In this document: positions 1-64,000 of the stretch, piece by piece | Position numbering within the stretch: the first letter of the stretch is position 1 | Layout of the letters: each line of letters begins with the position of its first letter | Source: Paenibacillus sp. FSL K6-3182 | Lineage (GTDB): Bacteria > Bacillota > Bacilli > Paenibacillales > Paenibacillaceae | NCBI RefSeq assembly: GCF_037976325.1 | Contig: NZ_CP150265.1 | Location: 5,407,001-5,471,000 of the forward strand | Direction: 5' to 3' | DNA: 64,000 nt | Program-made: the position numbers and the translations under genes | The notes under the pieces: model-generated | What the model saw: only the letters and a program-made list of their open reading frames with translations | The model's database searches: none | Told to the model about the DNA's origin: nothing

Positions 1-794
1 TCAAGCACTTGATCGATCCAGACGTGATGCAGCCACCTTTTGAGTACCCAGGGACCTTCAATAGATGCGGTTTTCAGAGAAAGAAGAGATACTGAATGCC
101 ATAATCCATCAAACATGGGTACAGGCAATGATGTCGGAGCAGCTTGCGATTCAGCTTGAATGTATCTTGCACTCTCCGTCTCAAGAAATGCGATTACACC
201 TTGGGCATAGCTCAAACTGCCCCGTGTCGATGGGTGAAGTCCGTCAGGCAGCCATTCTTCCCAACTGAATCTCCCTCTTTTGAGTTCGTTCAAAGCATGG
301 AGCCCCACCCACACAGACCCGATTCCATAATGCTCCGCCAGTTGTTCGAATTCCGCTACGGAGGCCGGCAATTCTGCTTGCATCATGGCTGTATACATAT
401 CCTGATGGTAGGTGTATACAAGAATGACATTGCAATCCCCATTGGCAAGGATAGACCTGATCAACGTTTCCCTTGTTTTATTTCTCTGCTCGGATGCAAC
501 AAATAGATCATTAACCGCATATTCGATAAACACCAAATCACATCCGCGGTCAATGATATCTCGTTGCGATCTAAACACCGCCAAATCGCTGCCAGTAGCC
601 CCAATAGCCGCGTTCTCAATGCATATTTTAGCGGAAGGAAATTGTTCGCTAAACCATGCGGCAACCGGTTCGGGCCAGTTGTTACGGGGCCTCCCGTCCG
701 TTATTGAGCCGCCCATAAAGCCGATTGTTATTTCCCCTTCATTTAATGAACGCCAAACATGCGACATTACGTTTCTATTTGTAAATTCATTCAA
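1..794 (-). CDS. SGNH/GDSL-type esterase, 3' end beyond the window
   Basis: The frame is open from a TTG at 794 to the window edge (264 codons), so the C-terminus is missing. The TTG is chosen because GAGGTG lies 7 bases upstream; the nearby ATG at 798 is in another frame and stops at once. SGNH blocks are visible: GGSIT with the nucleophile Ser near residue 30, an NAAIGATGS stretch (block II Gly), YAVND near 91-95 (block III Asn) and DGLHPS near 185-188 (catalytic Asp and His). No signal peptide is seen, so it is probably cytosolic. It lies 25 bases after the SLH-domain enzyme gene and is likely the last visible gene of that operon. By analogy with family members in such loci it may deacylate imported oligosaccharides; the substrate is not shown. 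Confidence 0.82.
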   Translation of the reverse strand, partial: MNEFTNRNVMSHVWRSLNEGEITIGFMGGSITDGRPRNNWPEPVAAWFSEQFPSAKICIENAAIGATGSDLAVFRSQRDIIDRGCDLVFIEYAVNDLFVASEQRNKTRETLIRSILANGDCNVILVYTYHQDMYTAMMQAELPASVAEFEQLAEHYGIGSVWVGLHALNELKRGRFSWEEWLPDGLHPSTRGSLSYAQGVIAFLETESARYIQAESQAAPTSLPVPMFDGLWHSVSLLSLKTASIEGPWVLKRWLHHVWIDQVL

Positions 795-819
795 CCATAC
801 ACACCTCGCGTTCAGCCTC

Positions 820-3800
820 TTAATTGATAAATTGCAAATATTGAAGCATCCGCTTCAGGATGGTAACTGCTTGAGCTCGTGTCGCTTCTTCCTTTGGAGA
901 AAATGTGGAATCCGACAAACCTTGCATAACATTTGCATATCGGTTGATTGCTACCGATTCCAACGCCCAATCGGAAATGTCTCCCTGATCTGCGAATGGG
1001 TCAAGAACGAATTCCGCCGGATTAACCATTTTACCGGTGAATTCTATCGCTCGCGCAATCATCACAGCCATCTGCTCACGTGTGATGGTGTCGTGCGGTC
1101 GGAAAGAACCGTCTTCATAACCATTGATTATCCCTGCCTTACTGGCTGCTCCGACCGAACCTGAGAACCAAGTCCCTCCTCTAATATCCGAGAATTTCAA
1201 ATCTGTTACAGTAGCGGACAAACCAAGGGATCGTACGAGCAGTGCTGCGAACTGTGCCCTTGTAATACTTGCATCTGGTACAAATTCCTTATTAGTGATC
1301 CCATTGATAATAAGTTTGTTTGCCAGCAATTTGACGTCCTCTGAAGCCCAGTGTCCAACAAGATTGTTAAAGGATCTCTCCGATTCAATTACCGTGTAAA
1401 TACTGTTATGAGGGGAAAATATCGTTATCTCAAAACGATCATCTTCACGGGAAATTACCGAAGGCATAAAATGTAAGCCGTTATCGTCATCAACCCATAC
1501 TGCTGTCACTTTCGAAATATCCGAAGCAGCAGCAAACGAAAGTGTTCGACTGATATAGATGCCGCCGAAATCCGTGGCTTCTTTACCATCATATTCGACT
1601 TTGAAATCTACAGGACTTGCCAACATCTGCATGGATTCCATTTTTGCAACTCTACTTTTAATGGCATCTGCCGTTTCTTCGGCTAATTTTGTAATCGTAA
1701 TGGTGATCTTCGTATACCCGGGAATATTCTTAGCTATCTTTGCAGGAAGCAGATAACTGGCGCCAGCCACCTTTATTAGTAAGCCTGCATCAGACCATTT
1801 CTCTGCCGCATCGAGAAGAGCAGAAGCCGGAATATCAACCTTGACCACAGGATCCGTGTTCTGTACCTCGAGTACGAGTGCAGAATGTTTGCTCAAGGAG
1901 AAAGCTTGCGCCAGGACATCCGCAGTCACCGGAACTCTGACTACTGTTTGATTATTGTCATTCTTTTCTCTAGTCACAGGAACTTGAAGACTGCTGTTGC
2001 CTAATTTAACATCGGTAGTAATTGTCGATTTACCGGGATGGCCAGTAGGCTTTTCTCCTTCACTTGGCGGCAAAGCTTCTCCCCATACCTTAAACTCTCT
2101 GCTACTTGGCCAAGCGTTGGCATCGGTGAGCGTCATTCGTACATATCGGTAGATTCCTTCTACTTCTTCGGTAATCATTGGACCTTGCATGCCATCATTC
2201 ATTCGATCAACAAGGGTCTCCCAGTCCGAACCGTTCGCCGAACCTTCGATCTTGTATTTGTAGGTCTTGATATCAGTGTCCGCAAACCATTGGAAGACAT
2301 GAGTCAGGGAATACTTCTCGCCGAGATCGACTTTAAACCATGATGGATACTTCACACCATCCACCAGCCATCTTGTCTCAAGATTTCCATCTACGGCAAG
2401 ATCCGGGGAGAACAACGCATCTCCTCCGTAATTGGCGTATTCCGAAGCGGTTGCCTGTTTTTTGTAAGCGAGATTCACTTTCTGCCCGATGATATTGACC
2501 GGAACGGTACCCATTACTCCCGAACCATCTCCAGCCTCCGCACGAACGAGAACCGTTCCGTTTTTATTCGGATAGAGCAGCCCACTGTTATTTATAAATG
2601 CCACATCTGTAGGCGATTTGCCGTCTTCTGCCCAGACAGACCATGCAACGGCTTTGTTTGTTGCATTTGCAGGCAGAACATCGGCAATCATCTGTAAACT
2701 CTGCCCGTTTAACGTGATTTCATTCGTTCCTCCCTCGCCCGAAACTTCAATGGCAGCTACAGGGATATTGTCCGGGATGACTTCACCGGTACTGCCATAG
2801 ATTTCAAACTCTTTGCTGGACGGCCAGGCATTGGCTTGAAGAAACGTCATTTTTACATACCGATAGTTCCCATTGACCACTTCTTTGATCTTTTCCCCGG
2901 TGACACCCACTATACTGCGGTCTACCATCAACACCCAGTTTTCACCGTCTAATGAACCCTCTATTTTAAATTTATAGGTTTGGGGTACTGCCGCGTACTG
3001 AATGATTGTACCGAGAGCTTTAGGCTCTCCCAGATCAACCTGTAACCAAGATGGATATTGCACGCCATCTACCAGCCACCAGCTATCCATATTGCCGTCA
3101 ACTGCGTTGGATGGATAATAGATTCCTGCTGCGCCATAATCGGCATAGGTAGAGGCGGTTACCGTCTTACCCCGCGCAAGGTTCTCAGGCTGATTGCTGA
3201 TTGTGATGATTTTCTCGCCCTTTAATTCCGGCTGACTGTTGTCCGTCACTACCACTTTCACCTGACCGTTTGACTTTGCCGTTAGCAGACCGTCGCCAGA
3301 TATGGAAGCCTTAGTTGTGGGCGTGACCCCATCCATCTCGTAAACTTCCCACTTGACGGACATAAAACCGTTATCACCCAGTGGCTCTGTTTGATAGTCC
3401 ATTTGCAATGTGCCATACGGCTGGGGAATGGTGTCTGCTCCATTTTCAGTTGTTACAGTCAAACTTGTAGCATTCTTAATGGTAAGCAACTGCGGAATCT
3501 GATTTTTGTTTGGGAGCAGATTGTCCGGTTCGGTTGTCGCGTCGGAGAAAATTCTTCTAATTGCATTGATGTAATCGAAACCATACTTTTCTGTAGGGGC
3601 GATATAATGGCCCTCGGCATACTCATTCCAGTTGTCGAGAAGCAGCAATCTGCCGCCCAAATTCCCATCGGATTTAGAATTCATTCTGGTTTTTGCTTCG
3701 TCCAGAAGTCCTTCATACAAATTCGGGGGGATCTCCCAGACGGGTGCAGACGTGCCCCATGGCCGTGCATCCCAACCGCTTGATACAGTCATAATATAGG

Positions 3801-5151
3801 GAACTTCACTGTTAGAATCGAAATTATTCCACGAATCGATGTGAGACTGGACATAACTCTCAGACGTGATGTTCGCGTCAGTTGGATACGTGTCCATAAA
3901 GGTCGGGATGTGATAGGAATAAATATAATCGATTCCGATCTCTTTAGCGGCAGCGAAACTTTGTGTTGTATTCGTGTTTTCGGCTGTCATTAGGATAACG
4001 CCAGGATAGCCGGCAACCGCCACTGCCTGGCGGAATTGAGTGATGGCATTTTTGGCATTCTCTTCGCCACCGACATCGCTGATGAACTTGGACAAGCTGT
4101 AGATCGATACTATTGGCTTGCCTTCAACTTTCAGATAATTGGATTTGGAGAAATACTCCTCTATCCAGAAGGGGACCACATTGTTCAGGAAATCATTTAT
4201 GTCCGAGACACCATCGGCTGAATCATTGGAATTTTCCCATTGTATGGCCCATTTCAAATACTCCCTATGCTGAGCGCTGTTGGCCAAGGAGTGCGTCAAG
4301 CCATCAAAGGAGGACATAACCGGGGCTTTGCCCCCATTCCCTTTTTGTCTAAACCAGCATGAAAACAAACCGTCTATGCCGTTCTCGACAGCCATCTTGA
4401 TCTGCCAATCTGTAGAGACATCGTAATTTTCGTCATAATAACCCATGAGGGGAGTCCGCTCCGGATAAAGAACGGGGTTTGTGCTTTCCCAAAAATATCT
4501 GCTTCCCCACAAGTTGCACGACTGCGCCACTACGATTTTATCACCGGTATCAACAGGAACAGGGGTCGGAACCAGATCCCGAGGCTGAGCATAAGTTTCG
4601 CCTTTGACTTCGAGCTCCATGCTGCTTGCTGGGCTCCCGTCTCCAGAACCGGTAATCACAAGCCTGACAAATCTGTATCTTCCCTGTACAATTTCTTCTA
4701 TTATGCTGCCGTTAACACCGGATTGGGTACGGTCAGCCAGAATGGACCAGGACCAGCTGTTTGGCGTATTTTGATTGGAACCTTCAATTCTGTAGTACCA
4801 AGTGGTATCTGTCTGAAAATGCTGTTTCACTACCCCCAGCGTGGAGATCGCATCCAAATCAACGATAATTGTTTGAGGGAATGTTGCATTCGCTGCTACC
4901 CATCCTGTGTTTAGATCGCCGTCTACTGCTTTAACTGCAGTATTGATCCCCAGGTGAGAGGATGAGTCGGCCCGGCTTCCCAGCGCTATATTGGCATACC
5001 CGTCCTCAGCATTTGTCGTTTCTGATGCCTCAACTTTATACTCTTCCAGACCGATAATGCCCAAACACGGCAAGAAAATTGAAAGGATTAAAATACAGAC
5101 TGCGATTTTGTTCATTCGTTTCCGATACAAAAATCCCATCCCCTTCCACAT
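820..5151 (-). CDS. Secreted S-layer-anchored WbsX/GH99-like glycosidase with F5/8C domains
   Basis: Large exported modular protein. Order of parts: signal peptide (about 13-43), F5/8 type C (discoidin, CBM32-like) domain about 50-185, a GH99/WbsX-like catalytic domain about 203-532, a Big-type Ig domain about 555-645, F5/8C about 650-783, a second Big-like domain about 794-890, F5/8C about 890-1022, an all-beta linker region, and three SLH repeats about 1260-1443 that would bind secondary cell-wall polymer. It should act on polysaccharide at the cell surface. The ATG at 5151 has no ribosome site; AAGGGG 9 bases before a TTG at 5130 suggests the real start is there, which still leaves the whole signal peptide. 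Its catalytic domain is a paralogue of the protein encoded just upstream. The exact glycan is unknown. Confidence 0.88.
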   Translation of the reverse strand: MWKGMGFLYRKRMNKIAVCILILSIFLPCLGIIGLEEYKVEASETTNAEDGYANIALGSRADSSSHLGINTAVKAVDGDLNTGWVAANATFPQTIIVDLDAISTLGVVKQHFQTDTTWYYRIEGSNQNTPNSWSWSILADRTQSGVNGSIIEEIVQGRYRFVRLVITGSGDGSPASSMELEVKGETYAQPRDLVPTPVPVDTGDKIVVAQSCNLWGSRYFWESTNPVLYPERTPLMGYYDENYDVSTDWQIKMAVENGIDGLFSCWFRQKGNGGKAPVMSSFDGLTHSLANSAQHREYLKWAIQWENSNDSADGVSDINDFLNNVVPFWIEEYFSKSNYLKVEGKPIVSIYSLSKFISDVGGEENAKNAITQFRQAVAVAGYPGVILMTAENTNTTQSFAAAKEIGIDYIYSYHIPTFMDTYPTDANITSESYVQSHIDSWNNFDSNSEVPYIMTVSSGWDARPWGTSAPVWEIPPNLYEGLLDEAKTRMNSKSDGNLGGRLLLLDNWNEYAEGHYIAPTEKYGFDYINAIRRIFSDATTEPDNLLPNKNQIPQLLTIKNATSLTVTTENGADTIPQPYGTLQMDYQTEPLGDNGFMSVKWEVYEMDGVTPTTKASISGDGLLTAKSNGQVKVVVTDNSQPELKGEKIITISNQPENLARGKTVTASTYADYGAAGIYYPSNAVDGNMDSWWLVDGVQYPSWLQVDLGEPKALGTIIQYAAVPQTYKFKIEGSLDGENWVLMVDRSIVGVTGEKIKEVVNGNYRYVKMTFLQANAWPSSKEFEIYGSTGEVIPDNIPVAAIEVSGEGGTNEITLNGQSLQMIADVLPANATNKAVAWSVWAEDGKSPTDVAFINNSGLLYPNKNGTVLVRAEAGDGSGVMGTVPVNIIGQKVNLAYKKQATASEYANYGGDALFSPDLAVDGNLETRWLVDGVKYPSWFKVDLGEKYSLTHVFQWFADTDIKTYKYKIEGSANGSDWETLVDRMNDGMQGPMITEEVEGIYRYVRMTLTDANAWPSSREFKVWGEALPPSEGEKPTGHPGKSTITTDVKLGNSSLQVPVTREKNDNNQTVVRVPVTADVLAQAFSLSKHSALVLEVQNTDPVVKVDIPASALLDAAEKWSDAGLLIKVAGASYLLPAKIAKNIPGYTKITITITKLAEETADAIKSRVAKMESMQMLASPVDFKVEYDGKEATDFGGIYISRTLSFAAASDISKVTAVWVDDDNGLHFMPSVISREDDRFEITIFSPHNSIYTVIESERSFNNLVGHWASEDVKLLANKLIINGITNKEFVPDASITRAQFAALLVRSLGLSATVTDLKFSDIRGGTWFSGSVGAASKAGIINGYEDGSFRPHDTITREQMAVMIARAIEFTGKMVNPAEFVLDPFADQGDISDWALESVAINRYANVMQGLSDSTFSPKEEATRAQAVTILKRMLQYLQFIN

Positions 5152-5159
5152 ATTTACTT

Positions 5160-6242
5160 CTATACTGTCCTGAACACTTCACGTACAGCTTCCAAATAGG
5201 AAAAGCCATATTTTTCAGTAGGAAAGATATAATGCCCTTCTCCGTATTCATTCCAGTTATCCAGCAGAATTATAGTACTTTCCAATCCACCGCTGTACCG
5301 GGCATCAAGCTCATGTCTAGCAGTTTCGCATAATCTTTGAAAATCACAGGGTTCAAGGCGCCACGTTTGGTCTGTGCAAGAATAACCCCACGGTTCCGAA
5401 TCCCATCCCATGGAACACGTCACGATATTAGGAACAGCCCCCAGGGACTGTTCTTCCCAGCATTTCTTCTGCGCGAGAATAATGGAATCGGGATTGTCAC
5501 CGAAAAATTCCGCTCCGGGATTGGTAGAGCCATCTGCAAACGTAGGCCAGTGATACGAGAAGCTATAATCCAGACCTATATCTTTCATAAGCTGATTCCG
5601 CTCTGTTATCGGCCCCCAGCAATATTGACCGAAAAGGATCAAACCTTGAAATCCAGCCTCTATACAGCGCTTACGCATATTCTCGATCGCTCTTGCAGCA
5701 GGAAGACTTCCACCTAGTTGCTCGACCAGCAAACCGATATTGTAAATCGATAAAACCGGCTTTCCATCCAGAACAAGGTAATTGGATCTGGAAAAGTACT
5801 TTTCCACCCAATATGGCAGCAGATTTTCAATGAGATCGCTTTCAGAATCCACTCCGGAAGCGATGTCGTTAGCGTTCTCCCACATGATCATAAATTTCAT
5901 TTGATCCCCGTACCTGCTGTGTTCCAGACCTCTTAGCCAATGATCGTATTCGGCCGTAATCGGACGCTTCCCCAAATTATTCTTAGATCGATACCAACAG
6001 TTCATGAAGAAGTGAATTCCATGCTCTATCGCAAATTTTATCTCCCAGTCAATGACTCGTGGGTTCGCCTCATCATACCAACCAAGTACAGACTTTCGAT
6101 TTGTAAAAGGCTTGATTTTCTCCCAAGCGGAAGGGCTGTTCCACAGATTGCATGCTTGTGCCCCCACTAGGTATTTACCTGTTTCAATCCGAATGGGTTG
6201 TATTGGCTGGCTGCTGTAATCCCGAATCTCGTCGCTTGCCAT
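5160..6242 (-). CDS. Cytosolic WbsX/GH99-like glycosyl hydrolase-type protein
   Basis: A 360-residue single-domain protein without signal peptide. It resembles residues 203-532 of the next gene along its whole length: both have QACNLW or QSCNLW at the start, MNCWYR or FSCWFR, WENAND or WENSND, a YFSRSNYL-type segment, and a shared LLDNWNEY near the C-terminus. The fold is expected to be a TIM barrel as in GH99/WbsX-like proteins. The pair suggests the secreted copy cuts polymer outside and this copy cuts the imported oligosaccharide. The gene begins with a good ribosome site (AGGGGCGG) and is followed after 8 bases by the SLH enzyme. Family assignment is from motif memory; catalytic residues were not identified. 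Confidence 0.8.
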   Translation of the reverse strand: MASDEIRDYSSQPIQPIRIETGKYLVGAQACNLWNSPSAWEKIKPFTNRKSVLGWYDEANPRVIDWEIKFAIEHGIHFFMNCWYRSKNNLGKRPITAEYDHWLRGLEHSRYGDQMKFMIMWENANDIASGVDSESDLIENLLPYWVEKYFSRSNYLVLDGKPVLSIYNIGLLVEQLGGSLPAARAIENMRKRCIEAGFQGLILFGQYCWGPITERNQLMKDIGLDYSFSYHWPTFADGSTNPGAEFFGDNPDSIILAQKKCWEEQSLGAVPNIVTCSMGWDSEPWGYSCTDQTWRLEPCDFQRLCETARHELDARYSGGLESTIILLDNWNEYGEGHYIFPTEKYGFSYLEAVREVFRTV

Positions 6243-6265
6243 AAGTACCGCCCCTTTTTTATCAA

Positions 6266-6304
6266 GAGAACTCCGCCTTTATGTAGATGTAAGGGGGAGT
6301 TCTC
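6266..6304 (-). terminator. Intercistronic hairpin after the binding-protein gene
   Basis: GAGAACTCC (6266-6274) pairs with GGAGTTCTC (6296-6304), with an inner CCTT/AAGG pair. On the minus strand it is followed by TTGATAAAAAA rather than a U-run. It may be a leaky terminator or a hairpin that stabilises the upstream binding-protein mRNA while lowering downstream expression. Confidence 0.55.
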
Positions 6305-6335
6305 ATTTTGCCTGTCTTTGTATGAAGGTTAATAA

Positions 6336-8075
6336 TCAGTTAAGCTCCGAGAGGGCTTTCTTCATTTCCCCGTCCCAGAAAGTGTAAACCTTGTCAATCC
6401 CCATCTTCTCAAGTTCCTTGATGATCTTCGCTTTGTGACCGACGAAGTCATCCGCAAGAATGAGCTTGATGACCTCCTGGTTCAGATAATTGACGATACG
6501 GTCCGAAATCAGCTTAATCTCATCTGGCTCACTGGGCGGCAGCAACGGAGTAAGTTCTGCCACGCGTGTTTTGCCGTACTCTTGGCCCTTGGGCGGTATC
6601 TTGTTCGGAAATTCTGCATTGTAGTACGAAGTGATTTCCTTTTTCAGCGCATTTTCGGGCTTTTCCAGTTGGATCTTCATGTAGGTTTGACTATTTCTGA
6701 AATCAAGTGGATTCTTAGTGCCAGGGATGAACCCCGTTATATCTAGTCCGGATTGGTTCGCATATTTCCGATATCCGAACTTCAAGGCATTTTCGGCGTC
6801 TTTCTCGTTCTCGAAATAAGTATCTGTATACTTATACTCACCGTTCTCGATTACCCAATCCTGTCCTTCGATCCCATTAATAATCGTAAGCACGCCTTCA
6901 ACAGAATATAAGTAGTTGATCAATTCCATTGCTCTTTCTGGATTTTTCGAGTCTTTGCTGATTGCATACACAAAGTTTTGTCCTTTGTTTGCCGTATTGT
7001 AATAATAGTTTTCTCCACTCATAGGAATTGGGTTGTCTGCGGTCCAACCTTTGTCATAGATCTTCTTGGATTGGAAATAGGCGTTTGATCCGCCAATCAC
7101 CCAGTTAATATAGGTGGCAAGTACCTGTCCAGTATTATATTTCTGAACAGCCTGATCATACTTTTGAGTCCAACTGTCCGGATCAATGAGCCCCGCTTTG
7201 TTGGCCTTATTCCAGAAATCAAGATCAGTCCAGAATCCCGAGTTTTCATTCGTGTATTTGTTGAAGTATTCGAAGGACTCCCTGTCGATTTGAAGAATAT
7301 TCGTCAGTCCGCCTATCACCTCTGCTCCTTGACGTCTTACGTTCCAGTGATCGGCCAGTATTCCGTAGCCCCAGTCCAACCATAATGAGAACCCATGGTA
7401 AGGCTTTCCGTCTTCATTTTTAGGATGAAGCTTTTTCATCTCTGAGACAACCTTGATATAATCATCGGGTGTTTCGATTGCTGGGTAACCGAGCTCTTTG
7501 TAATAATCCCATCTTACATAGGGACCCGCCCAGATCGTTTCAGGCAATACTGGGCCGTCAGTGCTAATTTCGGAGCCAAGGAATTTCAATTGCCCATCTC
7601 CAAACATATCTTTATAATAAGAAATCGTTTCAGGACTGATGTTCTTTTTGATGTCTTGTCCATATTTTTCAAGAAGTGGTTCCATATCAATAACTAGGCT
7701 TTTCATTTGATCAAAGTTCTTCTTGGGAATAACCATAATATCTTTCAGATCGTTAGTGGCGAGAATGGCTGCCAGCTTCTCATCGGATGGCTGGGTTTCC
7801 ATATCGAGTTCAATATTAAACTTTTCTTCGATATGCTTCATAATCGGATCGTCCTGACGTCCTGTCGGGGAACTGGCCCACAATTCTGCTGCCCAGAATG
7901 ACAAGCCTATCTTTTCCCTCGGGTTTTCTTGAGCGACTGTCTCTCCTTGATTAGTTGGCGCTTGTTCACCTGCGTTCTTGTTTTTCTGCTCGCGATTGTT
8001 ACTTGTGCACGCAGTGTTAAACGCGAGTGCAGCAATGAGGATCACAGTTGACAATTTTCCCATTCGCCTCTTCAT
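6336..8075 (-). CDS. Extracellular solute-binding lipoprotein of a CUT1 sugar importer
   Basis: A 579-residue binding protein of the large LplA/YtcQ type, delivering oligosaccharide to the two permeases encoded immediately upstream. The start is set at 8075 because AGGGGG lies 8 bases before this ATG; the open frame continues 19 codons further without a ribosome site. The N-terminus is a basic stretch, a hydrophobic core and FNTAC, a somewhat poor lipobox (Asn at -3) whose Cys would be lipidated. The mature part has the typical PDDYIKVVSEMKKLHPKN and YAISKDSKNPERAMELINYL segments. It is the third gene of the permease-permease-binding protein operon and is followed by the hairpin at 6266-6304. 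Confidence 0.9.
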   Translation of the reverse strand: MKRRMGKLSTVILIAALAFNTACTSNNREQKNKNAGEQAPTNQGETVAQENPREKIGLSFWAAELWASSPTGRQDDPIMKHIEEKFNIELDMETQPSDEKLAAILATNDLKDIMVIPKKNFDQMKSLVIDMEPLLEKYGQDIKKNISPETISYYKDMFGDGQLKFLGSEISTDGPVLPETIWAGPYVRWDYYKELGYPAIETPDDYIKVVSEMKKLHPKNEDGKPYHGFSLWLDWGYGILADHWNVRRQGAEVIGGLTNILQIDRESFEYFNKYTNENSGFWTDLDFWNKANKAGLIDPDSWTQKYDQAVQKYNTGQVLATYINWVIGGSNAYFQSKKIYDKGWTADNPIPMSGENYYYNTANKGQNFVYAISKDSKNPERAMELINYLYSVEGVLTIINGIEGQDWVIENGEYKYTDTYFENEKDAENALKFGYRKYANQSGLDITGFIPGTKNPLDFRNSQTYMKIQLEKPENALKKEITSYYNAEFPNKIPPKGQEYGKTRVAELTPLLPPSEPDEIKLISDRIVNYLNQEVIKLILADDFVGHKAKIIKELEKMGIDKVYTFWDGEMKKALSELN

Positions 8076-8141
8076 ACCCATACCCCCTGATATTTTTAAA
8101 ATAATGCTTATTGTAACCTGCAAGCAGGGCAATAACGAAAG

Positions 8142-9029
8142 TTATCCTTTTACCGATCCAAGCATAATGCCCTTTACAATAAACTTTTGCATAAACGGGT
8201 ATACAAGTATGATCGGAAATACCGTTACCATAGTGATTGTGGTCTTGATCGAAAACGAATCAAGTTGCTTGTTGCTCGCAACATTTTCCAGATTGATATT
8301 ACCCTGCATTGCTGCTCTGGCAAGAGACTCCGCCTGCTGCAGGTAGTTGTAAAGCATGAGCTGTAACGTTTGAAGATTCGGATTGGATACAAGGAAAAAA
8401 TTGTCCTGCCAGGCATTCCATTGGCTCACCGCATTAAACACCGCTACAGCTGCGATTACCGGCAGACAAACCGGTGCTGTAATCCTCCACAAAATCGTAA
8501 AGTATCCAGCTCCATCGACTAGGGCCGACTCCTCAAGCGCAGTCGATATCGATTCCATGTACGTCTTGATCAAAATAACTGCGAAGGGTGAAATCATTCC
8601 AGGCAGTACATAGAGCCAAAAGGTATTGTTTAACGCTAAGGTTTTCATGATAACGAACCAGGGTATGAGACCGGCGTTAAAGAAAAGCGTAATCACAGTA
8701 GCTCTATATATCCACTTTCTACCTGGAAGAACATTCTTAGTTACCACAAATGCCAACATTATGGAGAAGAACAACATCAAAGCAGTTCCAACGATTGTTC
8801 TTGCGGCAGAGATACCGAAAGCCATCAGGATTCCGTCCAACTTTAGAACACTTTTGAAATTATCTAGATGGAATCCGATTGGAAAGTAAAGCACCTCTCC
8901 CATAGCTACAGCGTGCGCATCACTCACAGAGGCAATAAAGATATAATAGAAGGGATAGATACACAAGAGAGTAAAAAGCAAGAAAACTGTTGTATTGATA
9001 ATTTGAAATGTATAATCTCTCTTCTTCAT
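8142..9029 (-). CDS. Sugar ABC transporter permease (LplC/YtcP-like, COG0395 type)
   Basis: Second membrane component of the importer: 295 residues, about six transmembrane segments, and the EAA-loop sequence LEESALVDGAGYFTILWRI near the middle that docks the ATPase. The C-terminus IVKGIMLGSVKG is characteristic of YtcP-like permeases. AAGGAGG precedes the ATG. It lies 15 bases after the partner permease and about 66 bases before the binding-protein start. No ATPase gene is nearby. Confidence 0.93.
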   Translation of the reverse strand: MKKRDYTFQIINTTVFLLFTLLCIYPFYYIFIASVSDAHAVAMGEVLYFPIGFHLDNFKSVLKLDGILMAFGISAARTIVGTALMLFFSIMLAFVVTKNVLPGRKWIYRATVITLFFNAGLIPWFVIMKTLALNNTFWLYVLPGMISPFAVILIKTYMESISTALEESALVDGAGYFTILWRITAPVCLPVIAAVAVFNAVSQWNAWQDNFFLVSNPNLQTLQLMLYNYLQQAESLARAAMQGNINLENVASNKQLDSFSIKTTITMVTVFPIILVYPFMQKFIVKGIMLGSVKG

Positions 9030-9044
9030 CGTTTTTCCTCCTTG

Positions 9045-9998
9045 TTAAAATATCGACTGGTTTCTTAATTTCTTCGAAATATAGTTGGCACTTAACAGCA
9101 AAATAATACTGATAACTGTCTTGGCCATTCCGATTGCCGTAGACATCGGATAATTGTTGAGTGTGATGCCAAGCCTATAAACATACACATCCAGCACCTG
9201 AATCTTAGATTGGGTAAGCCCATTCTGAAACAGAAAGTATTGTTCAAATCCCGTATTTAGCAGCCCGCCGATATTCAACAACAACAGTGTGATGAAAGTG
9301 GGAATCAGACCGGGCATAGTGATATGCCACATCCGCGTGAATCGACCCGCCCCATCCACCGAAGCTGCATCGTATTGTTCCTGATCGATCCCTGCAATTG
9401 CAGCAATATAGATGATGGCTCCGAAGCCCAGCGATTTCCATATCGAGATGGCTGTTTGAAAATACCAGACAATGTCGGAGTTTGCTAGAGGGTTAAGCGG
9501 TTCAGAGATCCAACCCAGATTGAGCAATACTTTATTAAGAATGCCATCCCCTGGGGCAAATATAGCGTAAGCAAACGAGAAGACCAGAATCCAACTGATA
9601 AAATTGGGAAATGTGCTTATCGTCTGAATAAGCTTCCGTAGTCTGCTATTCGTCATCTCCATAAGGAAGATGGCGAATATTACAGCAATCGGCGTAGATA
9701 AAAGACTGAGAAAACTAAGAACAAGAGTATTGCGCAGCACGTTGGACAACTCAGGGTCGTCAAACGCGAACACAAACCACTTAAAGCCCACAAACTCGGT
9801 ACCTAACAATTTGAGTCCTGGTTTGTAATCGAAGAATGCCATGGCCCAACCCGCCAATGGGAGATAAGAAAATACGATCAAGATAATAACGCAAGGAATT
9901 GCCATTAGCAGTAGGGTTATTTTCCCTGAATCCATCCTCTTATTCCTTTTGGCAATGTACACTTTCTGTTTATTGACCTGCAAGTTGTTTGTTGACAT
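9045..9998 (-). CDS. Sugar ABC transporter permease (LplB/YteP-like, COG4209 type)
   Basis: First membrane component of the same importer: 317 residues, a basic cytosolic N-terminus (about 1-28) and then six predicted membrane helices. The EAA loop reads QYDAASVDGAGRFTRMWHI, and the C-terminus ISKKLRNQSIF is typical of the LplB group. AGGGG lies before the ATG. It is the first gene of the minus-strand operon and is divergent from the kinase/regulator pair at 10140-13533, which probably controls it. Confidence 0.93.
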   Translation of the reverse strand: MSTNNLQVNKQKVYIAKRNKRMDSGKITLLLMAIPCVIILIVFSYLPLAGWAMAFFDYKPGLKLLGTEFVGFKWFVFAFDDPELSNVLRNTLVLSFLSLLSTPIAVIFAIFLMEMTNSRLRKLIQTISTFPNFISWILVFSFAYAIFAPGDGILNKVLLNLGWISEPLNPLANSDIVWYFQTAISIWKSLGFGAIIYIAAIAGIDQEQYDAASVDGAGRFTRMWHITMPGLIPTFITLLLLNIGGLLNTGFEQYFLFQNGLTQSKIQVLDVYVYRLGITLNNYPMSTAIGMAKTVISIILLLSANYISKKLRNQSIF

Positions 9999-10139
9999 CT
10001 AAGTACCCCTAATCTATGATATGTTTGATTTCTGAAATCCTATAGGTTCATAGTAATACGATCTCATAATGGAATGCTATTCTTAGAATTTTAGGAATTT
10101 GCAATAATTATGAATTCTTTCCTGGAGGTTAACCAAACG

Positions 10140-11987
10140 ATGATCTCACTGTATTCCAGGTTTATTAAACGAAAATTTTTCAATCGACTTCTTATCATAT
10201 ACACGGCGATCATTATCCTTACGGTCATTCTATTCAGCATGTCCGTCATTCACAGTCTGAAGCGGTCGGCTGAACAAGACGGTCTTCACAAGGTAAAAGA
10301 AAGCGCTTCCATAGCAATGAACTATATGGAAGAAAAATCCGAATCTGTAACTTTACTGACAAGACAGATTTATCTTAATCCAGTACAACACCAAAGTATG
10401 ATGGACTTTCTTTCCAGAAAAATTACCAATTACAACGAAGTTGATTATATGGGAGCATCTGTGATCAATAACTACCTTAATGCAGTTGCATCCCTGGATA
10501 ACGATATCTTTGATGCCGTACTGTATAAGAAGATCAGCGAAGACCTCATGTTTACTTCTAATTATTTGATCTTGAACAGCCAGAGTTTCATTGCGAACAA
10601 CACATCCTCTTTCAGGAAAATGGACGATGCTTTTTATGGTCTCTCAATTACTCCCTCATATCTTCAAGATTATGCAAGTTCAAAGCAATTGCGAGTTTTT
10701 TCTATTTCATCGAACATCCGCGCACCCTTTGCCCTTTCCGATGAAGATAAGACTTCATTGTACAACCGAAGCATCGCCATCCTGACCGTAAACTATAACG
10801 CAGAACGAATTGTCCGCCATTTCGACAAAATTGTTAGCGGTAAGTTTTCACCTGAAATTATTGTGTTAAGTCAAAACGGTGACGTGATTTTGGACACTAC
10901 CGGCGAGTATTACGGAAAGACATACTCTCATTTCCGACAAGACAGTCCGACACCGATTACCCATTTGGAGCAAGCCAGTCTCGTCAGTTCCTTTTATAAT
11001 GAGAAACTAGGCTATTATGTCGTAGCTATACTGCCGCGCTCTCAAATTATGGTTTCTATCCAGTCCTCCATAAACACGGTTGTACTTATCGCTGCAGTGT
11101 GTGCGGCGTTTGCCTTATGTTTCGGTATAGTCAGTATTCGGTTATTCTCAAGAAGGGTTAATCTCATCAATAAAGCAATCCAGAAAGTACAGATGGGCAA
11201 TTTGAATTACCAGATTCCTGTCAGCAAGAATCAGGATGAGATCAACAGCATTGCGGTTAATTTCAATCATATGTGCAATATGCTCAAGGATTATATCAAT
11301 AAGATCTACATTTCTGATTTATTGCAGAAGGACGCCCAGATCCATGCGCTTCAAGCCCAAATCAATCCCCACTTTCTTTACAACACACTGGAAGTAATCC
11401 GAATGGAAGCATTGTCTTATGGAGATGAGAGTACAGGGCATATGATTGAGCTTCTTGCCCAACTATTCAGAAATAGCATCAAAGGAGAGTTGGTCGTTAC
11501 GATCAAAGACGAGTTGGAATTCTGCAACAGCTATCTCGAACTGTACCATGTCAGGTATAGTAATAACCTGGTATTCGATTTCCGAATCGATGAAAGCATT
11601 CATCGATTCGGTATTCCCAAGCATCTTTTGCAACCGATCATTGAGAATGCTTTGATTCATGCTGTAGATCATTCAAGACCCGAAAACCATATAACGATCC
11701 ATGGTTACAGACAAGAACAGCAGATTGTGATTGAAATATCGGATGATGGGCAGGGGATGAATGACTCAACGAGGGATCAAATCAGAGAACAACTCAGTAT
11801 CACTAGTGAAATAAACCACAATAAAATTGGTCTTTCCAATGTTCATAGGCGTATTCAATTATTATTCGGTAAGGAATACGGCGTGGATATTGACAGCAAA
11901 TCCGATAGGGGCACTACCGTACGTATATGTATTCCAACAAAAAGCCGAGAGGAGATGTTGAGTGATGTACAAAGTTTTGCTGGTTGA
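10140..11987 (+). CDS. YesM-type sensor histidine kinase
   Basis: Membrane sensor kinase, 615 residues from the ATG at 10140, which has GGAGG 11 bases upstream; an in-frame ATG at 10110 lacks a clear site. The layout is a transmembrane helix near residues 15-38, an extracellular dCache-like sensor to about 305, a second helix about 310-332, HAMP about 335-390, a His_kinase domain with the phospho-acceptor His in QINPHFLYNTLEV (about 411), and an HATPase domain with IIENALIHAVD and SDDGQGM. The kinase presumably senses extracellular sugar and phosphorylates the regulator in the overlapping next gene. It is divergent from the permease operon. Confidence 0.93.
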   Translation: MISLYSRFIKRKFFNRLLIIYTAIIILTVILFSMSVIHSLKRSAEQDGLHKVKESASIAMNYMEEKSESVTLLTRQIYLNPVQHQSMMDFLSRKITNYNEVDYMGASVINNYLNAVASLDNDIFDAVLYKKISEDLMFTSNYLILNSQSFIANNTSSFRKMDDAFYGLSITPSYLQDYASSKQLRVFSISSNIRAPFALSDEDKTSLYNRSIAILTVNYNAERIVRHFDKIVSGKFSPEIIVLSQNGDVILDTTGEYYGKTYSHFRQDSPTPITHLEQASLVSSFYNEKLGYYVVAILPRSQIMVSIQSSINTVVLIAAVCAAFALCFGIVSIRLFSRRVNLINKAIQKVQMGNLNYQIPVSKNQDEINSIAVNFNHMCNMLKDYINKIYISDLLQKDAQIHALQAQINPHFLYNTLEVIRMEALSYGDESTGHMIELLAQLFRNSIKGELVVTIKDELEFCNSYLELYHVRYSNNLVFDFRIDESIHRFGIPKHLLQPIIENALIHAVDHSRPENHITIHGYRQEQQIVIEISDDGQGMNDSTRDQIREQLSITSEINHNKIGLSNVHRRIQLLFGKEYGVDIDSKSDRGTTVRICIPTKSREEMLSDVQSFAG

Positions 11988-13533
11988 TGACGAGCCGAAA
12001 ATTATTCAAGGATTGCAGCGTTTGATTGATTGGGAAGACTTCGGCATGGAGGTAGTCGGTACAGTCCAATCCGCAGCGGAAGCGATGGCGATCATGGAAG
12101 GCGAAACGGTTCACGTCCTGATTACTGATATAAAAATGCCTAATGTGGATGGACTTCAATTGATCCAATGGACAAAGTCCTTCAATCGGCTAATCAAATG
12201 TGTCATTCTTAGTGGTCATGCCGACTTCCCATTGGTGAAAGAAGCAGCTGTGCTCGGAATTGAGAATTACTTGCTCAAACCGGTAAATCGGGAAGAATTG
12301 TCCGACACACTTATTGGTATATACTGGAAAATAGAAAGTTATTTATCTGAACAAACACAGTTGAGAAGCGATGCAGTCATTCTGAGAAATAATATTATCA
12401 ACCGTTGGCTAGTGAATCGAATCGGACGCCAGGAACTTGAGCAAAGAGCCGATTTGCTAAACATCAAATTTGATTCTCCTTATATCATCGTCAGCTTAAT
12501 AAAGATCTTATATAGAGATTCCGATACTGATCATGACAGGGATTTGATTCAATATGCCGCCGAGAATATTTGCTCAGAGCTTGCAACGTGGGCTGTTACA
12601 GTCTGTGATCCATATGGACATATCGTAAGTATATTTCCTAGCGAGTCTGAAGACAAAATCCTGCAAATCCAGAATGTTTTAAAGGACTGCTCTGAATCCA
12701 TTACAGCCTATCTTAAACGTGATGTGTTTATCACGATCGGGACCCGTGAAAGGGAGCTGCCCGACGTCCATCTCAGTTATAAACGTGCTCTGCATTTAAT
12801 GGATTATAGCCTTGTAATGCCAATGAATTCAATTATGGATGACTCGGAGCAGTCTCCCCTGAAAAGCATCATTCCAATCAACATCGATTATAATCAGCTA
12901 CAGTCTTGTTTGATCAACGGGAATGGTGCCGGAGTATTGACCTTTATTGAGGAAACTTTATCCGAACTATCCAGTGTAGGAGGTGTTTCGCCTTCGCTCG
13001 TACAGAATGTCACTATTGAAATTGCCCACCACTTGCTTAGCTATACCCATAAAATAGACCCTGATCATGCGTTTCAGATGAAAAATCAGGGAAGTCTTGT
13101 AGCAGAGTTGCAGCAACAACAAAACATGGATGAACTAAGGATATGGCTTAGTTCGCTAGCACAGACAACTTTTCAGATTGCTCATCTGAGAGACGATGAT
13201 ATGAATCCGATCATCAAGCGCATACTGGACTATGTTGACCGTCATTATATGGAAAACATTTCACTCAAAACCATTTCCAACGCTTTTAATGTGAATGCGG
13301 CGTATATGGGACAACAATTCATAAAGGCCATGAATGATACTTTCTCCAACTATTTAAACATCAAACGTATCGAGAAAGCCAAGGAATTGATTATGACAAC
13401 CGATTTGCATCTGCAGGAAATTGCGATCCGAGTCGGTTATCATAACCAAAGTTACTTTAACAATATGTTCAAGAAACATACCGGTGGTTACCCTACGAAA
13501 TACAAAATAACTGCAAGAGCCCTTTATTCCTAG
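11962..13533 (+). CDS. YesN-type response regulator with AraC DNA-binding domain
   Basis: A 523-residue regulator. It has a receiver domain at residues 1-120 with LLVDDEP and the phosphorylatable Asp of LITDIKMP (about 56), a long linker domain, and a C-terminal AraC-type double helix-turn-helix from about 413 ending in the usual NQSYFNNMFKKHTGGYPTKYK region. The gene overlaps the kinase by 26 bases. The start is GTG 11962 or ATG 11965; AGAGGAG lies 7-10 bases upstream and fits either. It probably activates the divergent importer/hydrolase operon. Confidence 0.93.
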   Translation: MMYKVLLVDDEPKIIQGLQRLIDWEDFGMEVVGTVQSAAEAMAIMEGETVHVLITDIKMPNVDGLQLIQWTKSFNRLIKCVILSGHADFPLVKEAAVLGIENYLLKPVNREELSDTLIGIYWKIESYLSEQTQLRSDAVILRNNIINRWLVNRIGRQELEQRADLLNIKFDSPYIIVSLIKILYRDSDTDHDRDLIQYAAENICSELATWAVTVCDPYGHIVSIFPSESEDKILQIQNVLKDCSESITAYLKRDVFITIGTRERELPDVHLSYKRALHLMDYSLVMPMNSIMDDSEQSPLKSIIPINIDYNQLQSCLINGNGAGVLTFIEETLSELSSVGGVSPSLVQNVTIEIAHHLLSYTHKIDPDHAFQMKNQGSLVAELQQQQNMDELRIWLSSLAQTTFQIAHLRDDDMNPIIKRILDYVDRHYMENISLKTISNAFNVNAAYMGQQFIKAMNDTFSNYLNIKRIEKAKELIMTTDLHLQEIAIRVGYHNQSYFNNMFKKHTGGYPTKYKITARALYS

Positions 13534-13794
13534 CTACTTACGTATTTTTACATGTATACAGATTGATGACGATTTTTTGTAGACAACTCGTCTATATTTT
13601 TCCTGTATTGTACCTATTGGAATAAACTATGCGCTTGGATGTTTGAAAAACAGGATAATACTAGCGTGATGCGGGGCTATTCGATAAAATAGCGGCTTTA
13701 AATACTTCGCGTGGAAAAATTTTAAAATAATCGAATAAAAAAAGACAGATTGTTAACTTATTAATATTAATTAGATAAGAAAACTAATATCGAA

Positions 13795-14037
13795 ATGGTG
13801 CAAAAGGACAGCGAGTGCTTGGAGTGGAATATCCCTTCCTCCTCTTATGATGACTTGTGGAATCTGGACCCGGATCGCACCGCTGCCGCCGCATCAGCCG
13901 CTCAATCGCAGGCCGCTGACACCAAACGTTTTCCGCCACGGCCAGAAAAAGATCTCATCTGGTTCATTGAGGAGTACTGCCCTAAGATAAATCGTGGGAG
14001 AAAATTCGCGATCAATCTTTTGTGTAAACTCATATAG
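13795..14037 (+). pseudogene. spoVR: spoVR remnant with internal deletion
   Basis: The open frame contains DLWNLDP and then PPRPEKDLIWFIEEYCP, which matches my memory of the N-terminal region of SpoVR (stage V sporulation protein R, a family of roughly 450-470 residues). Right after EEYCP the similarity in this frame stops. In the +1 frame at about 13994-14026 there is WEKIRDQSFV, resembling a segment far downstream in SpoVR. The simplest reading is a gene corpse that lost most of its middle, with a frameshift at the junction. No good ribosome site is visible. Confidence 0.65.
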
Positions 14038-14103
14038 TGCTTCCCCGGCAATTTTTGACTACTGTTATAGACTTCAGTAATCCAGTTATCATTAGAACCT
14101 TTT

Positions 14104-14148
14104 AACGAAAATAGCCCCTAGAACGATGTATAAGTTCTAAGAGCTATT
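14104..14148 (-). terminator. Rho-independent terminator of the long transporter operon
   Basis: On the minus strand AATAGCTCTTAGAAC pairs over 15 bp (with G-U pairs) with GTTCTAGGGGCTATT across a 9-base loop, followed by TTCGTT. It lies 54 bases after the last permease gene stop at 14202. Confidence 0.78.
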
Positions 14149-14201
14149 CATTGTACACAAAATGGCTTACCTGATAGGCTGATTTAACCTACCAAAATCA
14201 T

Positions 14202-15164
14202 TTACCCAATCAATCCGCTGCGCTCTACGCTTTCTACGAAATAGCGCTGTGCAAACATATACAAAAGTACGATCGGTGCAATAAACAGCAGCTCGCCCGC
14301 GTTTTTAACCATATAGGCATAGAGTGGGTCCGTCATAGAGAAGGAAGCCCACATGACAGGCAACTTGGTCGATAATACATCTGTTGATGTCAGGAATAGA
14401 GAGACGAAATAATTGTCATTCCACTGCCACACGAACGAGAATAGGACAACTGTAACGATCGATGGAATGGCATTAGGCAGCATGATGCGGTAAAACGATT
14501 GAAAAACGGTACATCCATCAATGTAAGAAACCTCCTCCAGCTCCATAGGAATGCCTCGGAAAAACTGGAGAAAAATGAAGATAAACAAACCGCTCTTTAT
14601 TCCCATACCGGTAGCAGATTGAAGAATAAATGGCCAATAGCTGTCTAGAAGATTAATCCCCTTCTGTCCGGTGAACAACTGGATAAGACCGAATACATCG
14701 AAGTAACGATAATTGAGATAAGTTGTAATCATAATCGTTTGCACAGGCACGATAATAGTAAAGATAACGCCCCCGAATAAAATCTTACTCCCTTTAAAGC
14801 GCAATCGTGCAAATCCAAATGCCGCCAGAGAACAGGAAATCACTTGCAGGAGAGTCGAAACTCCCGCAATCGTAAATGAGCTCATGAATGTCTTCGGATA
14901 GCGGAGCGCCTCAAAGGCAATTTTTAGCGTATCCAATGTGAAGTTTTTCGGGATCCAAAGTACGGTCGTATCATACAAATCCACACGATCCTTAAACGAC
15001 ACCGATAGTTTGAAAAACAGCGGATATAAAATCACAAAGCAAAAACCGATCACGAGTATCGTTCGAACAGTCACCCAGCTCCAATGCTTACTCCAATTAA
15101 GCAGGCTGAATCGCCTTGCACGTTCTCTCCAAGCTGTTGCGCTTGAACGGATGGCCAGCTTCAC
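14202..15164 (-). CDS. Sugar ABC transporter permease (MalG-like, COG0395 type)
   Basis: A 320-residue permease with about six membrane helices and the loop ELEEVSYIDGCTVFQSFYRI for ATPase docking. The C-terminus RYFVESVERSGLIG resembles CUT1 permeases. The start chosen is GTG 15164, because AAGGGGGG lies 6 bases upstream and this leaves a 20-base gap to the preceding gene; the longer open frame would overlap that gene. It is the last gene of the long operon. With the 15185-16090 product it forms a second permease pair, distinct from the 20760-22621 pair. Confidence 0.9.
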   Translation of the reverse strand: MKLAIRSSATAWRERARRFSLLNWSKHWSWVTVRTILVIGFCFVILYPLFFKLSVSFKDRVDLYDTTVLWIPKNFTLDTLKIAFEALRYPKTFMSSFTIAGVSTLLQVISCSLAAFGFARLRFKGSKILFGGVIFTIIVPVQTIMITTYLNYRYFDVFGLIQLFTGQKGINLLDSYWPFILQSATGMGIKSGLFIFIFLQFFRGIPMELEEVSYIDGCTVFQSFYRIMLPNAIPSIVTVVLFSFVWQWNDNYFVSLFLTSTDVLSTKLPVMWASFSMTDPLYAYMVKNAGELLFIAPIVLLYMFAQRYFVESVERSGLIG

Positions 15165-15184
15165 TGTATTCCCCCCTTTGCCTG

Positions 15185-16090
15185 TTAATCGTAATAAAAT
15201 ACTTTGCGTGAAACGAGTGTCATGGTCACAAGTAGAATGACGGATACGATAAGAAAGTACACCCACGCCATCGCTGCGCTGAGGCTGAAATTAAGTGTTT
15301 GAAACGCCGTATCGGTTATCATCTGGCTTAATGCGTTTGTACTATAGGAGTCAATAACGGTATACACGATATTCGTCAGTAAAATAGGGCTAAGCATCGG
15401 GAAAGTAATTTTCCAGAACGCTTCGTAGCCGGTCGTCCCCTCAATTTTCGCTGCTTCATACAAAGATGGTGAGATCGATTGGAGCGCTGCAAGGAATATC
15501 AGTATCTGCACACCAGATGAGCTGATAATTTCATAAATCCGATCCACTGATCCTGTAATGTAGCTAATAATCCCATTACCTACACCCGCCTCAACCAGCA
15601 TTCGCTGAAGCTCAAAGCTAGTAAAAGCAAAGCCTCCATCCTCACTTGAAGAACCCGTAATCGTTGAGGCAATGGATGCCATCTCTGAGCTGTTCTCCAG
15701 TGATAGCACGGGTGCTGCAAGAAGTACCGGAAGAAAGAATACGGCTCGCGCAAATATCCTTCCTCTAAATTTCTGATTAATCAAAGTTGCGACAAATAAA
15801 CTAAATATCGTAATAGACGGCACATTAATCAAAATATCAGAAATTGCCTCAATCAGCGTTCGATTAAACGTTGGATGCGACATAAATAGCTGCTTATAAA
15901 ATAAAAATCCTTCATATTTGGTATCGAAGCCGCCCTTACCAAGAGTTAGCGTATTTAAGCTATACAGAAAAGACTTATACAATGGAATGCTAAACAAGAA
16001 AACAAAGCCTAGAAACCAAGGAGTTACGAAAAGAATGCCTAGTCTAGACTTTTTCTGCTGCAGCGTCGGACTTTTACGCTTCATCATCAT
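15185..16090 (-). CDS. Sugar ABC transporter permease (MalF/UgpA-like, COG1175 type)
   Basis: A 301-residue permease with GILFVTPWFLGFVFLFSIPL as the first helix. The EAA-like loop is SPSLYEAAKIEGTTGYEAFWKI. Residues about 120-150 form an unusually long loop rich in Ser, Gly and Glu. The ATG run at 16090-16082 overlaps the stop of the DUF5696-like gene, which implies translational coupling. It pairs with the permease encoded at 14202-15164. Confidence 0.9.
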   Translation of the reverse strand: MMMKRKSPTLQQKKSRLGILFVTPWFLGFVFLFSIPLYKSFLYSLNTLTLGKGGFDTKYEGFLFYKQLFMSHPTFNRTLIEAISDILINVPSITIFSLFVATLINQKFRGRIFARAVFFLPVLLAAPVLSLENSSEMASIASTITGSSSEDGGFAFTSFELQRMLVEAGVGNGIISYITGSVDRIYEIISSSGVQILIFLAALQSISPSLYEAAKIEGTTGYEAFWKITFPMLSPILLTNIVYTVIDSYSTNALSQMITDTAFQTLNFSLSAAMAWVYFLIVSVILLVTMTLVSRKVFYYD

Positions 16091-18633
16091 CCACCGCCGA
16101 TCACGCGGTAGCCCTGAGCTTCAATAGAAATATCGTCTACTGTTACCGCTGATTTATTGTAGTTCACTATTATTTTTTTGCCTTGTTCAAACGTTGTTTC
16201 GAATACTTCATCAGCTAACTTGCGGTGGCCCTTAATCGTCTGATCCTGCACATCTCTTAAGATGGCATTGGATTCGTTATATAGTTGAACGGCCTCCTCA
16301 AACCAATCTCCATAATGCGGAGAATATAAGCTGTTCAGCTTCGTATCACGAATCATAGTAGGCTGTGCGTAAAACCATTGATAAAATACATTGGATCCTG
16401 TCTCCAGCGTTTTTAGCAAGGCGGTTCTCTGATCTTGATCACGGCCGAGGTTTATAGGCGTTCCGGCATAGTCCACATATCCGTGCAAAACCATAGAGTA
16501 GAATGGCACATCTTCGTCAGCAATATTAAATTCACTGCTCGTGAGCGGAGCATTTACGATCGTCTTCGCATACGGCAATGTGTAAGCATTCCCTCCGCTA
16601 AGCATGATTTTCCCGGTTTCTCCTTTAATCTTCTGCAGATTTTCACCTATAATCCCTATGGCTTCCTGTCGGTTAACGGTTTCATGAGAGGTAACATCAC
16701 TGTTTAAATCCTCTCCCAAATCACGTAAGGAAACGCCATCGGAGTCAAATGATTCATAGTTCTTCAGAAACTTATCTACCACGCCCGTCAATTTACGAGG
16801 TGAGAGCAAATAGTAAAGCATATCTGAAGGATTGGTTGTTACAATATCATCATCAAAGCTTTTAGCAGATTTACGATTAAGGAAGCGCGTGGCATCTTTT
16901 GATGCTTGAAAGCCCTTGCCATTATCATAAACTCTCTGAAAAGCAACGTCCGGATATACCTCGATATTGTTTTCCTCTGCATAATTTAATAATTTTTCAA
17001 ACATCTTTTTTCCACCAAGAATAGAATCCGGCTTGATCGATGATGGCAGCCTGTGCTGAACGCCCTTGTTAAACCAGCCTGAATATTTGAGCTGGATTTG
17101 GGATATGTCACGTTGCTGCAAAGACTCCAGTATTTCTATCGCCTGTGAATAGGTGGTTACCGCTTCGGTAGATGGATAAGGAATACCTAGAAAGTTTTTA
17201 CGAACAGGAATCGAGCCGATTAACTCCAGAACGAATGGCGTGTCGCCCCCGCTTTTTTGCCGAGTCAAGCCATCGTGCTTAATCAGATAGTCCCTGTAGT
17301 AATTAGCCATTCCCGTATAATCAGCAGAAGAGTCTTCTAAAAAAGCATAGCGAATTTGAAGGCCACTATCATACATCTCCGAATATTTAGGGACCTGCTT
17401 GGTAACCGAGCCCGTTCTAAACACAACTGGTTCCATGTCTTTCATTTTGAAAGTGGCACCTACCCGGTTATAGCTATTCAGCTTGCCGCTCGTATCCGCC
17501 GTTATTGTTGCCTGGGCATCACCCTGTTCAATAATGGCAAACATCGCGTGATTCTCCTGTTTCATTCCAAAAACAGGAAATCTAGAAACCTGTGTATATT
17601 GAACCTCAGTTCTCGAATTTTGCAGCGGTGTCTGATCGATGCCATACAGCGGAACCTCATAGGCACGTGCTGCATGGTTGTTATTGTTCAAATAAATGAG
17701 TGCTCCTGATCCATCCGGCACAAACATATAACCTTCAGCCTCATGATCAGTAGCTCCGAAAAATGGAAGTAATTGCATCGTATGAAGGGGGAATGCGTCC
17801 GAATCCATTACCTCGTCCGTTGCAATTCGTGCAATGAGATTCTCACCCTCAAGCTGGTAGATAAGCGGGATAGTAAATCGAGGTGCTACATTTTCTGCCT
17901 GATCCCCACTCTCCACCATCTGGTTATCCTCTTGTGCATCTTCAGCCGTATAGCCGATGGACTCAAGAACCGCCACGACGTCCTTTACGACATAATCCTG
18001 CATTTTTTTGCGCTCATACTGCTGCTTCTCCTCGTTGTAGAAAAAACGAGTACGAAGCTTATTTCTAACTGCTTCATCCGCAATTTTATTCAAGATTCGT
18101 TCTTCAAACCGTTCTTTGCCAACAGCTTTCGGGATAGAACTTAGACCCTTCTCTGAGCTTCCGATTTCGTAAGTGATTTTGACGCCGTTATCAACGAGAG
18201 CAATCTCAAACTGATTTTTCTTAATGCTCTCTTCTTCATTATTCATAAAGGACTCATGCCCTTTGTCATTGAAATACGAAATAATCAGCTGTGAGGCTAG
18301 ATTGGTTTTATTAATTGCCGTTGCAATCGTATCTTTGGCATGATCAATGGGATTGGTCGACCATACTTGCCCGTTGCGTTTCTCCCTCACACTGACCTCA
18401 GTCGTCTTCTTATCGATAAATAGCTGCAAATACTCATTCTCAGCAATCATACCCATTCCATCGGGAAGCGCGCTCATTTCGGAAGCGATAGTCACTTCGT
18501 GGTTATCTTTCTTCACTTTCTGACTCTCGTTCGCAGCCTCCATCTCGCTCCTGAATATGGTTTCGTATAGGCATGATGCTGCAATAAGACAGCATAGCAT
18601 CATCAATATCGTCCGTTTCTTTCCCTTATTCAT
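16087..18633 (-). CDS. DUF5696-like exported protein
   Basis: An 848-residue protein with an N-terminal signal or anchor (about 7-25) and then a large extracytoplasmic part. I place it with DUF5696 proteins, which I recall next to Yip1-like proteins and sugar permeases in Paenibacillus. The C-terminal half has glycosidase-like features: DGVSLRDLGEDLNSD, YPDVAFQRVYDNG and an acid-rich barrel-like pattern. An extracellular sugar-processing or sugar-binding role is possible but unproven. AGGAGG precedes the ATG. It lies 12 bases after the NHL protein gene and overlaps the next permease gene. Confidence 0.75.
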   Translation of the reverse strand: MNKGKKRTILMMLCCLIAASCLYETIFRSEMEAANESQKVKKDNHEVTIASEMSALPDGMGMIAENEYLQLFIDKKTTEVSVREKRNGQVWSTNPIDHAKDTIATAINKTNLASQLIISYFNDKGHESFMNNEEESIKKNQFEIALVDNGVKITYEIGSSEKGLSSIPKAVGKERFEERILNKIADEAVRNKLRTRFFYNEEKQQYERKKMQDYVVKDVVAVLESIGYTAEDAQEDNQMVESGDQAENVAPRFTIPLIYQLEGENLIARIATDEVMDSDAFPLHTMQLLPFFGATDHEAEGYMFVPDGSGALIYLNNNNHAARAYEVPLYGIDQTPLQNSRTEVQYTQVSRFPVFGMKQENHAMFAIIEQGDAQATITADTSGKLNSYNRVGATFKMKDMEPVVFRTGSVTKQVPKYSEMYDSGLQIRYAFLEDSSADYTGMANYYRDYLIKHDGLTRQKSGGDTPFVLELIGSIPVRKNFLGIPYPSTEAVTTYSQAIEILESLQQRDISQIQLKYSGWFNKGVQHRLPSSIKPDSILGGKKMFEKLLNYAEENNIEVYPDVAFQRVYDNGKGFQASKDATRFLNRKSAKSFDDDIVTTNPSDMLYYLLSPRKLTGVVDKFLKNYESFDSDGVSLRDLGEDLNSDVTSHETVNRQEAIGIIGENLQKIKGETGKIMLSGGNAYTLPYAKTIVNAPLTSSEFNIADEDVPFYSMVLHGYVDYAGTPINLGRDQDQRTALLKTLETGSNVFYQWFYAQPTMIRDTKLNSLYSPHYGDWFEEAVQLYNESNAILRDVQDQTIKGHRKLADEVFETTFEQGKKIIVNYNKSAVTVDDISIEAQGYRVIGGG

Positions 18634-18645
18634 TTACGCACCTCC

Positions 18646-20739
18646 TCACGCTCTTGCCCTGATTTCTGAATAGATTGAAAGTATGAAAGTGGTCATCTGC
18701 TGCAGTAAGCTAAAACACAGGATGCATAGAAAAACAATAAAAACCATGACTACAACGGTGAGGAATAAAGTCAGTAGTGTTTTGAAAATAGAGTATTGGT
18801 GAATGGTCATCATACCCACGAACAACAACCACAAAAACCAGCAAATAGCTGCAGACTCAATCAAATAATAAAAAGGGGCTTCTTCATGCGTAATCATATT
18901 ACTGAATACGACTTGCGGCAGGTACAAAATAATGAACGGCAGCAGCGAATAACCAACAGCCGTAATAATCTCAAGAAACTTTCCTTCACCGTCCATTAAT
19001 GTTGTCAGTGACCAGTTAGCCACACAAAACAAAATAAATGGCAGCACAATATAGATGAGCTCATCCACGCTGTTAAGTGTACTTAGCTTATTGAAATTAA
19101 CAACAAAGCCCGAGTATTGCCGCTTCAAAATCATCGTCACGACAAGTAACAACAGAATAATCAGCGCAATTTTCACTCGACCCTTCTGTTCATACTTCAT
19201 CTCCCAGAATCCGTTAAAAGGTCTCATCATTGTATAGAAAGGCGCTTTTACAATATTGGTTTCAACAAAGTAGAGCTTCGGCTTTCTTTTGACCCAATAG
19301 ATACGGATCGCAACGAAGAGCGCGGCAGCGGAGAGTAGAACCGTCATAATGGTACCGAAATGATCCCAAACATATTGCTTGCGGTATTGTTTGAAAGCTT
19401 CTGAATAATACTTCCTGTTATTTCCGTTTTTGAAATAATTCATGGCCATCTTGTTCTCGTTTTTCTTGAGAAACGCTTTGCCCATACTAATATAAGCGAT
19501 ATCGAAATTAGCGTTTAACTGAAGCACCTTATTCCATGAATCAGCAGCTTCATCCACCTTGCCCGCATAATGGGCTTTTACAGCTTGCCGGATTAGTTTG
19601 CCATAGCGAGTCGGCGCAAAAATCGTCATCCGGTTCATCTCATTATCCAGAACTGCTATTCGCTCTCCGAGCATTGAAAGGGCAACCGGTTTTTGAAAGT
19701 TATTAGCCTGTGTGCCTATTCCCCCAAATTGATAGAGCAGGTTGCCATCGCGGTCATAGGTAAAGATGCGGTTGCGAGTGGAGTCTAAGCCGCTATACAT
19801 GCCGCTTTCATCGGATACTACATCAATGAATCTAGAGCTTCCTCTATTTTTTTGGTCACTCACTACACTCTTTGTGGTGTCAAGACGAATAACCGAAATG
19901 TCTCCCATCGGAGGGAAATAGCCTTCACGGCGCAATATGTCCTCCCCACTTGGATTAAACCTCTTAATTGGTGTATTGGAATTAGCCTCCGAAGATACGG
20001 CATAGATTAGGCCACGATCATCGACATCCAAATTACTGAATTCAATTGGCAGGAATAACTCCATTTTCCCTACTTGCTCCTTGGTCGATAAACGTTTCCA
20101 TAGCAAGTCGGTTGGATTAAATCTCACCTTGTTCGTGCCGATATAACCTTTAAAACCACCTGAAGCGTCAAGCTCCATAATTCCCTCAAAGGCACCTTGC
20201 GCAATCACGTAAATCCGATCAAACTTATCAACGAACAGCTTGAAGGGGAAATATTGAAACCCTTCCGGAATTATGCTGGACTCAGGAGCTCCGAACAATT
20301 GAATGAGAGTTCCATCATTGCTGAGCTTAACGATCCGATTGTTGTACGTATCCGCAACGTAAATATTTTGTGAAGCATCGACAAATACGCCATAAGGCTT
20401 GTTGAAGGTTTCCTTCTTGCCGTTATTGTCAAAACCGTCTATCGTACGAATAAGTTTGCCATTCTCATCTAAGCTGACGATACGATTATTACCTGTGTCT
20501 GCGATATAAATCCGATGATCCTTGGCAACAAATAAATCCTGCGGAACATTAAAATGGCCGATACCAAGCTCCGATCCATCCACATGCTTCTCGGCCAGAT
20601 AAGGATACGGCGCAGGCTCCGCCTCTTCCCAGTAGGAATAGTTGTATCCGTGATCAGGCAGAGCATAAGCCGGAACAGCGAAGCCGGTAATGAAGCACAT
20701 AAGGATAAGAAATGATGCAATGCCCCTTATGGACGCCAA
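18646..20739 (-). CDS. NHL-propeller / Yip1-like integral membrane protein
   Basis: A 697-residue fusion. It has a signal peptide (about 7-27), then NHL-type beta-propeller repeats (about 55-390, with IYIADTGNNRIV and IYVADTYNNRIV repeats). A short TPR-like helical stretch follows (about 390-450, KVDEAADSWNKVLQLN). About six membrane helices at 465-690 resemble the Yip1 fold. The start is TTG 20739 with AAAGGGGG 7 bases upstream. It sits between permeases and the DUF5696-like gene, so it is likely a transport or sensing accessory. The propeller should face outside. Function is not established. Confidence 0.78.
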   Translation of the reverse strand: MASIRGIASFLILMCFITGFAVPAYALPDHGYNYSYWEEAEPAPYPYLAEKHVDGSELGIGHFNVPQDLFVAKDHRIYIADTGNNRIVSLDENGKLIRTIDGFDNNGKKETFNKPYGVFVDASQNIYVADTYNNRIVKLSNDGTLIQLFGAPESSIIPEGFQYFPFKLFVDKFDRIYVIAQGAFEGIMELDASGGFKGYIGTNKVRFNPTDLLWKRLSTKEQVGKMELFLPIEFSNLDVDDRGLIYAVSSEANSNTPIKRFNPSGEDILRREGYFPPMGDISVIRLDTTKSVVSDQKNRGSSRFIDVVSDESGMYSGLDSTRNRIFTYDRDGNLLYQFGGIGTQANNFQKPVALSMLGERIAVLDNEMNRMTIFAPTRYGKLIRQAVKAHYAGKVDEAADSWNKVLQLNANFDIAYISMGKAFLKKNENKMAMNYFKNGNNRKYYSEAFKQYRKQYVWDHFGTIMTVLLSAAALFVAIRIYWVKRKPKLYFVETNIVKAPFYTMMRPFNGFWEMKYEQKGRVKIALIILLLLVVTMILKRQYSGFVVNFNKLSTLNSVDELIYIVLPFILFCVANWSLTTLMDGEGKFLEIITAVGYSLLPFIILYLPQVVFSNMITHEEAPFYYLIESAAICWFLWLLFVGMMTIHQYSIFKTLLTLFLTVVVMVFIVFLCILCFSLLQQMTTFILSIYSEIRARA

Positions 20740-20759
20740 TTGCGTTCCCCCTTTCTCTT

Positions 20760-21641
20760 TTATTCTTTCAGGCCTGATGTCGACATTGTCTGAATCACGC
20801 TGCTTTGCGTCACGATAAAGATCGTGACCGGCACAAGCATCATAATAAGCGCAGCGGCAGCCATCGGTCCTGAACGAGCAAATCCTCCGGACAAAATTTG
20901 GCTAAAGGCATAATCCATCGTTTTTAACTGTTCACTAAACACATAGGAAGCGCCCTGGCCTCCGCTGCCTGTTCCCCATAAGCCTTTAAAGGAGAAAATA
21001 ATAAGCGTTAGCCACGCTGGCTTAACCATTGGCATGACTATGGTCCAAAAGATCCGGTACTCGCTCGCACCATCAATTTTCGCGGCTTCGATTATAGCAT
21101 CAGGGATTTGCTCCATAAATTGCTTCATTAGAAACAAACCCAGCGAAGTTGCTAGTGCCGGGAAAATCAGTGCCCAATAAGAGTCAAGCAAACCCAGCCA
21201 CGTAATCGTTAAATAGTTGGGAATGGAAGTTACCTGTGAAGCAAACATCAGCGATAGAATAACAATCCCGAATAGGATATTGCCGCCTGGAAGCTTCAGC
21301 TTCGCTAACGGATACGCTGCCATGGAAGCTAAAATGACGTGCCCGACCGTACCGGTTAATGCAACAAAGACCGTATTAAACACATAACGAGAAAGCGGTA
21401 CCCATGAATCAGAAAAAATAAGTAACAAATCATAAAAGTTATCTACTGTTGGAGAGCGTACAATAAATGTGGGAGGAAACAGGAACATCTCATCCAAAGG
21501 CTTTAACGCAGTGCTAATCATGAAAACGAAAGGCACTGCCATGAATGCTCCTGCTCCTAGCAATATTAGAAATAGAGCTATATCAACAGGAAGGGAACGA
21601 TTGAGTTTCTTCTCTCGACGCAGACGAAAGCTTATATTCAT
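20760..21641 (-). CDS. Sugar ABC transporter permease (MalG-like, COG0395 type)
   Basis: A 293-residue permease with six predicted helices and the loop IIEAAKIDGASEYRIFWTIVMP. The C-terminus QSSVIQTMSTSGLKE is typical of this group. Its start is 5 bases from the stop of the preceding permease gene and its stop is 20 bases before the NHL protein. It forms a pair with the 21647-22621 product. Confidence 0.93.
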   Translation of the reverse strand: MNISFRLRREKKLNRSLPVDIALFLILLGAGAFMAVPFVFMISTALKPLDEMFLFPPTFIVRSPTVDNFYDLLLIFSDSWVPLSRYVFNTVFVALTGTVGHVILASMAAYPLAKLKLPGGNILFGIVILSLMFASQVTSIPNYLTITWLGLLDSYWALIFPALATSLGLFLMKQFMEQIPDAIIEAAKIDGASEYRIFWTIVMPMVKPAWLTLIIFSFKGLWGTGSGGQGASYVFSEQLKTMDYAFSQILSGGFARSGPMAAAALIMMLVPVTIFIVTQSSVIQTMSTSGLKE

Positions 21642-21646
21642 GCTCT

Positions 21647-22621
21647 CTAGTCACCCACCTTCCGAAGCAATTTCTGCACGACCAAGTTTGAGCCTAGCAT
21701 AATCGCGAATAATACGGTTGCAATCGCACTAGCATAGCCCATCTCGAAACGTATCGTCCCGAAATCATTCAGATGCGTTACTATTGTATGTCCCGCATAC
21801 TGCGGGCTTGGGAAGCCGACTAGGCTTGTTGCCACATCTGCGACCGCGAACGAAGATGTAATCTGCATAACCGCGCCAAACATCAGCATCGGACGCAGTG
21901 AAGGCAATGTAATAAACCACAGCTCCTGCCAGCGATTTCTTATGCCATCGATCGCACCAGCTTCAATTAGCGTCATATCCATTCCTTGTAATCCAGCGAT
22001 AAAAGCCAGAAAGGCTGTACCGAGGCTTAACCAGAGCTGAACCAGCATAATAATCGCCAGCATGTATTTGGGATCCTGCAGCCATTGAATCGGTTCAAGA
22101 ATAAATCCCCATTTCATCAGGAATGCGTTGATATAGCCGAAAGAATCGCCAGAGAAGGCAACTTGCCATATCAAATATACATTTCCTGAAATCGAAGGCG
22201 CATAAAATAGAAGCGTAATAACAGACCTTATCTTAGGTGAAAGCTCGTTGATGAGCCATGCAAGAAAGAAGCAAACGATATAGCTGAGCGGACCGGTTAT
22301 CGCCGCGAACAGTAGCGTATTTTTCAACGCAATTAAAAACACTTCATCCTTGACGAACAAGTTGGCATAATTTTCCCAACCCACCCACCCTGGCGCTTCA
22401 AGTACATTAAAATCCGTGAAGCTAAGTCCGAATGCCATAAGGACTGGGAAGGCGGTGAAGATAAAGAAGAGTATGAAATATGGAGCAAGGAGTACATAGC
22501 CATGCCGTTTCACACTAATCTCGCCCCGAAGATGAGCAAGCCTCTTCTGCCTCTCGCTAGGCTGCCTCTTCAATCTGCTTGGACCCTGCAATTCAACGCT
22601 TGCTTGATTTGGGCCTGACAT
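21647..22621 (-). CDS. Sugar ABC transporter permease (MalF/UgpA-like, COG1175 type)
   Basis: A 324-residue permease with a basic cytosolic N-terminus of about 40 residues. The first helix contains YVLLAPYFILFFIFTAFPVL, and the docking loop reads MTLIEAGAIDGIRNRWQELWFI. AGAGGGGGCGG precedes the ATG. The gene follows the giant binding-protein gene by 18 bases, which makes that protein its probable partner. Confidence 0.93.
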   Translation of the reverse strand: MSGPNQASVELQGPSRLKRQPSERQKRLAHLRGEISVKRHGYVLLAPYFILFFIFTAFPVLMAFGLSFTDFNVLEAPGWVGWENYANLFVKDEVFLIALKNTLLFAAITGPLSYIVCFFLAWLINELSPKIRSVITLLFYAPSISGNVYLIWQVAFSGDSFGYINAFLMKWGFILEPIQWLQDPKYMLAIIMLVQLWLSLGTAFLAFIAGLQGMDMTLIEAGAIDGIRNRWQELWFITLPSLRPMLMFGAVMQITSSFAVADVATSLVGFPSPQYAGHTIVTHLNDFGTIRFEMGYASAIATVLFAIMLGSNLVVQKLLRKVGD

Positions 22622-22639
22622 AACAACCGCCCCCTCTCT

Positions 22640-25582
22640 CTAGTTTGGCAAGCCGAACTCTTTTCGTTTTTTCACAATTTCCTCATTAATAAATTTCGTA
22701 TAATGGTCTATCGCTTCACGTGGATCCTCGTTAGAGATAACGACGCTGCGGAACGCATTGTCAAGATGACGGCCAGTGAAATATCCGCCAGCAACCTCTG
22801 GCAATCCCTTTGCCCATTTCCACTGCTCCATTAATACGTTGTAATCCTTCACCTGCCAAGGAATCCGAGCCACCGCTTCCAGATTAGCTGTGGAAGTTCT
22901 TCCAGCCGGCCCGAAAATGGCTTCAATTTCAAGACTGTACTTCGCCTGCACGTCCGTGCTGGTCCACCAGTCTAGGAAGGACCATGCTTCCTCCTTATGC
23001 TTACTATCCTTCAGCATAATAGCAGCTGTTCCAGTTGCAGGCACTTCTCGGTGAATACTGCCGTCAGCCTGCTCAAGTCCTGGAACAAGAGTGAAATTCC
23101 ATAGTCCTTTCAGCTCCGGTGCAACGACGTTGATGAGATTGAATCTCGTATAGTCAGCAATCGCGATTGGCATCTCTCCACTGCGGAAACGGTTGACGAA
23201 GTCGGTCGTTAACGGCAGCTTATAGGTCGTATATAATTCCGTCCAATCGATAAATGATTTTACGGACACCTCAGTATCTAGTGCGCTGGCTTTATCACCT
23301 TTGCGATAAATTTCCCCGCCGTTTTGGAACAGCATCGTACCAAAGGTAAAGTTAACCGGCAATGTAGCGTTATCTTGTACGTTCGCCCCCGTTTTCACCA
23401 AAACCTGAATAGGGAAGCCGAATAACAGGTTTTGCTTCTGCAGCTCAGGAATAATCTCAAAGACATCCTCCCATGTTTGCGGAATTTCCAGATTCATTTC
23501 CTCAAGAATATCCTTCCGATAAAATAAAACCGGAAATTGCTGCTCAATAGGCAGTGCGAATGTACCCTTATTAAATTCATAAGGAACTAATGCGCTCTCA
23601 TGGAAGCGCTGCTTCACCTTGTCGAACCCAGGATATTTGGATAAATCCTCCACTGCATTCCGTAAGGCATAATTGACTGGCTTATCTTCCGGCAGAGCGA
23701 AGGAAACATCAGGACCGCGTCCTGCCAGCATGGCTTGCATGAGCACGCCTTCACTGACCACTTTTATGTCGACGGCAACTCCGGTTTCAGGAGTAAATGA
23801 CTCATCAATAAGCCGCTTTGCAATTTTTGCTTGATCAATACCCTGCGTCATCCACACCGTAATTTTTTTACTGCCTTTCTCCGTCGAACCGAGCACATTG
23901 TAGTCGGTGAAAAAAGAGAGCATGAAAGTGCCCACTTGATGCTTCATTCTTTTGAAAAACTTCGCTTTGACAGCAGGCATTTTCTTATCAGGAGAGGCAA
24001 TGACAAGATAATCAATCGATAAAGGCATATAATTGATGGAATAAATCCAATCTCCTAATGAACTTGTATTGGATTTGAACGTCTCTAACCGGCGTGCTAT
24101 TGTCTCTGGAGCATCTACCATGTCTTGCAGCTGAAAAATGAGCCGATTCAATGAAGCTGTGCGATCACTGCTGCCACCAGATATTTTCTCTACACGCTCA
24201 ACTATAGATTTCAACACTTCAATTTGTTTGGTGAAGACTTCAATCATCTCTGGAATTTTTTTATCAAGCTGATAATCCCGATATTCATCCGGTACCGCGC
24301 CCGTCACCATAATAATGCGCCGGAAAATATAATTTAGATCCAGCACGCTGGACTCCACTGTTCGCAGCAGCAATGCCATTTCTCCGAGTGTCACTTCAAG
24401 CTTAATCTCATGCTTGCCTTTCGTTAAATAAAATTGGTACGGACTCTTCCCGTCTCCAAGCTCATTCATTTCCCAGTTCGTTGAGAAACCAAAGGCAATG
24501 CCATCAGCCTCCTGAAACGGCAGCTTGCCGTCAATATACATTTTGCGATAAGAAATCATACCTCGTTGAAAGCTTTGTTTATATTTAATGCCGATATGAT
24601 AAAGTCCATCTTCCGGCACTTCTATATCCCAAGTCATCCACTGACCGGATTCCGCCCAGTTGAAGCCGCCGATCGTATTGAGTCGGATTTGAGACATATG
24701 ATAAGGCTCGGTAGAAGGGCTACTGCGATCCATCATCGGATAAAGTACTTGACTTGACTTCAGATCCGCTAATTCCCCTTGAACCTTGATCATGACATCA
24801 GAAGCATCTTTATAACCATTCGACTCATATTCAGCGGCAACCGCTTCGTAATCCTTCGCTTGTTCAACTTGGTTCAGCTTGATAGAACGAATAAGCATCT
24901 TTTCCTTAGCGGAAACTAAAGTGATGCTGTGCTTCCCTTGTGTAAAGTAATATAAATAGGGTTCATTGTGGCGACCATCCGCACTTCGTGCGTACGTCTC
25001 CTGCCACATCGGCAGCTCTACCTGCTGGACATGGGTGTCATTCCCGCGCTTATCACGTGCAATTTCCGCTTTGCTCGTCCACACTCTTCCGAACACTAAG
25101 TTTCTGCTCTCAGCAAACGGCGCTTCTCCATCAAGCAGCAGCTCGCGGTCAATATCCGCACCCTTACCCTCCATTGGGTAAAAAAGTATTGCAATATTAT
25201 ATAAGCCTTCATTCGTTACATCGAACTCCCATGAGATACTTCCCGTTTCATCCGATTCAACCGCATTGCCCGCCAATCCAGCCATGTCGTTAACGACGTT
25301 AGCCTTCATGTCTACCACTTTAGAGAAGGTATCTCCTGGGATGATAATCTCTTGCCCTGGCCTAGGCGCATTCTGATGCTTCACCAAATATTGGTCGTAT
25401 CCGTTCTCACTCTTACTACCGAGCATCTGCTCCGAGATAGCTTCAGAAGTATCAGCAGCATTTGAGGCTGCCTTTACCGTGGATATCCCCTTTGATTGAA
25501 AGCTCTGGGGCAGGATACACACAGCAGATAGCGTCACTAAAAGTACTACCTTGACTATTCCATATTTATTGACGCTTTCCAT
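22640..25582 (-). CDS. Giant solute-binding protein with carbohydrate-binding N-terminal half
   Basis: 980 residues, about twice a normal binding protein. A signal peptide (about 8-40, no clear lipobox) is followed by two related beta-rich modules (about 55-240 and 240-420). They share features such as SISWEFDVTNEGLYNIAI and WMTWDIEVPEDGLYHIGI, like CBM-type domains. A helical linker (about 425-555) leads to a family-1 solute-binding domain (about 570-980; LAGRGPDVSFALPEDKP, IPQTWEDVFEIIPELQ, WSFLDWWTS). It may capture polymer as well as oligosaccharide at the surface. GGGGG lies before the ATG. It precedes the two permease genes directly. Confidence 0.85.
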   Translation of the reverse strand: MESVNKYGIVKVVLLVTLSAVCILPQSFQSKGISTVKAASNAADTSEAISEQMLGSKSENGYDQYLVKHQNAPRPGQEIIIPGDTFSKVVDMKANVVNDMAGLAGNAVESDETGSISWEFDVTNEGLYNIAILFYPMEGKGADIDRELLLDGEAPFAESRNLVFGRVWTSKAEIARDKRGNDTHVQQVELPMWQETYARSADGRHNEPYLYYFTQGKHSITLVSAKEKMLIRSIKLNQVEQAKDYEAVAAEYESNGYKDASDVMIKVQGELADLKSSQVLYPMMDRSSPSTEPYHMSQIRLNTIGGFNWAESGQWMTWDIEVPEDGLYHIGIKYKQSFQRGMISYRKMYIDGKLPFQEADGIAFGFSTNWEMNELGDGKSPYQFYLTKGKHEIKLEVTLGEMALLLRTVESSVLDLNYIFRRIIMVTGAVPDEYRDYQLDKKIPEMIEVFTKQIEVLKSIVERVEKISGGSSDRTASLNRLIFQLQDMVDAPETIARRLETFKSNTSSLGDWIYSINYMPLSIDYLVIASPDKKMPAVKAKFFKRMKHQVGTFMLSFFTDYNVLGSTEKGSKKITVWMTQGIDQAKIAKRLIDESFTPETGVAVDIKVVSEGVLMQAMLAGRGPDVSFALPEDKPVNYALRNAVEDLSKYPGFDKVKQRFHESALVPYEFNKGTFALPIEQQFPVLFYRKDILEEMNLEIPQTWEDVFEIIPELQKQNLLFGFPIQVLVKTGANVQDNATLPVNFTFGTMLFQNGGEIYRKGDKASALDTEVSVKSFIDWTELYTTYKLPLTTDFVNRFRSGEMPIAIADYTRFNLINVVAPELKGLWNFTLVPGLEQADGSIHREVPATGTAAIMLKDSKHKEEAWSFLDWWTSTDVQAKYSLEIEAIFGPAGRTSTANLEAVARIPWQVKDYNVLMEQWKWAKGLPEVAGGYFTGRHLDNAFRSVVISNEDPREAIDHYTKFINEEIVKKRKEFGLPN

Positions 25583-25610
25583 ATGGAATCCCCCTTCCCG
25601 CTTATGAGCA

Positions 25611-25641
25611 GCACCCCAACCATAGAAAAGAATTGGGGTGC
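25611..25641 (-). terminator. Intercistronic hairpin between two binding-protein genes
   Basis: GCACCCCAA (25611-25619) pairs perfectly with TTGGGGTGC (25633-25641). On the minus strand no U-run follows, so it is more likely an mRNA 3'-end stabiliser or processing barrier behind the 25667-26980 gene than a full terminator. Confidence 0.5.
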
Positions 25642-25666
25642 GCGCAGCGTTTTATACAACCAAACC

Positions 25667-26980
25667 TTATTTCTTCACAGTCACATCAATTGCAGCCTGA
25701 GCAAGCGGTTTAATTCTCGCAAGCTCACTTGCAGGTGTCGCTTTTCCAGTCATGATATTATTAATCGCTTCATTGAAATAGCCCTGAAAGCCATCATAGG
25801 CAAAGAACTGCATCACCGTTCCGTTACCAAGCATTTTACGCAGCGTATTGAGGCCCTCTTCACTTCTAAAGTTAGCTTCTTCTCCACGAATTACGCCATC
25901 ATAGCCTTTTTCAGGGTTTCTCTCATAAAGCTCCTGCCAAACTGTCATAACTGCTTTTGGGTTTTCTACATCCGCCATCAGATGCCACATGTTTACAGTT
26001 ATTGGAACAACATATTCGGTTGCTTTAGGACCCTTAGGAAAGAATACATAACCCCAGTCATCAGCCAAGCTGCCATTGAAATCTGCTGAAACCCAACGAG
26101 CTCCAGGATAGAATAGCGCTTTACCTTCCACAAAAGATCCGCCCACAACTTTATGAACATTGTATAAATCGGAGACAAACTGAATAGCTTCTAATGCTTC
26201 CGGTTCCTCGAATGTAATTTGGTCATCTTTCGTTACAGATCCGTTATTAGAGTAAATGAAAGGAAGCGTTAGGCTCGAAGCTGTATCATAAGGAGTTACG
26301 CCGAATACGCCATCCTTCGTAGCAGCTTTGGTCATCGCTAGAAACTTATCCCAAGTCCATTCGCCCTTTTCCTGCAATTCATAAGGATCTTCTAAACCGA
26401 ATTTCTGAATTAACGTTTTGTTATAGTAGAATCCATTGCCGTTATTGTCCTTGTCGGTGAAGCTGTACTGCTTCCCGCCGTAGCTGCCATTCTTCAACAT
26501 AACTTGATTCCAGTTAGGGTCTTTCATATCCACTAGGTCGTCAATATTGCGAAGATACCCCTCTTTAACCATCTTCGGAATAGCCCATTCCGTCGGAATC
26601 ATAATAATGTCGGCAAAAGGCTGCCCTGCTACGGAAGTTGTTACTATTCTTGATTGAATCTCAGCGAAAGGTACGGTTACATACTCAATTTTCACATTGT
26701 ATTTTTCCTCTGCTTTACGCTGCATTTCCTTCTCTTCCTCATTCAAATAGTTTTCCATTCCCCACCATTGCCCGATGCGAATCGTTCCGCCTTTGAAGTC
26801 AATCTTCTCATCGACTGGCGCAGTTGAAGGTGGCGCTTCCGTTGCCGTCTCCTCGACGGTCTCCGTTGTAGGAGACGGGGTTGGCTCATCCTTAGGCGCA
26901 TTAGATCCGGAATTTTGCGAGCATCCAGTAAATACAAACATTGCAAAAATCAGCATCATCGTTAATAATTTTAGCTTCAT
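25667..26980 (-). CDS. Extracellular solute-binding lipoprotein (family 1)
   Basis: A 437-residue binding protein. ATG 26980 is chosen because AAGGGGG lies 8 bases upstream. A signal peptide ends in FTGC (lipidated Cys about 20), followed by a Pro/Thr/Glu-rich linker of about 45 residues and the mature domain (IRIGQWWGMENYL, ADIIMIPTEWAIPKM, EKGEWTWDKFLAMTKAA). It is the first transporter gene after the kinase/regulator pair and has its own promoter region with a cre site. It may serve one of the two permease pairs downstream. Confidence 0.92.
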   Translation of the reverse strand: MKLKLLTMMLIFAMFVFTGCSQNSGSNAPKDEPTPSPTTETVEETATEAPPSTAPVDEKIDFKGGTIRIGQWWGMENYLNEEEKEMQRKAEEKYNVKIEYVTVPFAEIQSRIVTTSVAGQPFADIIMIPTEWAIPKMVKEGYLRNIDDLVDMKDPNWNQVMLKNGSYGGKQYSFTDKDNNGNGFYYNKTLIQKFGLEDPYELQEKGEWTWDKFLAMTKAATKDGVFGVTPYDTASSLTLPFIYSNNGSVTKDDQITFEEPEALEAIQFVSDLYNVHKVVGGSFVEGKALFYPGARWVSADFNGSLADDWGYVFFPKGPKATEYVVPITVNMWHLMADVENPKAVMTVWQELYERNPEKGYDGVIRGEEANFRSEEGLNTLRKMLGNGTVMQFFAYDGFQGYFNEAINNIMTGKATPASELARIKPLAQAAIDVTVKK

Positions 26981-27070
26981 TCTTCTTTCCCCCTTAATAT
27001 CATTTTTTGGATACATTCCTTACTAAACCCAAATGAATGATCGCCTAATGTATAAGGATTGGAGTATATT

Positions 27071-27084
27071 TGAAAGCGGTTACA
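27071..27084 (-). promoter_or_regulatory. Predicted cre (CcpA) operator
   Basis: TGTAACCGCTTTCA on the minus strand (TGAAAGCGGTTACA on plus) fits the cre consensus TGWAANCGNTNWCA at all fixed positions. It lies about 17-35 bases downstream of a TATAAT box and 91 bases before the binding-protein start, a roadblock position for carbon catabolite repression. Confidence 0.7.
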
Positions 27085-27100
27085 TTTGGTTGTAATCCTA

Positions 27101-27106
27101 ATTATA
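27101..27106 (-). promoter_or_regulatory. -10 box of the binding-protein promoter
   Basis: TATAAT on the minus strand within CTTATAATTAGG. The position 17 bases upstream (TACCTC) is a poor -35, which fits an activator-dependent promoter served by the adjacent AraC-type regulator. Confidence 0.5.
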
Positions 27107-27271
27107 AGAGATTGGTTTAAAGTGAGGTATCTGTACAAATTCATACTTTTTCTACATAAAAAACCTAAACGATAAGGTCCATCAAATCTCATAATAAATA
27201 ACGATAGATTATCTAAAAATTTTACATACTACTACACCGTGAACAGGTATACCCTCTAATAAAAGAAGCAC

Positions 27272-28708
27272 CTACGCGAGCTTCATCTCCGCACGGAACC
27301 TTGATGGCGTGGTACCAACAACTTTTTTGAAAATTTTTGTGAAGTAGAAATAATCCTGATATCCCGCCTTTTCTGCAATTTCACCCACCATTAAATTAGT
27401 ATTGCCAAGGAGTTTACAGGCATAGGTAATGCGTAATTTGGCGATATATGCTGTAAACGTCTCGCCTACTTCCTTTTTGAATAATTGACTGATATAACTA
27501 GGGTTTGTATAAAACTTGATCGATAAGCTCTGTATCGATATATCTTGAATGTAATTTTGATTCACATAGTTCAGAATAGCTCTAAAGGTTTCATTGCTAA
27601 TTTCTTGTGAGACGTTTTCGGTCGCTTCAAGAATATATCTGCTTACATATTGACGTAAACAATGAATCATTTCAGATAGGGAGCCAAAAGAAGCAAGCAG
27701 CAGTTCATTGCTATATAACATCTTATCGGACAACTCAATTCCAAATTGGTACATGAATGAAAGTACGATATTATAAAGCTGGAGTGCATGGCTCATAGTC
27801 AGACTGCCTTCTCTGAACAGGACGAGTACTTGGTCAAAAGCAACATTCGCAGCAGCTATATCACCTATTCGAATAGCATCATCAATTCTCTTCAGCATTT
27901 CGTTAAAAGGTTTGCGTATCGGGGTTTTTTTGCGAAATATCGCTGCTTTACCAGCAATAAAATAATGATCAGCTAATGAATTCGCGATTTCAACCGATTC
28001 CTTTAGTTTCTCTATTTCTGTTATTTTTTCACTTACGCCAATTCCACGGATCCGATCAGGCATCCCTTTGCTTATTTCATTAATTGTCTTCTCCAATTGA
28101 GCCCATGCCACGAGATACAGAGACTTTGATCTTCCGATCTTAACCTGCAAATAGTTCTCTGAAGCCTGTACTGACTCATTACCGATAGTGGAACAGACGA
28201 TTAGGCCAACTCCATCATTAAAGCCATCGATTAGGCCATATTGTTCGAGCTTGCGTGTAAGCCTAATGCGATTCGTTTCGTTTGGTTCTTCCAAAAATAA
28301 TTGAAGTGGATTTTCAGCTGTCTCATGTTGTGCTTCATTATTTTTCTTAAATTTGCTTAGGATCGATATAATATCCTGTTCATCGAACGGCTTAAGGCAA
28401 TACGCAAGCGCACCATAAGAGAGCGCCTTCTGCGCATAAGCAAATTCTGCATAGCCGCTTACGACAATAAATTGCGCTTTATGCGGAAGCTCACGTGCTT
28501 TTTTGATTAGCTCCAGACCATTCATACCTGGCATACGGATATCGGTGAATACGATATCGGGAAGTATAGCTTCAAACATGGTCAGTGCCTCTGTCCCGTT
28601 ATGAGCCATTCCTACAACCTCAAACCCATTAGCATGCCAATTAACACTCGCCTTAAGACTCTCAGCAACCCATACTTCATCATCAACTAGCAGAACCTTA
28701 TAATACAT
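27272..28708 (-). CDS. YesN-type response regulator with AraC domain
   Basis: A 478-residue regulator. It has a receiver domain with LLVDDEV and phospho-acceptor Asp56 in FTDIRMPG, a middle domain, and a C-terminal AraC helix-turn-helix pair (about 380-478; YQDYFYFTKIFKKVVGTTPSRFR). The start overlaps the kinase gene by 11 bases and has AAGGGGG in front. The 290-base gap to the binding-protein gene carries the cre and -10 sites it probably works with. Confidence 0.93.
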   Translation of the reverse strand: MYYKVLLVDDEVWVAESLKASVNWHANGFEVVGMAHNGTEALTMFEAILPDIVFTDIRMPGMNGLELIKKARELPHKAQFIVVSGYAEFAYAQKALSYGALAYCLKPFDEQDIISILSKFKKNNEAQHETAENPLQLFLEEPNETNRIRLTRKLEQYGLIDGFNDGVGLIVCSTIGNESVQASENYLQVKIGRSKSLYLVAWAQLEKTINEISKGMPDRIRGIGVSEKITEIEKLKESVEIANSLADHYFIAGKAAIFRKKTPIRKPFNEMLKRIDDAIRIGDIAAANVAFDQVLVLFREGSLTMSHALQLYNIVLSFMYQFGIELSDKMLYSNELLLASFGSLSEMIHCLRQYVSRYILEATENVSQEISNETFRAILNYVNQNYIQDISIQSLSIKFYTNPSYISQLFKKEVGETFTAYIAKLRITYACKLLGNTNLMVGEIAEKAGYQDYFYFTKIFKKVVGTTPSRFRAEMKLA

Positions 28709-29711
28709 TCGAAAATTCCCCCTTCGTCGACAGCTTCACCGTTACCCGAGTTCCTTCACCTTCCTTGCTAACAATATCAAGTCCATACTCTGAACCACAG
28801 ATCAGCTTGATCCTTACATTCACATTGGCAAAACCGATGCTGTTATCTCTCTCGCCTATCAGCAATCCATTCGGCTCCAAGTCCGACAATGTAGATTGGA
28901 CCCGCTCCAGTTGAGCTTGATTCATCCCTACCCCATCGTCCTCAATGACGATAATCAAGTCTCTGTACACATCCAGATAAGCGCTTATCCTTAATAAACC
29001 TTGCTTCTCATTTAACTCTAGTCCGTGATAAACCGCATTTTCGACAATTGGCTGCAAAATCATCTTCGGCACATGGCAGTTGCGGGCAAGACCATCGATA
29101 TCAAATATCACGCTAAAGCGGGTACCAAAACGCAGCTTTTGAATTTGTAAATATGACTCGATGATAGAAAGCTCCTTGTCCAGGGGAACATTTTCTCCCC
29201 CCTTAACGCTATAATGAAATATACTTCCAAGCAAAGCGGCAGCCTCTCTAATTTCAAGAACCCCTTTTACTGCAGCCATTCCTTTGATCATTTCCAGCGT
29301 ATTATAGAGAAAATGAGGATTAATTTGGCAGCGCAGGTATGCAAGCTCAGCTTTCTTCTTCTCTAGCTGCATGAAGGAAAGCACCTCATTTGTATCCAGA
29401 AGCTCTTTCACTAAGGAATCGTTCTTGTGAAGCAAAATGTTGCTTGTAATAATAATGAACATAACTGCTGCGAAAACAGCTCCAAACACAAATATCCAAA
29501 TAAAAGAAAAACGAATCGCGTTCAAGTCGCGCATCAGTGCGTCTTTAGGGATCATATCTACAATCTCGCTCGAATATTTTTCACTGTTTGAGCTAATGAT
29601 CTTAGCCATTTGCAAATAACTGGTACATAAGATGAAAAGTAAGACAAAGGTGATGGATAACGCGATTATGGATAACTGTGAACGAATCGAAAGCTTACGC
29701 AGCAAGGACAC
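28698..29711 (-). CDS. Short YesM-like histidine kinase lacking a large sensor domain
   Basis: Only 337 residues against about 580-620 for the other kinases here. Two membrane helices (about 13-35 and 70-92) are separated by a loop of about 34 residues, so the usual dCache domain is absent and no HAMP is evident. Kinase parts are complete: QINPHFLYNTLEM with His133, QPIVENAVYHG, and EDDGVGM. The start is GTG with GGAG 8 bases upstream. It may sense through the membrane or through a partner such as the NHL/Yip1-like protein or a binding protein; that is inference. Confidence 0.88.
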   Translation of the reverse strand: MSLLRKLSIRSQLSIIALSITFVLLFILCTSYLQMAKIISSNSEKYSSEIVDMIPKDALMRDLNAIRFSFIWIFVFGAVFAAVMFIIITSNILLHKNDSLVKELLDTNEVLSFMQLEKKKAELAYLRCQINPHFLYNTLEMIKGMAAVKGVLEIREAAALLGSIFHYSVKGGENVPLDKELSIIESYLQIQKLRFGTRFSVIFDIDGLARNCHVPKMILQPIVENAVYHGLELNEKQGLLRISAYLDVYRDLIIVIEDDGVGMNQAQLERVQSTLSDLEPNGLLIGERDNSIGFANVNVRIKLICGSEYGLDIVSKEGEGTRVTVKLSTKGEFSNVL

Positions 29712-29832
29712 GTCTATCGCTCCATTCTCATGCGTAGGTTGATGAAAGTGATGTGGGGACTCCCCACTAAGAAACTGATAAATAAAAATATCAAGCGCTT
29801 AGCAGGAAGTTATGGTGTTAGTAAGGTATGAA

Positions 29833-31422
29833 TCAGATGGATGCGGCTTCTAGCAATCGTCGATGTACTTGCTGAAATGCTGCTGCATCGGTATTTGCTT
29901 CTGTAAAGCTTGTCATGCAGGAGTTTACTAGCTCATCCGCTATTTTACGGTCAGCTTGAGCTATCTGTTGAAGCAATTCATAATCCTCAATGCCCATCCT
30001 CATCGACTCCAGCCTCATGCTTAGCCAAGGTCCATCCGTACCCGGATAGACGATATGAGTATCGCCGGCAGGCACCCTTTTGGCGTGAACGCTTGGAGCA
30101 AGCATGGGATTTGTCAATTCAAATGGATCTTGGCCTTCCAGGTAATAATTCAATCCCCAGTGGAGATATCCATTCATTTTGTATAAGTAATTGCCCCAGT
30201 GCAGAAATCTTGTTTTGAGAAGCGGAATATCTAGAAAGCGATTCATATAATGACCGCCTGGGTTCCAACATGTATAAAACCATAGCGTATCGCCGCCAGC
30301 CTGGATTCTTTCGTAAGCTGATTTGTTACGATCATAGTCCCTATTCGTGGGCACCCAAATATCTAATGCCCCTTCCAGTTCCGTATGAATGATTGCGTCA
30401 ATAAGTGGTACCCCCGGCATGTACTTTCTAACTATGCCTGCCAAGACCCGATAATCTTGAGCCGACTCTTCAAGCGGTTCATCAGCAATATGCTGTATGG
30501 TTAAGCTCAACCAGCCATTAGTGGCAAGGAACTTGTTCCAGGAAGATAGGTATTGCGATATAAATGTATAGCCTTCCGGGCTTGTTGCTTTTATGTTGGT
30601 ATCATAGTTTAAAACGAAAAAAGAATCGTCCCAGCCTCTTCGACCAGCTATATGCCCGCCTTCTATACGGGTGAAGCCCAGACCTAGAAACATTTTGATT
30701 AACGTCTCGACACGCGAGAAGTCAAATTCATAGCTTCCGCTTCCCGTTTCCTTGATATCAACCAATTCCATGCCAACTAAGAAATGAGTTTGACGAGTCC
30801 GGCGCATCGCTTCTCCGTATTGGTAAACCATGTTCCAGAAGGGCTCCGACCATTTTTCGAGGTTATGCCACTTTGCAATATTGCCAAATGAGAACCAATT
30901 CGTAATCGACAGCGTTTCCTCTTTGGCAACTTTAGCTTTAAAGACCTCTATTTCAACAGGAATGACATAGCTATTGCCATCAATATGAAAACGGAGCTCT
31001 CCGACATGCTGATGTGGATTTGCGGATTCGTCCACTTTCCAGCAAACATATAGGGCATCTTTTTCAGCACGCGCTTGGAATTCCTCGCCGACCGGCTTTA
31101 GAGCATCGTACACACGGAACGGCGCAAGTCGTGTTACATAATCGGCTGGAGTACCTACAGGTACGGTGGAATAATCAGGCCCTGTATTCTCATTCACTTG
31201 AACATCAATTAGCTGATACATGGACGTATTCTTCACAAATTCAGACTCGGCCGAGACATATTCCCATGTTATTTTCACATTAGAAGGGAGCCCCTCCATC
31301 AATATTTGACAGCCAATATAGGTGCCTCGCGCCGTCTCTAGATTAATGCTTCTCGCCCCTGCATTTGATAATTCAGTATCCGGATAAACCCACTCATTCA
31401 CATCGAATATTTGCCAATTCAT
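29833..31422 (-). CDS. DUF4091-like glycoside-hydrolase-type protein
   Basis: 529 residues from ATG 31422, which has AGGAGG 8 bases upstream; 6 more codons are open without a site. No signal peptide is seen. An N-terminal beta-rich part (about 1-165) is followed by a barrel-like part with YRVLAGIVRKYMPGVPLIDAI, a stretch around TNRDYDRNKSAYERIQAGG, and LWFYTCWNPGGHYMNRFLD. A C-terminal region with WLSMRLESMRMGIEDYELL matches my memory of DUF4091 proteins. It likely acts on imported oligosaccharide. It follows the metallophosphoesterase gene by about 30 bases in the same operon. Confidence 0.82.
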   Translation of the reverse strand: MNWQIFDVNEWVYPDTELSNAGARSINLETARGTYIGCQILMEGLPSNVKITWEYVSAESEFVKNTSMYQLIDVQVNENTGPDYSTVPVGTPADYVTRLAPFRVYDALKPVGEEFQARAEKDALYVCWKVDESANPHQHVGELRFHIDGNSYVIPVEIEVFKAKVAKEETLSITNWFSFGNIAKWHNLEKWSEPFWNMVYQYGEAMRRTRQTHFLVGMELVDIKETGSGSYEFDFSRVETLIKMFLGLGFTRIEGGHIAGRRGWDDSFFVLNYDTNIKATSPEGYTFISQYLSSWNKFLATNGWLSLTIQHIADEPLEESAQDYRVLAGIVRKYMPGVPLIDAIIHTELEGALDIWVPTNRDYDRNKSAYERIQAGGDTLWFYTCWNPGGHYMNRFLDIPLLKTRFLHWGNYLYKMNGYLHWGLNYYLEGQDPFELTNPMLAPSVHAKRVPAGDTHIVYPGTDGPWLSMRLESMRMGIEDYELLQQIAQADRKIADELVNSCMTSFTEANTDAAAFQQVHRRLLEAASI

Positions 31423-31452
31423 CAACAAGCCTCCTCGCACAAGCTTTTATAA

Positions 31453-32418
31453 TTAGTCGGACTGGTTCGGATAATGCTCAGGCAAAACCGCAATCGTTCC
31501 GTCATTTTGGCGAATCCATGTATCGAAATTCCGCTCGCCTGCCTTTAATCGGATAACTCTTGCTCCCGTTTGAAAATGATCCTTGCGGACATTATCAACA
31601 TAACTCACATATCGCGTAGATCGGCCATAACAAAGGCGGATACCATGCAGCGTTCCGCTAAAGTCATTCGCATGATCATGACCAACAAATGTCCCCATTA
31701 CATCTCCCATCTCCACCATCGCCGAGAAGAAACCGGAATTTATAACCGGTGCGCTTACTCCATCAAAGCAGTGTCCCAGACAAGTCTGATTATTCCATAC
31801 CTCTTGATACTCCGGCAGAGGAATATGAAAGAACGCCAGTGCTGGTAAGGGCGAATCATTGTTAATGGACGACAATTTCTGCGATTCGGAGACATACCAT
31901 TCAATTTGATCTCTTTGAATCCAGTCATAGCCGCCAACCGACGGGTTAGAAGAATAATCACCGCTGTCCAGGAAATACAAAGCAGCGGCCGTTTCATCAT
32001 TTTGGTCAAGAAGAGTAATGATATAATTACCAGACCCGCTTACATTCGGTGGATCGGCTTCAGCGACACAGTAGCTGTGGGCTAGCTGTTCTTCATGCAT
32101 TTGATCACGAGAAACGGCTCCTTCTGAATCATGATTGCCGAATACAGCTGCCCATGGTATGCCGCTCTCCTCCGCTACCGCGACAGCATCGCGTAAGGAT
32201 TGAATCGGATCATTTCCTCTGGCGCTAGCTGTAACATCACCGGCAAATACGATTAGATCCGGCTTCTCTTGTTTGATAACGCTTTCCATTGTCGCCCTTG
32301 TCATGCGATTAAATTCCGGTGTATCCGGGTCATAATCTCCCGCGTCTATAAACTCCACATCGGAGAATTGGACAATGACGAAGGTACCATCCTCACGAAA
32401 TTTCATTTTATTGCTCAT
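31453..32418 (-). CDS. Calcineurin-like metallophosphoesterase, copy 1
   Basis: A 321-residue cytosolic phosphoesterase. Motifs in order: FSDVEF (block I), FAGDVTAS, GNHDSEG, FFHIPLPEYQ and GHDHANDF. Block I normally reads DxH; here His is replaced by Glu (DVE), and the same swap occurs in copy 2 at 40734-41702. The two proteins are clear paralogues over their full length. GAAAGGAG precedes the ATG. It is co-transcribed with the DUF4091-like gene. It could remove phosphate from a sugar phosphate or phosphodiester released from cell-wall-type polymer; no substrate is evident. Confidence 0.88.
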   Translation of the reverse strand: MSNKMKFREDGTFVIVQFSDVEFIDAGDYDPDTPEFNRMTRATMESVIKQEKPDLIVFAGDVTASARGNDPIQSLRDAVAVAEESGIPWAAVFGNHDSEGAVSRDQMHEEQLAHSYCVAEADPPNVSGSGNYIITLLDQNDETAAALYFLDSGDYSSNPSVGGYDWIQRDQIEWYVSESQKLSSINNDSPLPALAFFHIPLPEYQEVWNNQTCLGHCFDGVSAPVINSGFFSAMVEMGDVMGTFVGHDHANDFSGTLHGIRLCYGRSTRYVSYVDNVRKDHFQTGARVIRLKAGERNFDTWIRQNDGTIAVLPEHYPNQSD

Positions 32419-32547
32419 CCGGCTGCTCTCCTTTCACTGTAAAGAATGCTGTACTTGAATTGTATGAACACAGCCCATTTCACTCTACCAGAATAATGAC
32501 TATCTACTAACAGACTGGTGACTTCATTGCTTTCTATAAACTGCGGC

Positions 32548-32577
32548 AAAAAAAAAGCCGCCCAATTAATCGGGCGG
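32548..32577 (-). terminator. Strong Rho-independent terminator
   Basis: On the minus strand CCGCCC, an 8-base loop and GGGCGG are followed by C and nine T. It lies just downstream of the response-regulator stop at 32599 and separates it from the metallophosphoesterase operon. Confidence 0.93.
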
Positions 32578-32598
32578 TGATGAAAAACAACGAACAAT

Positions 32599-34203
32599 TC
32601 AGCTATTCGAGCTGCTTGAAAGCTTCCTAAACTGCTGGGGGTTCGCTTGATAGACACGCTTGAACATTTTAGAGAAGTAGGAAAAGTTACTATATCCAAT
32701 CGATTGAGCGATCTCTGAAATCGGCATTGTCGAGCTGGCAATCAACGCTTTGGCAATCCGCATCCTCTCGTTAAGCAAATAATCTGTAATACTCATCCCT
32801 ACCTCCTTTTTAAACAAACGGGAGAGATAAGCAGGATTGAGATGAACGTATTCTGCGAGCATTTCCCGGGTGATATTCTCCCTGAGATGATCAGCAATAA
32901 ATGCTTTAAGACGCGGAATGACTGACTCTTCCTGAAAGAGATAGCAATATACCTTTTGAATCAGATTTATCCCCCACTCTTCCATCTGCTCTAGCGTACG
33001 CGGAGGCGCTTTAATTTGAGGGACTTTAGTGTCTTGAAGCAGTTGATGGGCAGAGAGACCTTTCTTCTGCAGCAGGTAGTGAATCATCTGCAGAAATCCC
33101 TGATAATAGGCTTGCAGCGCGTTTGCACCAAATCGTCGATCCGAAGCCAGCTCCTGAAGACTATTCCTCAGCTGCTGAACCAGTTCTTTTTCTTTGCCGT
33201 TTTCGAGCAGCAGCGCCCAAGCCGTAAAGTCAGGCAAGCAAGGATCTGGAAAAGGATCTGGACTCTGCTTGCTAAGCCAGTTCAGCTGATTGGACTCACT
33301 GAGATTATTGTATTCCATGGACAACAACGTCTTATACATCACCGTTAGCTCATGCAGTTTCACAGGCTCACCGATGTAGCAGGATACCGTACAGTTTAAG
33401 TATTGACTGCAAGCATCAATATACATGTTGCATCTATCACCAATACGATCACGAAGCGTGAACTCCTCTTCCGGTGAGAAGTAGAGGATAGCCAACGTGA
33501 CACCGTTCTTGGTCTGAACGACCTCTCCTCGTGAGTCGGCAATCAACAGCTCGGAGGAGGATTGACGAATGGCGTACTCCATCACTTCCTCATCCCGCGT
33601 GCTGAGTTCCCGCTTCCAATTTTCTACGCTGACTATGACTGGAAGCAGTCGATCATCCAGCTTCAATGTTATGCCGTACTCAGCTGGCAGGCTGCAGTTG
33701 TCATTCTCTCTAGCCACAATACGTTCTGAAAGCAGATCGTACCAGAAGCGTTCGCTAAGCAGCGTCTTTTTTTTGTTCCACAACTCATAATATGGTTTGT
33801 ATTGTTCGCTCTGTACCAGTTCTGCACTCTTCTTATTCACACTAAGGATAGCTTTCCGGATCGCTTCTTCCAAGACTTCATATTCCACAGGCTTCATCAT
33901 ATAGTCAAAGCTGCTGAGCTGGACGGCCCGCTGCATAAACCTAAAATCGTCGTGAGCCGTCAAGAAGATCGTCTCCGTATTCGGGGAATTCTCGTTTACC
34001 CACTCTAGCAATTCGATTCCTGTGTTTTTCGGCATTTCGATATCACTAATCATGATTTGAATTTCTTGCTCCTCAAAGATCTTAACAGCCTCTCTCATGT
34101 TATAGGCATCGAATACCGCAGAGACACCTAGTGCATCCCAGTTGATTGCATCCTTTATCCCCATGACGGAGTACATCTCATCATCAACAATCAGAACCTG
34201 CAA
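32599..34203 (-). CDS. YesN-type response regulator with AraC domain
   Basis: A 534-residue regulator. Its receiver domain has LIVDDE and Asp54 in ISDIEMPKN; a long middle domain follows; the AraC domain begins about 430 (LAEYVHLNPAYLSRLFKKE, GYSNFSYFSKMFKRVY). The start is TTG 34203, supported by AGGAGG 8 bases upstream. It lies 78 bases after its kinase gene and is closed by a strong terminator. Likely targets are the importer operon upstream and perhaps the phosphoesterase operons. Confidence 0.93.
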   Translation of the reverse strand: MQVLIVDDEMYSVMGIKDAINWDALGVSAVFDAYNMREAVKIFEEQEIQIMISDIEMPKNTGIELLEWVNENSPNTETIFLTAHDDFRFMQRAVQLSSFDYMMKPVEYEVLEEAIRKAILSVNKKSAELVQSEQYKPYYELWNKKKTLLSERFWYDLLSERIVARENDNCSLPAEYGITLKLDDRLLPVIVSVENWKRELSTRDEEVMEYAIRQSSSELLIADSRGEVVQTKNGVTLAILYFSPEEEFTLRDRIGDRCNMYIDACSQYLNCTVSCYIGEPVKLHELTVMYKTLLSMEYNNLSESNQLNWLSKQSPDPFPDPCLPDFTAWALLLENGKEKELVQQLRNSLQELASDRRFGANALQAYYQGFLQMIHYLLQKKGLSAHQLLQDTKVPQIKAPPRTLEQMEEWGINLIQKVYCYLFQEESVIPRLKAFIADHLRENITREMLAEYVHLNPAYLSRLFKKEVGMSITDYLLNERMRIAKALIASSTMPISEIAQSIGYSNFSYFSKMFKRVYQANPQQFRKLSSSSNS

Positions 34204-34281
34204 GCTCTTCGCCTCCTGCTATCATGATAAATCTATTGGAATCAAAAACCTATCTATTATAATCCGAGTCAACGCTATACC

Positions 34282-36012
34282 CTAATCTACTGGAGCCTCG
34301 ACAGGAATCTCCAACTCTATTAGAGCGCCAGAGCCAGCGCAATTATCGAATTCCAAGCGAAAGGTGTTACCGTAAAGAAGCTGCAAGCGATGATAGCTAT
34401 TCCAGATGCCCAAATGCTGGTCATTTGTTTGATGGAAATAGTGACCACTCCGTAAGGAGTCCAGCAGCTCTTGCGAGAATCCACTGCCGTTGTCAACAAT
34501 CCGAATGCGGCAACGTTTTTGATCGGTATCTATTATGGAATGAATCTCAATATGAAAAGGATCATCCATGAAGTCGAAACCGTATTTGATTGCATTCTCG
34601 ATAAAAGGCTGCACGATCAGGGGAGGAATCTGTACCTTCTTCGAGTCCTCATCCATCACAAACCGATAGGTTATCCTTTCGGGAAAGCGGAGCTGCTGAA
34701 TACGCAAATAACTGTCCATATGTTCCATCTCTTCGGAGAGAGTAACAAACTGCTTGCTCGTTTTGGTCGTAAAGCGAAAGTATTTCACTAGATTAAGGCA
34801 CATCGCTTGAATTACGGAATAATTTTTGAGCTGAGCAAGGTTATAGACCACATTAATGCTGTTGAGCAGGAAATGCGGATTAATTTGCAGCTGTAAATGC
34901 TTAAGCTCCGCCTTATGAGCTCGAATATGTTCTTCATAAACGTTAATTTTCAGTTTTTGAATTTGATGCGCCATGTCATTGAAGGTTTCATTGACCATAT
35001 AAAACTCCCTAGAAGGCGAATTGTTCAGCCTATATGCCCAGTCCCCTCTTTTGAGAGTGCGCATGCCTTTTATTAATTCATTCATCGGCCTGAGAATAAT
35101 ACCGTTAAGATAAATCAAATAGAGAGAGAGCATCACAACGGCAAATACCGGAATCCAAGCAATAATCATACGAAAACGAGCAAGATTATGAAGCATTCGC
35201 TTTTCCGGAATGAATGCAGCCAGCGTAACATCTGTTGAGATAATTGGATTACTGACGACAATGTAGGTATCTTTCTCTCCCATAATCCTCTGGTATTTCT
35301 CGTAGAAGTCAATAAGAGGAGGATCGGCGAAACCGCCAACATCGAAGCTTCCGGTGATCAGTTTCCCCTCACTATCCGCAAGAGCAGCAAAGCCTTCTCT
35401 TCCCAGCTGAATTAGATCCAGAGGAATCATCAGCTTTTCAAGGCGAACCCATGCTCCCAAGTATACACCAGCGCCCGAATCCACAATGCGTACCAAGCCA
35501 TGTATGTTACCAGAGCTAACTACCCTCCACCCTGAAAATAATGGGCTGCCAGGCTTTACTGTGTCAAGCAAGTCCTGAAGGCCTTGCTTGATGGCCAGAT
35601 TTTCATCGTAAGAGGCTGTTTTGATATTGGTATGAATCAGATCAAGATATGCGTTAGAATAGGCGAACTGAATATCTACAGTGCTGTCAAACCGATTATA
35701 TCGGCTTAAGCTGTTCAGGATCCGCATCTTGGTCAATGTATATTCGTTAGAGTTGTAGACCATCTTGTTCAATGACAGAATATCCACATCCGCGGTTGCT
35801 AAATCGTATAGAAAATTAGTTTCTATGCCAAGCGCAGTCTGGATCTGGTTCGAATATAGTGTGATCATACTTTTGCTCGACTCCGCCGCTTGTTCTCGTA
35901 CGGAATTGGAGGCCGTGTAATTACTGTAAAGCAGCAGACAGACTAGAGGCAACGTAATGGTAATAAAGCCGACCGTTAACTTGAAACGCAAAGAGCCTTT
36001 AGGATTCATCAC
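34282..36012 (-). CDS. YesM-type sensor histidine kinase
   Basis: A 576-residue membrane kinase. It has a first helix at about 12-32, an extracellular dCache-like domain to about 280, and a second helix about 285-305. HAMP follows at about 308-365, then the kinase core with QINPHFLLNS (His about 380), IVQPFIENAIKYG and VDNGSGF. The start is GTG at 36012, followed directly by an ATG, with GGGGAAG in front. It forms a two-gene unit with the regulator downstream. It sits behind the transporter terminator and so presumably has its own promoter. Confidence 0.93.
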   Translation of the reverse strand: MMNPKGSLRFKLTVGFITITLPLVCLLLYSNYTASNSVREQAAESSKSMITLYSNQIQTALGIETNFLYDLATADVDILSLNKMVYNSNEYTLTKMRILNSLSRYNRFDSTVDIQFAYSNAYLDLIHTNIKTASYDENLAIKQGLQDLLDTVKPGSPLFSGWRVVSSGNIHGLVRIVDSGAGVYLGAWVRLEKLMIPLDLIQLGREGFAALADSEGKLITGSFDVGGFADPPLIDFYEKYQRIMGEKDTYIVVSNPIISTDVTLAAFIPEKRMLHNLARFRMIIAWIPVFAVVMLSLYLIYLNGIILRPMNELIKGMRTLKRGDWAYRLNNSPSREFYMVNETFNDMAHQIQKLKINVYEEHIRAHKAELKHLQLQINPHFLLNSINVVYNLAQLKNYSVIQAMCLNLVKYFRFTTKTSKQFVTLSEEMEHMDSYLRIQQLRFPERITYRFVMDEDSKKVQIPPLIVQPFIENAIKYGFDFMDDPFHIEIHSIIDTDQKRCRIRIVDNGSGFSQELLDSLRSGHYFHQTNDQHLGIWNSYHRLQLLYGNTFRLEFDNCAGSGALIELEIPVEAPVD

Positions 36013-36082
36013 AGTTCTTCCCCTATTCCTTCATGTCGGTATACCTTTTGCATTTTATTATGGCATATCTCATCAGGTTGGA

Positions 36083-36118
36083 AAAGAAGGAGGAGTTGGA
36101 GGTTTACTCTCCAACTCC
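36083..36118 (-). terminator. Rho-independent terminator after the binding-protein gene
   Basis: On the minus strand GGAGTTGGAG pairs over 10 bp with CTCCAACTCC across a 7-base loop, followed by TCCTTCTTTT. It ends the permease-permease-binding-protein operon. Confidence 0.88.
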
Positions 36119-36128
36119 TGCATATAAC

Positions 36129-37652
36129 TTATTTCGTATTCGCTTTGGCCCACTCGTCTAGCTGGCGCTGCTGTTCTTCCAAAATTTTCTGGTATCCCGC
36201 AGCATTACGCTTAGCTTTATACTTGGCAATTGTTCCTTCCACATCATCGACAGCACCTGAGTTCAGAACCATCTGGAACTCTTTATCTACGTTACCGACT
36301 GCAGCCTTCTCAGCCTTAACTGGTGCCTCATCGAAGGTAAAGCCAAGAGCGATAGAGCGTTCGGAACTTTCGTTGAACTTCTCGAATTGTTCCCACTTGT
36401 CAGCGTCTTCGTTTGCCCACAGGTATGAGATGAACTGATTTCCGAACATCCAACCGCCTGGGCTCGGGTAGCCTTGTGTCTCAGCTGTTACGCCTTCTGG
36501 ATAATCAATGACGTTGTCTGCTTTTTTAACATAGTGCGTACCTTCAATTCCCCAATCCAGCATATTAAGAAGCTTAGCATCCGTATACAACATATTAAGA
36601 AACATCATTGCTCTCTCAGGATCCTTGGAAGTACGGGAAATCGATAGCAATGCTCCATTTGCTTCACCTGTTGTTGTATAAGGTAGAGCTGTCTCAACTT
36701 GTACGAGCGGAAGTCCCATTGTTACAGACATTTCTTTATCTTTACCAGGCTTCAATGATGAACCGATTGCAAAGGCTTTGCCGGCTTTCATCATGTTCTC
36801 TGCTTGACCGCTAGAATCTGAAGTCATAACATCCTTATCGAACCAACCATTAAGATTCCATTGTCTCATACGCTTAAGAAAATCAATAAATTTTGGGTCT
36901 TCTAGGGTATCAATAGCTTTCAACTCTTTGCTGTCACGTGAAATTATACCGCTATCGTAATTAGCTGCTCCCCAAGTGTTTGCAAATTTATTACTAACAA
37001 CGGGTACTATACCTTGTTCTTTTTCTTTAATTACTTTAAACATTTCTTCCATTTCCTCAAGAGTTTTAACTCCTTCAGTATTGAATTTATATTTATCAAC
37101 CAATTCTTTGTTTAGAAGGAAACCAAAACCTTGTGCGAATTCCTTTTTGGTAGGAACGCCATAAGTCTTGTTGCTAATTTGTGCGCCTTTCATAAAATCA
37201 TCGCCCAAAATGGCAGGGATATCTTTACCGTGTTTTGCAATGAGATCTGTCAGTTCTACAAATTGTCCTTTGGATACGTCTAATCCATAACCAAACCATC
37301 CGGCAGTAAAGATGAGATCAAAGGATTCGCCGGAAATTTTCATCAGGTTAGTCTTGTCTGTCCAAGAGCCCCAATCAATCGGTTTCAATTCGATAGTTGC
37401 GTTGATTTTTTCTGTTAAGTATTTGCTCATTTCATCCTGAACAAGCTTTAGATCCTTAGGCACAGCACCAGGATAAATCAATGTAATTTTGTAAGGCTTG
37501 AGACTTGCAGCATTACCAGTCTCATTGGATGGTGTGTTATTAGTATCCTCTTTTGGAGTGTTGGAACCTCCTGTTTTGTTCTGTGCGCATCCGGACAGAA
37601 CTAGCATAACAATGATGATCAGGGTTAATCCGATTTGCAGCTTTTTCTTCAA
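36129..37652 (-). CDS. Extracellular solute-binding lipoprotein of a CUT1 sugar importer
   Basis: A 507-residue binding protein. The start is TTG: either 37652 (AAGGGA with 9 bases spacing) or 37661 (too close to that site), so 37652 is preferred. The signal peptide ends in VLSGC with a good lipobox. The mature part has LIFTAGWFGYG, an ISRTSKDPERAMMFLNMLYTD region and a C-terminal AKYKAKRNAAGYQKIL helix, as in the LplA/YtcQ group. It follows two permease genes in the same operon and is closed by a terminator. Confidence 0.92.
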   Translation of the reverse strand: MKKKLQIGLTLIIIVMLVLSGCAQNKTGGSNTPKEDTNNTPSNETGNAASLKPYKITLIYPGAVPKDLKLVQDEMSKYLTEKINATIELKPIDWGSWTDKTNLMKISGESFDLIFTAGWFGYGLDVSKGQFVELTDLIAKHGKDIPAILGDDFMKGAQISNKTYGVPTKKEFAQGFGFLLNKELVDKYKFNTEGVKTLEEMEEMFKVIKEKEQGIVPVVSNKFANTWGAANYDSGIISRDSKELKAIDTLEDPKFIDFLKRMRQWNLNGWFDKDVMTSDSSGQAENMMKAGKAFAIGSSLKPGKDKEMSVTMGLPLVQVETALPYTTTGEANGALLSISRTSKDPERAMMFLNMLYTDAKLLNMLDWGIEGTHYVKKADNVIDYPEGVTAETQGYPSPGGWMFGNQFISYLWANEDADKWEQFEKFNESSERSIALGFTFDEAPVKAEKAAVGNVDKEFQMVLNSGAVDDVEGTIAKYKAKRNAAGYQKILEEQQRQLDEWAKANTK

Positions 37653-37705
37653 CGTAACCAATCCCTTCTTCTCTTTGTTTTTATCGGAAACCTAGATGCG
37701 TATTC

Positions 37706-38596
37706 TTAACCTTTAACCGCACCGCTGGTGATACCGCTGATGTAGAATTTTTGAAAGAATGGATAAGCGACCAGGAGCGGCGCGACGCCGATAATGGCGA
37801 GTGCCATTCGAACACCTTCAGTTGGCATTTTGGAAAGAAGTTCGCCTACCTGACTGGATGTATCCGCCTTCATAATTAGAAACTGTACATTATTTAGCGT
37901 CTTGGTCATAAGGTACTGGATATTCATCAAATCTGGTTTATCGATAAACAGCATACAGTTGTACCAGTCATTCCAATAAGCTAACAAATTGAAGAGAGCG
38001 ACTGTCGCCATAATTGGCGCTGAAAGCGGCACCACTAGCTTCATGAAGATAGTCAGCTCGCTCGCCCCGTCGATCGTGCCTGACTCAACGATAGATTCTG
38101 GTATCGTGTTGGCAAAAAAACTACGCATCAACAAAACGTTAAAGGCACTTAGCAGCAGATTGGGTATAATCATGCCAAACAGTGTGTTTTTGAGCCCAAT
38201 CATTGTCACATAGGTGATATACCAGGGCACCATGCCTCCACTAAACAACATCGTGAAAAATAGAAGAAATGACATCGTGCGGCGCAGCGGCAAGTCTTTG
38301 CGTGATAACGGATAAGCGAAGAGCGCCGTTATAAACAAGCTGACCGTTGTTCCAATAAGAGTTACGAGAATGGTTACTCCATAAGATCTCGCAATCTGAC
38401 CAAAGTCATTAAATAAGAACTGATAAGAGGCGAAATTAATTTTGCTTGGAATTAAGCTGTATCCGTTCTGGGCAATCGAACTCTCATCTGAAATGGAGAC
38501 CATGAATACTAAAATGAACGGGAATAGTGACGCTATGCTGAAGAGCACAAAGAACAGATGGATAAGTGGAGATCGCAAACGTGATGTAACTGGCAT
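37706..38596 (-). CDS. Sugar ABC transporter permease (LplC/YtcP-like, COG0395 type)
   Basis: A 296-residue permease with six helices, docking loop IVESGTIDGASELTIFMKLVVP and the YtcP-type C-terminus FYISGITSGAVKG. AGGAGG lies before the ATG. It is encoded 37 bases after its partner permease and about 50 bases before the binding protein. Confidence 0.93.
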   Translation of the reverse strand: MPVTSRLRSPLIHLFFVLFSIASLFPFILVFMVSISDESSIAQNGYSLIPSKINFASYQFLFNDFGQIARSYGVTILVTLIGTTVSLFITALFAYPLSRKDLPLRRTMSFLLFFTMLFSGGMVPWYITYVTMIGLKNTLFGMIIPNLLLSAFNVLLMRSFFANTIPESIVESGTIDGASELTIFMKLVVPLSAPIMATVALFNLLAYWNDWYNCMLFIDKPDLMNIQYLMTKTLNNVQFLIMKADTSSQVGELLSKMPTEGVRMALAIIGVAPLLVAYPFFQKFYISGITSGAVKG

Positions 38597-38633
38597 CTGC
38601 TTGATGCCTCCTCTCTTTATAAATTTTTATCGA

Positions 38634-39599
38634 TTAGAATAACGCGTCATCCTTGCTGATTCGGCGAACTGCGAAGTTTGCCCCTAAGATCAAGAAGAAA
38701 CAGACAACAGATTGATAAATACCAGCGGCAGTCGACATTCCAATGTCTCCACGCTCAATCATTGCTCGGTAGACAAATGTATCGATCGTATTAGTTGTAG
38801 GCATTAACGGACCTGAGTTCATCGGTACTTGATAGAATAGACCGAAGTCTGAACGCATAATCGAACTGATCGCTAGCAGCGTCATGATGATAATCATTGG
38901 CGAGATGAGTGGAATCGTAATTCGAGTCATCTGTTTCCATTTGTTAGCGCCATCGATGGTTGCCGCTTCGTAAAATTCCTTATCAATACCGATAATGGCC
39001 GCAAAATAAATAATTGCCAAATAGCCGACATTTTTCCACGCATTCACAATAACCAAAATATATGGCCAGTAATCCGGCTCATTGTACCAAGAGATCGACT
39101 CGGCGCTAAACCATTTGTCTAACTGTCTATTGATAAGCCCGCTATCGGTATTTAGAAAACTGTATACCAGATAAGCTACAACTACCATTGAAATGATATG
39201 TGGCAGCAAAAACGTGCTCTGGTAAAAACGGGTGATGACTTTATCTTTGATCTCGTTGACCAACAGTGCGGCAAGAAGCGCAAAAGTGGTATTCACAACG
39301 ATGAAAAACACGTTATACATAATCGTATTTCTCGTTATCAGAAAAGCATCGGGAGAACTGAACAAAAACTTAAAATTGTACATTCCAGCCCAAGGACTGC
39401 CCCAAATGCCATCTACATAGTTCAGTTCCTTGAAAGCTAAGATGACTCCGTACATAGGAATATAATTGTTTAAAATCAAGTACGCTAGCCCGGGGACCAT
39501 CATAATGAGTAAAGCCCTGTATTTCTTTATATTTTTTTTGAATGTTCGCATTCGGCTACTCATAGTTGTGGATGTATCGTTTGATGCAAACGCCGTCAT
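38634..39599 (-). CDS. Sugar ABC transporter permease (LplB/YteP-like, COG4209 type)
   Basis: A 321-residue permease from ATG 39599, preceded by AAAGGG at 8-10 bases; the ATG at 39638 lies inside the likely promoter and lacks a ribosome site. The docking loop is FYEAATIDGANKWKQMTRI, and the C-terminus NFAVRRISKDDALF is typical. It is the first gene of the operon and divergent from the phosphodiesterase gene. Confidence 0.92.
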   Translation of the reverse strand: MTAFASNDTSTTMSSRMRTFKKNIKKYRALLIMMVPGLAYLILNNYIPMYGVILAFKELNYVDGIWGSPWAGMYNFKFLFSSPDAFLITRNTIMYNVFFIVVNTTFALLAALLVNEIKDKVITRFYQSTFLLPHIISMVVVAYLVYSFLNTDSGLINRQLDKWFSAESISWYNEPDYWPYILVIVNAWKNVGYLAIIYFAAIIGIDKEFYEAATIDGANKWKQMTRITIPLISPMIIIMTLLAISSIMRSDFGLFYQVPMNSGPLMPTTNTIDTFVYRAMIERGDIGMSTAAGIYQSVVCFFLILGANFAVRRISKDDALF

Positions 39600-39636
39600 A
39601 AGGCTCACCCTTTCATGTTGTCGTTCTCTGTCTCTC

Positions 39637-39663
39637 ATTATAGTGGGCTGTTAATCATGTGAA
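39637..39663 (-). promoter_or_regulatory. Probable promoter of the permease operon
   Basis: On the minus strand TTCACA (39663-39658), 15 bases, then a perfect TATAAT (39642-39637). The spacing is short, as in activator-assisted promoters. It leaves a leader of roughly 30 bases before ATG 39599. Confidence 0.5.
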
Positions 39664-39729
39664 CTACTATAATAATGACATATCTTTATCACGCTAATGA
39701 CTAGTTTTCTCAGAGCATGAATTAGGATA

Positions 39730-39758
39730 TTGACGGTTATAACGGGTGCTCTTATGCT
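39730..39758 (+). promoter_or_regulatory. Sigma-A promoter of the phosphodiesterase/metallophosphoesterase pair
   Basis: TTGACG (39730-39735), exactly 17 bases, then TATGCT (39753-39758). It lies about 80 bases before the start at 39839. Confidence 0.72.
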
Positions 39759-39838
39759 AAAAGCGTGAACCGGTCGTGCCGTTTCCTATTAATGGAAGAC
39801 ACGTCCTTCACGAGAGATTTAATATGAGGGAGTGAAAT

Positions 39839-40741
39839 ATGATGAAGCAAACTAAGGCTGTACAGCGGGTATTTATTCTTGGAATGGATGGTGCGGGTAA
39901 TTTCGTACAGCAAGCAGACACACCGAATCTAGATGCTTGGCTTCCACGTGGAGCCTACACCTTTGATGCGAAGGCGGAAATGCCGACGATCAGTGCAGAA
40001 TGTTGGGGATCTGTGCTTCATGGGGTACAGCCTGACAAGCATAAATTAAATAATGAGAAGGCAGCAACGCTATCCTATCCGAGTGATTCTCCCTTTCCTT
40101 CCCTCTTTCGACTAGTAAGAGAACAACAGCCAGAGGCTAAGCTTGCTTCCTTTAGCAGCTGGAGTCCGATTAACTCCGGTATTATTGAAGATAATCTCGG
40201 CGTACATAAAGTTTCTTTGCCGGATGCGGAGCTTGTCTCTTCTCTTCTCGTATACATGGAAGAGAATCAGGACGTTCGTCTGTTATTTCTACAACTGGAT
40301 GAACCGGATGGCTCTGGACACCGTTACGGCTACGGAGATGATTGTCCGGAGTATTTAGCTGCGATAACGACTTGTGACGAACTAATCGGCAGTGTGTTGA
40401 AGCGATTAGAGAAGTTAGGTCTTATGGAAGACAGCTTAGTTGTACTTCTCACTGACCATGGCGGAGGCGGTGATAACAAATACAGCCATGGCAGCGCCCA
40501 TCCAATGGACCGTGACGTATTCTGGGGCTGTATCGGACCTGGGATTAATAGCGGTCTTCTAAAAGGACCTGTATCCATTACAGATACAGCTGCAATTGCT
40601 GCACTTGCGCTAGGTTTAACCTTGACTCAGCAATGGGATGCTCGCTTACCAGATGGATTGCTTGATGACACATGGGCATTCAAGAGCATTACTATCGTCG
40701 ATAGCAAAGCAGCTGCCGCTGAGGAGTCCCACAATGGCTAA
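39839..40741 (+). CDS. Alkaline-phosphatase-superfamily phosphodiesterase
   Basis: A 300-residue protein of the type I phosphodiesterase/nucleotide pyrophosphatase kind. The N-terminal metal site GMDGAG, a conserved Thr in MPTISAECW as candidate nucleophile, LDEPDGSGHRYG and LTDHGGGGDNKYSHG give the superfamily metal ligands. No signal peptide is seen, so it is cytosolic. GAGGGAG precedes the double ATG. The stop overlaps the start of the metallophosphoesterase gene by 8 bases, so the two are translationally coupled and probably work in sequence on a phosphate ester. The first Met could be 39839 or 39842. Confidence 0.87.
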   Translation: MMKQTKAVQRVFILGMDGAGNFVQQADTPNLDAWLPRGAYTFDAKAEMPTISAECWGSVLHGVQPDKHKLNNEKAATLSYPSDSPFPSLFRLVREQQPEAKLASFSSWSPINSGIIEDNLGVHKVSLPDAELVSSLLVYMEENQDVRLLFLQLDEPDGSGHRYGYGDDCPEYLAAITTCDELIGSVLKRLEKLGLMEDSLVVLLTDHGGGGDNKYSHGSAHPMDRDVFWGCIGPGINSGLLKGPVSITDTAAIAALALGLTLTQQWDARLPDGLLDDTWAFKSITIVDSKAAAAEESHNG

Positions 40742-41702
40742 GTCGCTGCGGTTTCGAGAAGATGGGAGCTTCAAAATTGTGCAGTTCACAGATCCCGAAT
40801 TTTCTTCATACGAAGCGGAAGAACAAAGGATGGAAGCTATGATGCTAGATATCCTGAAAGACGAGCAGCCTGATCTGGTCGTCTACACAGGAGATGTTAT
40901 CGCTTCAGCTGGTCACCCTAACCCGGTAGTCGCATTTCGACGCGCTTGCTCAGTGCCTGAGAGCTTGAACATCCCTTGGGCTGCTGTGTTCGGCAACCAC
41001 GATACGGAAGGAACCGTCACGCGGGAGCAGCTTCATGCGCTGCAGCTGACCTACCCACATAATTATGCTAAGCCTGACCCACCTGGCATTCATGGCTCCG
41101 GTAATTATGTCCTTACCGTAGAAGGTAAAGAACGCGAAACGGCCGCAGCCCTTTATTTTCTGGATTCAGGCAGCTACTCTCCGCTGGAATATAGCAGAAT
41201 GGGCTATTATGATTGGATTCGCCGCGATCAGATTGATTGGTACACACGTGAGTCCTATCGACTTACCGGAAGCAATGGCGGAACGCCGCTGCCCTCCCTC
41301 GCCTTTTTTCACATACCGCTTCCTGAATATAACGATGTATGGGACTTCGGTGTCTGCTATGGAGAGCGTAATGCTCCCTTCTGCTGCGCGCCTTGGGTGA
41401 ATTCCGGCTTCTTCGCAGCTATGATCGAGATGGGCGATGTCATGGGCACCTTCGCTGGCCATGACCACGGTCACGATTTCTGGGGCGATTGGCATGGCAT
41501 CCGTCTTTGCTATGGCCGGACGACCCGAAACGCATACCTGGATCGGCCCTTTTTAACAGGAGCGAGGGTCATTTCCTTGAAAGAAGGAGAACGAAGCTTC
41601 GATACTTGGCTGCACTTAGAGGATGGAACGGTGCTGTCAGAACAGCCTAAGCATGAGCCTGAGGGACGTACACCGGAGAATGTTGCTATTTACTTAACAT
41701 AA
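40734..41702 (+). CDS. Calcineurin-like metallophosphoesterase, copy 2
   Basis: 322 residues from ATG 40734, with GAGGAG 7 bases upstream; the 32 extra codons of open frame before it overlap the preceding gene heavily. Motifs: FTDPEF (DxE where DxH is usual), YTGDVIASAG, GNHDTEG, FFHIPLPEYND and GHDHGHDF. It is a full-length paralogue of the 31453-32418 product. It is likely coupled to the upstream phosphodiesterase and acts in the cytosol. Confidence 0.9.
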   Translation: MAKSLRFREDGSFKIVQFTDPEFSSYEAEEQRMEAMMLDILKDEQPDLVVYTGDVIASAGHPNPVVAFRRACSVPESLNIPWAAVFGNHDTEGTVTREQLHALQLTYPHNYAKPDPPGIHGSGNYVLTVEGKERETAAALYFLDSGSYSPLEYSRMGYYDWIRRDQIDWYTRESYRLTGSNGGTPLPSLAFFHIPLPEYNDVWDFGVCYGERNAPFCCAPWVNSGFFAAMIEMGDVMGTFAGHDHGHDFWGDWHGIRLCYGRTTRNAYLDRPFLTGARVISLKEGERSFDTWLHLEDGTVLSEQPKHEPEGRTPENVAIYLT

Positions 41703-42236
41703 GCAGCACCGATTCGAAAAGAAGCTACTTTATGTATTTATAATCATTAACGATAGTTGCAATTCATATAAAGAGTGGCCGATTCAACTGTTCAAACCAA
41801 TCGCTGAGGAATTCCAAAGAAATACCTTCAGCATCCGACTGAACGGATATCGCTTACGTTTGGATTGATAGCAAACATAATTGTTATGGTTAACACAATC
41901 AAGTGGTTCTCTACCGAGTTCTTCGAAACTGTCAGTTTATAATGAAAGTACTGTAAAAAAAGGTTTAATAGAGCATCTGGAATTTAGTTGAGGCACCTTC
42001 AGATTAGTAGTTAAAAACACTTTCCGTAATATATACAAATTGATTGTATCTTCATTCAAGCTTCATAACTTGCCCAAAACCTGATGTTTCTTATAATAAG
42101 GTTTGGTGGATGAGAGGGCGATACCCTTTATAGTCAATTATTCGTTATTGACATCTATACTTTATAACTCGCAAAGTTGTTTTCTATCATCTTGAACCGG
42201 AGGATCTGAAGAAAACTCCATTCCTTGTTTCGCTTA
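41703..42236. other. Gene-poor stretch
   Basis: 534 bases without a supportable gene on either strand; many stops in all frames and AT-rich. No clear terminator was found behind the 41702 stop. No repeat or RNA was recognised. Confidence 0.6.
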
Positions 42237-42443
42237 TTAGTGTCCTTCTGTATGCCTCGCCAAGAACCCATCCAGGATCTCTGCCATTGGTCCGTTTTCT
42301 AACGGTCCTTTTAGTTCGTTCCTAACCAACAGCAAAGCGGCTGCAGGAGGCATATGGATTGTCCGTAGCGCTTCGACCAGAGTATTCTCTTCGTCACTTA
42401 ATCTTTTTATGTACTGTAACTCTATCGGTTCAGGTGTTATCAC
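42237..42443 (-). CDS. Small hypothetical protein (68 residues)
   Basis: I do not recognise this protein. The frame opens with GTG 42443, with a weak AGAGAG about 10 bases upstream. The sequence is mildly acidic and soluble, with a helical look (KRLSDEENTLVEALRTIHMPP, AAALLLVRNELKG) and an N-terminal ITPEPIELQY. Codon use looks protein-like, unlike the surrounding DNA. It may be a small conserved protein or the remains of a longer one; no neighbours explain it. Confidence 0.4.
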   Translation of the reverse strand: MITPEPIELQYIKRLSDEENTLVEALRTIHMPPAAALLLVRNELKGPLENGPMAEILDGFLARHTEGH

Positions 42444-42773
42444 CAGTGTTTCACTCTCTTTCAGGGGTGGTTTGTCCTACCTAGTTCATGGCGTCATTAA
42501 ATACCAAATTATTCTGTTTGACCATGTTTTTGTCATTCGTCCTGGCAAATTACAAGGAAGTGCTGTCACATTCACCTTTATCCAATAAAATGTAGCCCGT
42601 AGCTTTAGTATTAGCGATTGTAATCGCTATTAACCAAGAAGTACGTTAAAGAATTGTTTACCCACGTTCAATTAGGCATCAACATGGAGAGAAATAACTC
42701 GTCTTAAAAACAGTAACAGATGTTATTTTACACTTCTTATTTTGAGTAAGTCCTCTACAATTTCCGTTTGATG

Positions 42774-42815
42774 AAAAAGGCAGTCTGCCAGAACCTTTTG
42801 GTGGACTGCCTTTTT
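42774..42815. terminator. Bidirectional Rho-independent terminator
   Basis: AAAAAGGCAGTC (42774-42785) pairs with GACTGCCTTTTT (42804-42815), with an inner GCCA/TGG pairing. It has T-runs on both strands, yet no intact gene lies within 300 bases upstream on plus, so it probably belonged to a lost gene. Confidence 0.8.
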
Positions 42816-43323
42816 GCTGTCAAATATGTCGCCCTGGCTTGAGCACAGGTTAATCATCTTAATCTAGAGTAGTACTGACACTGATTGATCTGGCTATCCG
42901 TCGTCGCACTCCCGCTCTGGACTGACGGACAGATAGATGACTCAACCTTGGGAATCGAGTTCGAATGCTTGATCGTAGCGGTTTTCCGTTCGGAACGTTG
43001 GGTTGGTGGGAAGTCCGAAATTTCCGGATGAATGGTGATAATATGTACAACAGGGTTTTGTCACTTGGTATCATAGACTGAGTATGGATCAACGATCTTT
43101 TGGCAGACTGTTCTACTTGCTATGCGATGGCGTTAGCGCTATTGACTGGCAATTTCCTTGAAACACTTGGTTGGATAAATCAAAGCTTATTGGTCAATTT
43201 AAACAAGGTTTCCGTCATGGATTAGCTATGCTTGATAATTTTGGAAGGCGTAAAACTTTTCGAGTCTACAATTTTATTTTCTCTCAACATTTGGAACGTT
43301 AATTAACTATTAATAAAAACCTC

Positions 43324-43354
43324 GAAGCAGTCAATCATAATGATTGGCTGCTTC
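43324..43354. terminator. Perfect 14-bp hairpin, possible terminator
   Basis: GAAGCAGTCAATCA pairs with TGATTGGCTGCTTC across a 3-base loop (one G-T pair). On the minus strand GAGGTTTTTATT follows, giving a plausible U-run; on plus there is none. Confidence 0.55.
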
Positions 43355-43705
43355 CTTAGATTAGATGGGGAAATGATCATTTTGATAATGCAGCAGACTA
43401 CATTACTCAAGTGCATTAAATTCTGGTTTGAGAATAGATGCGAACCTAATGATCTCAAAGAATACTGTCCCTCTAATCTGACCTCATAAGCACTCCGTTT
43501 CCAAAAACGTTGATACGCCCAAAAGGCTGAACGACTTTGTACGTCCTTTGTTCATTTCGCCAATTTCGGTATTAATGCCTTTTGACTATGAATCGGCAGC
43601 TCATGGATATGAAAATTAAATTTAGAAGAAATTGAATATTCCATCTTAGTTTGAGTCATTCTAATCAGGTCAGAAAATCCAAAATATCCAACAGGAGGAA
43701 TTCAT

Positions 43706-44053
43706 TTGTACCAGTTTCAGTCCAACAATCAGATTTCGCAACAACTTGCTCATGCCGAACAACTTATCCAACAATTGGTGAACCAAACTCAGCAAGCATC
43801 AGGGCAATATCAACAATTGTTAAACCAAGAACTCAATAATGCAAAAGCACTGGAACAAATAGCACAACGTGAACAGCAAGCCGCTCAAATTATACAAACC
43901 GCTCTGCAAGGCCATCAAACAGCACTTCAACAATTACACCAAATCTCAACCATCTGCAACCAAGTGGCTCAGTCATCACAAACACAAATGACTGCATATT
44001 CAGCTATGAACAACCATCAACAACAACAAGGCTTTAACAACTATTCTCATTAA
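43706..44053 (+). CDS. Small glutamine-rich coiled-coil protein
   Basis: A 115-residue soluble protein, TTG start with AGGAGG 7 bases upstream. It is almost entirely helical and very rich in Gln, with a continuous heptad-like pattern (LAHAEQLIQQLVNQTQQA, REQQAAQIIQTALQGHQTAL) and a single Cys near the C-terminus. No known domain is recognised. Two broken relatives lie downstream, at 47030-47104 (N-terminal part) and 49636-49728 (middle part), so this family has multiplied locally. A spore-associated role is conceivable from its neighbours but is not shown. Confidence 0.7.
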   Translation: MYQFQSNNQISQQLAHAEQLIQQLVNQTQQASGQYQQLLNQELNNAKALEQIAQREQQAAQIIQTALQGHQTALQQLHQISTICNQVAQSSQTQMTAYSAMNNHQQQQGFNNYSH

Positions 44054-44086
44054 TGAAATAGGAATAAGGGATAAATTTCATTTCTA

Positions 44087-44257
44087 AAAGAGGGTTTAAT
44101 TAATGAAATCGCTGTAGTTAGACCCTATCTAGCCGTTGCTAATGTTCTTCAGAATACGCTCGGCAGTCAGTTTCGTGAACTGCGCACCATGATGCAGTAT
44201 TCCTTCCAAAGCAACAATACTCGCGGAAAACTATACTTCCGAGTGAACATAGTCTAG
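44087..44257 (+). pseudogene. Manganese catalase remnant
   Basis: Uninterrupted frame reading EIAVVRPYLAVANVLQ, then LGSQFRELRTMMQYSFQS and NTRGK before a stop at 44255. This matches, from memory, the N-terminal ferritin-like helix of Mn-catalases of the KatN/YdbD/CotJC kind (RPxPxxAxxLQExLGGQFGE..MMQYxFQSxNxRGK). Only about 50 of roughly 280 residues remain. There is no convincing start, and a terminator follows at 44313. It is a gene corpse. Confidence 0.65.
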
Positions 44258-44312
44258 TTTGTTACGATTTGAATGCTAGGATTTTTGAATATAAGCTGCT
44301 TCCTGATAGGAA

Positions 44313-44343
44313 AAACCCTGTTGAAAAGCAGGGTTTTTTCCTG
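44313..44343 (+). terminator. Rho-independent terminator before RNase J
   Basis: AAACCCTG (44313-44320) and CAGGGTTT (44329-44336) with a TTTT tail. It probably once ended the Mn-catalase gene, and it isolates the RNase J gene from upstream transcription. Confidence 0.88.
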
Positions 44344-44385
44344 TTTTGTATAGCCATTTACCAATGATGCGGAGGTTTGTTGGAG

Positions 44386-46065
44386 ATGAATAATAAAGAG
44401 TTGAATAAACTATCTATTTTTGCCCTTGGCGGTGTATTCGAAATCGGAAAGAATATGTATGTCATCCAATACGCTGACGACATCATTGTCATTGACTGTG
44501 GCTCTAAATTTCCAGACGAGAGTCTGCCCGGCATAGATCTAATCGTCCCTGACATTTCCTATTTGCTGGAGAATCAAGAAAAAGTACGCGCATTAGTGAT
44601 CACGCACGGACATGAAGATCATATCGGCGGAATTCCTTATATATTGAAACAGCTAAATATTCCTGTATATGGAACTCGTCTAACACTCGGTTTAATCAAG
44701 GGAAAGCTAAACGAACATCGTCTCAAAGGAGCCTTATTTCATGAAATTAAAACAGACTCATTTATTGAATTAGGAAGAAGCTTTCAGCTTTCTTTTTTTC
44801 GTACAAACCATAGCATTCCAGACTGTGTTGGTATCGTATTAAAGACGCCAGAAGGTACGGTCGTTCATACGGGTGACTTCAAATTTGATCTCTCTCCTTC
44901 CAATAAACAATTCCCAGACATTCATAGGATGGCGAAAATTGGTGAAGAAGGGGTGCTTGCTTTATTATCCGAGAGCACGAACGCTGAGCGACCAGGTTTT
45001 ACTCCTTCTGAACGATTGGTAGGGGAAAAAATCGCAGATGCTTTTCAGAAAGCAACAAATAAAATATTTTTGTCCACCTTTGCTTCCAACATTAATCGCT
45101 TACAGCAGGTTGTGGATGCTTCTATTCTAACAAACCGCAAGCTCCTGCTGCTTGGTCGCAGCATGATCAACGTCGTAACGATTGCTCAGGAGCTCGGTTA
45201 TATCCACATTCCCGAAGGCATGATCATTGAAGCAAAAGAAGCCAATCACCTCCCGAGAGAAAGAGTTGCGGTATTGTGTACGGGAAGTCAGGGTGAACCG
45301 ATGGCTGCACTCTCGCGTCTCGCTAGCTCCACCTATCCACATACAGAAATATCTTCTGGTGATACTGTTATCCTCGCGTCATCACCAATTCCAGGGAATG
45401 AAAAGAACGTTGCTAGCATGATAGACCATCTGTATATGCTTGGGGCTCATGTTATTCATGGATCAGGTGTAGCGACAGGAATGCATGTGTCTGGTCACGG
45501 CAGCCAAGAAGAGCTTAAACTTATGCTTACGCTAATGAAACCAACCTATTTCATCCCTATCCACGGAGAATATCGCATGTTATACCAGCATCGCTTACTT
45601 GCTGAGTCTGTTGGAGTAGAGAAGGATAATATATATATAATGAATAACGGAGATGTTCTTGACCTATCAGGAAATCAAGTACAACAAACACGGAAAGTTA
45701 CCGCAGGTAATACACTTATCGATGGTTTAGGCATTGGCGACATCGGAAACATTGTATTACGCGATCGAAAACATCTTGCCGAGGATGGCATCCTTGTTGT
45801 TGTTGTCACTCTTAGTCGTATAGAAGGCTCCGTACTATCCGGGCCTGATATTATTAGCAGAGGTTTCGTATACGTTAGAGAATCCGAAGCTTTATTAGGC
45901 GAAGTAGGTCGACTTGTGACGAAAACCATTGCTGACTTACAGGAAAATGGAAACGACGGTAAATGGTCTATATTAAAACATCGTATTAAAGAATCTACAA
46001 GTAAGCTGCTTTATGCAAAAACAAAAAGACGGCCAATGGTTTTACCAATCATCATTGAAGTGTAA
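44386..46065 (+). CDS. Ribonuclease J
   Basis: A 559-residue 5'-to-3' exoribonuclease/endoribonuclease of the metallo-beta-lactamase beta-CASP family, acting in RNA decay in the cytosol. The zinc motif HGHEDHIGG starts at His74; VVHTGDFKFD gives the later Asp. The beta-CASP region has STNAERPGFTPSE and LLGRSMINV, and the C-terminal domain ends in RRPMVLPIIIEV. ATG 44386 (GGAGG 10 bases upstream) is preferred over TTG 44377, which is too close to the same site. Length is normal for RNase J. Whether it is RnjA, RnjB or an extra paralogue cannot be told here. Confidence 0.93.
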   Translation: MNNKELNKLSIFALGGVFEIGKNMYVIQYADDIIVIDCGSKFPDESLPGIDLIVPDISYLLENQEKVRALVITHGHEDHIGGIPYILKQLNIPVYGTRLTLGLIKGKLNEHRLKGALFHEIKTDSFIELGRSFQLSFFRTNHSIPDCVGIVLKTPEGTVVHTGDFKFDLSPSNKQFPDIHRMAKIGEEGVLALLSESTNAERPGFTPSERLVGEKIADAFQKATNKIFLSTFASNINRLQQVVDASILTNRKLLLLGRSMINVVTIAQELGYIHIPEGMIIEAKEANHLPRERVAVLCTGSQGEPMAALSRLASSTYPHTEISSGDTVILASSPIPGNEKNVASMIDHLYMLGAHVIHGSGVATGMHVSGHGSQEELKLMLTLMKPTYFIPIHGEYRMLYQHRLLAESVGVEKDNIYIMNNGDVLDLSGNQVQQTRKVTAGNTLIDGLGIGDIGNIVLRDRKHLAEDGILVVVVTLSRIEGSVLSGPDIISRGFVYVRESEALLGEVGRLVTKTIADLQENGNDGKWSILKHRIKESTSKLLYAKTKRRPMVLPIIIEV

Positions 46066-46225
46066 TGAATCCACATAATTACAAATCCCCCTTGCTTCAA
46101 TTTAAGGTATGGTATTATCCCCTTTAAGTAGACACTCAAAAAACTTCGTGTTGTTACATGAAGATTGAGTGAACCTTGGTGGGGATATTTTCATTGCAAA
46201 AAAGAGACGTGTTTTTGTATCCATA

Positions 46226-46426
46226 CTAAAAATCGTTTCCGAATTCGTGAGTCATCCTTCCAGTAAACGTCTCTGAATCTGTTGGGGCATCATATTTCAT
46301 TTTTGTATCAAATCTTCCCCATATTACAGAATCCAATTCTGCATCCAAAATGGTTGCAGCATGTAATATACTCTCCGATTTTAATTCATCCAAGCATTGA
46401 AGCAGCGAATTCAGCATGCGAGACAT
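46226..46426 (-). CDS. Small hypothetical protein (66 residues)
   Basis: I do not recognise it. ATG 46426 has AAAGGG about 10 bases upstream. The protein is acidic and helical at the N-terminus (LLQCLDELKSESILHAATIL) and polar at the C-terminus (DAPTDSETFTGRMTHEFGND). Codon choice looks genuine and no overlapping frame is better. It faces RNase J tail to tail across about 160 bases. Confidence 0.45.
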   Translation of the reverse strand: MSRMLNSLLQCLDELKSESILHAATILDAELDSVIWGRFDTKMKYDAPTDSETFTGRMTHEFGNDF

Positions 46427-46574
46427 CCTTACACATCCCTTTGTCCGGATCGATTACCGCGCAATAGCTTCAAGCTCATCAAGAAATGAATCCTTTCATA
46501 CTATTTAGGACATGATATTCATTGTGACTACGGTAAATATAGCAGCTGTCATTAAAACGAAGGAGTGAAATTAA

Positions 46575-46814
46575 ATGACTAAAAATGAAGAACTCAATCG
46601 AAATCTTGATTCTGACCAAAATAGTAACAATACGGATGAAGCTGACATCGGAAAAGCTGTAGGAACGGCGGGTGGTATTGCTGCAGGTGCAGTCGTAGGC
46701 TCTGCTTTGGGTCCTGTTGGAACTGTTGTTGGCGGTATCGTAGGCGCAGCATTGGGAAATAAGGTTGGAGAAGCTGCTGACGATAACAACGACGAAGCTC
46801 ACCGAAAGGATTAA
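46575..46814 (+). CDS. Glycine-zipper small protein
   Basis: 79 residues; AAGGAG lies 9 bases before the ATG. A polar N-terminus (about 1-25, Asn/Asp/Glu-rich) is followed by a glycine-zipper hydrophobic stretch (about 27-66; GTAGGIAAGAVVGSALG, VGGIVGAALGNKVG) and an acidic tail. Such sequences insert in or associate with membranes. Function is unknown. A terminator follows at 46908. Confidence 0.75.
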   Translation: MTKNEELNRNLDSDQNSNNTDEADIGKAVGTAGGIAAGAVVGSALGPVGTVVGGIVGAALGNKVGEAADDNNDEAHRKD

Positions 46815-46907
46815 AATGGTTAGTCACCAGATTCAGTTAGGTATTAGATGTGTGAATGCAATTAAAATTGTTTTGAGATGGTCAAAATAAATAAATCTTC
46901 ACTTCCT

Positions 46908-46955
46908 AATGCTGCATTTCGAAATAAATCGAATATGCAGCATTATTTGTTTTTA
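46908..46955 (+). terminator. Rho-independent terminator
   Basis: AATGCTGCAT (46908-46917) pairs with ATGCAGCATT (46935-46944), followed by ATTTGTTTTT. It ends the glycine-zipper gene. Confidence 0.82.
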
Positions 46956-47029
46956 AATTAGGTGAAAATCTAAATATCAATGGCAAAATAAGCTAGTCAA
47001 AAAAACAAATTACAAAAACTTGGAGGAAC

Positions 47030-47104
47030 AACAATAAGCAAACATTCAAAATTCACAATTCACAACAACTCGCTCATGCTGAACAACTTATTCAACTTAT
47101 CTAA
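47030..47104 (+). pseudogene. N-terminal relic of the glutamine-rich gene
   Basis: Behind an intact GGAGG at 47023 the frame reads SQQLAHAEQLIQLI and stops at 47102-47104. The DNA matches the 5' end of the 43706 gene closely (CAACAACTCGCTCATGCTGA against CAACAACTTGCTCATGCCGA). No valid start codon remains. The gene was truncated and its terminator lies at 47115. Confidence 0.7.
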
Positions 47105-47114
47105 GTCCGTCTAG

Positions 47115-47143
47115 CCCTCCCAAACATCTGGAGGGTATTTTTT
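47115..47143 (+). terminator. Rho-independent terminator
   Basis: CCCTCC, a 9-base loop and GGAGGG are followed by TATTTTTTAT, directly behind the truncated Gln-rich relic. Confidence 0.85.
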
Positions 47144-47375
47144 ATGTAAGGTAGGACCGTTAGCTTCATACATTCGGCTGCTCGGGTACTTCTTCCGTTA
47201 AGCATCCCATTAGTCCTTCCATGTATTTCTGCATTCAACGAATTTTGTTGCTCTATCGCACTCACAGCAAGTCATCTATATAACCCTTTAGATACAACAC
47301 TTTTGGCGAATGCACAGGCGATCTGCCTTCCTTAGACATAAAATAATCCATTATCATAAATTTCAGGAGGTCTTA

Positions 47376-47549
47376 GTGATTAGCATGAAGAAGAAATCAA
47401 AAAAACTAAAACCGTACATTCGATTAAAAGGCCGCCACATTGTAAGTACATTTAATGAGCTTGATCTTCTGGAACCTCGTCCAAATAAGCAATTAAAGTC
47501 TTTACTCCACCAGATCTATAATTACTTACCGTCTGGATCATCTAAATGA
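47376..47549 (+). CDS. Small basic hypothetical protein (57 residues)
   Basis: GTG 47376 has GGAGG 5 bases upstream; ATG 47385 is the alternative. The product is strongly basic: KKKSKKLKPYIRLKGRHIVS, then FNELDLLEPRPNKQLK and a helical end. No known family is recognised. Codon use and the ribosome site support a real gene. It stands alone between relics. Confidence 0.5.
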   Translation: MISMKKKSKKLKPYIRLKGRHIVSTFNELDLLEPRPNKQLKSLLHQIYNYLPSGSSK

Positions 47550-47570
47550 CTTCTATTCCAATTGGGTTGT

Positions 47571-47591
47571 CTGGGATTAATACTATCCCAG
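47571..47591 (+). terminator. Hairpin without U-run behind the small basic gene
   Basis: CTGGGAT and ATCCCAG form a perfect 7-bp stem with a 7-base loop, 22 bases after the stop at 47549. No T-run follows, so termination is uncertain. Confidence 0.4.
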
Positions 47592-47789
47592 CATCCCATT
47601 TAGAAAGCACCACGTTACTTCTCTTGCATCTAGCACCTCCCACGGTCTTAGGTATTCACTCTTTTTTTGCTCCGATAATTTTGGCTTCCACTAAAATTTG
47701 ATTTGCTGATTCATTTCTTGCCAGCGTTCTGTATTTATTTTCCTATAACCGGGAATCATACGATCACCAATGTAAGGAGTGAAATTCCC

Positions 47790-48449
47790 ATGACTAAAGA
47801 ACGAATGGATTGGACAAGTACAAGCATTCCTTTTGCTCGAAATAAACCTTTAAAATTCATGATCTTCATCTTCATTCTATTTTTTGGTCTTATGGCCATA
47901 TCACCCACTGAGCGATCTCAATGGCTAGCTGATAGCTTACCGCTAATCTTGGTTATCCTTATCCTTATTTTTACTTATAAATGGTTTCGTTTTTCAAATC
48001 TGTCCTATCTTCTGATGCTTGTTTTCTTTTGTCTTCATACTTATGCGGCACATTATACATATGAAGGCACACCATTTGACCATTGGCTAAAAACATTATT
48101 TCATACAAGAAGAAGCTATTACGATCGAGTCGTTCATTTCTTCTTTGGATTGTTCTTTGCTTTTCCATTCTATGAGATTTTAAAATCCAAAGTTAAGTTA
48201 CACGGAATTTGGTCAATAGCTCTTCCAGTTGCCGTTGTGCTCAGTTTTAGCGCACTATTCGAGATCTTAGAAATGTCTGCGGCCTTAGTAGCCGGATCTG
48301 GTGGCGAAGCCAAATTTGTTGGAATGCAAGGTGATATCTTTGATACGCAAAAAGATATGGCATTAGGATTACTTGGTGGAGTCGTATCGATGGGTATTCT
48401 GGTATGGATAATTTGGAAAGGTGATAATGCTGCTTCAGTTTCAGACTAA
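47790..48449 (+). CDS. DUF2238/YjdF-like integral membrane protein
   Basis: 219 residues from ATG 47790 with AAGGAG about 10 bases upstream; the 29 upstream codons of open frame lack a site. About six membrane helices. The family-like core is YEGTPFDHWL, RRSYYDRVVHFFFGLFFAFP and FEILEMSAALVAG, followed by the GMQGDIFDTQKDMALGLLGG loop, as I recall for YjdF/DUF2238 proteins. Role unknown. It is monocistronic. Confidence 0.85.
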   Translation: MTKERMDWTSTSIPFARNKPLKFMIFIFILFFGLMAISPTERSQWLADSLPLILVILILIFTYKWFRFSNLSYLLMLVFFCLHTYAAHYTYEGTPFDHWLKTLFHTRRSYYDRVVHFFFGLFFAFPFYEILKSKVKLHGIWSIALPVAVVLSFSALFEILEMSAALVAGSGGEAKFVGMQGDIFDTQKDMALGLLGGVVSMGILVWIIWKGDNAASVSD

Positions 48450-48540
48450 TCTATATTTCGCCCAAATTCAAGGCAATTGCGTTAATCTATGCATTATCCA
48501 CTAATGGATATAATATCTCAGGAGGAGATATCAAAGACTT

Positions 48541-48636
48541 AAAAAAATACTGGATGCTCTCATTGATCAAGCAAAGATGGAGATTGAAGAATGTGATACA
48601 TTGCTTACTGATAACGGAATTGCTTTCTACACCCCA
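48541..48636 (+). pseudogene. Possible DUF3231/coat-like fragment
   Basis: The frame reads KKILDALIDQAKMEIEECD and then LLTDNGIAFYTP, which resembles a helix of ferritin-fold DUF3231 proteins found in spore formers. A ribosome-site-like AGGAGGAGAT stands before it, but no start codon or continuation exists. The frame runs on into sequence belonging to the L,D-transpeptidase relic in another frame. Confidence 0.35.
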
Positions 48637-48644
48637 ATTCTTAG

Positions 48645-49115
48645 ATACAAACTAACAAGGAATACAAAGTCGTATACAAGGGAGAAAACTGGGGTCCCTC
48701 TTTTGGTCCACGATGGCTAGGATTAAACGTCCCTTGGGGGAATTATGGCATTCACGGCACGAACAAACCGTTTTCTATCGGGCAGCATTTGAGTCACGGT
48801 TGTATACGTATGCGCAACAATGATGTCATTGAATTATTCGAAATGATTCCACTCGGGGCTAAAGTAACGATATATGGACACATATTGGGGGATCCGAATC
48901 ATGAACCGAGGGATTTGGCGGAAGGTGACGTCGGAGAAGATGTACAACTAATTCAGTCTCGTTTAAAGAGCTCCGGATACTTTAATGGAATATGTAATGG
49001 AAAATTTCGCTCGAATACAACCACAGCTGTAAAACATTTTCAACGTGATCATCATTTGGCGCAGAACGGTGTTGTATCAAATAAGGTATATGAGGAATTG
49101 GGATTGTTGGAATAA
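48645..49115 (+). pseudogene. 5'-truncated L,D-transpeptidase with peptidoglycan-binding domain
   Basis: The frame opens after a TAG at 48642 and contains KVVYKGENWGPSFGPRW, NYGIHGTN, and the catalytic SHGCIRMRN with Cys and His of the YkuD fold. A C-terminal peptidoglycan-binding repeat follows (DVGEDVQLIQSRLKSSGYF). The N-terminal third of the YkuD domain is missing. The first possible start (TTG 48789) would begin inside the catalytic motif and drop YGIHG. It is therefore a decayed cell-wall enzyme. A shorter expressed product of 108 residues is possible but would lack most of the fold. Confidence 0.72.
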
Positions 49116-49248
49116 AAGAAACGTGAGAGCCCAATGACGCAAAACATTTTCCGCCACGCCTTTAATGACAATTAATTTTTTGTATAAATTTAAGCTTTAC
49201 TACAAAACATATCATTGTATTAAAATCAAAACAGAGCGAGGTAATCAA

Positions 49249-49575
49249 ATGAAAAATATTTTATTAATTGGCTTTATCAGCTGTTTAATGATGTTCAACT
49301 CAATTTCTGTATCAGCGGAAAGTAACGCTAATACACCGGGACAAGAGCTTCGTTACGATGTCAATCGCGTCACTAATGACACTAATCGTGCATTAAATAC
49401 AGATGACTATCAAAATTATCGAACCAATAATTACAATACATCTTTGAACGCTAACAACTATAGAACAAATGCAACATCAGATAATCGTGGTTCAAATTGG
49501 GGTTGGCTTGGTCTTTTAGGTTTACTTGGATTAGCGGGTGCTAGAAATCGTGCTCGAGATCGTGATCGTGCTTAA
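49249..49575 (+). CDS. Secreted WGxxGxxG-type small protein
   Basis: 108 residues from ATG 49249, with GAGG 8 bases upstream; 28 further upstream codons lack a site. A signal peptide (about 1-22) ends at SVSAES. The mature part is Asn/Thr/Tyr-rich (YQNYRTNNYNTSLNANNYR), followed by a C-terminal WGWLGLLGLLGLAG segment and a basic Arg/Asp tail, as in WGxxGxxG-CTERM-type proteins. It could be surface-sorted. A terminator follows. Confidence 0.75.
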   Translation: MKNILLIGFISCLMMFNSISVSAESNANTPGQELRYDVNRVTNDTNRALNTDDYQNYRTNNYNTSLNANNYRTNATSDNRGSNWGWLGLLGLLGLAGARNRARDRDRA

Positions 49576-49594
49576 ATGTTGAATTAGATTACTT

Positions 49595-49627
49595 AAATAC
49601 CCTCAGTTTCACTGGGGGTATTTGTTT
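49595..49627 (+). terminator. Rho-independent terminator
   Basis: AAATACCCTCAGT pairs with ACTGGGGGTATTT around a TTC loop (one G-U pair), followed by GTTTG. Confidence 0.82.
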
Positions 49628-49635
49628 GCGATAAT

Positions 49636-49728
49636 TGTGCTTGTATTCAAACAGCTATACAAGGACATCAAATGGCACTACAACAACTACAACAACTACA
49701 ACAAATCTCCAATATCTTTGTACCCTAA
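49636..49728 (+). pseudogene. Middle relic of the glutamine-rich gene
   Basis: The frame reads IQTAIQGHQMALQQLQQLQQ and stops at 49726. It matches IQTALQGHQTALQQLHQI in the 43706 gene at both protein and DNA level, with an expanded CAACTACAA repeat. There is no start and no ribosome site. Confidence 0.7.
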
Positions 49729-49757
49729 ACGAATCGAAGAAGTATTCAGCGGACAAA

Positions 49758-49916
49758 TTAGCTGAAACAATGGTAATTTGGAAGTTGTACAGCCTCCCTA
49801 AGGCGCGCGGGTGTATTCATTTGATAGGTATTGACAGAGTCTGCGCGGTTTCTTCCCGATAAGTAGTTAACAAAAAAATCAGTGTTTTCATAAGAGGATG
49901 ACCCTTTTTTTCCCAT
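49758..49916 (-). CDS. Small ORF (52 residues) at the end of the RiPP-like operon
   Basis: ATG 49916 has a perfect AGGAGG 7 bases upstream, and the ORF begins 32 bases after the DUF1854 stop on the same strand. The product starts with MGKKGSSSYENTDFF and contains NRADSVNTYQMNTPARLREA and a single Cys near the C-terminus. I do not recognise it. The N-terminus is basic with no signal peptide. It may be a second peptide of the system, a small accessory protein, or the head of a longer gene cut by rearrangement; the Gln-rich relic lies on the other strand just beyond its stop. Confidence 0.5.
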   Translation of the reverse strand: MGKKGSSSYENTDFFVNYLSGRNRADSVNTYQMNTPARLREAVQLPNYHCFS

Positions 49917-49948
49917 ACGAATACCTCCTGACTTTTACAAACCGTTAA

Positions 49949-50446
49949 TCAGATCAGCTTCTTCCAATATTCACGGCTTCGGGCATCCATCTGCTCTGGA
50001 TCGGACAGCTCGAAGCGGCGGCCTTCATTGTCCGTTACCATCCAGCGGCTTTCCGTTACGGGTTGGATATTTTCATGAAGGTTATCCATGACCAATGCTG
50101 CCGGGCCATAATTCGTATCGACCTGCAAATACCACTTGCTGCCTCTTTTTCTAACAGTCAGGATTTGTTTAATGACAGGAATCATATAATTTCGGTCAAG
50201 CTCTTCTCGTACCGCCTGAAAGCTATCTTCCGTGAGAAGCTTCACATCCTGTATCATTGCAATTTCACGCCCTTCCGCCGAGCGAACCGAGATGAACCTG
50301 TCGGGCATTGTATACGGAAAACTGCGAATAAGTGTTACGCGGGCAAACCCCTTACCTTCCTGCTCCAAATGCAAAATACCTTCAGAAGATCGGAACAAAC
50401 GGATTTGACTTAGCTCCGAGCGGCTTAAAAAGAATAACGGGTTCAT
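49949..50446 (-). CDS. DUF1854 protein
   Basis: 165 residues from ATG 50446, with GGAGGTCGG in front. The first 36 codons of the longer open frame overlap the ABC gene and lack a site. Beta-rich and soluble; RFISVRSAEGREIAMIQDV and the C-terminal RRFELSDPEQMDARSREYWKK fit my memory of DUF1854, a family often encoded next to ABC exporters. It directly follows the ABC gene (stop and start one base apart), so it is probably a partner of that exporter. Confidence 0.8.
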   Translation of the reverse strand: MNPLFFLSRSELSQIRLFRSSEGILHLEQEGKGFARVTLIRSFPYTMPDRFISVRSAEGREIAMIQDVKLLTEDSFQAVREELDRNYMIPVIKQILTVRKRGSKWYLQVDTNYGPAALVMDNLHENIQPVTESRWMVTDNEGRRFELSDPEQMDARSREYWKKLI

Positions 50447-50447
50447 C

Positions 50448-52709
50448 TTATCCGACCTCCGATGGTATTTTCGCTGTTTGTTTTTGCGATTCGACCAAAC
50501 GATAATAATGCGTTTGTTTCGCGTAAAGCTCTTCATGCGTCCCCATTTCAACAATGCGGCCTTGGTCGAGGACTACAAGCCTGTCTGCATGACGTAAAGT
50601 GGATAAGCGATGGGCAATCGCGATAGTGGTTCTTCCCCGGATTAAGCGGCTTAACGCTTCTTGAATGAGCCGCTCCGTCTCCGTATCAACAGATGCTGTC
50701 GCTTCATCTAAGATCAAAATCTCCGGATCAAGCAGCAGCGCTCTCGCAATTGCGATACGCTGTTTCTCCCCGCCCGATAAACGGTGTCCGCGTTCCCCGA
50801 CGCGCGTATCGTAGCCTTCCGGCAGACGACAAATAAAATCGTGGGCATTCGCGGCGTGGGCAGCTGCGATAATGGTCTCCGGCGGACTATCCGGACGGCC
50901 GTAGGCTATGTTCTCGGCAATCGTACCATCGAACAAAAACGTTTCCTGAAGCACGACGCCAATATGCTTCCGGAGACTCTCCTGCCGGATATCTCTCAAG
51001 TCGTGCCCGTCAAGCGCAACGCTTCCAGCATTCGGGTCATAAAATCGGCAAATCATGTTTATGAGAGTCGTTTTCCCTGCACCGGAGCGGCCAACCAGCC
51101 CGATCATTTCACCGGGACGTATAGTGAGGTTAATATCTTTTAGCACCGGTCGTTCCACTTCATACCCGTAACGTACACCATGAAAGCGGATCTCGCCAGA
51201 CACGGAAGAAAGCTCTACCGCGTCCCGCTTATCAGGGACATCAACCTTCGCATCGATGATTTCGAGAATCCGTTCGGCCGAGCCAAGCGAGCGGTTAAGC
51301 CAGCTTAATAGCTGTCCGGAGGCTTGAACAGGCCCGAAGAACATGAGCAAATAGGTCGTAAAGGCGGTCAATGTTCCAATAGACATGGTGCCGGACATGA
51401 CCGATCGTCCTCCCAAATACCAAACAGCGATGCCGAACACAGCCGTCAGTACCGTAAAAATCGGAGATACGCCAAGCCAAAGATTACCGAAGGAAATCGT
51501 GCGATTGATCCAATGATTATTCACCTTGTCAAAACGGTTTTTCTCGGCATTTTCCTGCGCAAAGGCTTTAATGACTCGAATGCCTTGTAGCGCTTCGCCA
51601 ATCACATTGTTGACATGCAAAGCAGATTGCCATTGCGAATACCAAAGTGAGCTCAGCCTCTTCCACAGCCAATAGAATCCGGCAAACAAGAATGGGGTCG
51701 GGATCAGAATCATCGCTGCCAGCTGCCAATTCAGATGGAATAGCATAAACAGGATGCCTACGGCGAGCAGCATCTGCGTGACTAGATACACCATGCCGTT
51801 TGTCAAAAATTCTTTTAATTCATCGGTATCATCCTGGATACGGCCGATAAATTGAGAGACCTGGCGGTGATCGAAGAAGCGCATCGAAAGCTTCATTAAA
51901 GCGCCGAACATATCCCGGCGGATCGCCCCTACCAGTTTCCCGCCTATTCGAACGCCAAGGTAGCTTCGGATGACTTGCATCGCAGCAGATAACACCTGTA
52001 CAAGGGCCAAACCGCTTGCCAAGGCAAAAAGCATATTCAAGCTTCCAGACGGTTTGGCCACTTCATCCACAATCATTTTGATCAAATAGGGTGGGATCAC
52101 TTCAATAAATACGGATAAAACAAGCAGCAGCGCACTTACCAGCATGGGGCTTCGGTACGGGGTACAATAAGCCGCCAACCTGCGCAGCAAGGACCATTTG
52201 CTGCTGCAATTTAAACACTTGCTTGTTCCGGGAGAGGCGGTTTTGTCGCATTTTGAGCATCTATACGTTTCCGTACTTTCTTCTAGAGCTGGGAGGGTAA
52301 GACCTCCAGTTTCGTCCCCTTCCGCCAACCAGTTCCTTATCGCGGGAATAGCCTGTCGGAAAGGCTCGATGTACGGAAGTGAGAATCTCGCAGCTTCTAT
52401 CTCGCCATCACCAGTTATAATAAAAAACGATGCTCCGCCGAAAGCCTCGCGAACGGATACATCGATCATGTTATTCTTATGGAAGGTCATGATGGTTTTC
52501 CCTTGCCCGTCCACCATTTCCATGGTCAAAGTCTTGAAAATAACCTCGTAATGCCGAAATCGTCGTAGGGTGAGATCCACATCCGCCCTTATACGGAGCC
52601 ATGGATTCTCCGTATCCTGTTGTTTGACTGCGACGCCGTTAACAGGTTTACCAGCTTCCCGCTTCGCATTCTCCGTTTTCAATTTAAAATACTCCTTTGT
52701 CAATGTCAC
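50448..52709 (-). CDS. ABC exporter with zinc-ribbon N-terminal extension
   Basis: 753-residue half-transporter. An N-terminal soluble region (about 1-145) is followed by a zinc ribbon with Cys151, Cys154, Cys165 and Cys168. Six membrane helices (about 185-470) and an ATPase domain come next: Walker A GRSGAGKT, signature LSGGEKQ, Walker B ILILDEATAS, H-loop AHRLS. There is no C39 peptidase domain, so it would not cut a double-Gly leader itself. It likely exports the mature peptide or a related product. It starts 10 bases after the S24/S26 peptidase gene. Confidence 0.9.
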   Translation of the reverse strand: MTLTKEYFKLKTENAKREAGKPVNGVAVKQQDTENPWLRIRADVDLTLRRFRHYEVIFKTLTMEMVDGQGKTIMTFHKNNMIDVSVREAFGGASFFIITGDGEIEAARFSLPYIEPFRQAIPAIRNWLAEGDETGGLTLPALEESTETYRCSKCDKTASPGTSKCLNCSSKWSLLRRLAAYCTPYRSPMLVSALLLVLSVFIEVIPPYLIKMIVDEVAKPSGSLNMLFALASGLALVQVLSAAMQVIRSYLGVRIGGKLVGAIRRDMFGALMKLSMRFFDHRQVSQFIGRIQDDTDELKEFLTNGMVYLVTQMLLAVGILFMLFHLNWQLAAMILIPTPFLFAGFYWLWKRLSSLWYSQWQSALHVNNVIGEALQGIRVIKAFAQENAEKNRFDKVNNHWINRTISFGNLWLGVSPIFTVLTAVFGIAVWYLGGRSVMSGTMSIGTLTAFTTYLLMFFGPVQASGQLLSWLNRSLGSAERILEIIDAKVDVPDKRDAVELSSVSGEIRFHGVRYGYEVERPVLKDINLTIRPGEMIGLVGRSGAGKTTLINMICRFYDPNAGSVALDGHDLRDIRQESLRKHIGVVLQETFLFDGTIAENIAYGRPDSPPETIIAAAHAANAHDFICRLPEGYDTRVGERGHRLSGGEKQRIAIARALLLDPEILILDEATASVDTETERLIQEALSRLIRGRTTIAIAHRLSTLRHADRLVVLDQGRIVEMGTHEELYAKQTHYYRLVESQKQTAKIPSEVG

Positions 52710-52719
52710 TTTCCGGCAG

Positions 52720-53160
52720 TTACATACGCTCGTTTCTTTCTGCGCACCATCGAATCACTTTGTGCCATTTAGGTACACGCAAAGCCAGTACAGCAAGCAG
52801 CCTGGATCTCCAATGATTCGAAGCTTGAAAACGGTTGTTACGGCGAACGCCGGACCATCGTCCCAGAATGCTTGTGAACGGTACGGGATCATCCGGCTCA
52901 TAGCATGTATCTCCCTTGAAGATAAATAATTCCTTTGAGCCGTCCTGCTTTACGGCGTACAGCCTGTGTCCGATCAACGCACCTTGGTCCGTAACAAATA
53001 AACATATATCGCCAAGTTTCAATTTTTCCCGTTGCACGGACAAGAAAGTGCTTACGTTTCCTTCCTTGATCAAGGGATACATGCTGATACCCGCAGAGGG
53101 CAGCTCGATCTTTCCGGTTCGCTGGATTACTGCTGACATAACTGGCGTCAAATCATGCAT
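52720..53160 (-). CDS. S24/S26-type peptidase (signal-peptidase-like)
   Basis: A 146-residue serine peptidase-like protein. The nucleophile is Ser26 in SAGISMYPLI, His65 lies in LIGHRLY and an acidic box KGDTCYEPDDPV contains Asp84. The Ser/His layout resembles the archaeal/SipW type rather than the Ser/Lys bacterial type. No membrane helix is evident. The start overlaps the PqqD stop (ATG inside the final codons). In this operon it is the obvious candidate to remove the leader of the small peptide, which is inference. Confidence 0.82.
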   Translation of the reverse strand: MHDLTPVMSAVIQRTGKIELPSAGISMYPLIKEGNVSTFLSVQREKLKLGDICLFVTDQGALIGHRLYAVKQDGSKELFIFKGDTCYEPDDPVPFTSILGRWSGVRRNNRFQASNHWRSRLLAVLALRVPKWHKVIRWCAERNERM

Positions 53161-53431
53161 TTATTAGCAGTCCGGCCTCAATCAGCATCTCAACAAACGC
53201 CTGAACGTCATCGAGGACAACTTCCATCTCAACGCCATATTCGGTATGTACTTTTTCTGCCAGCTCCGCGACAGTTGGAAATTCGGGAAGAATCGACCAA
53301 ATATAACCTCCAAGCTCGTTCACTTTCGTGATGGCGTGGGTGTCGATGTTCAGCAGCAGCCACTCGCCATCCAGCTCAGCCGTCTCGATATTTTCCCGTC
53401 TCAGCAGTGTTTGGTCTGCCAGTATCGTCAT
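53153..53431 (-). CDS. PqqD-like peptide chaperone (RiPP recognition element)
   Basis: 92 residues from ATG 53431, which overlaps the kinase stop in an ATGA arrangement and has GGGGAG upstream. The family features are LLRRENIETAELDGEW at the start, the ITKVNELGGYIW segment, then a helical C-terminus (VLDDVQAFVEMLIEAGLL). PqqD/RRE domains bind the leader of a precursor peptide and present it to enzymes. The leader partner is likely the 54324-54470 product. Confidence 0.88.
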   Translation of the reverse strand: MTILADQTLLRRENIETAELDGEWLLLNIDTHAITKVNELGGYIWSILPEFPTVAELAEKVHTEYGVEMEVVLDDVQAFVEMLIEAGLLINA

Positions 53432-54222
53432 GATATCACTCCCCAAAAGGTATCGTTTTTCTGAAAATATAGCTCATAAGCCGGTACGCCTTCTACCGCC
53501 TGCTTGCAAAGCGCAATCATCTTTGCCGTTTCCAGCTTGTTATGCTCCCAATAAAAAACCTTATCAAGAAGTGAAATCAGCGCGTCGCCTTTGCGGATAC
53601 CTACCCGCCTTACATCCTGCGATTGGATCAGAAAATGAATGCCTGCCAAAGGACTGCTTGGAAGCTCGCATGCTTCTTCCATTTCACTCCGAAATGGGGA
53701 ATCGTGGATTGTAATCGAACCATCCGGCTCAAACAATAGGAGCGTAGCCTCATCGGAAAGAATAGGACGGGGAACGGAAAGATCAGCTACCGTCGACTTG
53801 CCTGCTCCTGATGGCCCGGCGAACATCCAAGCGCGGTCATCCTCCACCACGCATGACGAATGGATGAGCAGCCCTGCGCGCCGATGGATCAGCCAGGCGC
53901 TGTAGAGATTGATTAAGGCGTGCTTGAGTGCAAGGTCATCGTGAACATAAATTTTTGCCTGGCTGTAATCAGGTGTTGTCACCAGCTTATAGTCCGCACG
54001 GATATAGACATATTCGCTGCCGTTCTCTTGAATCTCGACAGGACCGTCGTCGAAAGGTTTCCCGTAAAAGTCATAGACCTCCACGTGAATGTTAGGCGCT
54101 TCAAGATTTCTGCTTGCTTCAAAGGAACGAAAACGCGCGGTCAATTCATCATATAAAAAGGTAGTTTGAATTTGAAAATCGATCGAACTCCTGCCGACCT
54201 GTGTATGCAATGTGTACATCAT
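53428..54222 (-). CDS. HPr-kinase-like protein
   Basis: 264 residues. An N-terminal beta-rich region precedes an HPrK-type P-loop AGPSGAGKST (136-144 core) with His121 just upstream. A PILSDEAT stretch (155-160) follows, as in HPrK and related RiPP kinases. Homologous kinases occur in Paenibacillus lasso-peptide loci (PadeK, which phosphorylates the peptide's C-terminal Ser) and in HPr-rel-A systems. The likely role is phosphorylation of the peptide or a partner. GGGCGG precedes the start. The start may be 54222 or the next ATG. Confidence 0.85.
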   Translation of the reverse strand: MMYTLHTQVGRSSIDFQIQTTFLYDELTARFRSFEASRNLEAPNIHVEVYDFYGKPFDDGPVEIQENGSEYVYIRADYKLVTTPDYSQAKIYVHDDLALKHALINLYSAWLIHRRAGLLIHSSCVVEDDRAWMFAGPSGAGKSTVADLSVPRPILSDEATLLLFEPDGSITIHDSPFRSEMEEACELPSSPLAGIHFLIQSQDVRRVGIRKGDALISLLDKVFYWEHNKLETAKMIALCKQAVEGVPAYELYFQKNDTFWGVIS

Positions 54223-54260
54223 TATGCACCGCCCGTTCTTCAGAAGTTATTCCTGAGAAT

Positions 54261-54299
54261 AAAAAGGGAGCAAACTCGATCGTTAGCTCCGCTTCTCAG
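54261..54299 (-). terminator. Attenuator behind the precursor gene
   Basis: On the minus strand GGAGC, a 14-base loop and GCTCC are followed by CTTTTTATT. An alternative outer pairing CTGAGAA/TTCTCAG encloses it. Placed between precursor and kinase, it would give much more precursor than enzyme mRNA. Confidence 0.65.
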
Positions 54300-54323
54300 A
54301 TAAAATCTATCATTGCTTTCTAG

Positions 54324-54470
54324 TTAACCTCCGATAAAATGCCTGCAAAACATAGGTTTAAAATTACGTTTTTGGCACCATTCGTAGCCACCGACTTTAT
54401 CGCTTGGTCTTGCTGTTCCAAATTCGACAGTATGCTGCGTAAGTACTTTAGGAGCTTCATATTTTTTCAT
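54324..54470 (-). CDS. Precursor-like small peptide (48 residues) of the RiPP-like operon
   Basis: ATG 54470 has AAGGAGGTGA about 6 bases upstream, the best ribosome site in the operon. The product begins MKKYEAPKVL; the Y4-x-x-P7 pattern resembles the leader motif read by PqqD-type RREs in lasso systems. A Gly27-Gly28 pair follows, then a cationic aromatic stretch with Trp31, Cys32, Cys42, His44 and a C-terminal Gly-Gly (FIGG). It has no signal peptide. It has its own promoter and attenuator and sits between nucleotidyltransferase and kinase genes. A disulphide Cys32-Cys42 is possible. Core boundaries are not known. Confidence 0.75.
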   Translation of the reverse strand: MKKYEAPKVLTQHTVEFGTARPSDKVGGYEWCQKRNFKPMFCRHFIGG

Positions 54471-54503
54471 TTCGTTCACCTCCTTTCAAGGAATTTATGT
54501 CAT

Positions 54504-54533
54504 ATTATAGTTATAGTCAATGATATTTATGAA
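54504..54533 (-). promoter_or_regulatory. Promoter of the precursor-like gene
   Basis: On the minus strand TTCATA (54533-54528), 18 bases, TATAAT (54509-54504). The predicted leader is short (about 27 bases). The surrounding DNA is very AT-rich, unlike the flanking genes. Confidence 0.6.
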
Positions 54534-54606
54534 ATTTAGTAAAATAATACTACGATAAAATGTATTAATACCTGCTTTTTGTATATCTAAAACGAGAATA
54601 TTTGAT

Positions 54607-55764
54607 TTAATTCTTCTTTTGTTTGGCACGAATGGTTCGAATCCAAAATTGTAGTCTTCTCTTATAGATTTTGGCATAGATTTTGCTCATCGGCGCATTC
54701 GAATCCGGGACATCTGATCTATTGGCATACTTTAATAGGTCTAAGGCATAATCTCTTGGCGGCAGCAGTAAATAACGCAGATGCGCCCACTGTTGTTTAA
54801 CCGAATCGTAGGCGACGAAGGCAGAAAACAGATGGAAGCCATAAAATCGCCAGTTTCTGATCCCGAATTGGGCATTTCGCATCAGTTCGATATTCCAAAG
54901 CGGCCAGCGTCTCCGTACGTTTAGCGGCTTGGTTTCATGCAGCTCGGGAAACAAGTCATAGACAATTGTCAGCGCAATTAGTACTTTGGCATAGTTCCCA
55001 TCGCTCTTTGCCTGTGCAAAGAGCTGGCCGTAGTCTATTTCTGCGCTGCAGCATCTCAGGACGTGCAAAATATCGATAACGTACTTCAGTGATAACATAT
55101 TATGGTTATAGCCATGAAGGCATAGGTAGTAAAAGGTGTCCTTGGCCGAAAGCTCCTTCACCAACTGATAGGGAGAAATCGGTTCTGCATCCATCCAAAA
55201 GCTGCTCATATCCGTATCCGAGACATGTTCGCGCAAAATATTCCAATGCAGCTCCACCCCGAGCAGCGGGAAATCCTCATTCGCATAAAATTTATTCAAC
55301 AGCGTATGGAAATGATCCGCATCGTCTTCTATATACCGGATAAACTCATGGCGCTCCAATAGGGCAACCGCCTTATCCAAATCTTCTGGACGTACAAGCA
55401 GATCGATATCGGATGTTCCCCTGCCCGAAAAATGTCCAAAAAAACGTTCAGACAGCCGAATGCCTTTCAGCACGATCACTTGAATTCCTGAACGCTCAAA
55501 CGCATCAAGAAGCTTGTACATCTCGGAGCGGATCAGCATGTTTTGAAACAAAACAGCATCCACGCCCGATTTAAGCCTGCTTCGGTGCTCGGAAGGCACG
55601 GCTTCCAATAAGCCGCTGCTCTTCAATAAATAATAAACTTGGGGAGCGACTTGGAAAATATCGATATCGTCAATTGCTGCTTTAGCCGTCTCCTCGGAAT
55701 CAAATAACGGATGTTGGTTTTGGTAGATCCGGCTTATAAGCGTTACCGCTTTCGAGTGTTTCAT
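54607..55764 (-). CDS. Nucleotidyltransferase-fold protein of the RiPP-like operon
   Basis: 385 residues. LKGIRLSERFFG and RGTSDIDLLV (Asp119, Asp121) are the nucleotidyltransferase signature. A long helical region follows, with HWNILREH and DTFYYLCLHGYNHNML. It looks like the NTP_transf_5 type found beside PqqD and HPr-kinase-like genes in RiPP loci. GAAAGGAG precedes the ATG. The C-terminus is very basic (KIYKRRLQFWIRTIRAKQKK). It is the first gene of the group and is separated from the precursor by 136 AT-rich bases. Confidence 0.85.
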   Translation of the reverse strand: MKHSKAVTLISRIYQNQHPLFDSEETAKAAIDDIDIFQVAPQVYYLLKSSGLLEAVPSEHRSRLKSGVDAVLFQNMLIRSEMYKLLDAFERSGIQVIVLKGIRLSERFFGHFSGRGTSDIDLLVRPEDLDKAVALLERHEFIRYIEDDADHFHTLLNKFYANEDFPLLGVELHWNILREHVSDTDMSSFWMDAEPISPYQLVKELSAKDTFYYLCLHGYNHNMLSLKYVIDILHVLRCCSAEIDYGQLFAQAKSDGNYAKVLIALTIVYDLFPELHETKPLNVRRRWPLWNIELMRNAQFGIRNWRFYGFHLFSAFVAYDSVKQQWAHLRYLLLPPRDYALDLLKYANRSDVPDSNAPMSKIYAKIYKRRLQFWIRTIRAKQKKN

Positions 55765-56220
55765 GAGCCGCTCCTTTCACTTTCGTTAATAAACTAGTTT
55801 CGGATTTATAATGTCGTTTGTGGGGGTATGCGTACGAAGCCAATTGAGAAAATTTTCTAATCTTCGAAGATAAATCGGTTATCCGGTGCTAAGATAAAGC
55901 GCCTGTCTTCAGCGTGCAGTAATAGCATTTCACCACCTATAAAACGAAAAGACCCACCAAAAAAAGGCAATTAGCCTTTCTAGACAGTCTTCTAATTCCG
56001 ATCACCTGTTTAAAGGGAAGAAATATTATTTTAGTCATGAAACAATATCTTTTTCATCCGTAGTCTTAGAAGGCAAAATTTCAATTCAGGTAATTAAATA
56101 GCAAACACTTCCCCTCATACGTTCCTCAATATTCAGTGATGTTTCTATAGAGAAAGCCCACTCCCACTAATAGGTAACTGCATATGATGGGTTTGAGCCT
56201 AATTTTAAGGAGTGAATCTT
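55765..56220. other. Gene-free divergent intergenic region
   Basis: 456 bases between the nucleotidyltransferase gene (minus) and the ferritin-like gene (plus). It holds a hairpin at 55959-55979 and presumably both promoters. No reading frame of substance was found. Confidence 0.6.
55959..55979 (-). terminator. Small terminator-like hairpin upstream of the nucleotidyltransferase gene
   Basis: On the minus strand AAAGGC, a 5-base loop and GCCTTT are followed by TTTT. No minus-strand gene lies behind it, so it may be a leader attenuator or a relic. Confidence 0.5.
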
Positions 56221-56814
56221 TTGAATAGAATAAGTAATAGATTAGCATGGCAATATCATTTGAAACTGGCTTCAACTTACAAAATGCTTGCTGATAAATA
56301 TGAATATATGGACCATCCATTGCATCTCTACTATGGCGGCGAATACCGCAAACACTTAAACGAAGTTGAAAAACATTTTCTTGCGTTAAATCAGACACAA
56401 AATCCTTCTGAAGATATGATGTTTATTGGTATTGAAGAATTATCAAAAACTTTAAATGGAGAATATTCTGCCATTTACTGCTATGAACAACTAGCAAATC
56501 AAGCTCCAACCGCTGATATTAAAAATAAAATACTCGAAATAAGAAATGATGAAATTAGACATTTTAACATGTTTTCGCAAATATACACATGGTTAACTGG
56601 AAAACAACCAATTCCAGAAAGAACAGAAGAATGCAAAACAGATTTTCAAAAAGGAGTATCCGTAGCATTTAATGCTGAGCAAGAAACTGTTGATTTTTAT
56701 CATGAGATAGCAAGAAAAACTGATAATCCTGTTATTAAAGATTTGTTTACACAAGCTGCAGCAGATGAACAAAATCATGCAGTTTGGTTTTTGTATTTTA
56801 TGAATCACCACTAA
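56221..56814 (+). CDS. Ferritin-like / rubrerythrin-fold protein
   Basis: 197 residues from TTG 56221, with AAGGAG 8 bases upstream; GTG 56212 is too close to that site. Two helix pairs carry di-metal ligands: EELSKTLNGEYSAIYCYEQL, EIRNDEIRHFNMF, then NAEQETVDFYHEIA and ADEQNHAVWFLYF. The E-x-x-H and Glu pattern fits a di-iron or di-manganese ferritin-like protein. It may protect against peroxide or bind metal; the substrate is unknown. The gene is AT-richer than the sugar loci. A terminator follows. Confidence 0.85.
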   Translation: MNRISNRLAWQYHLKLASTYKMLADKYEYMDHPLHLYYGGEYRKHLNEVEKHFLALNQTQNPSEDMMFIGIEELSKTLNGEYSAIYCYEQLANQAPTADIKNKILEIRNDEIRHFNMFSQIYTWLTGKQPIPERTEECKTDFQKGVSVAFNAEQETVDFYHEIARKTDNPVIKDLFTQAAADEQNHAVWFLYFMNHH

Positions 56815-56825
56815 TTAATTTAGCA

Positions 56826-56856
56826 GAAGCCGTTTCCTATTTCGGCTTTTCTTTTT
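56826..56856 (+). terminator. Rho-independent terminator
   Basis: AAGCCG and CGGCTT stem with 10-base loop, followed by TTCTTTTT, directly behind the ferritin-like gene. Confidence 0.85.
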
Positions 56857-57000
56857 ACATGGTTTGGTATCTAACATACAATCCCATATTCCACTTGCTA
56901 CTTGTCAAGTTTCTCCGTAATTACGCTGATACTTGAATCAAAGTAGTAACTCCTTACCTCTTAAGGCAATAAATTAACTTTTGATCTACGCAGGGAGAGA

Positions 57001-57282
57001 ATGACTATGAACAACAATAAAAGCGAATTAAATGGAACATCTGATACAACAGATATTCAGGTTGCTAAACTTGCATTTATTGGAGCATCCATCACTACAA
57101 TAGGAGATAGTATAACAGCAATCGCTGCTGGTCTTGCCCTAGAAGCATTAGTGAAATCCAGTAACAAGAGTTCTCAAAGCCAAAATAAACATTTAAAACA
57201 GTTAGAAACATCGCAAAAACAGTTAGACCATTTATTAACTGAATTAAAACAATTCAAAAAAACATTAAGTAATGCTTTTTAA
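57001..57282 (+). CDS. Small hydrophobic-centre protein (93 residues)
   Basis: The start is ATG 57001 or, with better spacing to AGGGAG, ATG 57007. A polar N-terminus is followed by one long hydrophobic helix (about 25-50; ASITTIGDSITAIAAGLALE) and a Gln/Lys/Ser-rich coiled-coil tail (QNKHLKQLETSQKQLDHLL). It is likely a single-pass membrane or membrane-associated protein. No family name is known to me. It is monocistronic. Confidence 0.65.
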   Translation: MTMNNNKSELNGTSDTTDIQVAKLAFIGASITTIGDSITAIAAGLALEALVKSSNKSSQSQNKHLKQLETSQKQLDHLLTELKQFKKTLSNAF

Positions 57283-57489
57283 TTTCATTTTTCACACTTC
57301 TTATAATTAAAATAGTTCAATTTGTTTCTCATGGAATGACTGTTGCAGCAAAAAGAAGCCAATTCTTAATGATCTCATTGAATATTTTTTTGTTTAATAG
57401 CACCTAAAAAAGTAAACAATTTGAGATTCTTTATACAAAAACCAGCTAATGGTATGTCAAGCTAACCTTTTTGAGTGGTTTAAAATTTG

Positions 57490-58370
57490 TTATACTAAAA
57501 AATAGATACAACAAATAAACCTCCATATACATGGAAGTTTATAATCAAGCCCTGCATATGCCACTAATTGTTTAGCGTATCTAAATTGAGAGGCATCACC
57601 AATTTCTGCAATAATTGAAGCAGCTATCTTCATCCCTACACCAGGTATAGTCTCCAATAACTGTACTTCCTCAATCATTTCAGACAACTCCAATATGGTT
57701 TTCTCAAGTTTGGTTAGTTGCAATTGAAATTCAGGAACAACAACGAGCAGGCTGCGCAGAGCTGTTTCTAATCCGAAAGGGACATGTGTAACTGGATTCT
57801 GGATCAAAGCTGTCTTTAAGTGATCCACTTTACGTTTCATCAAAGCTTCTGAACGAGAGGCCCTTGTTGCCTCCTTTACAGCTTGAATCCATCCTTCTTC
57901 ATCCCTACTTTGGATACCTTTTTGCGACAAATACATGTCGAGCAGGTTAAGAGAGGTTTTAGAAAACAAATCTTTAAACAATCCCTCGTATCCTGGAAAT
58001 ACTTGATCCAACAACGACCGCGTAGTGCAAGTCTCCTAAGTGCCAAGCATCTGAAGCATCTGTTTTGACCTTACGCAGACTTGTTCTTCGCGCTCTTTGA
58101 GCCTGCAAAGGATTAACAAGTATTTATGTCATACCCTTCGCTTTGTATTCGCTGAGCAAGAGTACGATGGTAGTGTGCGGTTGGTTCTAAAATGACAACT
58201 GGCTTCATCTTAGTCATCTTATCTAATTCGATTAAAACTTGAAGTAGTCGTTCTATACCATTCGGTGTATGCCAGATCACTTGGTCTCAACCATAGGGCA
58301 CATTAGGTTTAATGAATGCTTGTATGACTGATTTTCCTTTTGCTACATCAATGCCAACAACAGGTCTCAT
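57490..58370 (-). pseudogene. IS110-family transposase, decayed
   Basis: ATG 58370 begins RPVVGIDVAKGKSVIQAF, the DEDD-type N-terminus. In-frame stops (after PNVPYG, and after YDINTC) and at least two frameshifts follow (NPLQAQRARR and KTDASDAWHLGDL are in another frame). A 174-residue piece then has the helix-hairpin-helix LLETIPGVGMKIAASIIAEIG and QLVAYAGLD. The similarity ends at AGLD near 57550, so the C-terminal catalytic part is lost. It cannot be active. Confidence 0.88.
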
Positions 58371-58724
58371 TTATTTTCTCCAATTATTTCTTCACCGGCA
58401 ACCCCACAATGGTTCCAACTCCACAGCTTAGCTTGTGATACGAGGTCAAATGCCTCAACCAGCTCAAACATTGTAGTAGGGAGTAGTGGGAGAACTGTTT
58501 TTAGTACAGAGTTATTCCCCAGGGGCTGTCACGTTCTCCCGACTACTTCCATCATAAAACGACCATAAAAAAAGGTTAATTGCGCCAAAAGATTGAATGG
58601 ATCGAATAATTTTTTATGACTCTGTCGGTAATCACTCCAAGCAAATAAACATTCATCTACATCATCGTTTTGTGCAATTGTTTAGACAATGAACGCAGCG
58701 ATGAGCTTATAAAATATAAAATAA
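58371..58724. other. Flank of the IS110 relic
   Basis: 354 bases without a gene. The first 200 resemble the non-coding leader usual upstream of IS110 transposases; the rest is AT-rich. No inverted repeats or clear terminator for the ribokinase operon were found. Confidence 0.5.
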
Positions 58725-59654
58725 TTACTTATGAGAATTTGCAGCTCTTAAGAATTCCTCGATTTCCAATTTATTTGGAATACTAGCTAGAGCACCCTTT
58801 CTTGTAACCTTAATTGCCGCAGCAGCAGAAGCAACTCGCAGAGTCTCTTCCGAAATGTCCTTCGAACCAGTCGTTGCAGCTAATACTCCTATGAAGGTAT
58901 CCCCAGCTGCTGTCGTATCAACGGCTCGTACGTCGAAGGCTGGGACATGCGTAACCGTATCATTACTATCCGTAAACAATGAGCCTTTATTTCCTAATGT
59001 CAGTACGACTTTACCAACTCCTTTATCTCTTAATTTTGCAGATGCTTGAATGGCTTGAATATTATTAGATACGGCAATTCCAGTTAAGGATTCGGCTTCA
59101 GATTCATTCAGAATTAACACATCAATGAAATGAAATATATCCAGCGGTATTTGTACTGCCGGGGCGGGATTAAAATAAACACTGACTCCCCGTTTATGGG
59201 ACTCTTCCATCACATATCTCGTAGTTTCCCAATTAATTTCGTTTTGAAGCATCACAATATCGGCAGAATCAAACAACTCTAGAGAATCTTTTATATCATT
59301 TACCGTTAACAACCCATTAGCTCCCTCAGTAAGAATAATATGATTTTCTCCTGATGCATCTACTGTAATTGAAGCTAACCCCGAGTTCCCATCTTTATTA
59401 AACACAAAATCGGACTGGACTCCAATCCCACGGATTGCAGACAATAACTGCGAAGCGAATGGGTCATTTCCAACAGCTCCAATGAATATAACCTGAGCGC
59501 CAGCTAGTGCTGCTGCTGCTGCCTGATTTGCTCCTTTTCCTCCAGGATTATAATCCGTTTTCAAGCTCTTAATCGTTTCACCAGGAAGAGGATGTTTCAA
59601 CACATGATTTACTACATCCATATTAATACTGCCTATTACAAGTATGTTTGCCAC
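58725..59654 (-). CDS. Ribokinase-family sugar kinase
   Basis: 309 residues from GTG 59654 (GAGGTG 7 bases upstream). The PfkB fold is clear: ILVIGSINMDVV at the start, NPGGKGANQAAAAA (substrate lid region), LNESEAESLTG and the ATP/anion-hole motif DTTAAGDTFIGV with the catalytic Asp. It likely phosphorylates ribose or a related pentose to the 5-phosphate. It is encoded 39 bases after the ADP-ribosylglycohydrolase gene and at the end of a sugar importer operon, which supports a ribosyl substrate. Confidence 0.9.
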   Translation of the reverse strand: MANILVIGSINMDVVNHVLKHPLPGETIKSLKTDYNPGGKGANQAAAAALAGAQVIFIGAVGNDPFASQLLSAIRGIGVQSDFVFNKDGNSGLASITVDASGENHIILTEGANGLLTVNDIKDSLELFDSADIVMLQNEINWETTRYVMEESHKRGVSVYFNPAPAVQIPLDIFHFIDVLILNESEAESLTGIAVSNNIQAIQASAKLRDKGVGKVVLTLGNKGSLFTDSNDTVTHVPAFDVRAVDTTAAGDTFIGVLAATTGSKDISEETLRVASAAAAIKVTRKGALASIPNKLEIEEFLRAANSHK

Positions 59655-59693
59655 AAGGACACACCTCAAATCATTTTAGGATTCTTTCAGCAG

Positions 59694-61097
59694 CTACAAC
59701 CTATTCATATCCGTGTTTTCGTACACATAAAGCTCACTTGGTTGAATCCGATGTTGGCCGGTATGCAGCAGCTCTGGCAAACGCCCCATCCGTTCAGTCA
59801 AACGGGAAAGCTTTTGCTCATGAAAATAAGATAACCCCGTATGAATCCGATCCTCAAAAGGCTCAAGCCATCTTGTTTCTAAGCTATTAGAACCAAAATA
59901 AACGCCTAGCAAAGACCCAGCTGTTGCCCCAAAGCTGTCCGTATCGTTGCCTTGCATCACCTGCTTGCATATCCCATCGCCGACATTTTCTGCGAATCGA
60001 AACGTATTAATTAAGGTCCCTATTTCCTGATAAACCTGACAGTGGGAATAATTCGCATACTTATGGTTAATACGCTCATAGGCTTCCAGCCAGTTATCTG
60101 CATTTGCAACCATCTGCTGGCAATCCTGAGCAGCCTCATAGAATCGGCTCCTTCTAGGTACGAATTGCAGTGCAGTACTAATAATTTCAATCGGATCGCG
60201 AAGCACATGTGCGACAGCAATCGCAGCAGCAATGAACATGGTAGCGTAGATACCGGTACGGCGGTGTGTAAAGCTTGCATCCCGCCATGCCAGCTCGGCA
60301 GCAAGAGCTGGTTGACCGGGGCAGGCATAGCCGTAAGCATCTGCACGAATCGCTGCTCCGCATAGTTCCGTGTCCTGTACCAAGAAGTCAGGCCAAGCTT
60401 CTATTTCAGCATGATTGAATATTTCCCTATCATGCTCCAAATAGCTAAACCCAGATCGTAGTAAGATGGCTCTCTCTGGACCCCAAGTTGTACTTATCGG
60501 AAGATGATTTATCCATAAATCTCTTATATTTCTTTTTGTAAAGCCTTCGCCGAATTGCTCTAGCACCATCATTCCCATTATTGTGTAATTGATATCGTCA
60601 TCAGGTGCTACATAACGAATTTTTCCCCGAGCTGTCTCATACCAAGACCAATGACGACGACCCAACGCATCTAGCATCTCATCAGAAATATAATCGTTCA
60701 GCGGCCATTCCCCTACCGATGCAAGCGCTTGATGCAATTCCGAAAGGCTGGGGTTTACCTCAATAGGCTTGCCCAGCATCGAGCCGCATACGGAAGCTAG
60801 AAATCCCGCCTCTACTCGCTTAGCACTGTCCTTAAAATTCAGGATTCCGACCTGACCGAGAGGCCTTGTCGGATCACATTCCTGCCATATCTCCTCTAAA
60901 TCGTTTGGCTCATAGTAAGTCCAATTCTCCCTCATTGGAATGGCAGCCAAACTATGGGCGAAGTCCAGATAGGCGTCATAGCTTTCGGGAAGCTGTACCA
61001 GCTTGGCTAAATAACCCGAGGTTTGATAACCTTGCTCAAATTTATTGCGTAGAATTCCTTCCAATTGACGTTTAAGAAATGTGAGTGATGGCAACAT
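59694..61097 (-). CDS. ADP-ribosylglycohydrolase-family protein
   Basis: 467 residues from ATG 61097 with AAGGAG 9 bases upstream; 17 more open codons lack a site. Family motifs: GSMLGKPIEV, APDDDINYTIMG (first metal-binding Asp cluster) and GNDTDSFGATAGSLLG (second cluster). An N-terminal region of about 85 residues is extra. No signal peptide is seen, so it is cytosolic. It hydrolyses N- or O-glycosidic bonds to ribose in this family; next to ribokinase and importer genes it probably releases ribose from an imported ribosyl compound. Confidence 0.9.
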   Translation of the reverse strand: MLPSLTFLKRQLEGILRNKFEQGYQTSGYLAKLVQLPESYDAYLDFAHSLAAIPMRENWTYYEPNDLEEIWQECDPTRPLGQVGILNFKDSAKRVEAGFLASVCGSMLGKPIEVNPSLSELHQALASVGEWPLNDYISDEMLDALGRRHWSWYETARGKIRYVAPDDDINYTIMGMMVLEQFGEGFTKRNIRDLWINHLPISTTWGPERAILLRSGFSYLEHDREIFNHAEIEAWPDFLVQDTELCGAAIRADAYGYACPGQPALAAELAWRDASFTHRRTGIYATMFIAAAIAVAHVLRDPIEIISTALQFVPRRSRFYEAAQDCQQMVANADNWLEAYERINHKYANYSHCQVYQEIGTLINTFRFAENVGDGICKQVMQGNDTDSFGATAGSLLGVYFGSNSLETRWLEPFEDRIHTGLSYFHEQKLSRLTERMGRLPELLHTGQHRIQPSELYVYENTDMNRL

Positions 61098-61210
61098 AAT
61101 TTGTATCTCCTTTGTCCGATTATTGATCTGCATGACATATATTCTCAAATGCGAAGTGCCCTAAGTATGAAAACGATAGTAGATGGAAAAGCAGCTTACA
61201 AGACTATTGG

Positions 61211-62095
61211 TTATTCCTTTACAGATCCTAACGTAATCCCACTAATAAAAAATCTTTGCAAAAACGGATAAATAATTAAAACAGGAATCATCGCAATAAA
61301 GATTTTGGCTGCGTTTAAGGTCTGATTAGAAAGTTCACTCATCTTTTGAATTTGTTCTGCAGTCATCGTTTGCGCATCAATGATGACGACCAATTGTTGG
61401 ATGTAGGTTTGCAGCGGATAATGATCGGCATTGGACATGAGAACAAGACCGTTAAAAAATTCGTTCCAATGATAGACAATACTGAATAAAGTAACTGTCG
61501 CAAGCACCGGAACAGCCAGAGGAGTGAAAATTTTAATAAGCATTTGCCACGGCCCTGCTCCATCCACTAATGCCGCCTCTTCTATCTCCTTAGGCAGATT
61601 GCGAAAATAGTTGATGACGAGAATAACATTAAATACCGGAACGCTTTGCCCTAGCACAAGCGCCCAAATATTATTGATCAAGCCGAGTGATTTAATCGTT
61701 TGATACCAAGGAATCAAGCCGCCGTTAAACAGCATAGTGAAAACCAAAATCCACATGAATACATTACGAAGAGGCAAATCTTTGGCATTTTTGGATAAGG
61801 GATAACCTAAGAGAAGGATAATGACAAAATTAAGACTTGCTCCTAACGCAACACGCTGTATTGAAATCCAAAACGAATTGAAAAACTTGCTGTCCCCCAT
61901 AATTTCTTGATAGGCACCGAAATTAAACCCCACCGGCCATAATCCAACCTGACCTGCGGAAGCCGCTGCATTCTCACTTAACGAGATTACAAGCGTGTAC
62001 CATAAGGGAAGTACACACAACAGTGCAATACCACCCAGAAGCACGACAAGCAAAACATCAAATGCCTTGGAGCCAAATGTTTTTTCTATAACCAT
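61211..62095 (-). CDS. Sugar ABC transporter permease (LplC/YtcP-like, COG0395 type)
   Basis: A 294-residue permease with six helices, docking loop IEEAALVDGAGPWQMLIKI and C-terminus FFISGITLGSVKE. AAAGGAG precedes the ATG. It stands about 50 bases after its partner and 113 bases before the ADP-ribosylglycohydrolase gene. Confidence 0.93.
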   Translation of the reverse strand: MVIEKTFGSKAFDVLLVVLLGGIALLCVLPLWYTLVISLSENAAASAGQVGLWPVGFNFGAYQEIMGDSKFFNSFWISIQRVALGASLNFVIILLLGYPLSKNAKDLPLRNVFMWILVFTMLFNGGLIPWYQTIKSLGLINNIWALVLGQSVPVFNVILVINYFRNLPKEIEEAALVDGAGPWQMLIKIFTPLAVPVLATVTLFSIVYHWNEFFNGLVLMSNADHYPLQTYIQQLVVIIDAQTMTAEQIQKMSELSNQTLNAAKIFIAMIPVLIIYPFLQRFFISGITLGSVKE

Positions 62096-62146
62096 AGTAA
62101 TGCTCCTTTATATTAAACATGTCGTCGTGAATTTCGGTTCGTACGT

Positions 62147-63037
62147 TTAAAAAATACGATAATTTGCAAACTTAGCAGCCAAGAAATAGGAAGTCGCAAT
62201 TAAAGTAAAGCTGATAACAGATTTTAACAGCCCCATTGCCGTTGCTAATCCATACTGCAAATTCAACAAACCAGTTCGATATACCCAGGTGTCAATGATA
62301 TCCCCGCTAGAATAAACAAGAGGATTATAAAGGTTAAAGATTTGGTCGAATCCCGCATTTAAGACATTTCCAAGACTTAGCACAGTGAGCAAAATAACCG
62401 TTGTAATCATGCCAGGCAGTGTGATATTTCTCAAACGCTGCAAGCGCGAGGCACCATCGATCGCAGCTGCTTCATATAAAGAGGGATTGATTCCCGTCAA
62501 TGCCGCCAAAAAAATAATCGTATTAAAGCCAAACTCTTTCCAGACATCGCTTCCAACAATGATAAAGGGGAACAAATCCGCTCTGGCAAAAAATAAAGTA
62601 GGACTTATGCCGAATACAGACATAATAGCGTTAATCGGTCCATTAAAAGAAAAAATATCCAGAAGAATACCGGAAAGAATAACCCAAGATAGAAAATGGG
62701 GCAAATAAACAATCGTCTGAATCCATCTTTTCAAGATGGTTACGCGCAATTCATTCAACAACAAAGCAAAGGTCAGCGGTACGATCAAATTCGCTACAAT
62801 TTTCATCACAGCAATGAAAATGGTATTAAAAAATATCGTTTTACTATCATTAAGCGTAAACATATACTTGAAATTTTCCAAACCAATCCACTCAGAATGA
62901 AAAATACCTAAGCCAGGATTAAAATCCTGAAAAGCGATAACAATCCCAAACATAGGAACAATACTGAAAAGAGCCAACCAAATAAATCCGGGTAGGAGCA
63001 TGACATAGTAATGCTTGGCATAACCCTTGGTTTTCAT
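62147..63037 (-). CDS. Sugar ABC transporter permease (LplB/YteP-like, COG4209 type)
   Basis: 296 residues from ATG 63037, with GGAAG about 11 bases upstream; 8 further codons are open without a site. The docking loop is LYEAAAIDGASRLQRLRNI and the C-terminus LAAKFANYRIF. It follows the binding-protein gene after a hairpin. It is the first permease of the ribosyl-type importer. Confidence 0.92.
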   Translation of the reverse strand: MKTKGYAKHYYVMLLPGFIWLALFSIVPMFGIVIAFQDFNPGLGIFHSEWIGLENFKYMFTLNDSKTIFFNTIFIAVMKIVANLIVPLTFALLLNELRVTILKRWIQTIVYLPHFLSWVILSGILLDIFSFNGPINAIMSVFGISPTLFFARADLFPFIIVGSDVWKEFGFNTIIFLAALTGINPSLYEAAAIDGASRLQRLRNITLPGMITTVILLTVLSLGNVLNAGFDQIFNLYNPLVYSSGDIIDTWVYRTGLLNLQYGLATAMGLLKSVISFTLIATSYFLAAKFANYRIF

Positions 63038-63180
63038 ATTGTGAATCACTTCCATTCTCACTTGATCAAGGTGAAACGGCTGTTGCCATCAGTTGGCGGC
63101 GCAGTGCGTTTCATTCCGAGAAATATAAGACTTCTTAATCCTTTATAAGCTAACAAATTTATAAATTCTTATATTTTTAA

Positions 63181-63207
63181 AGAAAGGCGACAGATTTCAC
63201 TGACGCC
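63181..63207 (-). terminator. Leaky terminator between binding protein and permease
   Basis: On the minus strand GGCGTCAG and CTGTCGCC (one mismatch) form a stem with a 6-base loop, followed by TTTCT. It lies 11 bases after the binding-protein stop and would give more binding protein than permease. Confidence 0.72.
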
Positions 63208-63217
63208 TCTAGGGATT

Positions 63218-64000
63218 TTACTGTTTTGCAATTTCGTCTACTTCTGCTAGAATCTGATCTCCGCCTTGCTTCTTCCAATCGAGTACAAACTGATCAAATG
63301 AATCTAATGGCGCAGCACCCATAATAATTTTGAGGAATGTTTCTTTTTCCAATTTATCTAATGCAGCCCATTTTCTTTCCATCGTTTTTGTCTGTGAATA
63401 GGTAACGCTATAAGTTTTCTTATACGGCTGCTGCAATGGCGATATGCCTACAAATGTTGAATACATTCGTTTCCATACGCCTATATCAGCATTCGGATTC
63501 CAATACTGAATATCATAATTGTCGTAGGGTTCTAATTTAACTTTTTTGATATTTTCAGCATCAGCCTTTAATAAATTATATCCGGGAAGATCTAGCTCTT
63601 CCGGTTGTTTCGTACCCGCTAAAACCTCTTTTAACATATTATAGGTAACATCCATTACATCCATCGAAGCATAAACCAAACGCAATGGATAATTGCTAAT
63701 CGCAACATTCACATCGAATTTTGATTCGTCGCGATACAAAAGATTTTGCATTTTAATTGCTGCTTCTGGATGCTCATAGCCCTTGCGGACAACAAGATAT
63801 TGATTCGACGGGTTACCCATATGTGGAGTGAATTCACCCTTACTATCAAGAGGTACAGCATAAGCCTGCCAGTTTGCTTCTGGGTTGTTCTTGATCGCAT
63901 CCGCTAACGGGCCGTACCCGCCTGACCACCATACACCAAAATAAATACCTGCGGTTCCATTCTTGATCAATTCCTGAGCATTCTTACGAATACTCATTTC
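63218..64000 (-). CDS. Extracellular solute-binding protein, N-terminus beyond the window
   Basis: 260 codons are in the window and the frame is open to the edge, so the signal peptide and first domain are missing. Visible features: TAGIYFGVWWSGGYGPLADA, LVVRKGYEHPEAAIKMQNLL, and a C-terminal WKKQGGDQILAEVDEIAKQ end, as in LplA-type binding proteins. It is the first visible gene of the importer locus with the permeases, ADP-ribosylglycohydrolase and ribokinase. Confidence 0.87.
   Translation of the reverse strand, partial: EMSIRKNAQELIKNGTAGIYFGVWWSGGYGPLADAIKNNPEANWQAYAVPLDSKGEFTPHMGNPSNQYLVVRKGYEHPEAAIKMQNLLYRDESKFDVNVAISNYPLRLVYASMDVMDVTYNMLKEVLAGTKQPEELDLPGYNLLKADAENIKKVKLEPYDNYDIQYWNPNADIGVWKRMYSTFVGISPLQQPYKKTYSVTYSQTKTMERKWAALDKLEKETFLKIIMGAAPLDSFDQFVLDWKKQGGDQILAEVDEIAKQ

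Follow-up and report, generated by a model that had tools for sequence, protein, structure and literature searches.

The window, the whole 64,000-nucleotide stretch of DNA from Paenibacillus sp. FSL K6-3182 that we analyzed, is part of a 7.56-Mb single-contig genome and carries on its minus strand, running from 55764 down to 49949, genes for a PF14907 nucleotidyltransferase, a 48-residue peptide, an HprK-like kinase, a PqqD protein, a SipW/SEC11-like peptidase, a long ABC exporter and a DUF1854 protein.

54607..55764, minus strand: lppN-like nucleotidyltransferase, PF14907, 385 aa (138.8 bits, cut-off 31.2)
54324..54470, minus strand: lppA-like precursor, 48 aa (ribosome-binding site, purifying selection, leader motif)
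53428..54222, minus strand: lppK-like HprK-type kinase, 264 aa (Walker A and D157 kept)
53153..53431, minus strand: lppB-like PqqD/RRE protein (PF05402 58.2 bits, cut-off 23.4)
52720..53160, minus strand: lppS-like SipW/S26-type leader peptidase, 146 aa (Ser26/His65/Asp90)
50448..52709, minus strand: long-type ABC exporter in the place of lppD, with an N-terminal extension and a zinc-ribbon motif, 753 aa
49949..50446, minus strand: DUF1854 protein, about 165 aa (PF08909 115.9 bits, cut-off 26.8); a longer TTG-started ORF reaches 50554

The gene set is real and complete: every gene named in an earlier note on this DNA (nucleotidyltransferase, peptide, kinase, PqqD, peptidase, zinc-ribbon ABC exporter and DUF1854) is present on the minus strand, although what had been called an S24/S26 peptidase is of the S26/SipW type and not S24. 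The ATG of lppB at 53431 overlaps the stop of lppK (the kinase gene ends at 53428), and the PqqD and peptidase genes overlap in turn (53160/53153). Neither a lasso cyclase nor a B2 protease was found in the window's cluster. The range claimed earlier began at 49758, and we do not count in its first ORF (49758-49916): matches to it, in three relatives, cover no more than the first 16 to 20 residues, and the frame diverges after that. This ORF and the 3' flank of the DUF1854 gene in L033, L034 and L037 do have in common a ribosome-binding-site-like stretch and some 16 to 20 codons (KGSS.YENTDFFVNYL), perhaps a tiny gene, perhaps leftover homology. By eye, pieces of L,D-transpeptidase-like and peptidoglycan-binding-like reading frames lie beyond the cluster's 3' side (48577-49115), and reading-frame pieces resembling an IS110-type transposase lie on the other flank (57490-58280).

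A search with the kinase gave 69 places, of which we kept the 47 close ones (E ~1e-40 or better), found in 46 of 394 genomes of the family; the 22 with E 1.9e-8 to 9.8e-6 were left out. The relatives compared below are the 46 loci outside the window's own cluster (L033-L078), fetched with about 10 kb on either side where contigs allowed. There, tblastn matched PqqD in 44 loci, the ABC exporter in 44, the peptidase in 41 and the nucleotidyltransferase in 40, counts that include weak or distant matches, such as the ABC ones in L059 and L078, which may lie outside the cluster. The earlier note would have abandoned its reading had relatives carried the enzymes without a small peptide; a peptide of the same family lies near the enzymes in 42 of the 46 loci, some on the other strand (L052, L057, L061), with L047 cut by a contig end. 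L042 has one divergent candidate, and in L067, L076 and L078 the search found none. Outside the family, the same set occurs, among the matches listed, in Cytobacillus oceanisediminis and Mesobacillus subterraneus, along with weak matches. Related sets are found in other Bacillota genomes (L099-L101), one of whose peptides equals a protein named from Phosphitispora fastidiosa.

The 48-residue precursor, preceded by a strong ribosome-binding site, AAAGGAGGT, consists of the leader MKKYEAPKVLTQHTVEFGT and the predicted core ARPSDKVGGYEWCQKRNFKPMFCRHFIGG. When the window is compared with six relatives (L033 being identical to it), 22 of the 147 positions of the gene vary, 15 of them in codons that keep their amino acid, where random single changes would alter it in 80% of cases; amino-acid-changing codons account for 2 of 12 variable core sites and 5 of 10 variable leader sites. 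Because third codon positions make up 17 of the 22 variable sites, we consider the gene constrained and translated, core included. Our search pattern for such peptides demanded an aromatic residue, Pro and [FVL][EG], leaving Thr and Ser free. In a strict form, the motif turns up 36 times in 32 of the 46 relatives' loci and never in 138 Markov-resampled loci. Tyr, Pro and Phe stand in 39/39 aligned peptides, and Thr two residues after Phe in 33/39.

With database matches included, the window precursor shares its leader motif with 77 other distinct peptides. Thr follows two after Phe in 72 of these 78, and a Ser lies two to six residues after the Thr place in 73 by a first-Ser rule and, on reading, in four of the remaining five. 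The exception is the database protein P0039, which has the window's leader with FET and then what appears to be the window's core DNA in another frame, the serine missing; it looks like a frameshift or sequencing error. Those matches that carry a name are annotated as "hypothetical protein" or "Uncharacterized protein." Behind the conserved Ser, tails are 3 to 64 residues long and range from Gly-rich to Cys-bearing, and 53 of the 78 peptides have no Cys in this part, on which count we rejected a general disulphide bacteriocin and, with it, the disulphide peptide of the earlier note as a general feature. Since leader end and serine are shared and tails diverse, the common chemistry should sit at the former two and not in the tail.

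The earlier note had held this system to be undescribed. The cluster is, by comparison with the main text of Popov et al. (Nat Commun, 20 May 2026, PMC13381572), an lpp cluster for linear polyphosphorylated peptides (LPP), a published family. The worked example there is P. alginolyticus DSM5050, with the genes lppA, K, B, S, D and N. LppK phosphorylates core Ser3, the sole phosphorylation site (S3T and S3Y are not phosphorylated), and several phosphates on the core serine are a mark of LPPs; the RRE protein LppB presents the leader, as in the LppB-leader crystal structure 9x8z; and the SipW-like LppS, helped by LppB, cuts after Phe-Glu-Thr (T-1). Changes at F-3, E-2 or T-1 lowered cleavage, F-3 and T-1 contact the peptidase in a model, unphosphorylated precursor was poorly cut, and deletion of lppN changed nothing visible in the B. 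subtilis host (PMC13381572). The product is a linear peptide; the main text rests on this one example, gives no final product or role, and counts LPPs in 80 of 9173 Bacilli genomes (PMC13381572).

The window has every gene of this set (HprK-like kinase, RRE protein, peptidase, PF14907 enzyme, ABC exporter), without cyclase or B2, and shares the catalytic residues and, in the main, the leader motif YxxPxVLxHQxxxFxT. Set against the motif YxxPxVLxHQxIxFETxxS, the window's stretch YEAPKVLTQHTVEFGTARPS keeps Y, P, V, L, F and T, has Gly for E-2 and places Ser one residue later. Of the earlier note's reading, the RRE-type leader holds, and a phosphorylated product is likely. The window departs from it in its two-cysteine core, in Gly at leader -2, Ser at core position 4 and Ser for Cys at peptidase residue 37, in a long, CphA_assoc_ABC-like exporter with a DUF1854 gene where PMC13381572 names an MsbA-like transporter, and in lying away from the polysaccharide genes searched. 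The words DUF1854, zinc, disulfide and FGT do not occur in the main text of PMC13381572, and peptides like the window's may be in its supplementary precursor and cluster list. By gene content, then, the window is an ordinary LPP member; in details it is a consistent variant, a sub-type differing in peptide, trimming enzyme and exporter.

The kinase, which retains the Walker A motif GPSGAGKST and D157, falls below every curated family cut-off (best ScmC, 27.9 bits vs 125) and was placed by alignment and weak model matches; the kinases of L076 and L078 have damaged Walker motifs and, together with L067 and the lasso kinase, are listed as left out of the kinase groups. Two other systems with such a kinase were rejected: HPr-rel-A (TIGR04352 22.1 of 200 bits, TIGR04353 15.9 of 35) and the SynChlorMet cassette (TIGR04249/04248; ScmC 27.9 of 125, ScmD 23.2 of 100) share the kinase and PqqD folds, the window's scores lying far below cut-off. 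For the RRE protein, the best PDB match is LppB itself (9x8z_B, E 1.5e-15), ahead of TbiB1 (2.5e-5) and the lasso protein PbaB1 (0.0046). At the position of LppB D70, the Asp that binds the leader Tyr, 37 of 40 cluster sequences have Asp and the four Bacillota lasso proteins compared have Gln or Glu, although the actinobacterial TbiB1 also has Asp there. In the tree, two Clostridia-like RRE proteins (L099, L100) lie closer to those of lasso loci, which counts against the LPP assignment. In the nucleotidyltransferase, K100, G101, R115, T117, D119, D121 and E171 are invariant in 26 aligned sequences. We found no support for the nucleotidylation of the peptide envisaged earlier; addition of a hexose to the phosphate does have a precedent, pseudomycoidin (review PMC8498205).

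In the place of a B2 protease the cluster has a signal-peptidase-like enzyme, as the earlier note had seen. It scores 48.3 bits on TIGR02228, just below the cut-off of 51.85, and matches a SEC11 profile (E 1.7e-5). Foldseek on its AlphaFold2 model (pLDDT 93.7) puts SEC11 and SipA signal peptidases first, weakly (best 7p2q_A at 1.1e-3, none at E<=0.001). Ser26, His65 and Asp90 are invariant in 31/31 sequences, with the spacing of LppS S29/H68/D93 (PMC13381572). Of 41 homologues, 36 contain no stretch of 19 residues with a mean hydropathy as high as 1.6, and the maximum overall is 1.85, which suggests that these peptidases lack a membrane anchor. Residue 37 is Ser in 10/10 sequences of the window's branch, nine of them with the leader seen, and Cys in 14/14 and 6/6 others (L067, which has Cys37, was left out, and L047, its leader not seen, was counted in the window's branch). 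Across the 146 peptidase columns it is the one that cleanly separates that branch, residue 105 doing so only in part. Two residues away from residue 37 is Phe39, which corresponds to LppS Phe42; the model of PMC13381572 sets this Phe42 beside leader F-3. The pairing of residue 37 with leader -2 may be one inherited change and not an adaptation.

The exporter, with its CxxC...CxxC motif, finds its best NCBIfam model in CphA_assoc_ABC (NF052233, 596.7 bits of 880), and the DUF1854 protein scores 84.1 bits of 150 on NF052234. Both match nearly the full model length of this cyanophycin-associated pair, yet both fall below cut-off and the window's cluster has no cyanophycin gene. A DUF1854 gene with an ABC gene of 732-809 codons occurs in 24 of the 46 relatives' loci. 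Among the 22 where the fetched stretch shows no DUF1854, the exporter has 592-651 codons in 17 and 725 in L069, where the start was probably set too far upstream; L059 and L078 yield short matches only, and L061 and L076 none. Three further long exporters that we scored all did best on CphA_assoc_ABC, and three short ones all did best on MsbA models. DUF1854 was sought in the fetched stretches only; that of genome G280 lies some 20 kb from its locus, L056, and so beyond the stretch fetched. We rejected the view that DUF1854 is specific to lpp, since 134 of 394 genomes of the family carry it, mostly outside lpp clusters. At six such places that we opened away from lpp genes, tblastn found no match to the lpp kinase, RRE protein, peptidase or transferase, and at five a long ABC gene lies nearby. 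The sub-type therefore seems to have adopted a widespread export pair, in which the DUF1854 protein is a possible partner of the exporter. An orphan DUF1854 gene (L152:9898-10395) adjoins LCP-like and other cell-wall genes, as where relatives carry the lpp cluster, and is perhaps a remnant; in L151, the DUF1854 reported by the family-wide search was not recovered by tblastn.

The exporter types go together with the place of the serine. If the residue that follows the Phe triplet is taken as position 1, position 3 is never Ser in the 22 readable DUF1854 loci and is Ser in 19/19 readable loci without DUF1854, an association whose Fisher value of 4e-12 is overstated because related genomes are not independent. 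These counts fill in seven loci with a near-identical relative's peptide and leave out L042 (divergent), L047 (contig end) and L067, L076 and L078 (no peptide found). In the window's branch, Ser stands at core position 4 in 16/16 (FGT|xxxS); in a second DUF1854 branch (n=6) it stands at 5 after Pro in five, three of which also have Ser at 2, and at 4 in L075. Leader -2 is Gly in the window's branch and Glu in others.

Taken together, our findings make it probable, at roughly 0.87, that the window holds an lpp gene cluster of a second sub-type, whose peptide would be phosphorylated, trimmed and exported as follows. The RRE protein would bind the YxxP leader of the 48-residue precursor, as the LppB structure suggests. 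The HprK-like kinase would then add one or more phosphates to a core Ser, for which we predict position 4, on the pattern shown for Ser3 in P. alginolyticus; this makes the serine there the candidate phospho-Ser. The SipW-like peptidase is predicted to cut after Phe-Gly-Thr19, where Phe-Glu-Thr is the site shown elsewhere; of the two sites given in the earlier note, Gly28 falls away and Ala20 is one residue off. The PF14907 enzyme may next glycosylate the phosphate, for which pseudomycoidin is the precedent, even though lppN deletion had no effect in the published host. The product would leave through the long ABC exporter, perhaps assisted by the DUF1854 protein.

Set against the published mutant effects, the window's Gly-2 and lack of Ser3 mean that either its enzymes have adapted or the cut must shift. 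In the latter case the family is the same and the cut falls one or two residues later (in the window after Ala20, three back from the Ser), so that a kinase of fixed register again meets Ser at core position 3. The G-T-A before such a cut, which we take to resemble classical signal-peptidase sites, was counted in its favor. So was the published restriction to Ser3, where neither Thr nor Tyr is accepted (PMC13381572). Against it, the spacing from leader Tyr to Phe/Thr is the same in both sub-types, F-3 and T-1 are the peptidase contacts of the published model, and the position behind FGT is variable (A, Q, T, V, I). Moreover, unphosphorylated precursor is poorly cut (PMC13381572), so recognition of the new N-terminus by the kinase is not required. 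We judge the shifted cut improbable. Far less probable still is a lasso locus that has lost its cyclase or borrows it from a separate lasso locus of the same genome. The cluster does share with paeninodin-type loci (including pseudomycoidin) the HprK-type kinase, the PqqD-type B1, the PF14907-type nucleotidyltransferase and an ABC exporter, and the window's own genome has a lasso locus with cyclase, precursor, kinase, B1, B2 and ABC genes. That locus lies about 3.5 Mb away (L079:6573-12371, about 1.9945-2.0004 Mb), by eye beside flippase-like, galE-like and glycosyltransferase-like genes. A cyclase and B2 occur in the fetched stretch only in L073 and L077, where lasso genes beside the lpp-like cluster speak for this reading; the lasso genes are divergent from that cluster (in L073 at about 2783-13964), for which tblastn gave no SipW-like peptidase, and the cyclase and B2 of L073 belong to a separate lasso locus that has a kinase and a precursor of its own. 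The first proposal of a RiPP-like operon that lacks a lasso cyclase is borne out, the cyclase being absent from the window's cluster and from the vicinity in 44 of the 46 relatives' loci. The prospect of an ordinary lasso locus served by a cyclase elsewhere also fares poorly, since a cyclase at E<=1e-30 is missing from 21 of the 46 kinase-bearing genomes (the other 25 carry one somewhere). Lpp-type kinases and five lasso kinases fall on opposite sides of a 100/100 branch, one for which the program warns of long branches meeting, and the window's RRE protein groups with LppB against lasso B1 at 94/84, with LppB and TbiB1 entered as PDB-match stretches. Finally, the five lasso precursors beside cyclases (L073, L077, L079, L100, L109) read WxxP where the cluster's peptides read YxxP, and the published product is linear (PMC13381572).

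A further claim is compatible with the LPP assignment and adds a role to it, namely that the peptide, once modified, is attached to a polysaccharide of the cell surface or controls it. A link of this kind is suggested by gene position in the relatives, not by the window. Of the 47 clusters, 20 have a PF02397 sugar-phosphate transferase gene no more than 20 kb away, where about 0.93 matches would be expected, and at least 13 have an LCP ligase gene no more than 5 kb away. Of the 48 lasso cyclase genes, 42 have a PF02397 gene within 30 kb, in 24 of 25 genomes, and the main text of PMC13381572 states in words both tendencies, that LPP and that lasso genes lie near polysaccharide genes. It also places LPP clusters often in capsule loci and reports joint up-regulation with an exopolysaccharide-related gene in one species, but puts the role forward as an idea only. 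Co-location is not linkage, and none of the listed PF02397 or LCP matches is near the cluster in the seven genomes of the window's own branch, the nearest PF02397 match lying about 0.47 Mb from the window's cluster. We regard such a role as rather unlikely, though less so than a shifted cut.

We tentatively propose, at somewhat less than even odds, that the window belongs to a distinct second class of LPPs, in which leader Gly-2 and LppS Ser37, the later phospho-acceptor and the DUF1854-coupled exporter changed together and whose product would be phosphoglycosylated, disulphide-bearing and bound for another destination than that of the classic LPPs. The second sub-type, found in 24 of the 46 loci, shows which features are fixed (leader Tyr, Pro and Phe, the peptidase triad and a core Ser) and which may change (position -2, serine register and exporter). 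It makes it possible to test directly how the leader is recognized by the peptidase, and it gives a reason to consider DUF1854 as an export partner. As an LPP member outside polysaccharide loci, the window may have a product that is easier to find.

A further kind of peptide, YxKPxLxxxxYAQFExVFxxC..., lies near kinase-like and peptidase-like matches in L099, L100 and L105 and may be another branch of the family. PMC13381572, in its main text, restricts LPPs to Bacillota; in an Elusimicrobiales metagenome genome, outside Bacillota, a short peptide YEKP...VFETAALACGKC (L112:10755-10896) stands beside kinase-like and PqqD-like matches.
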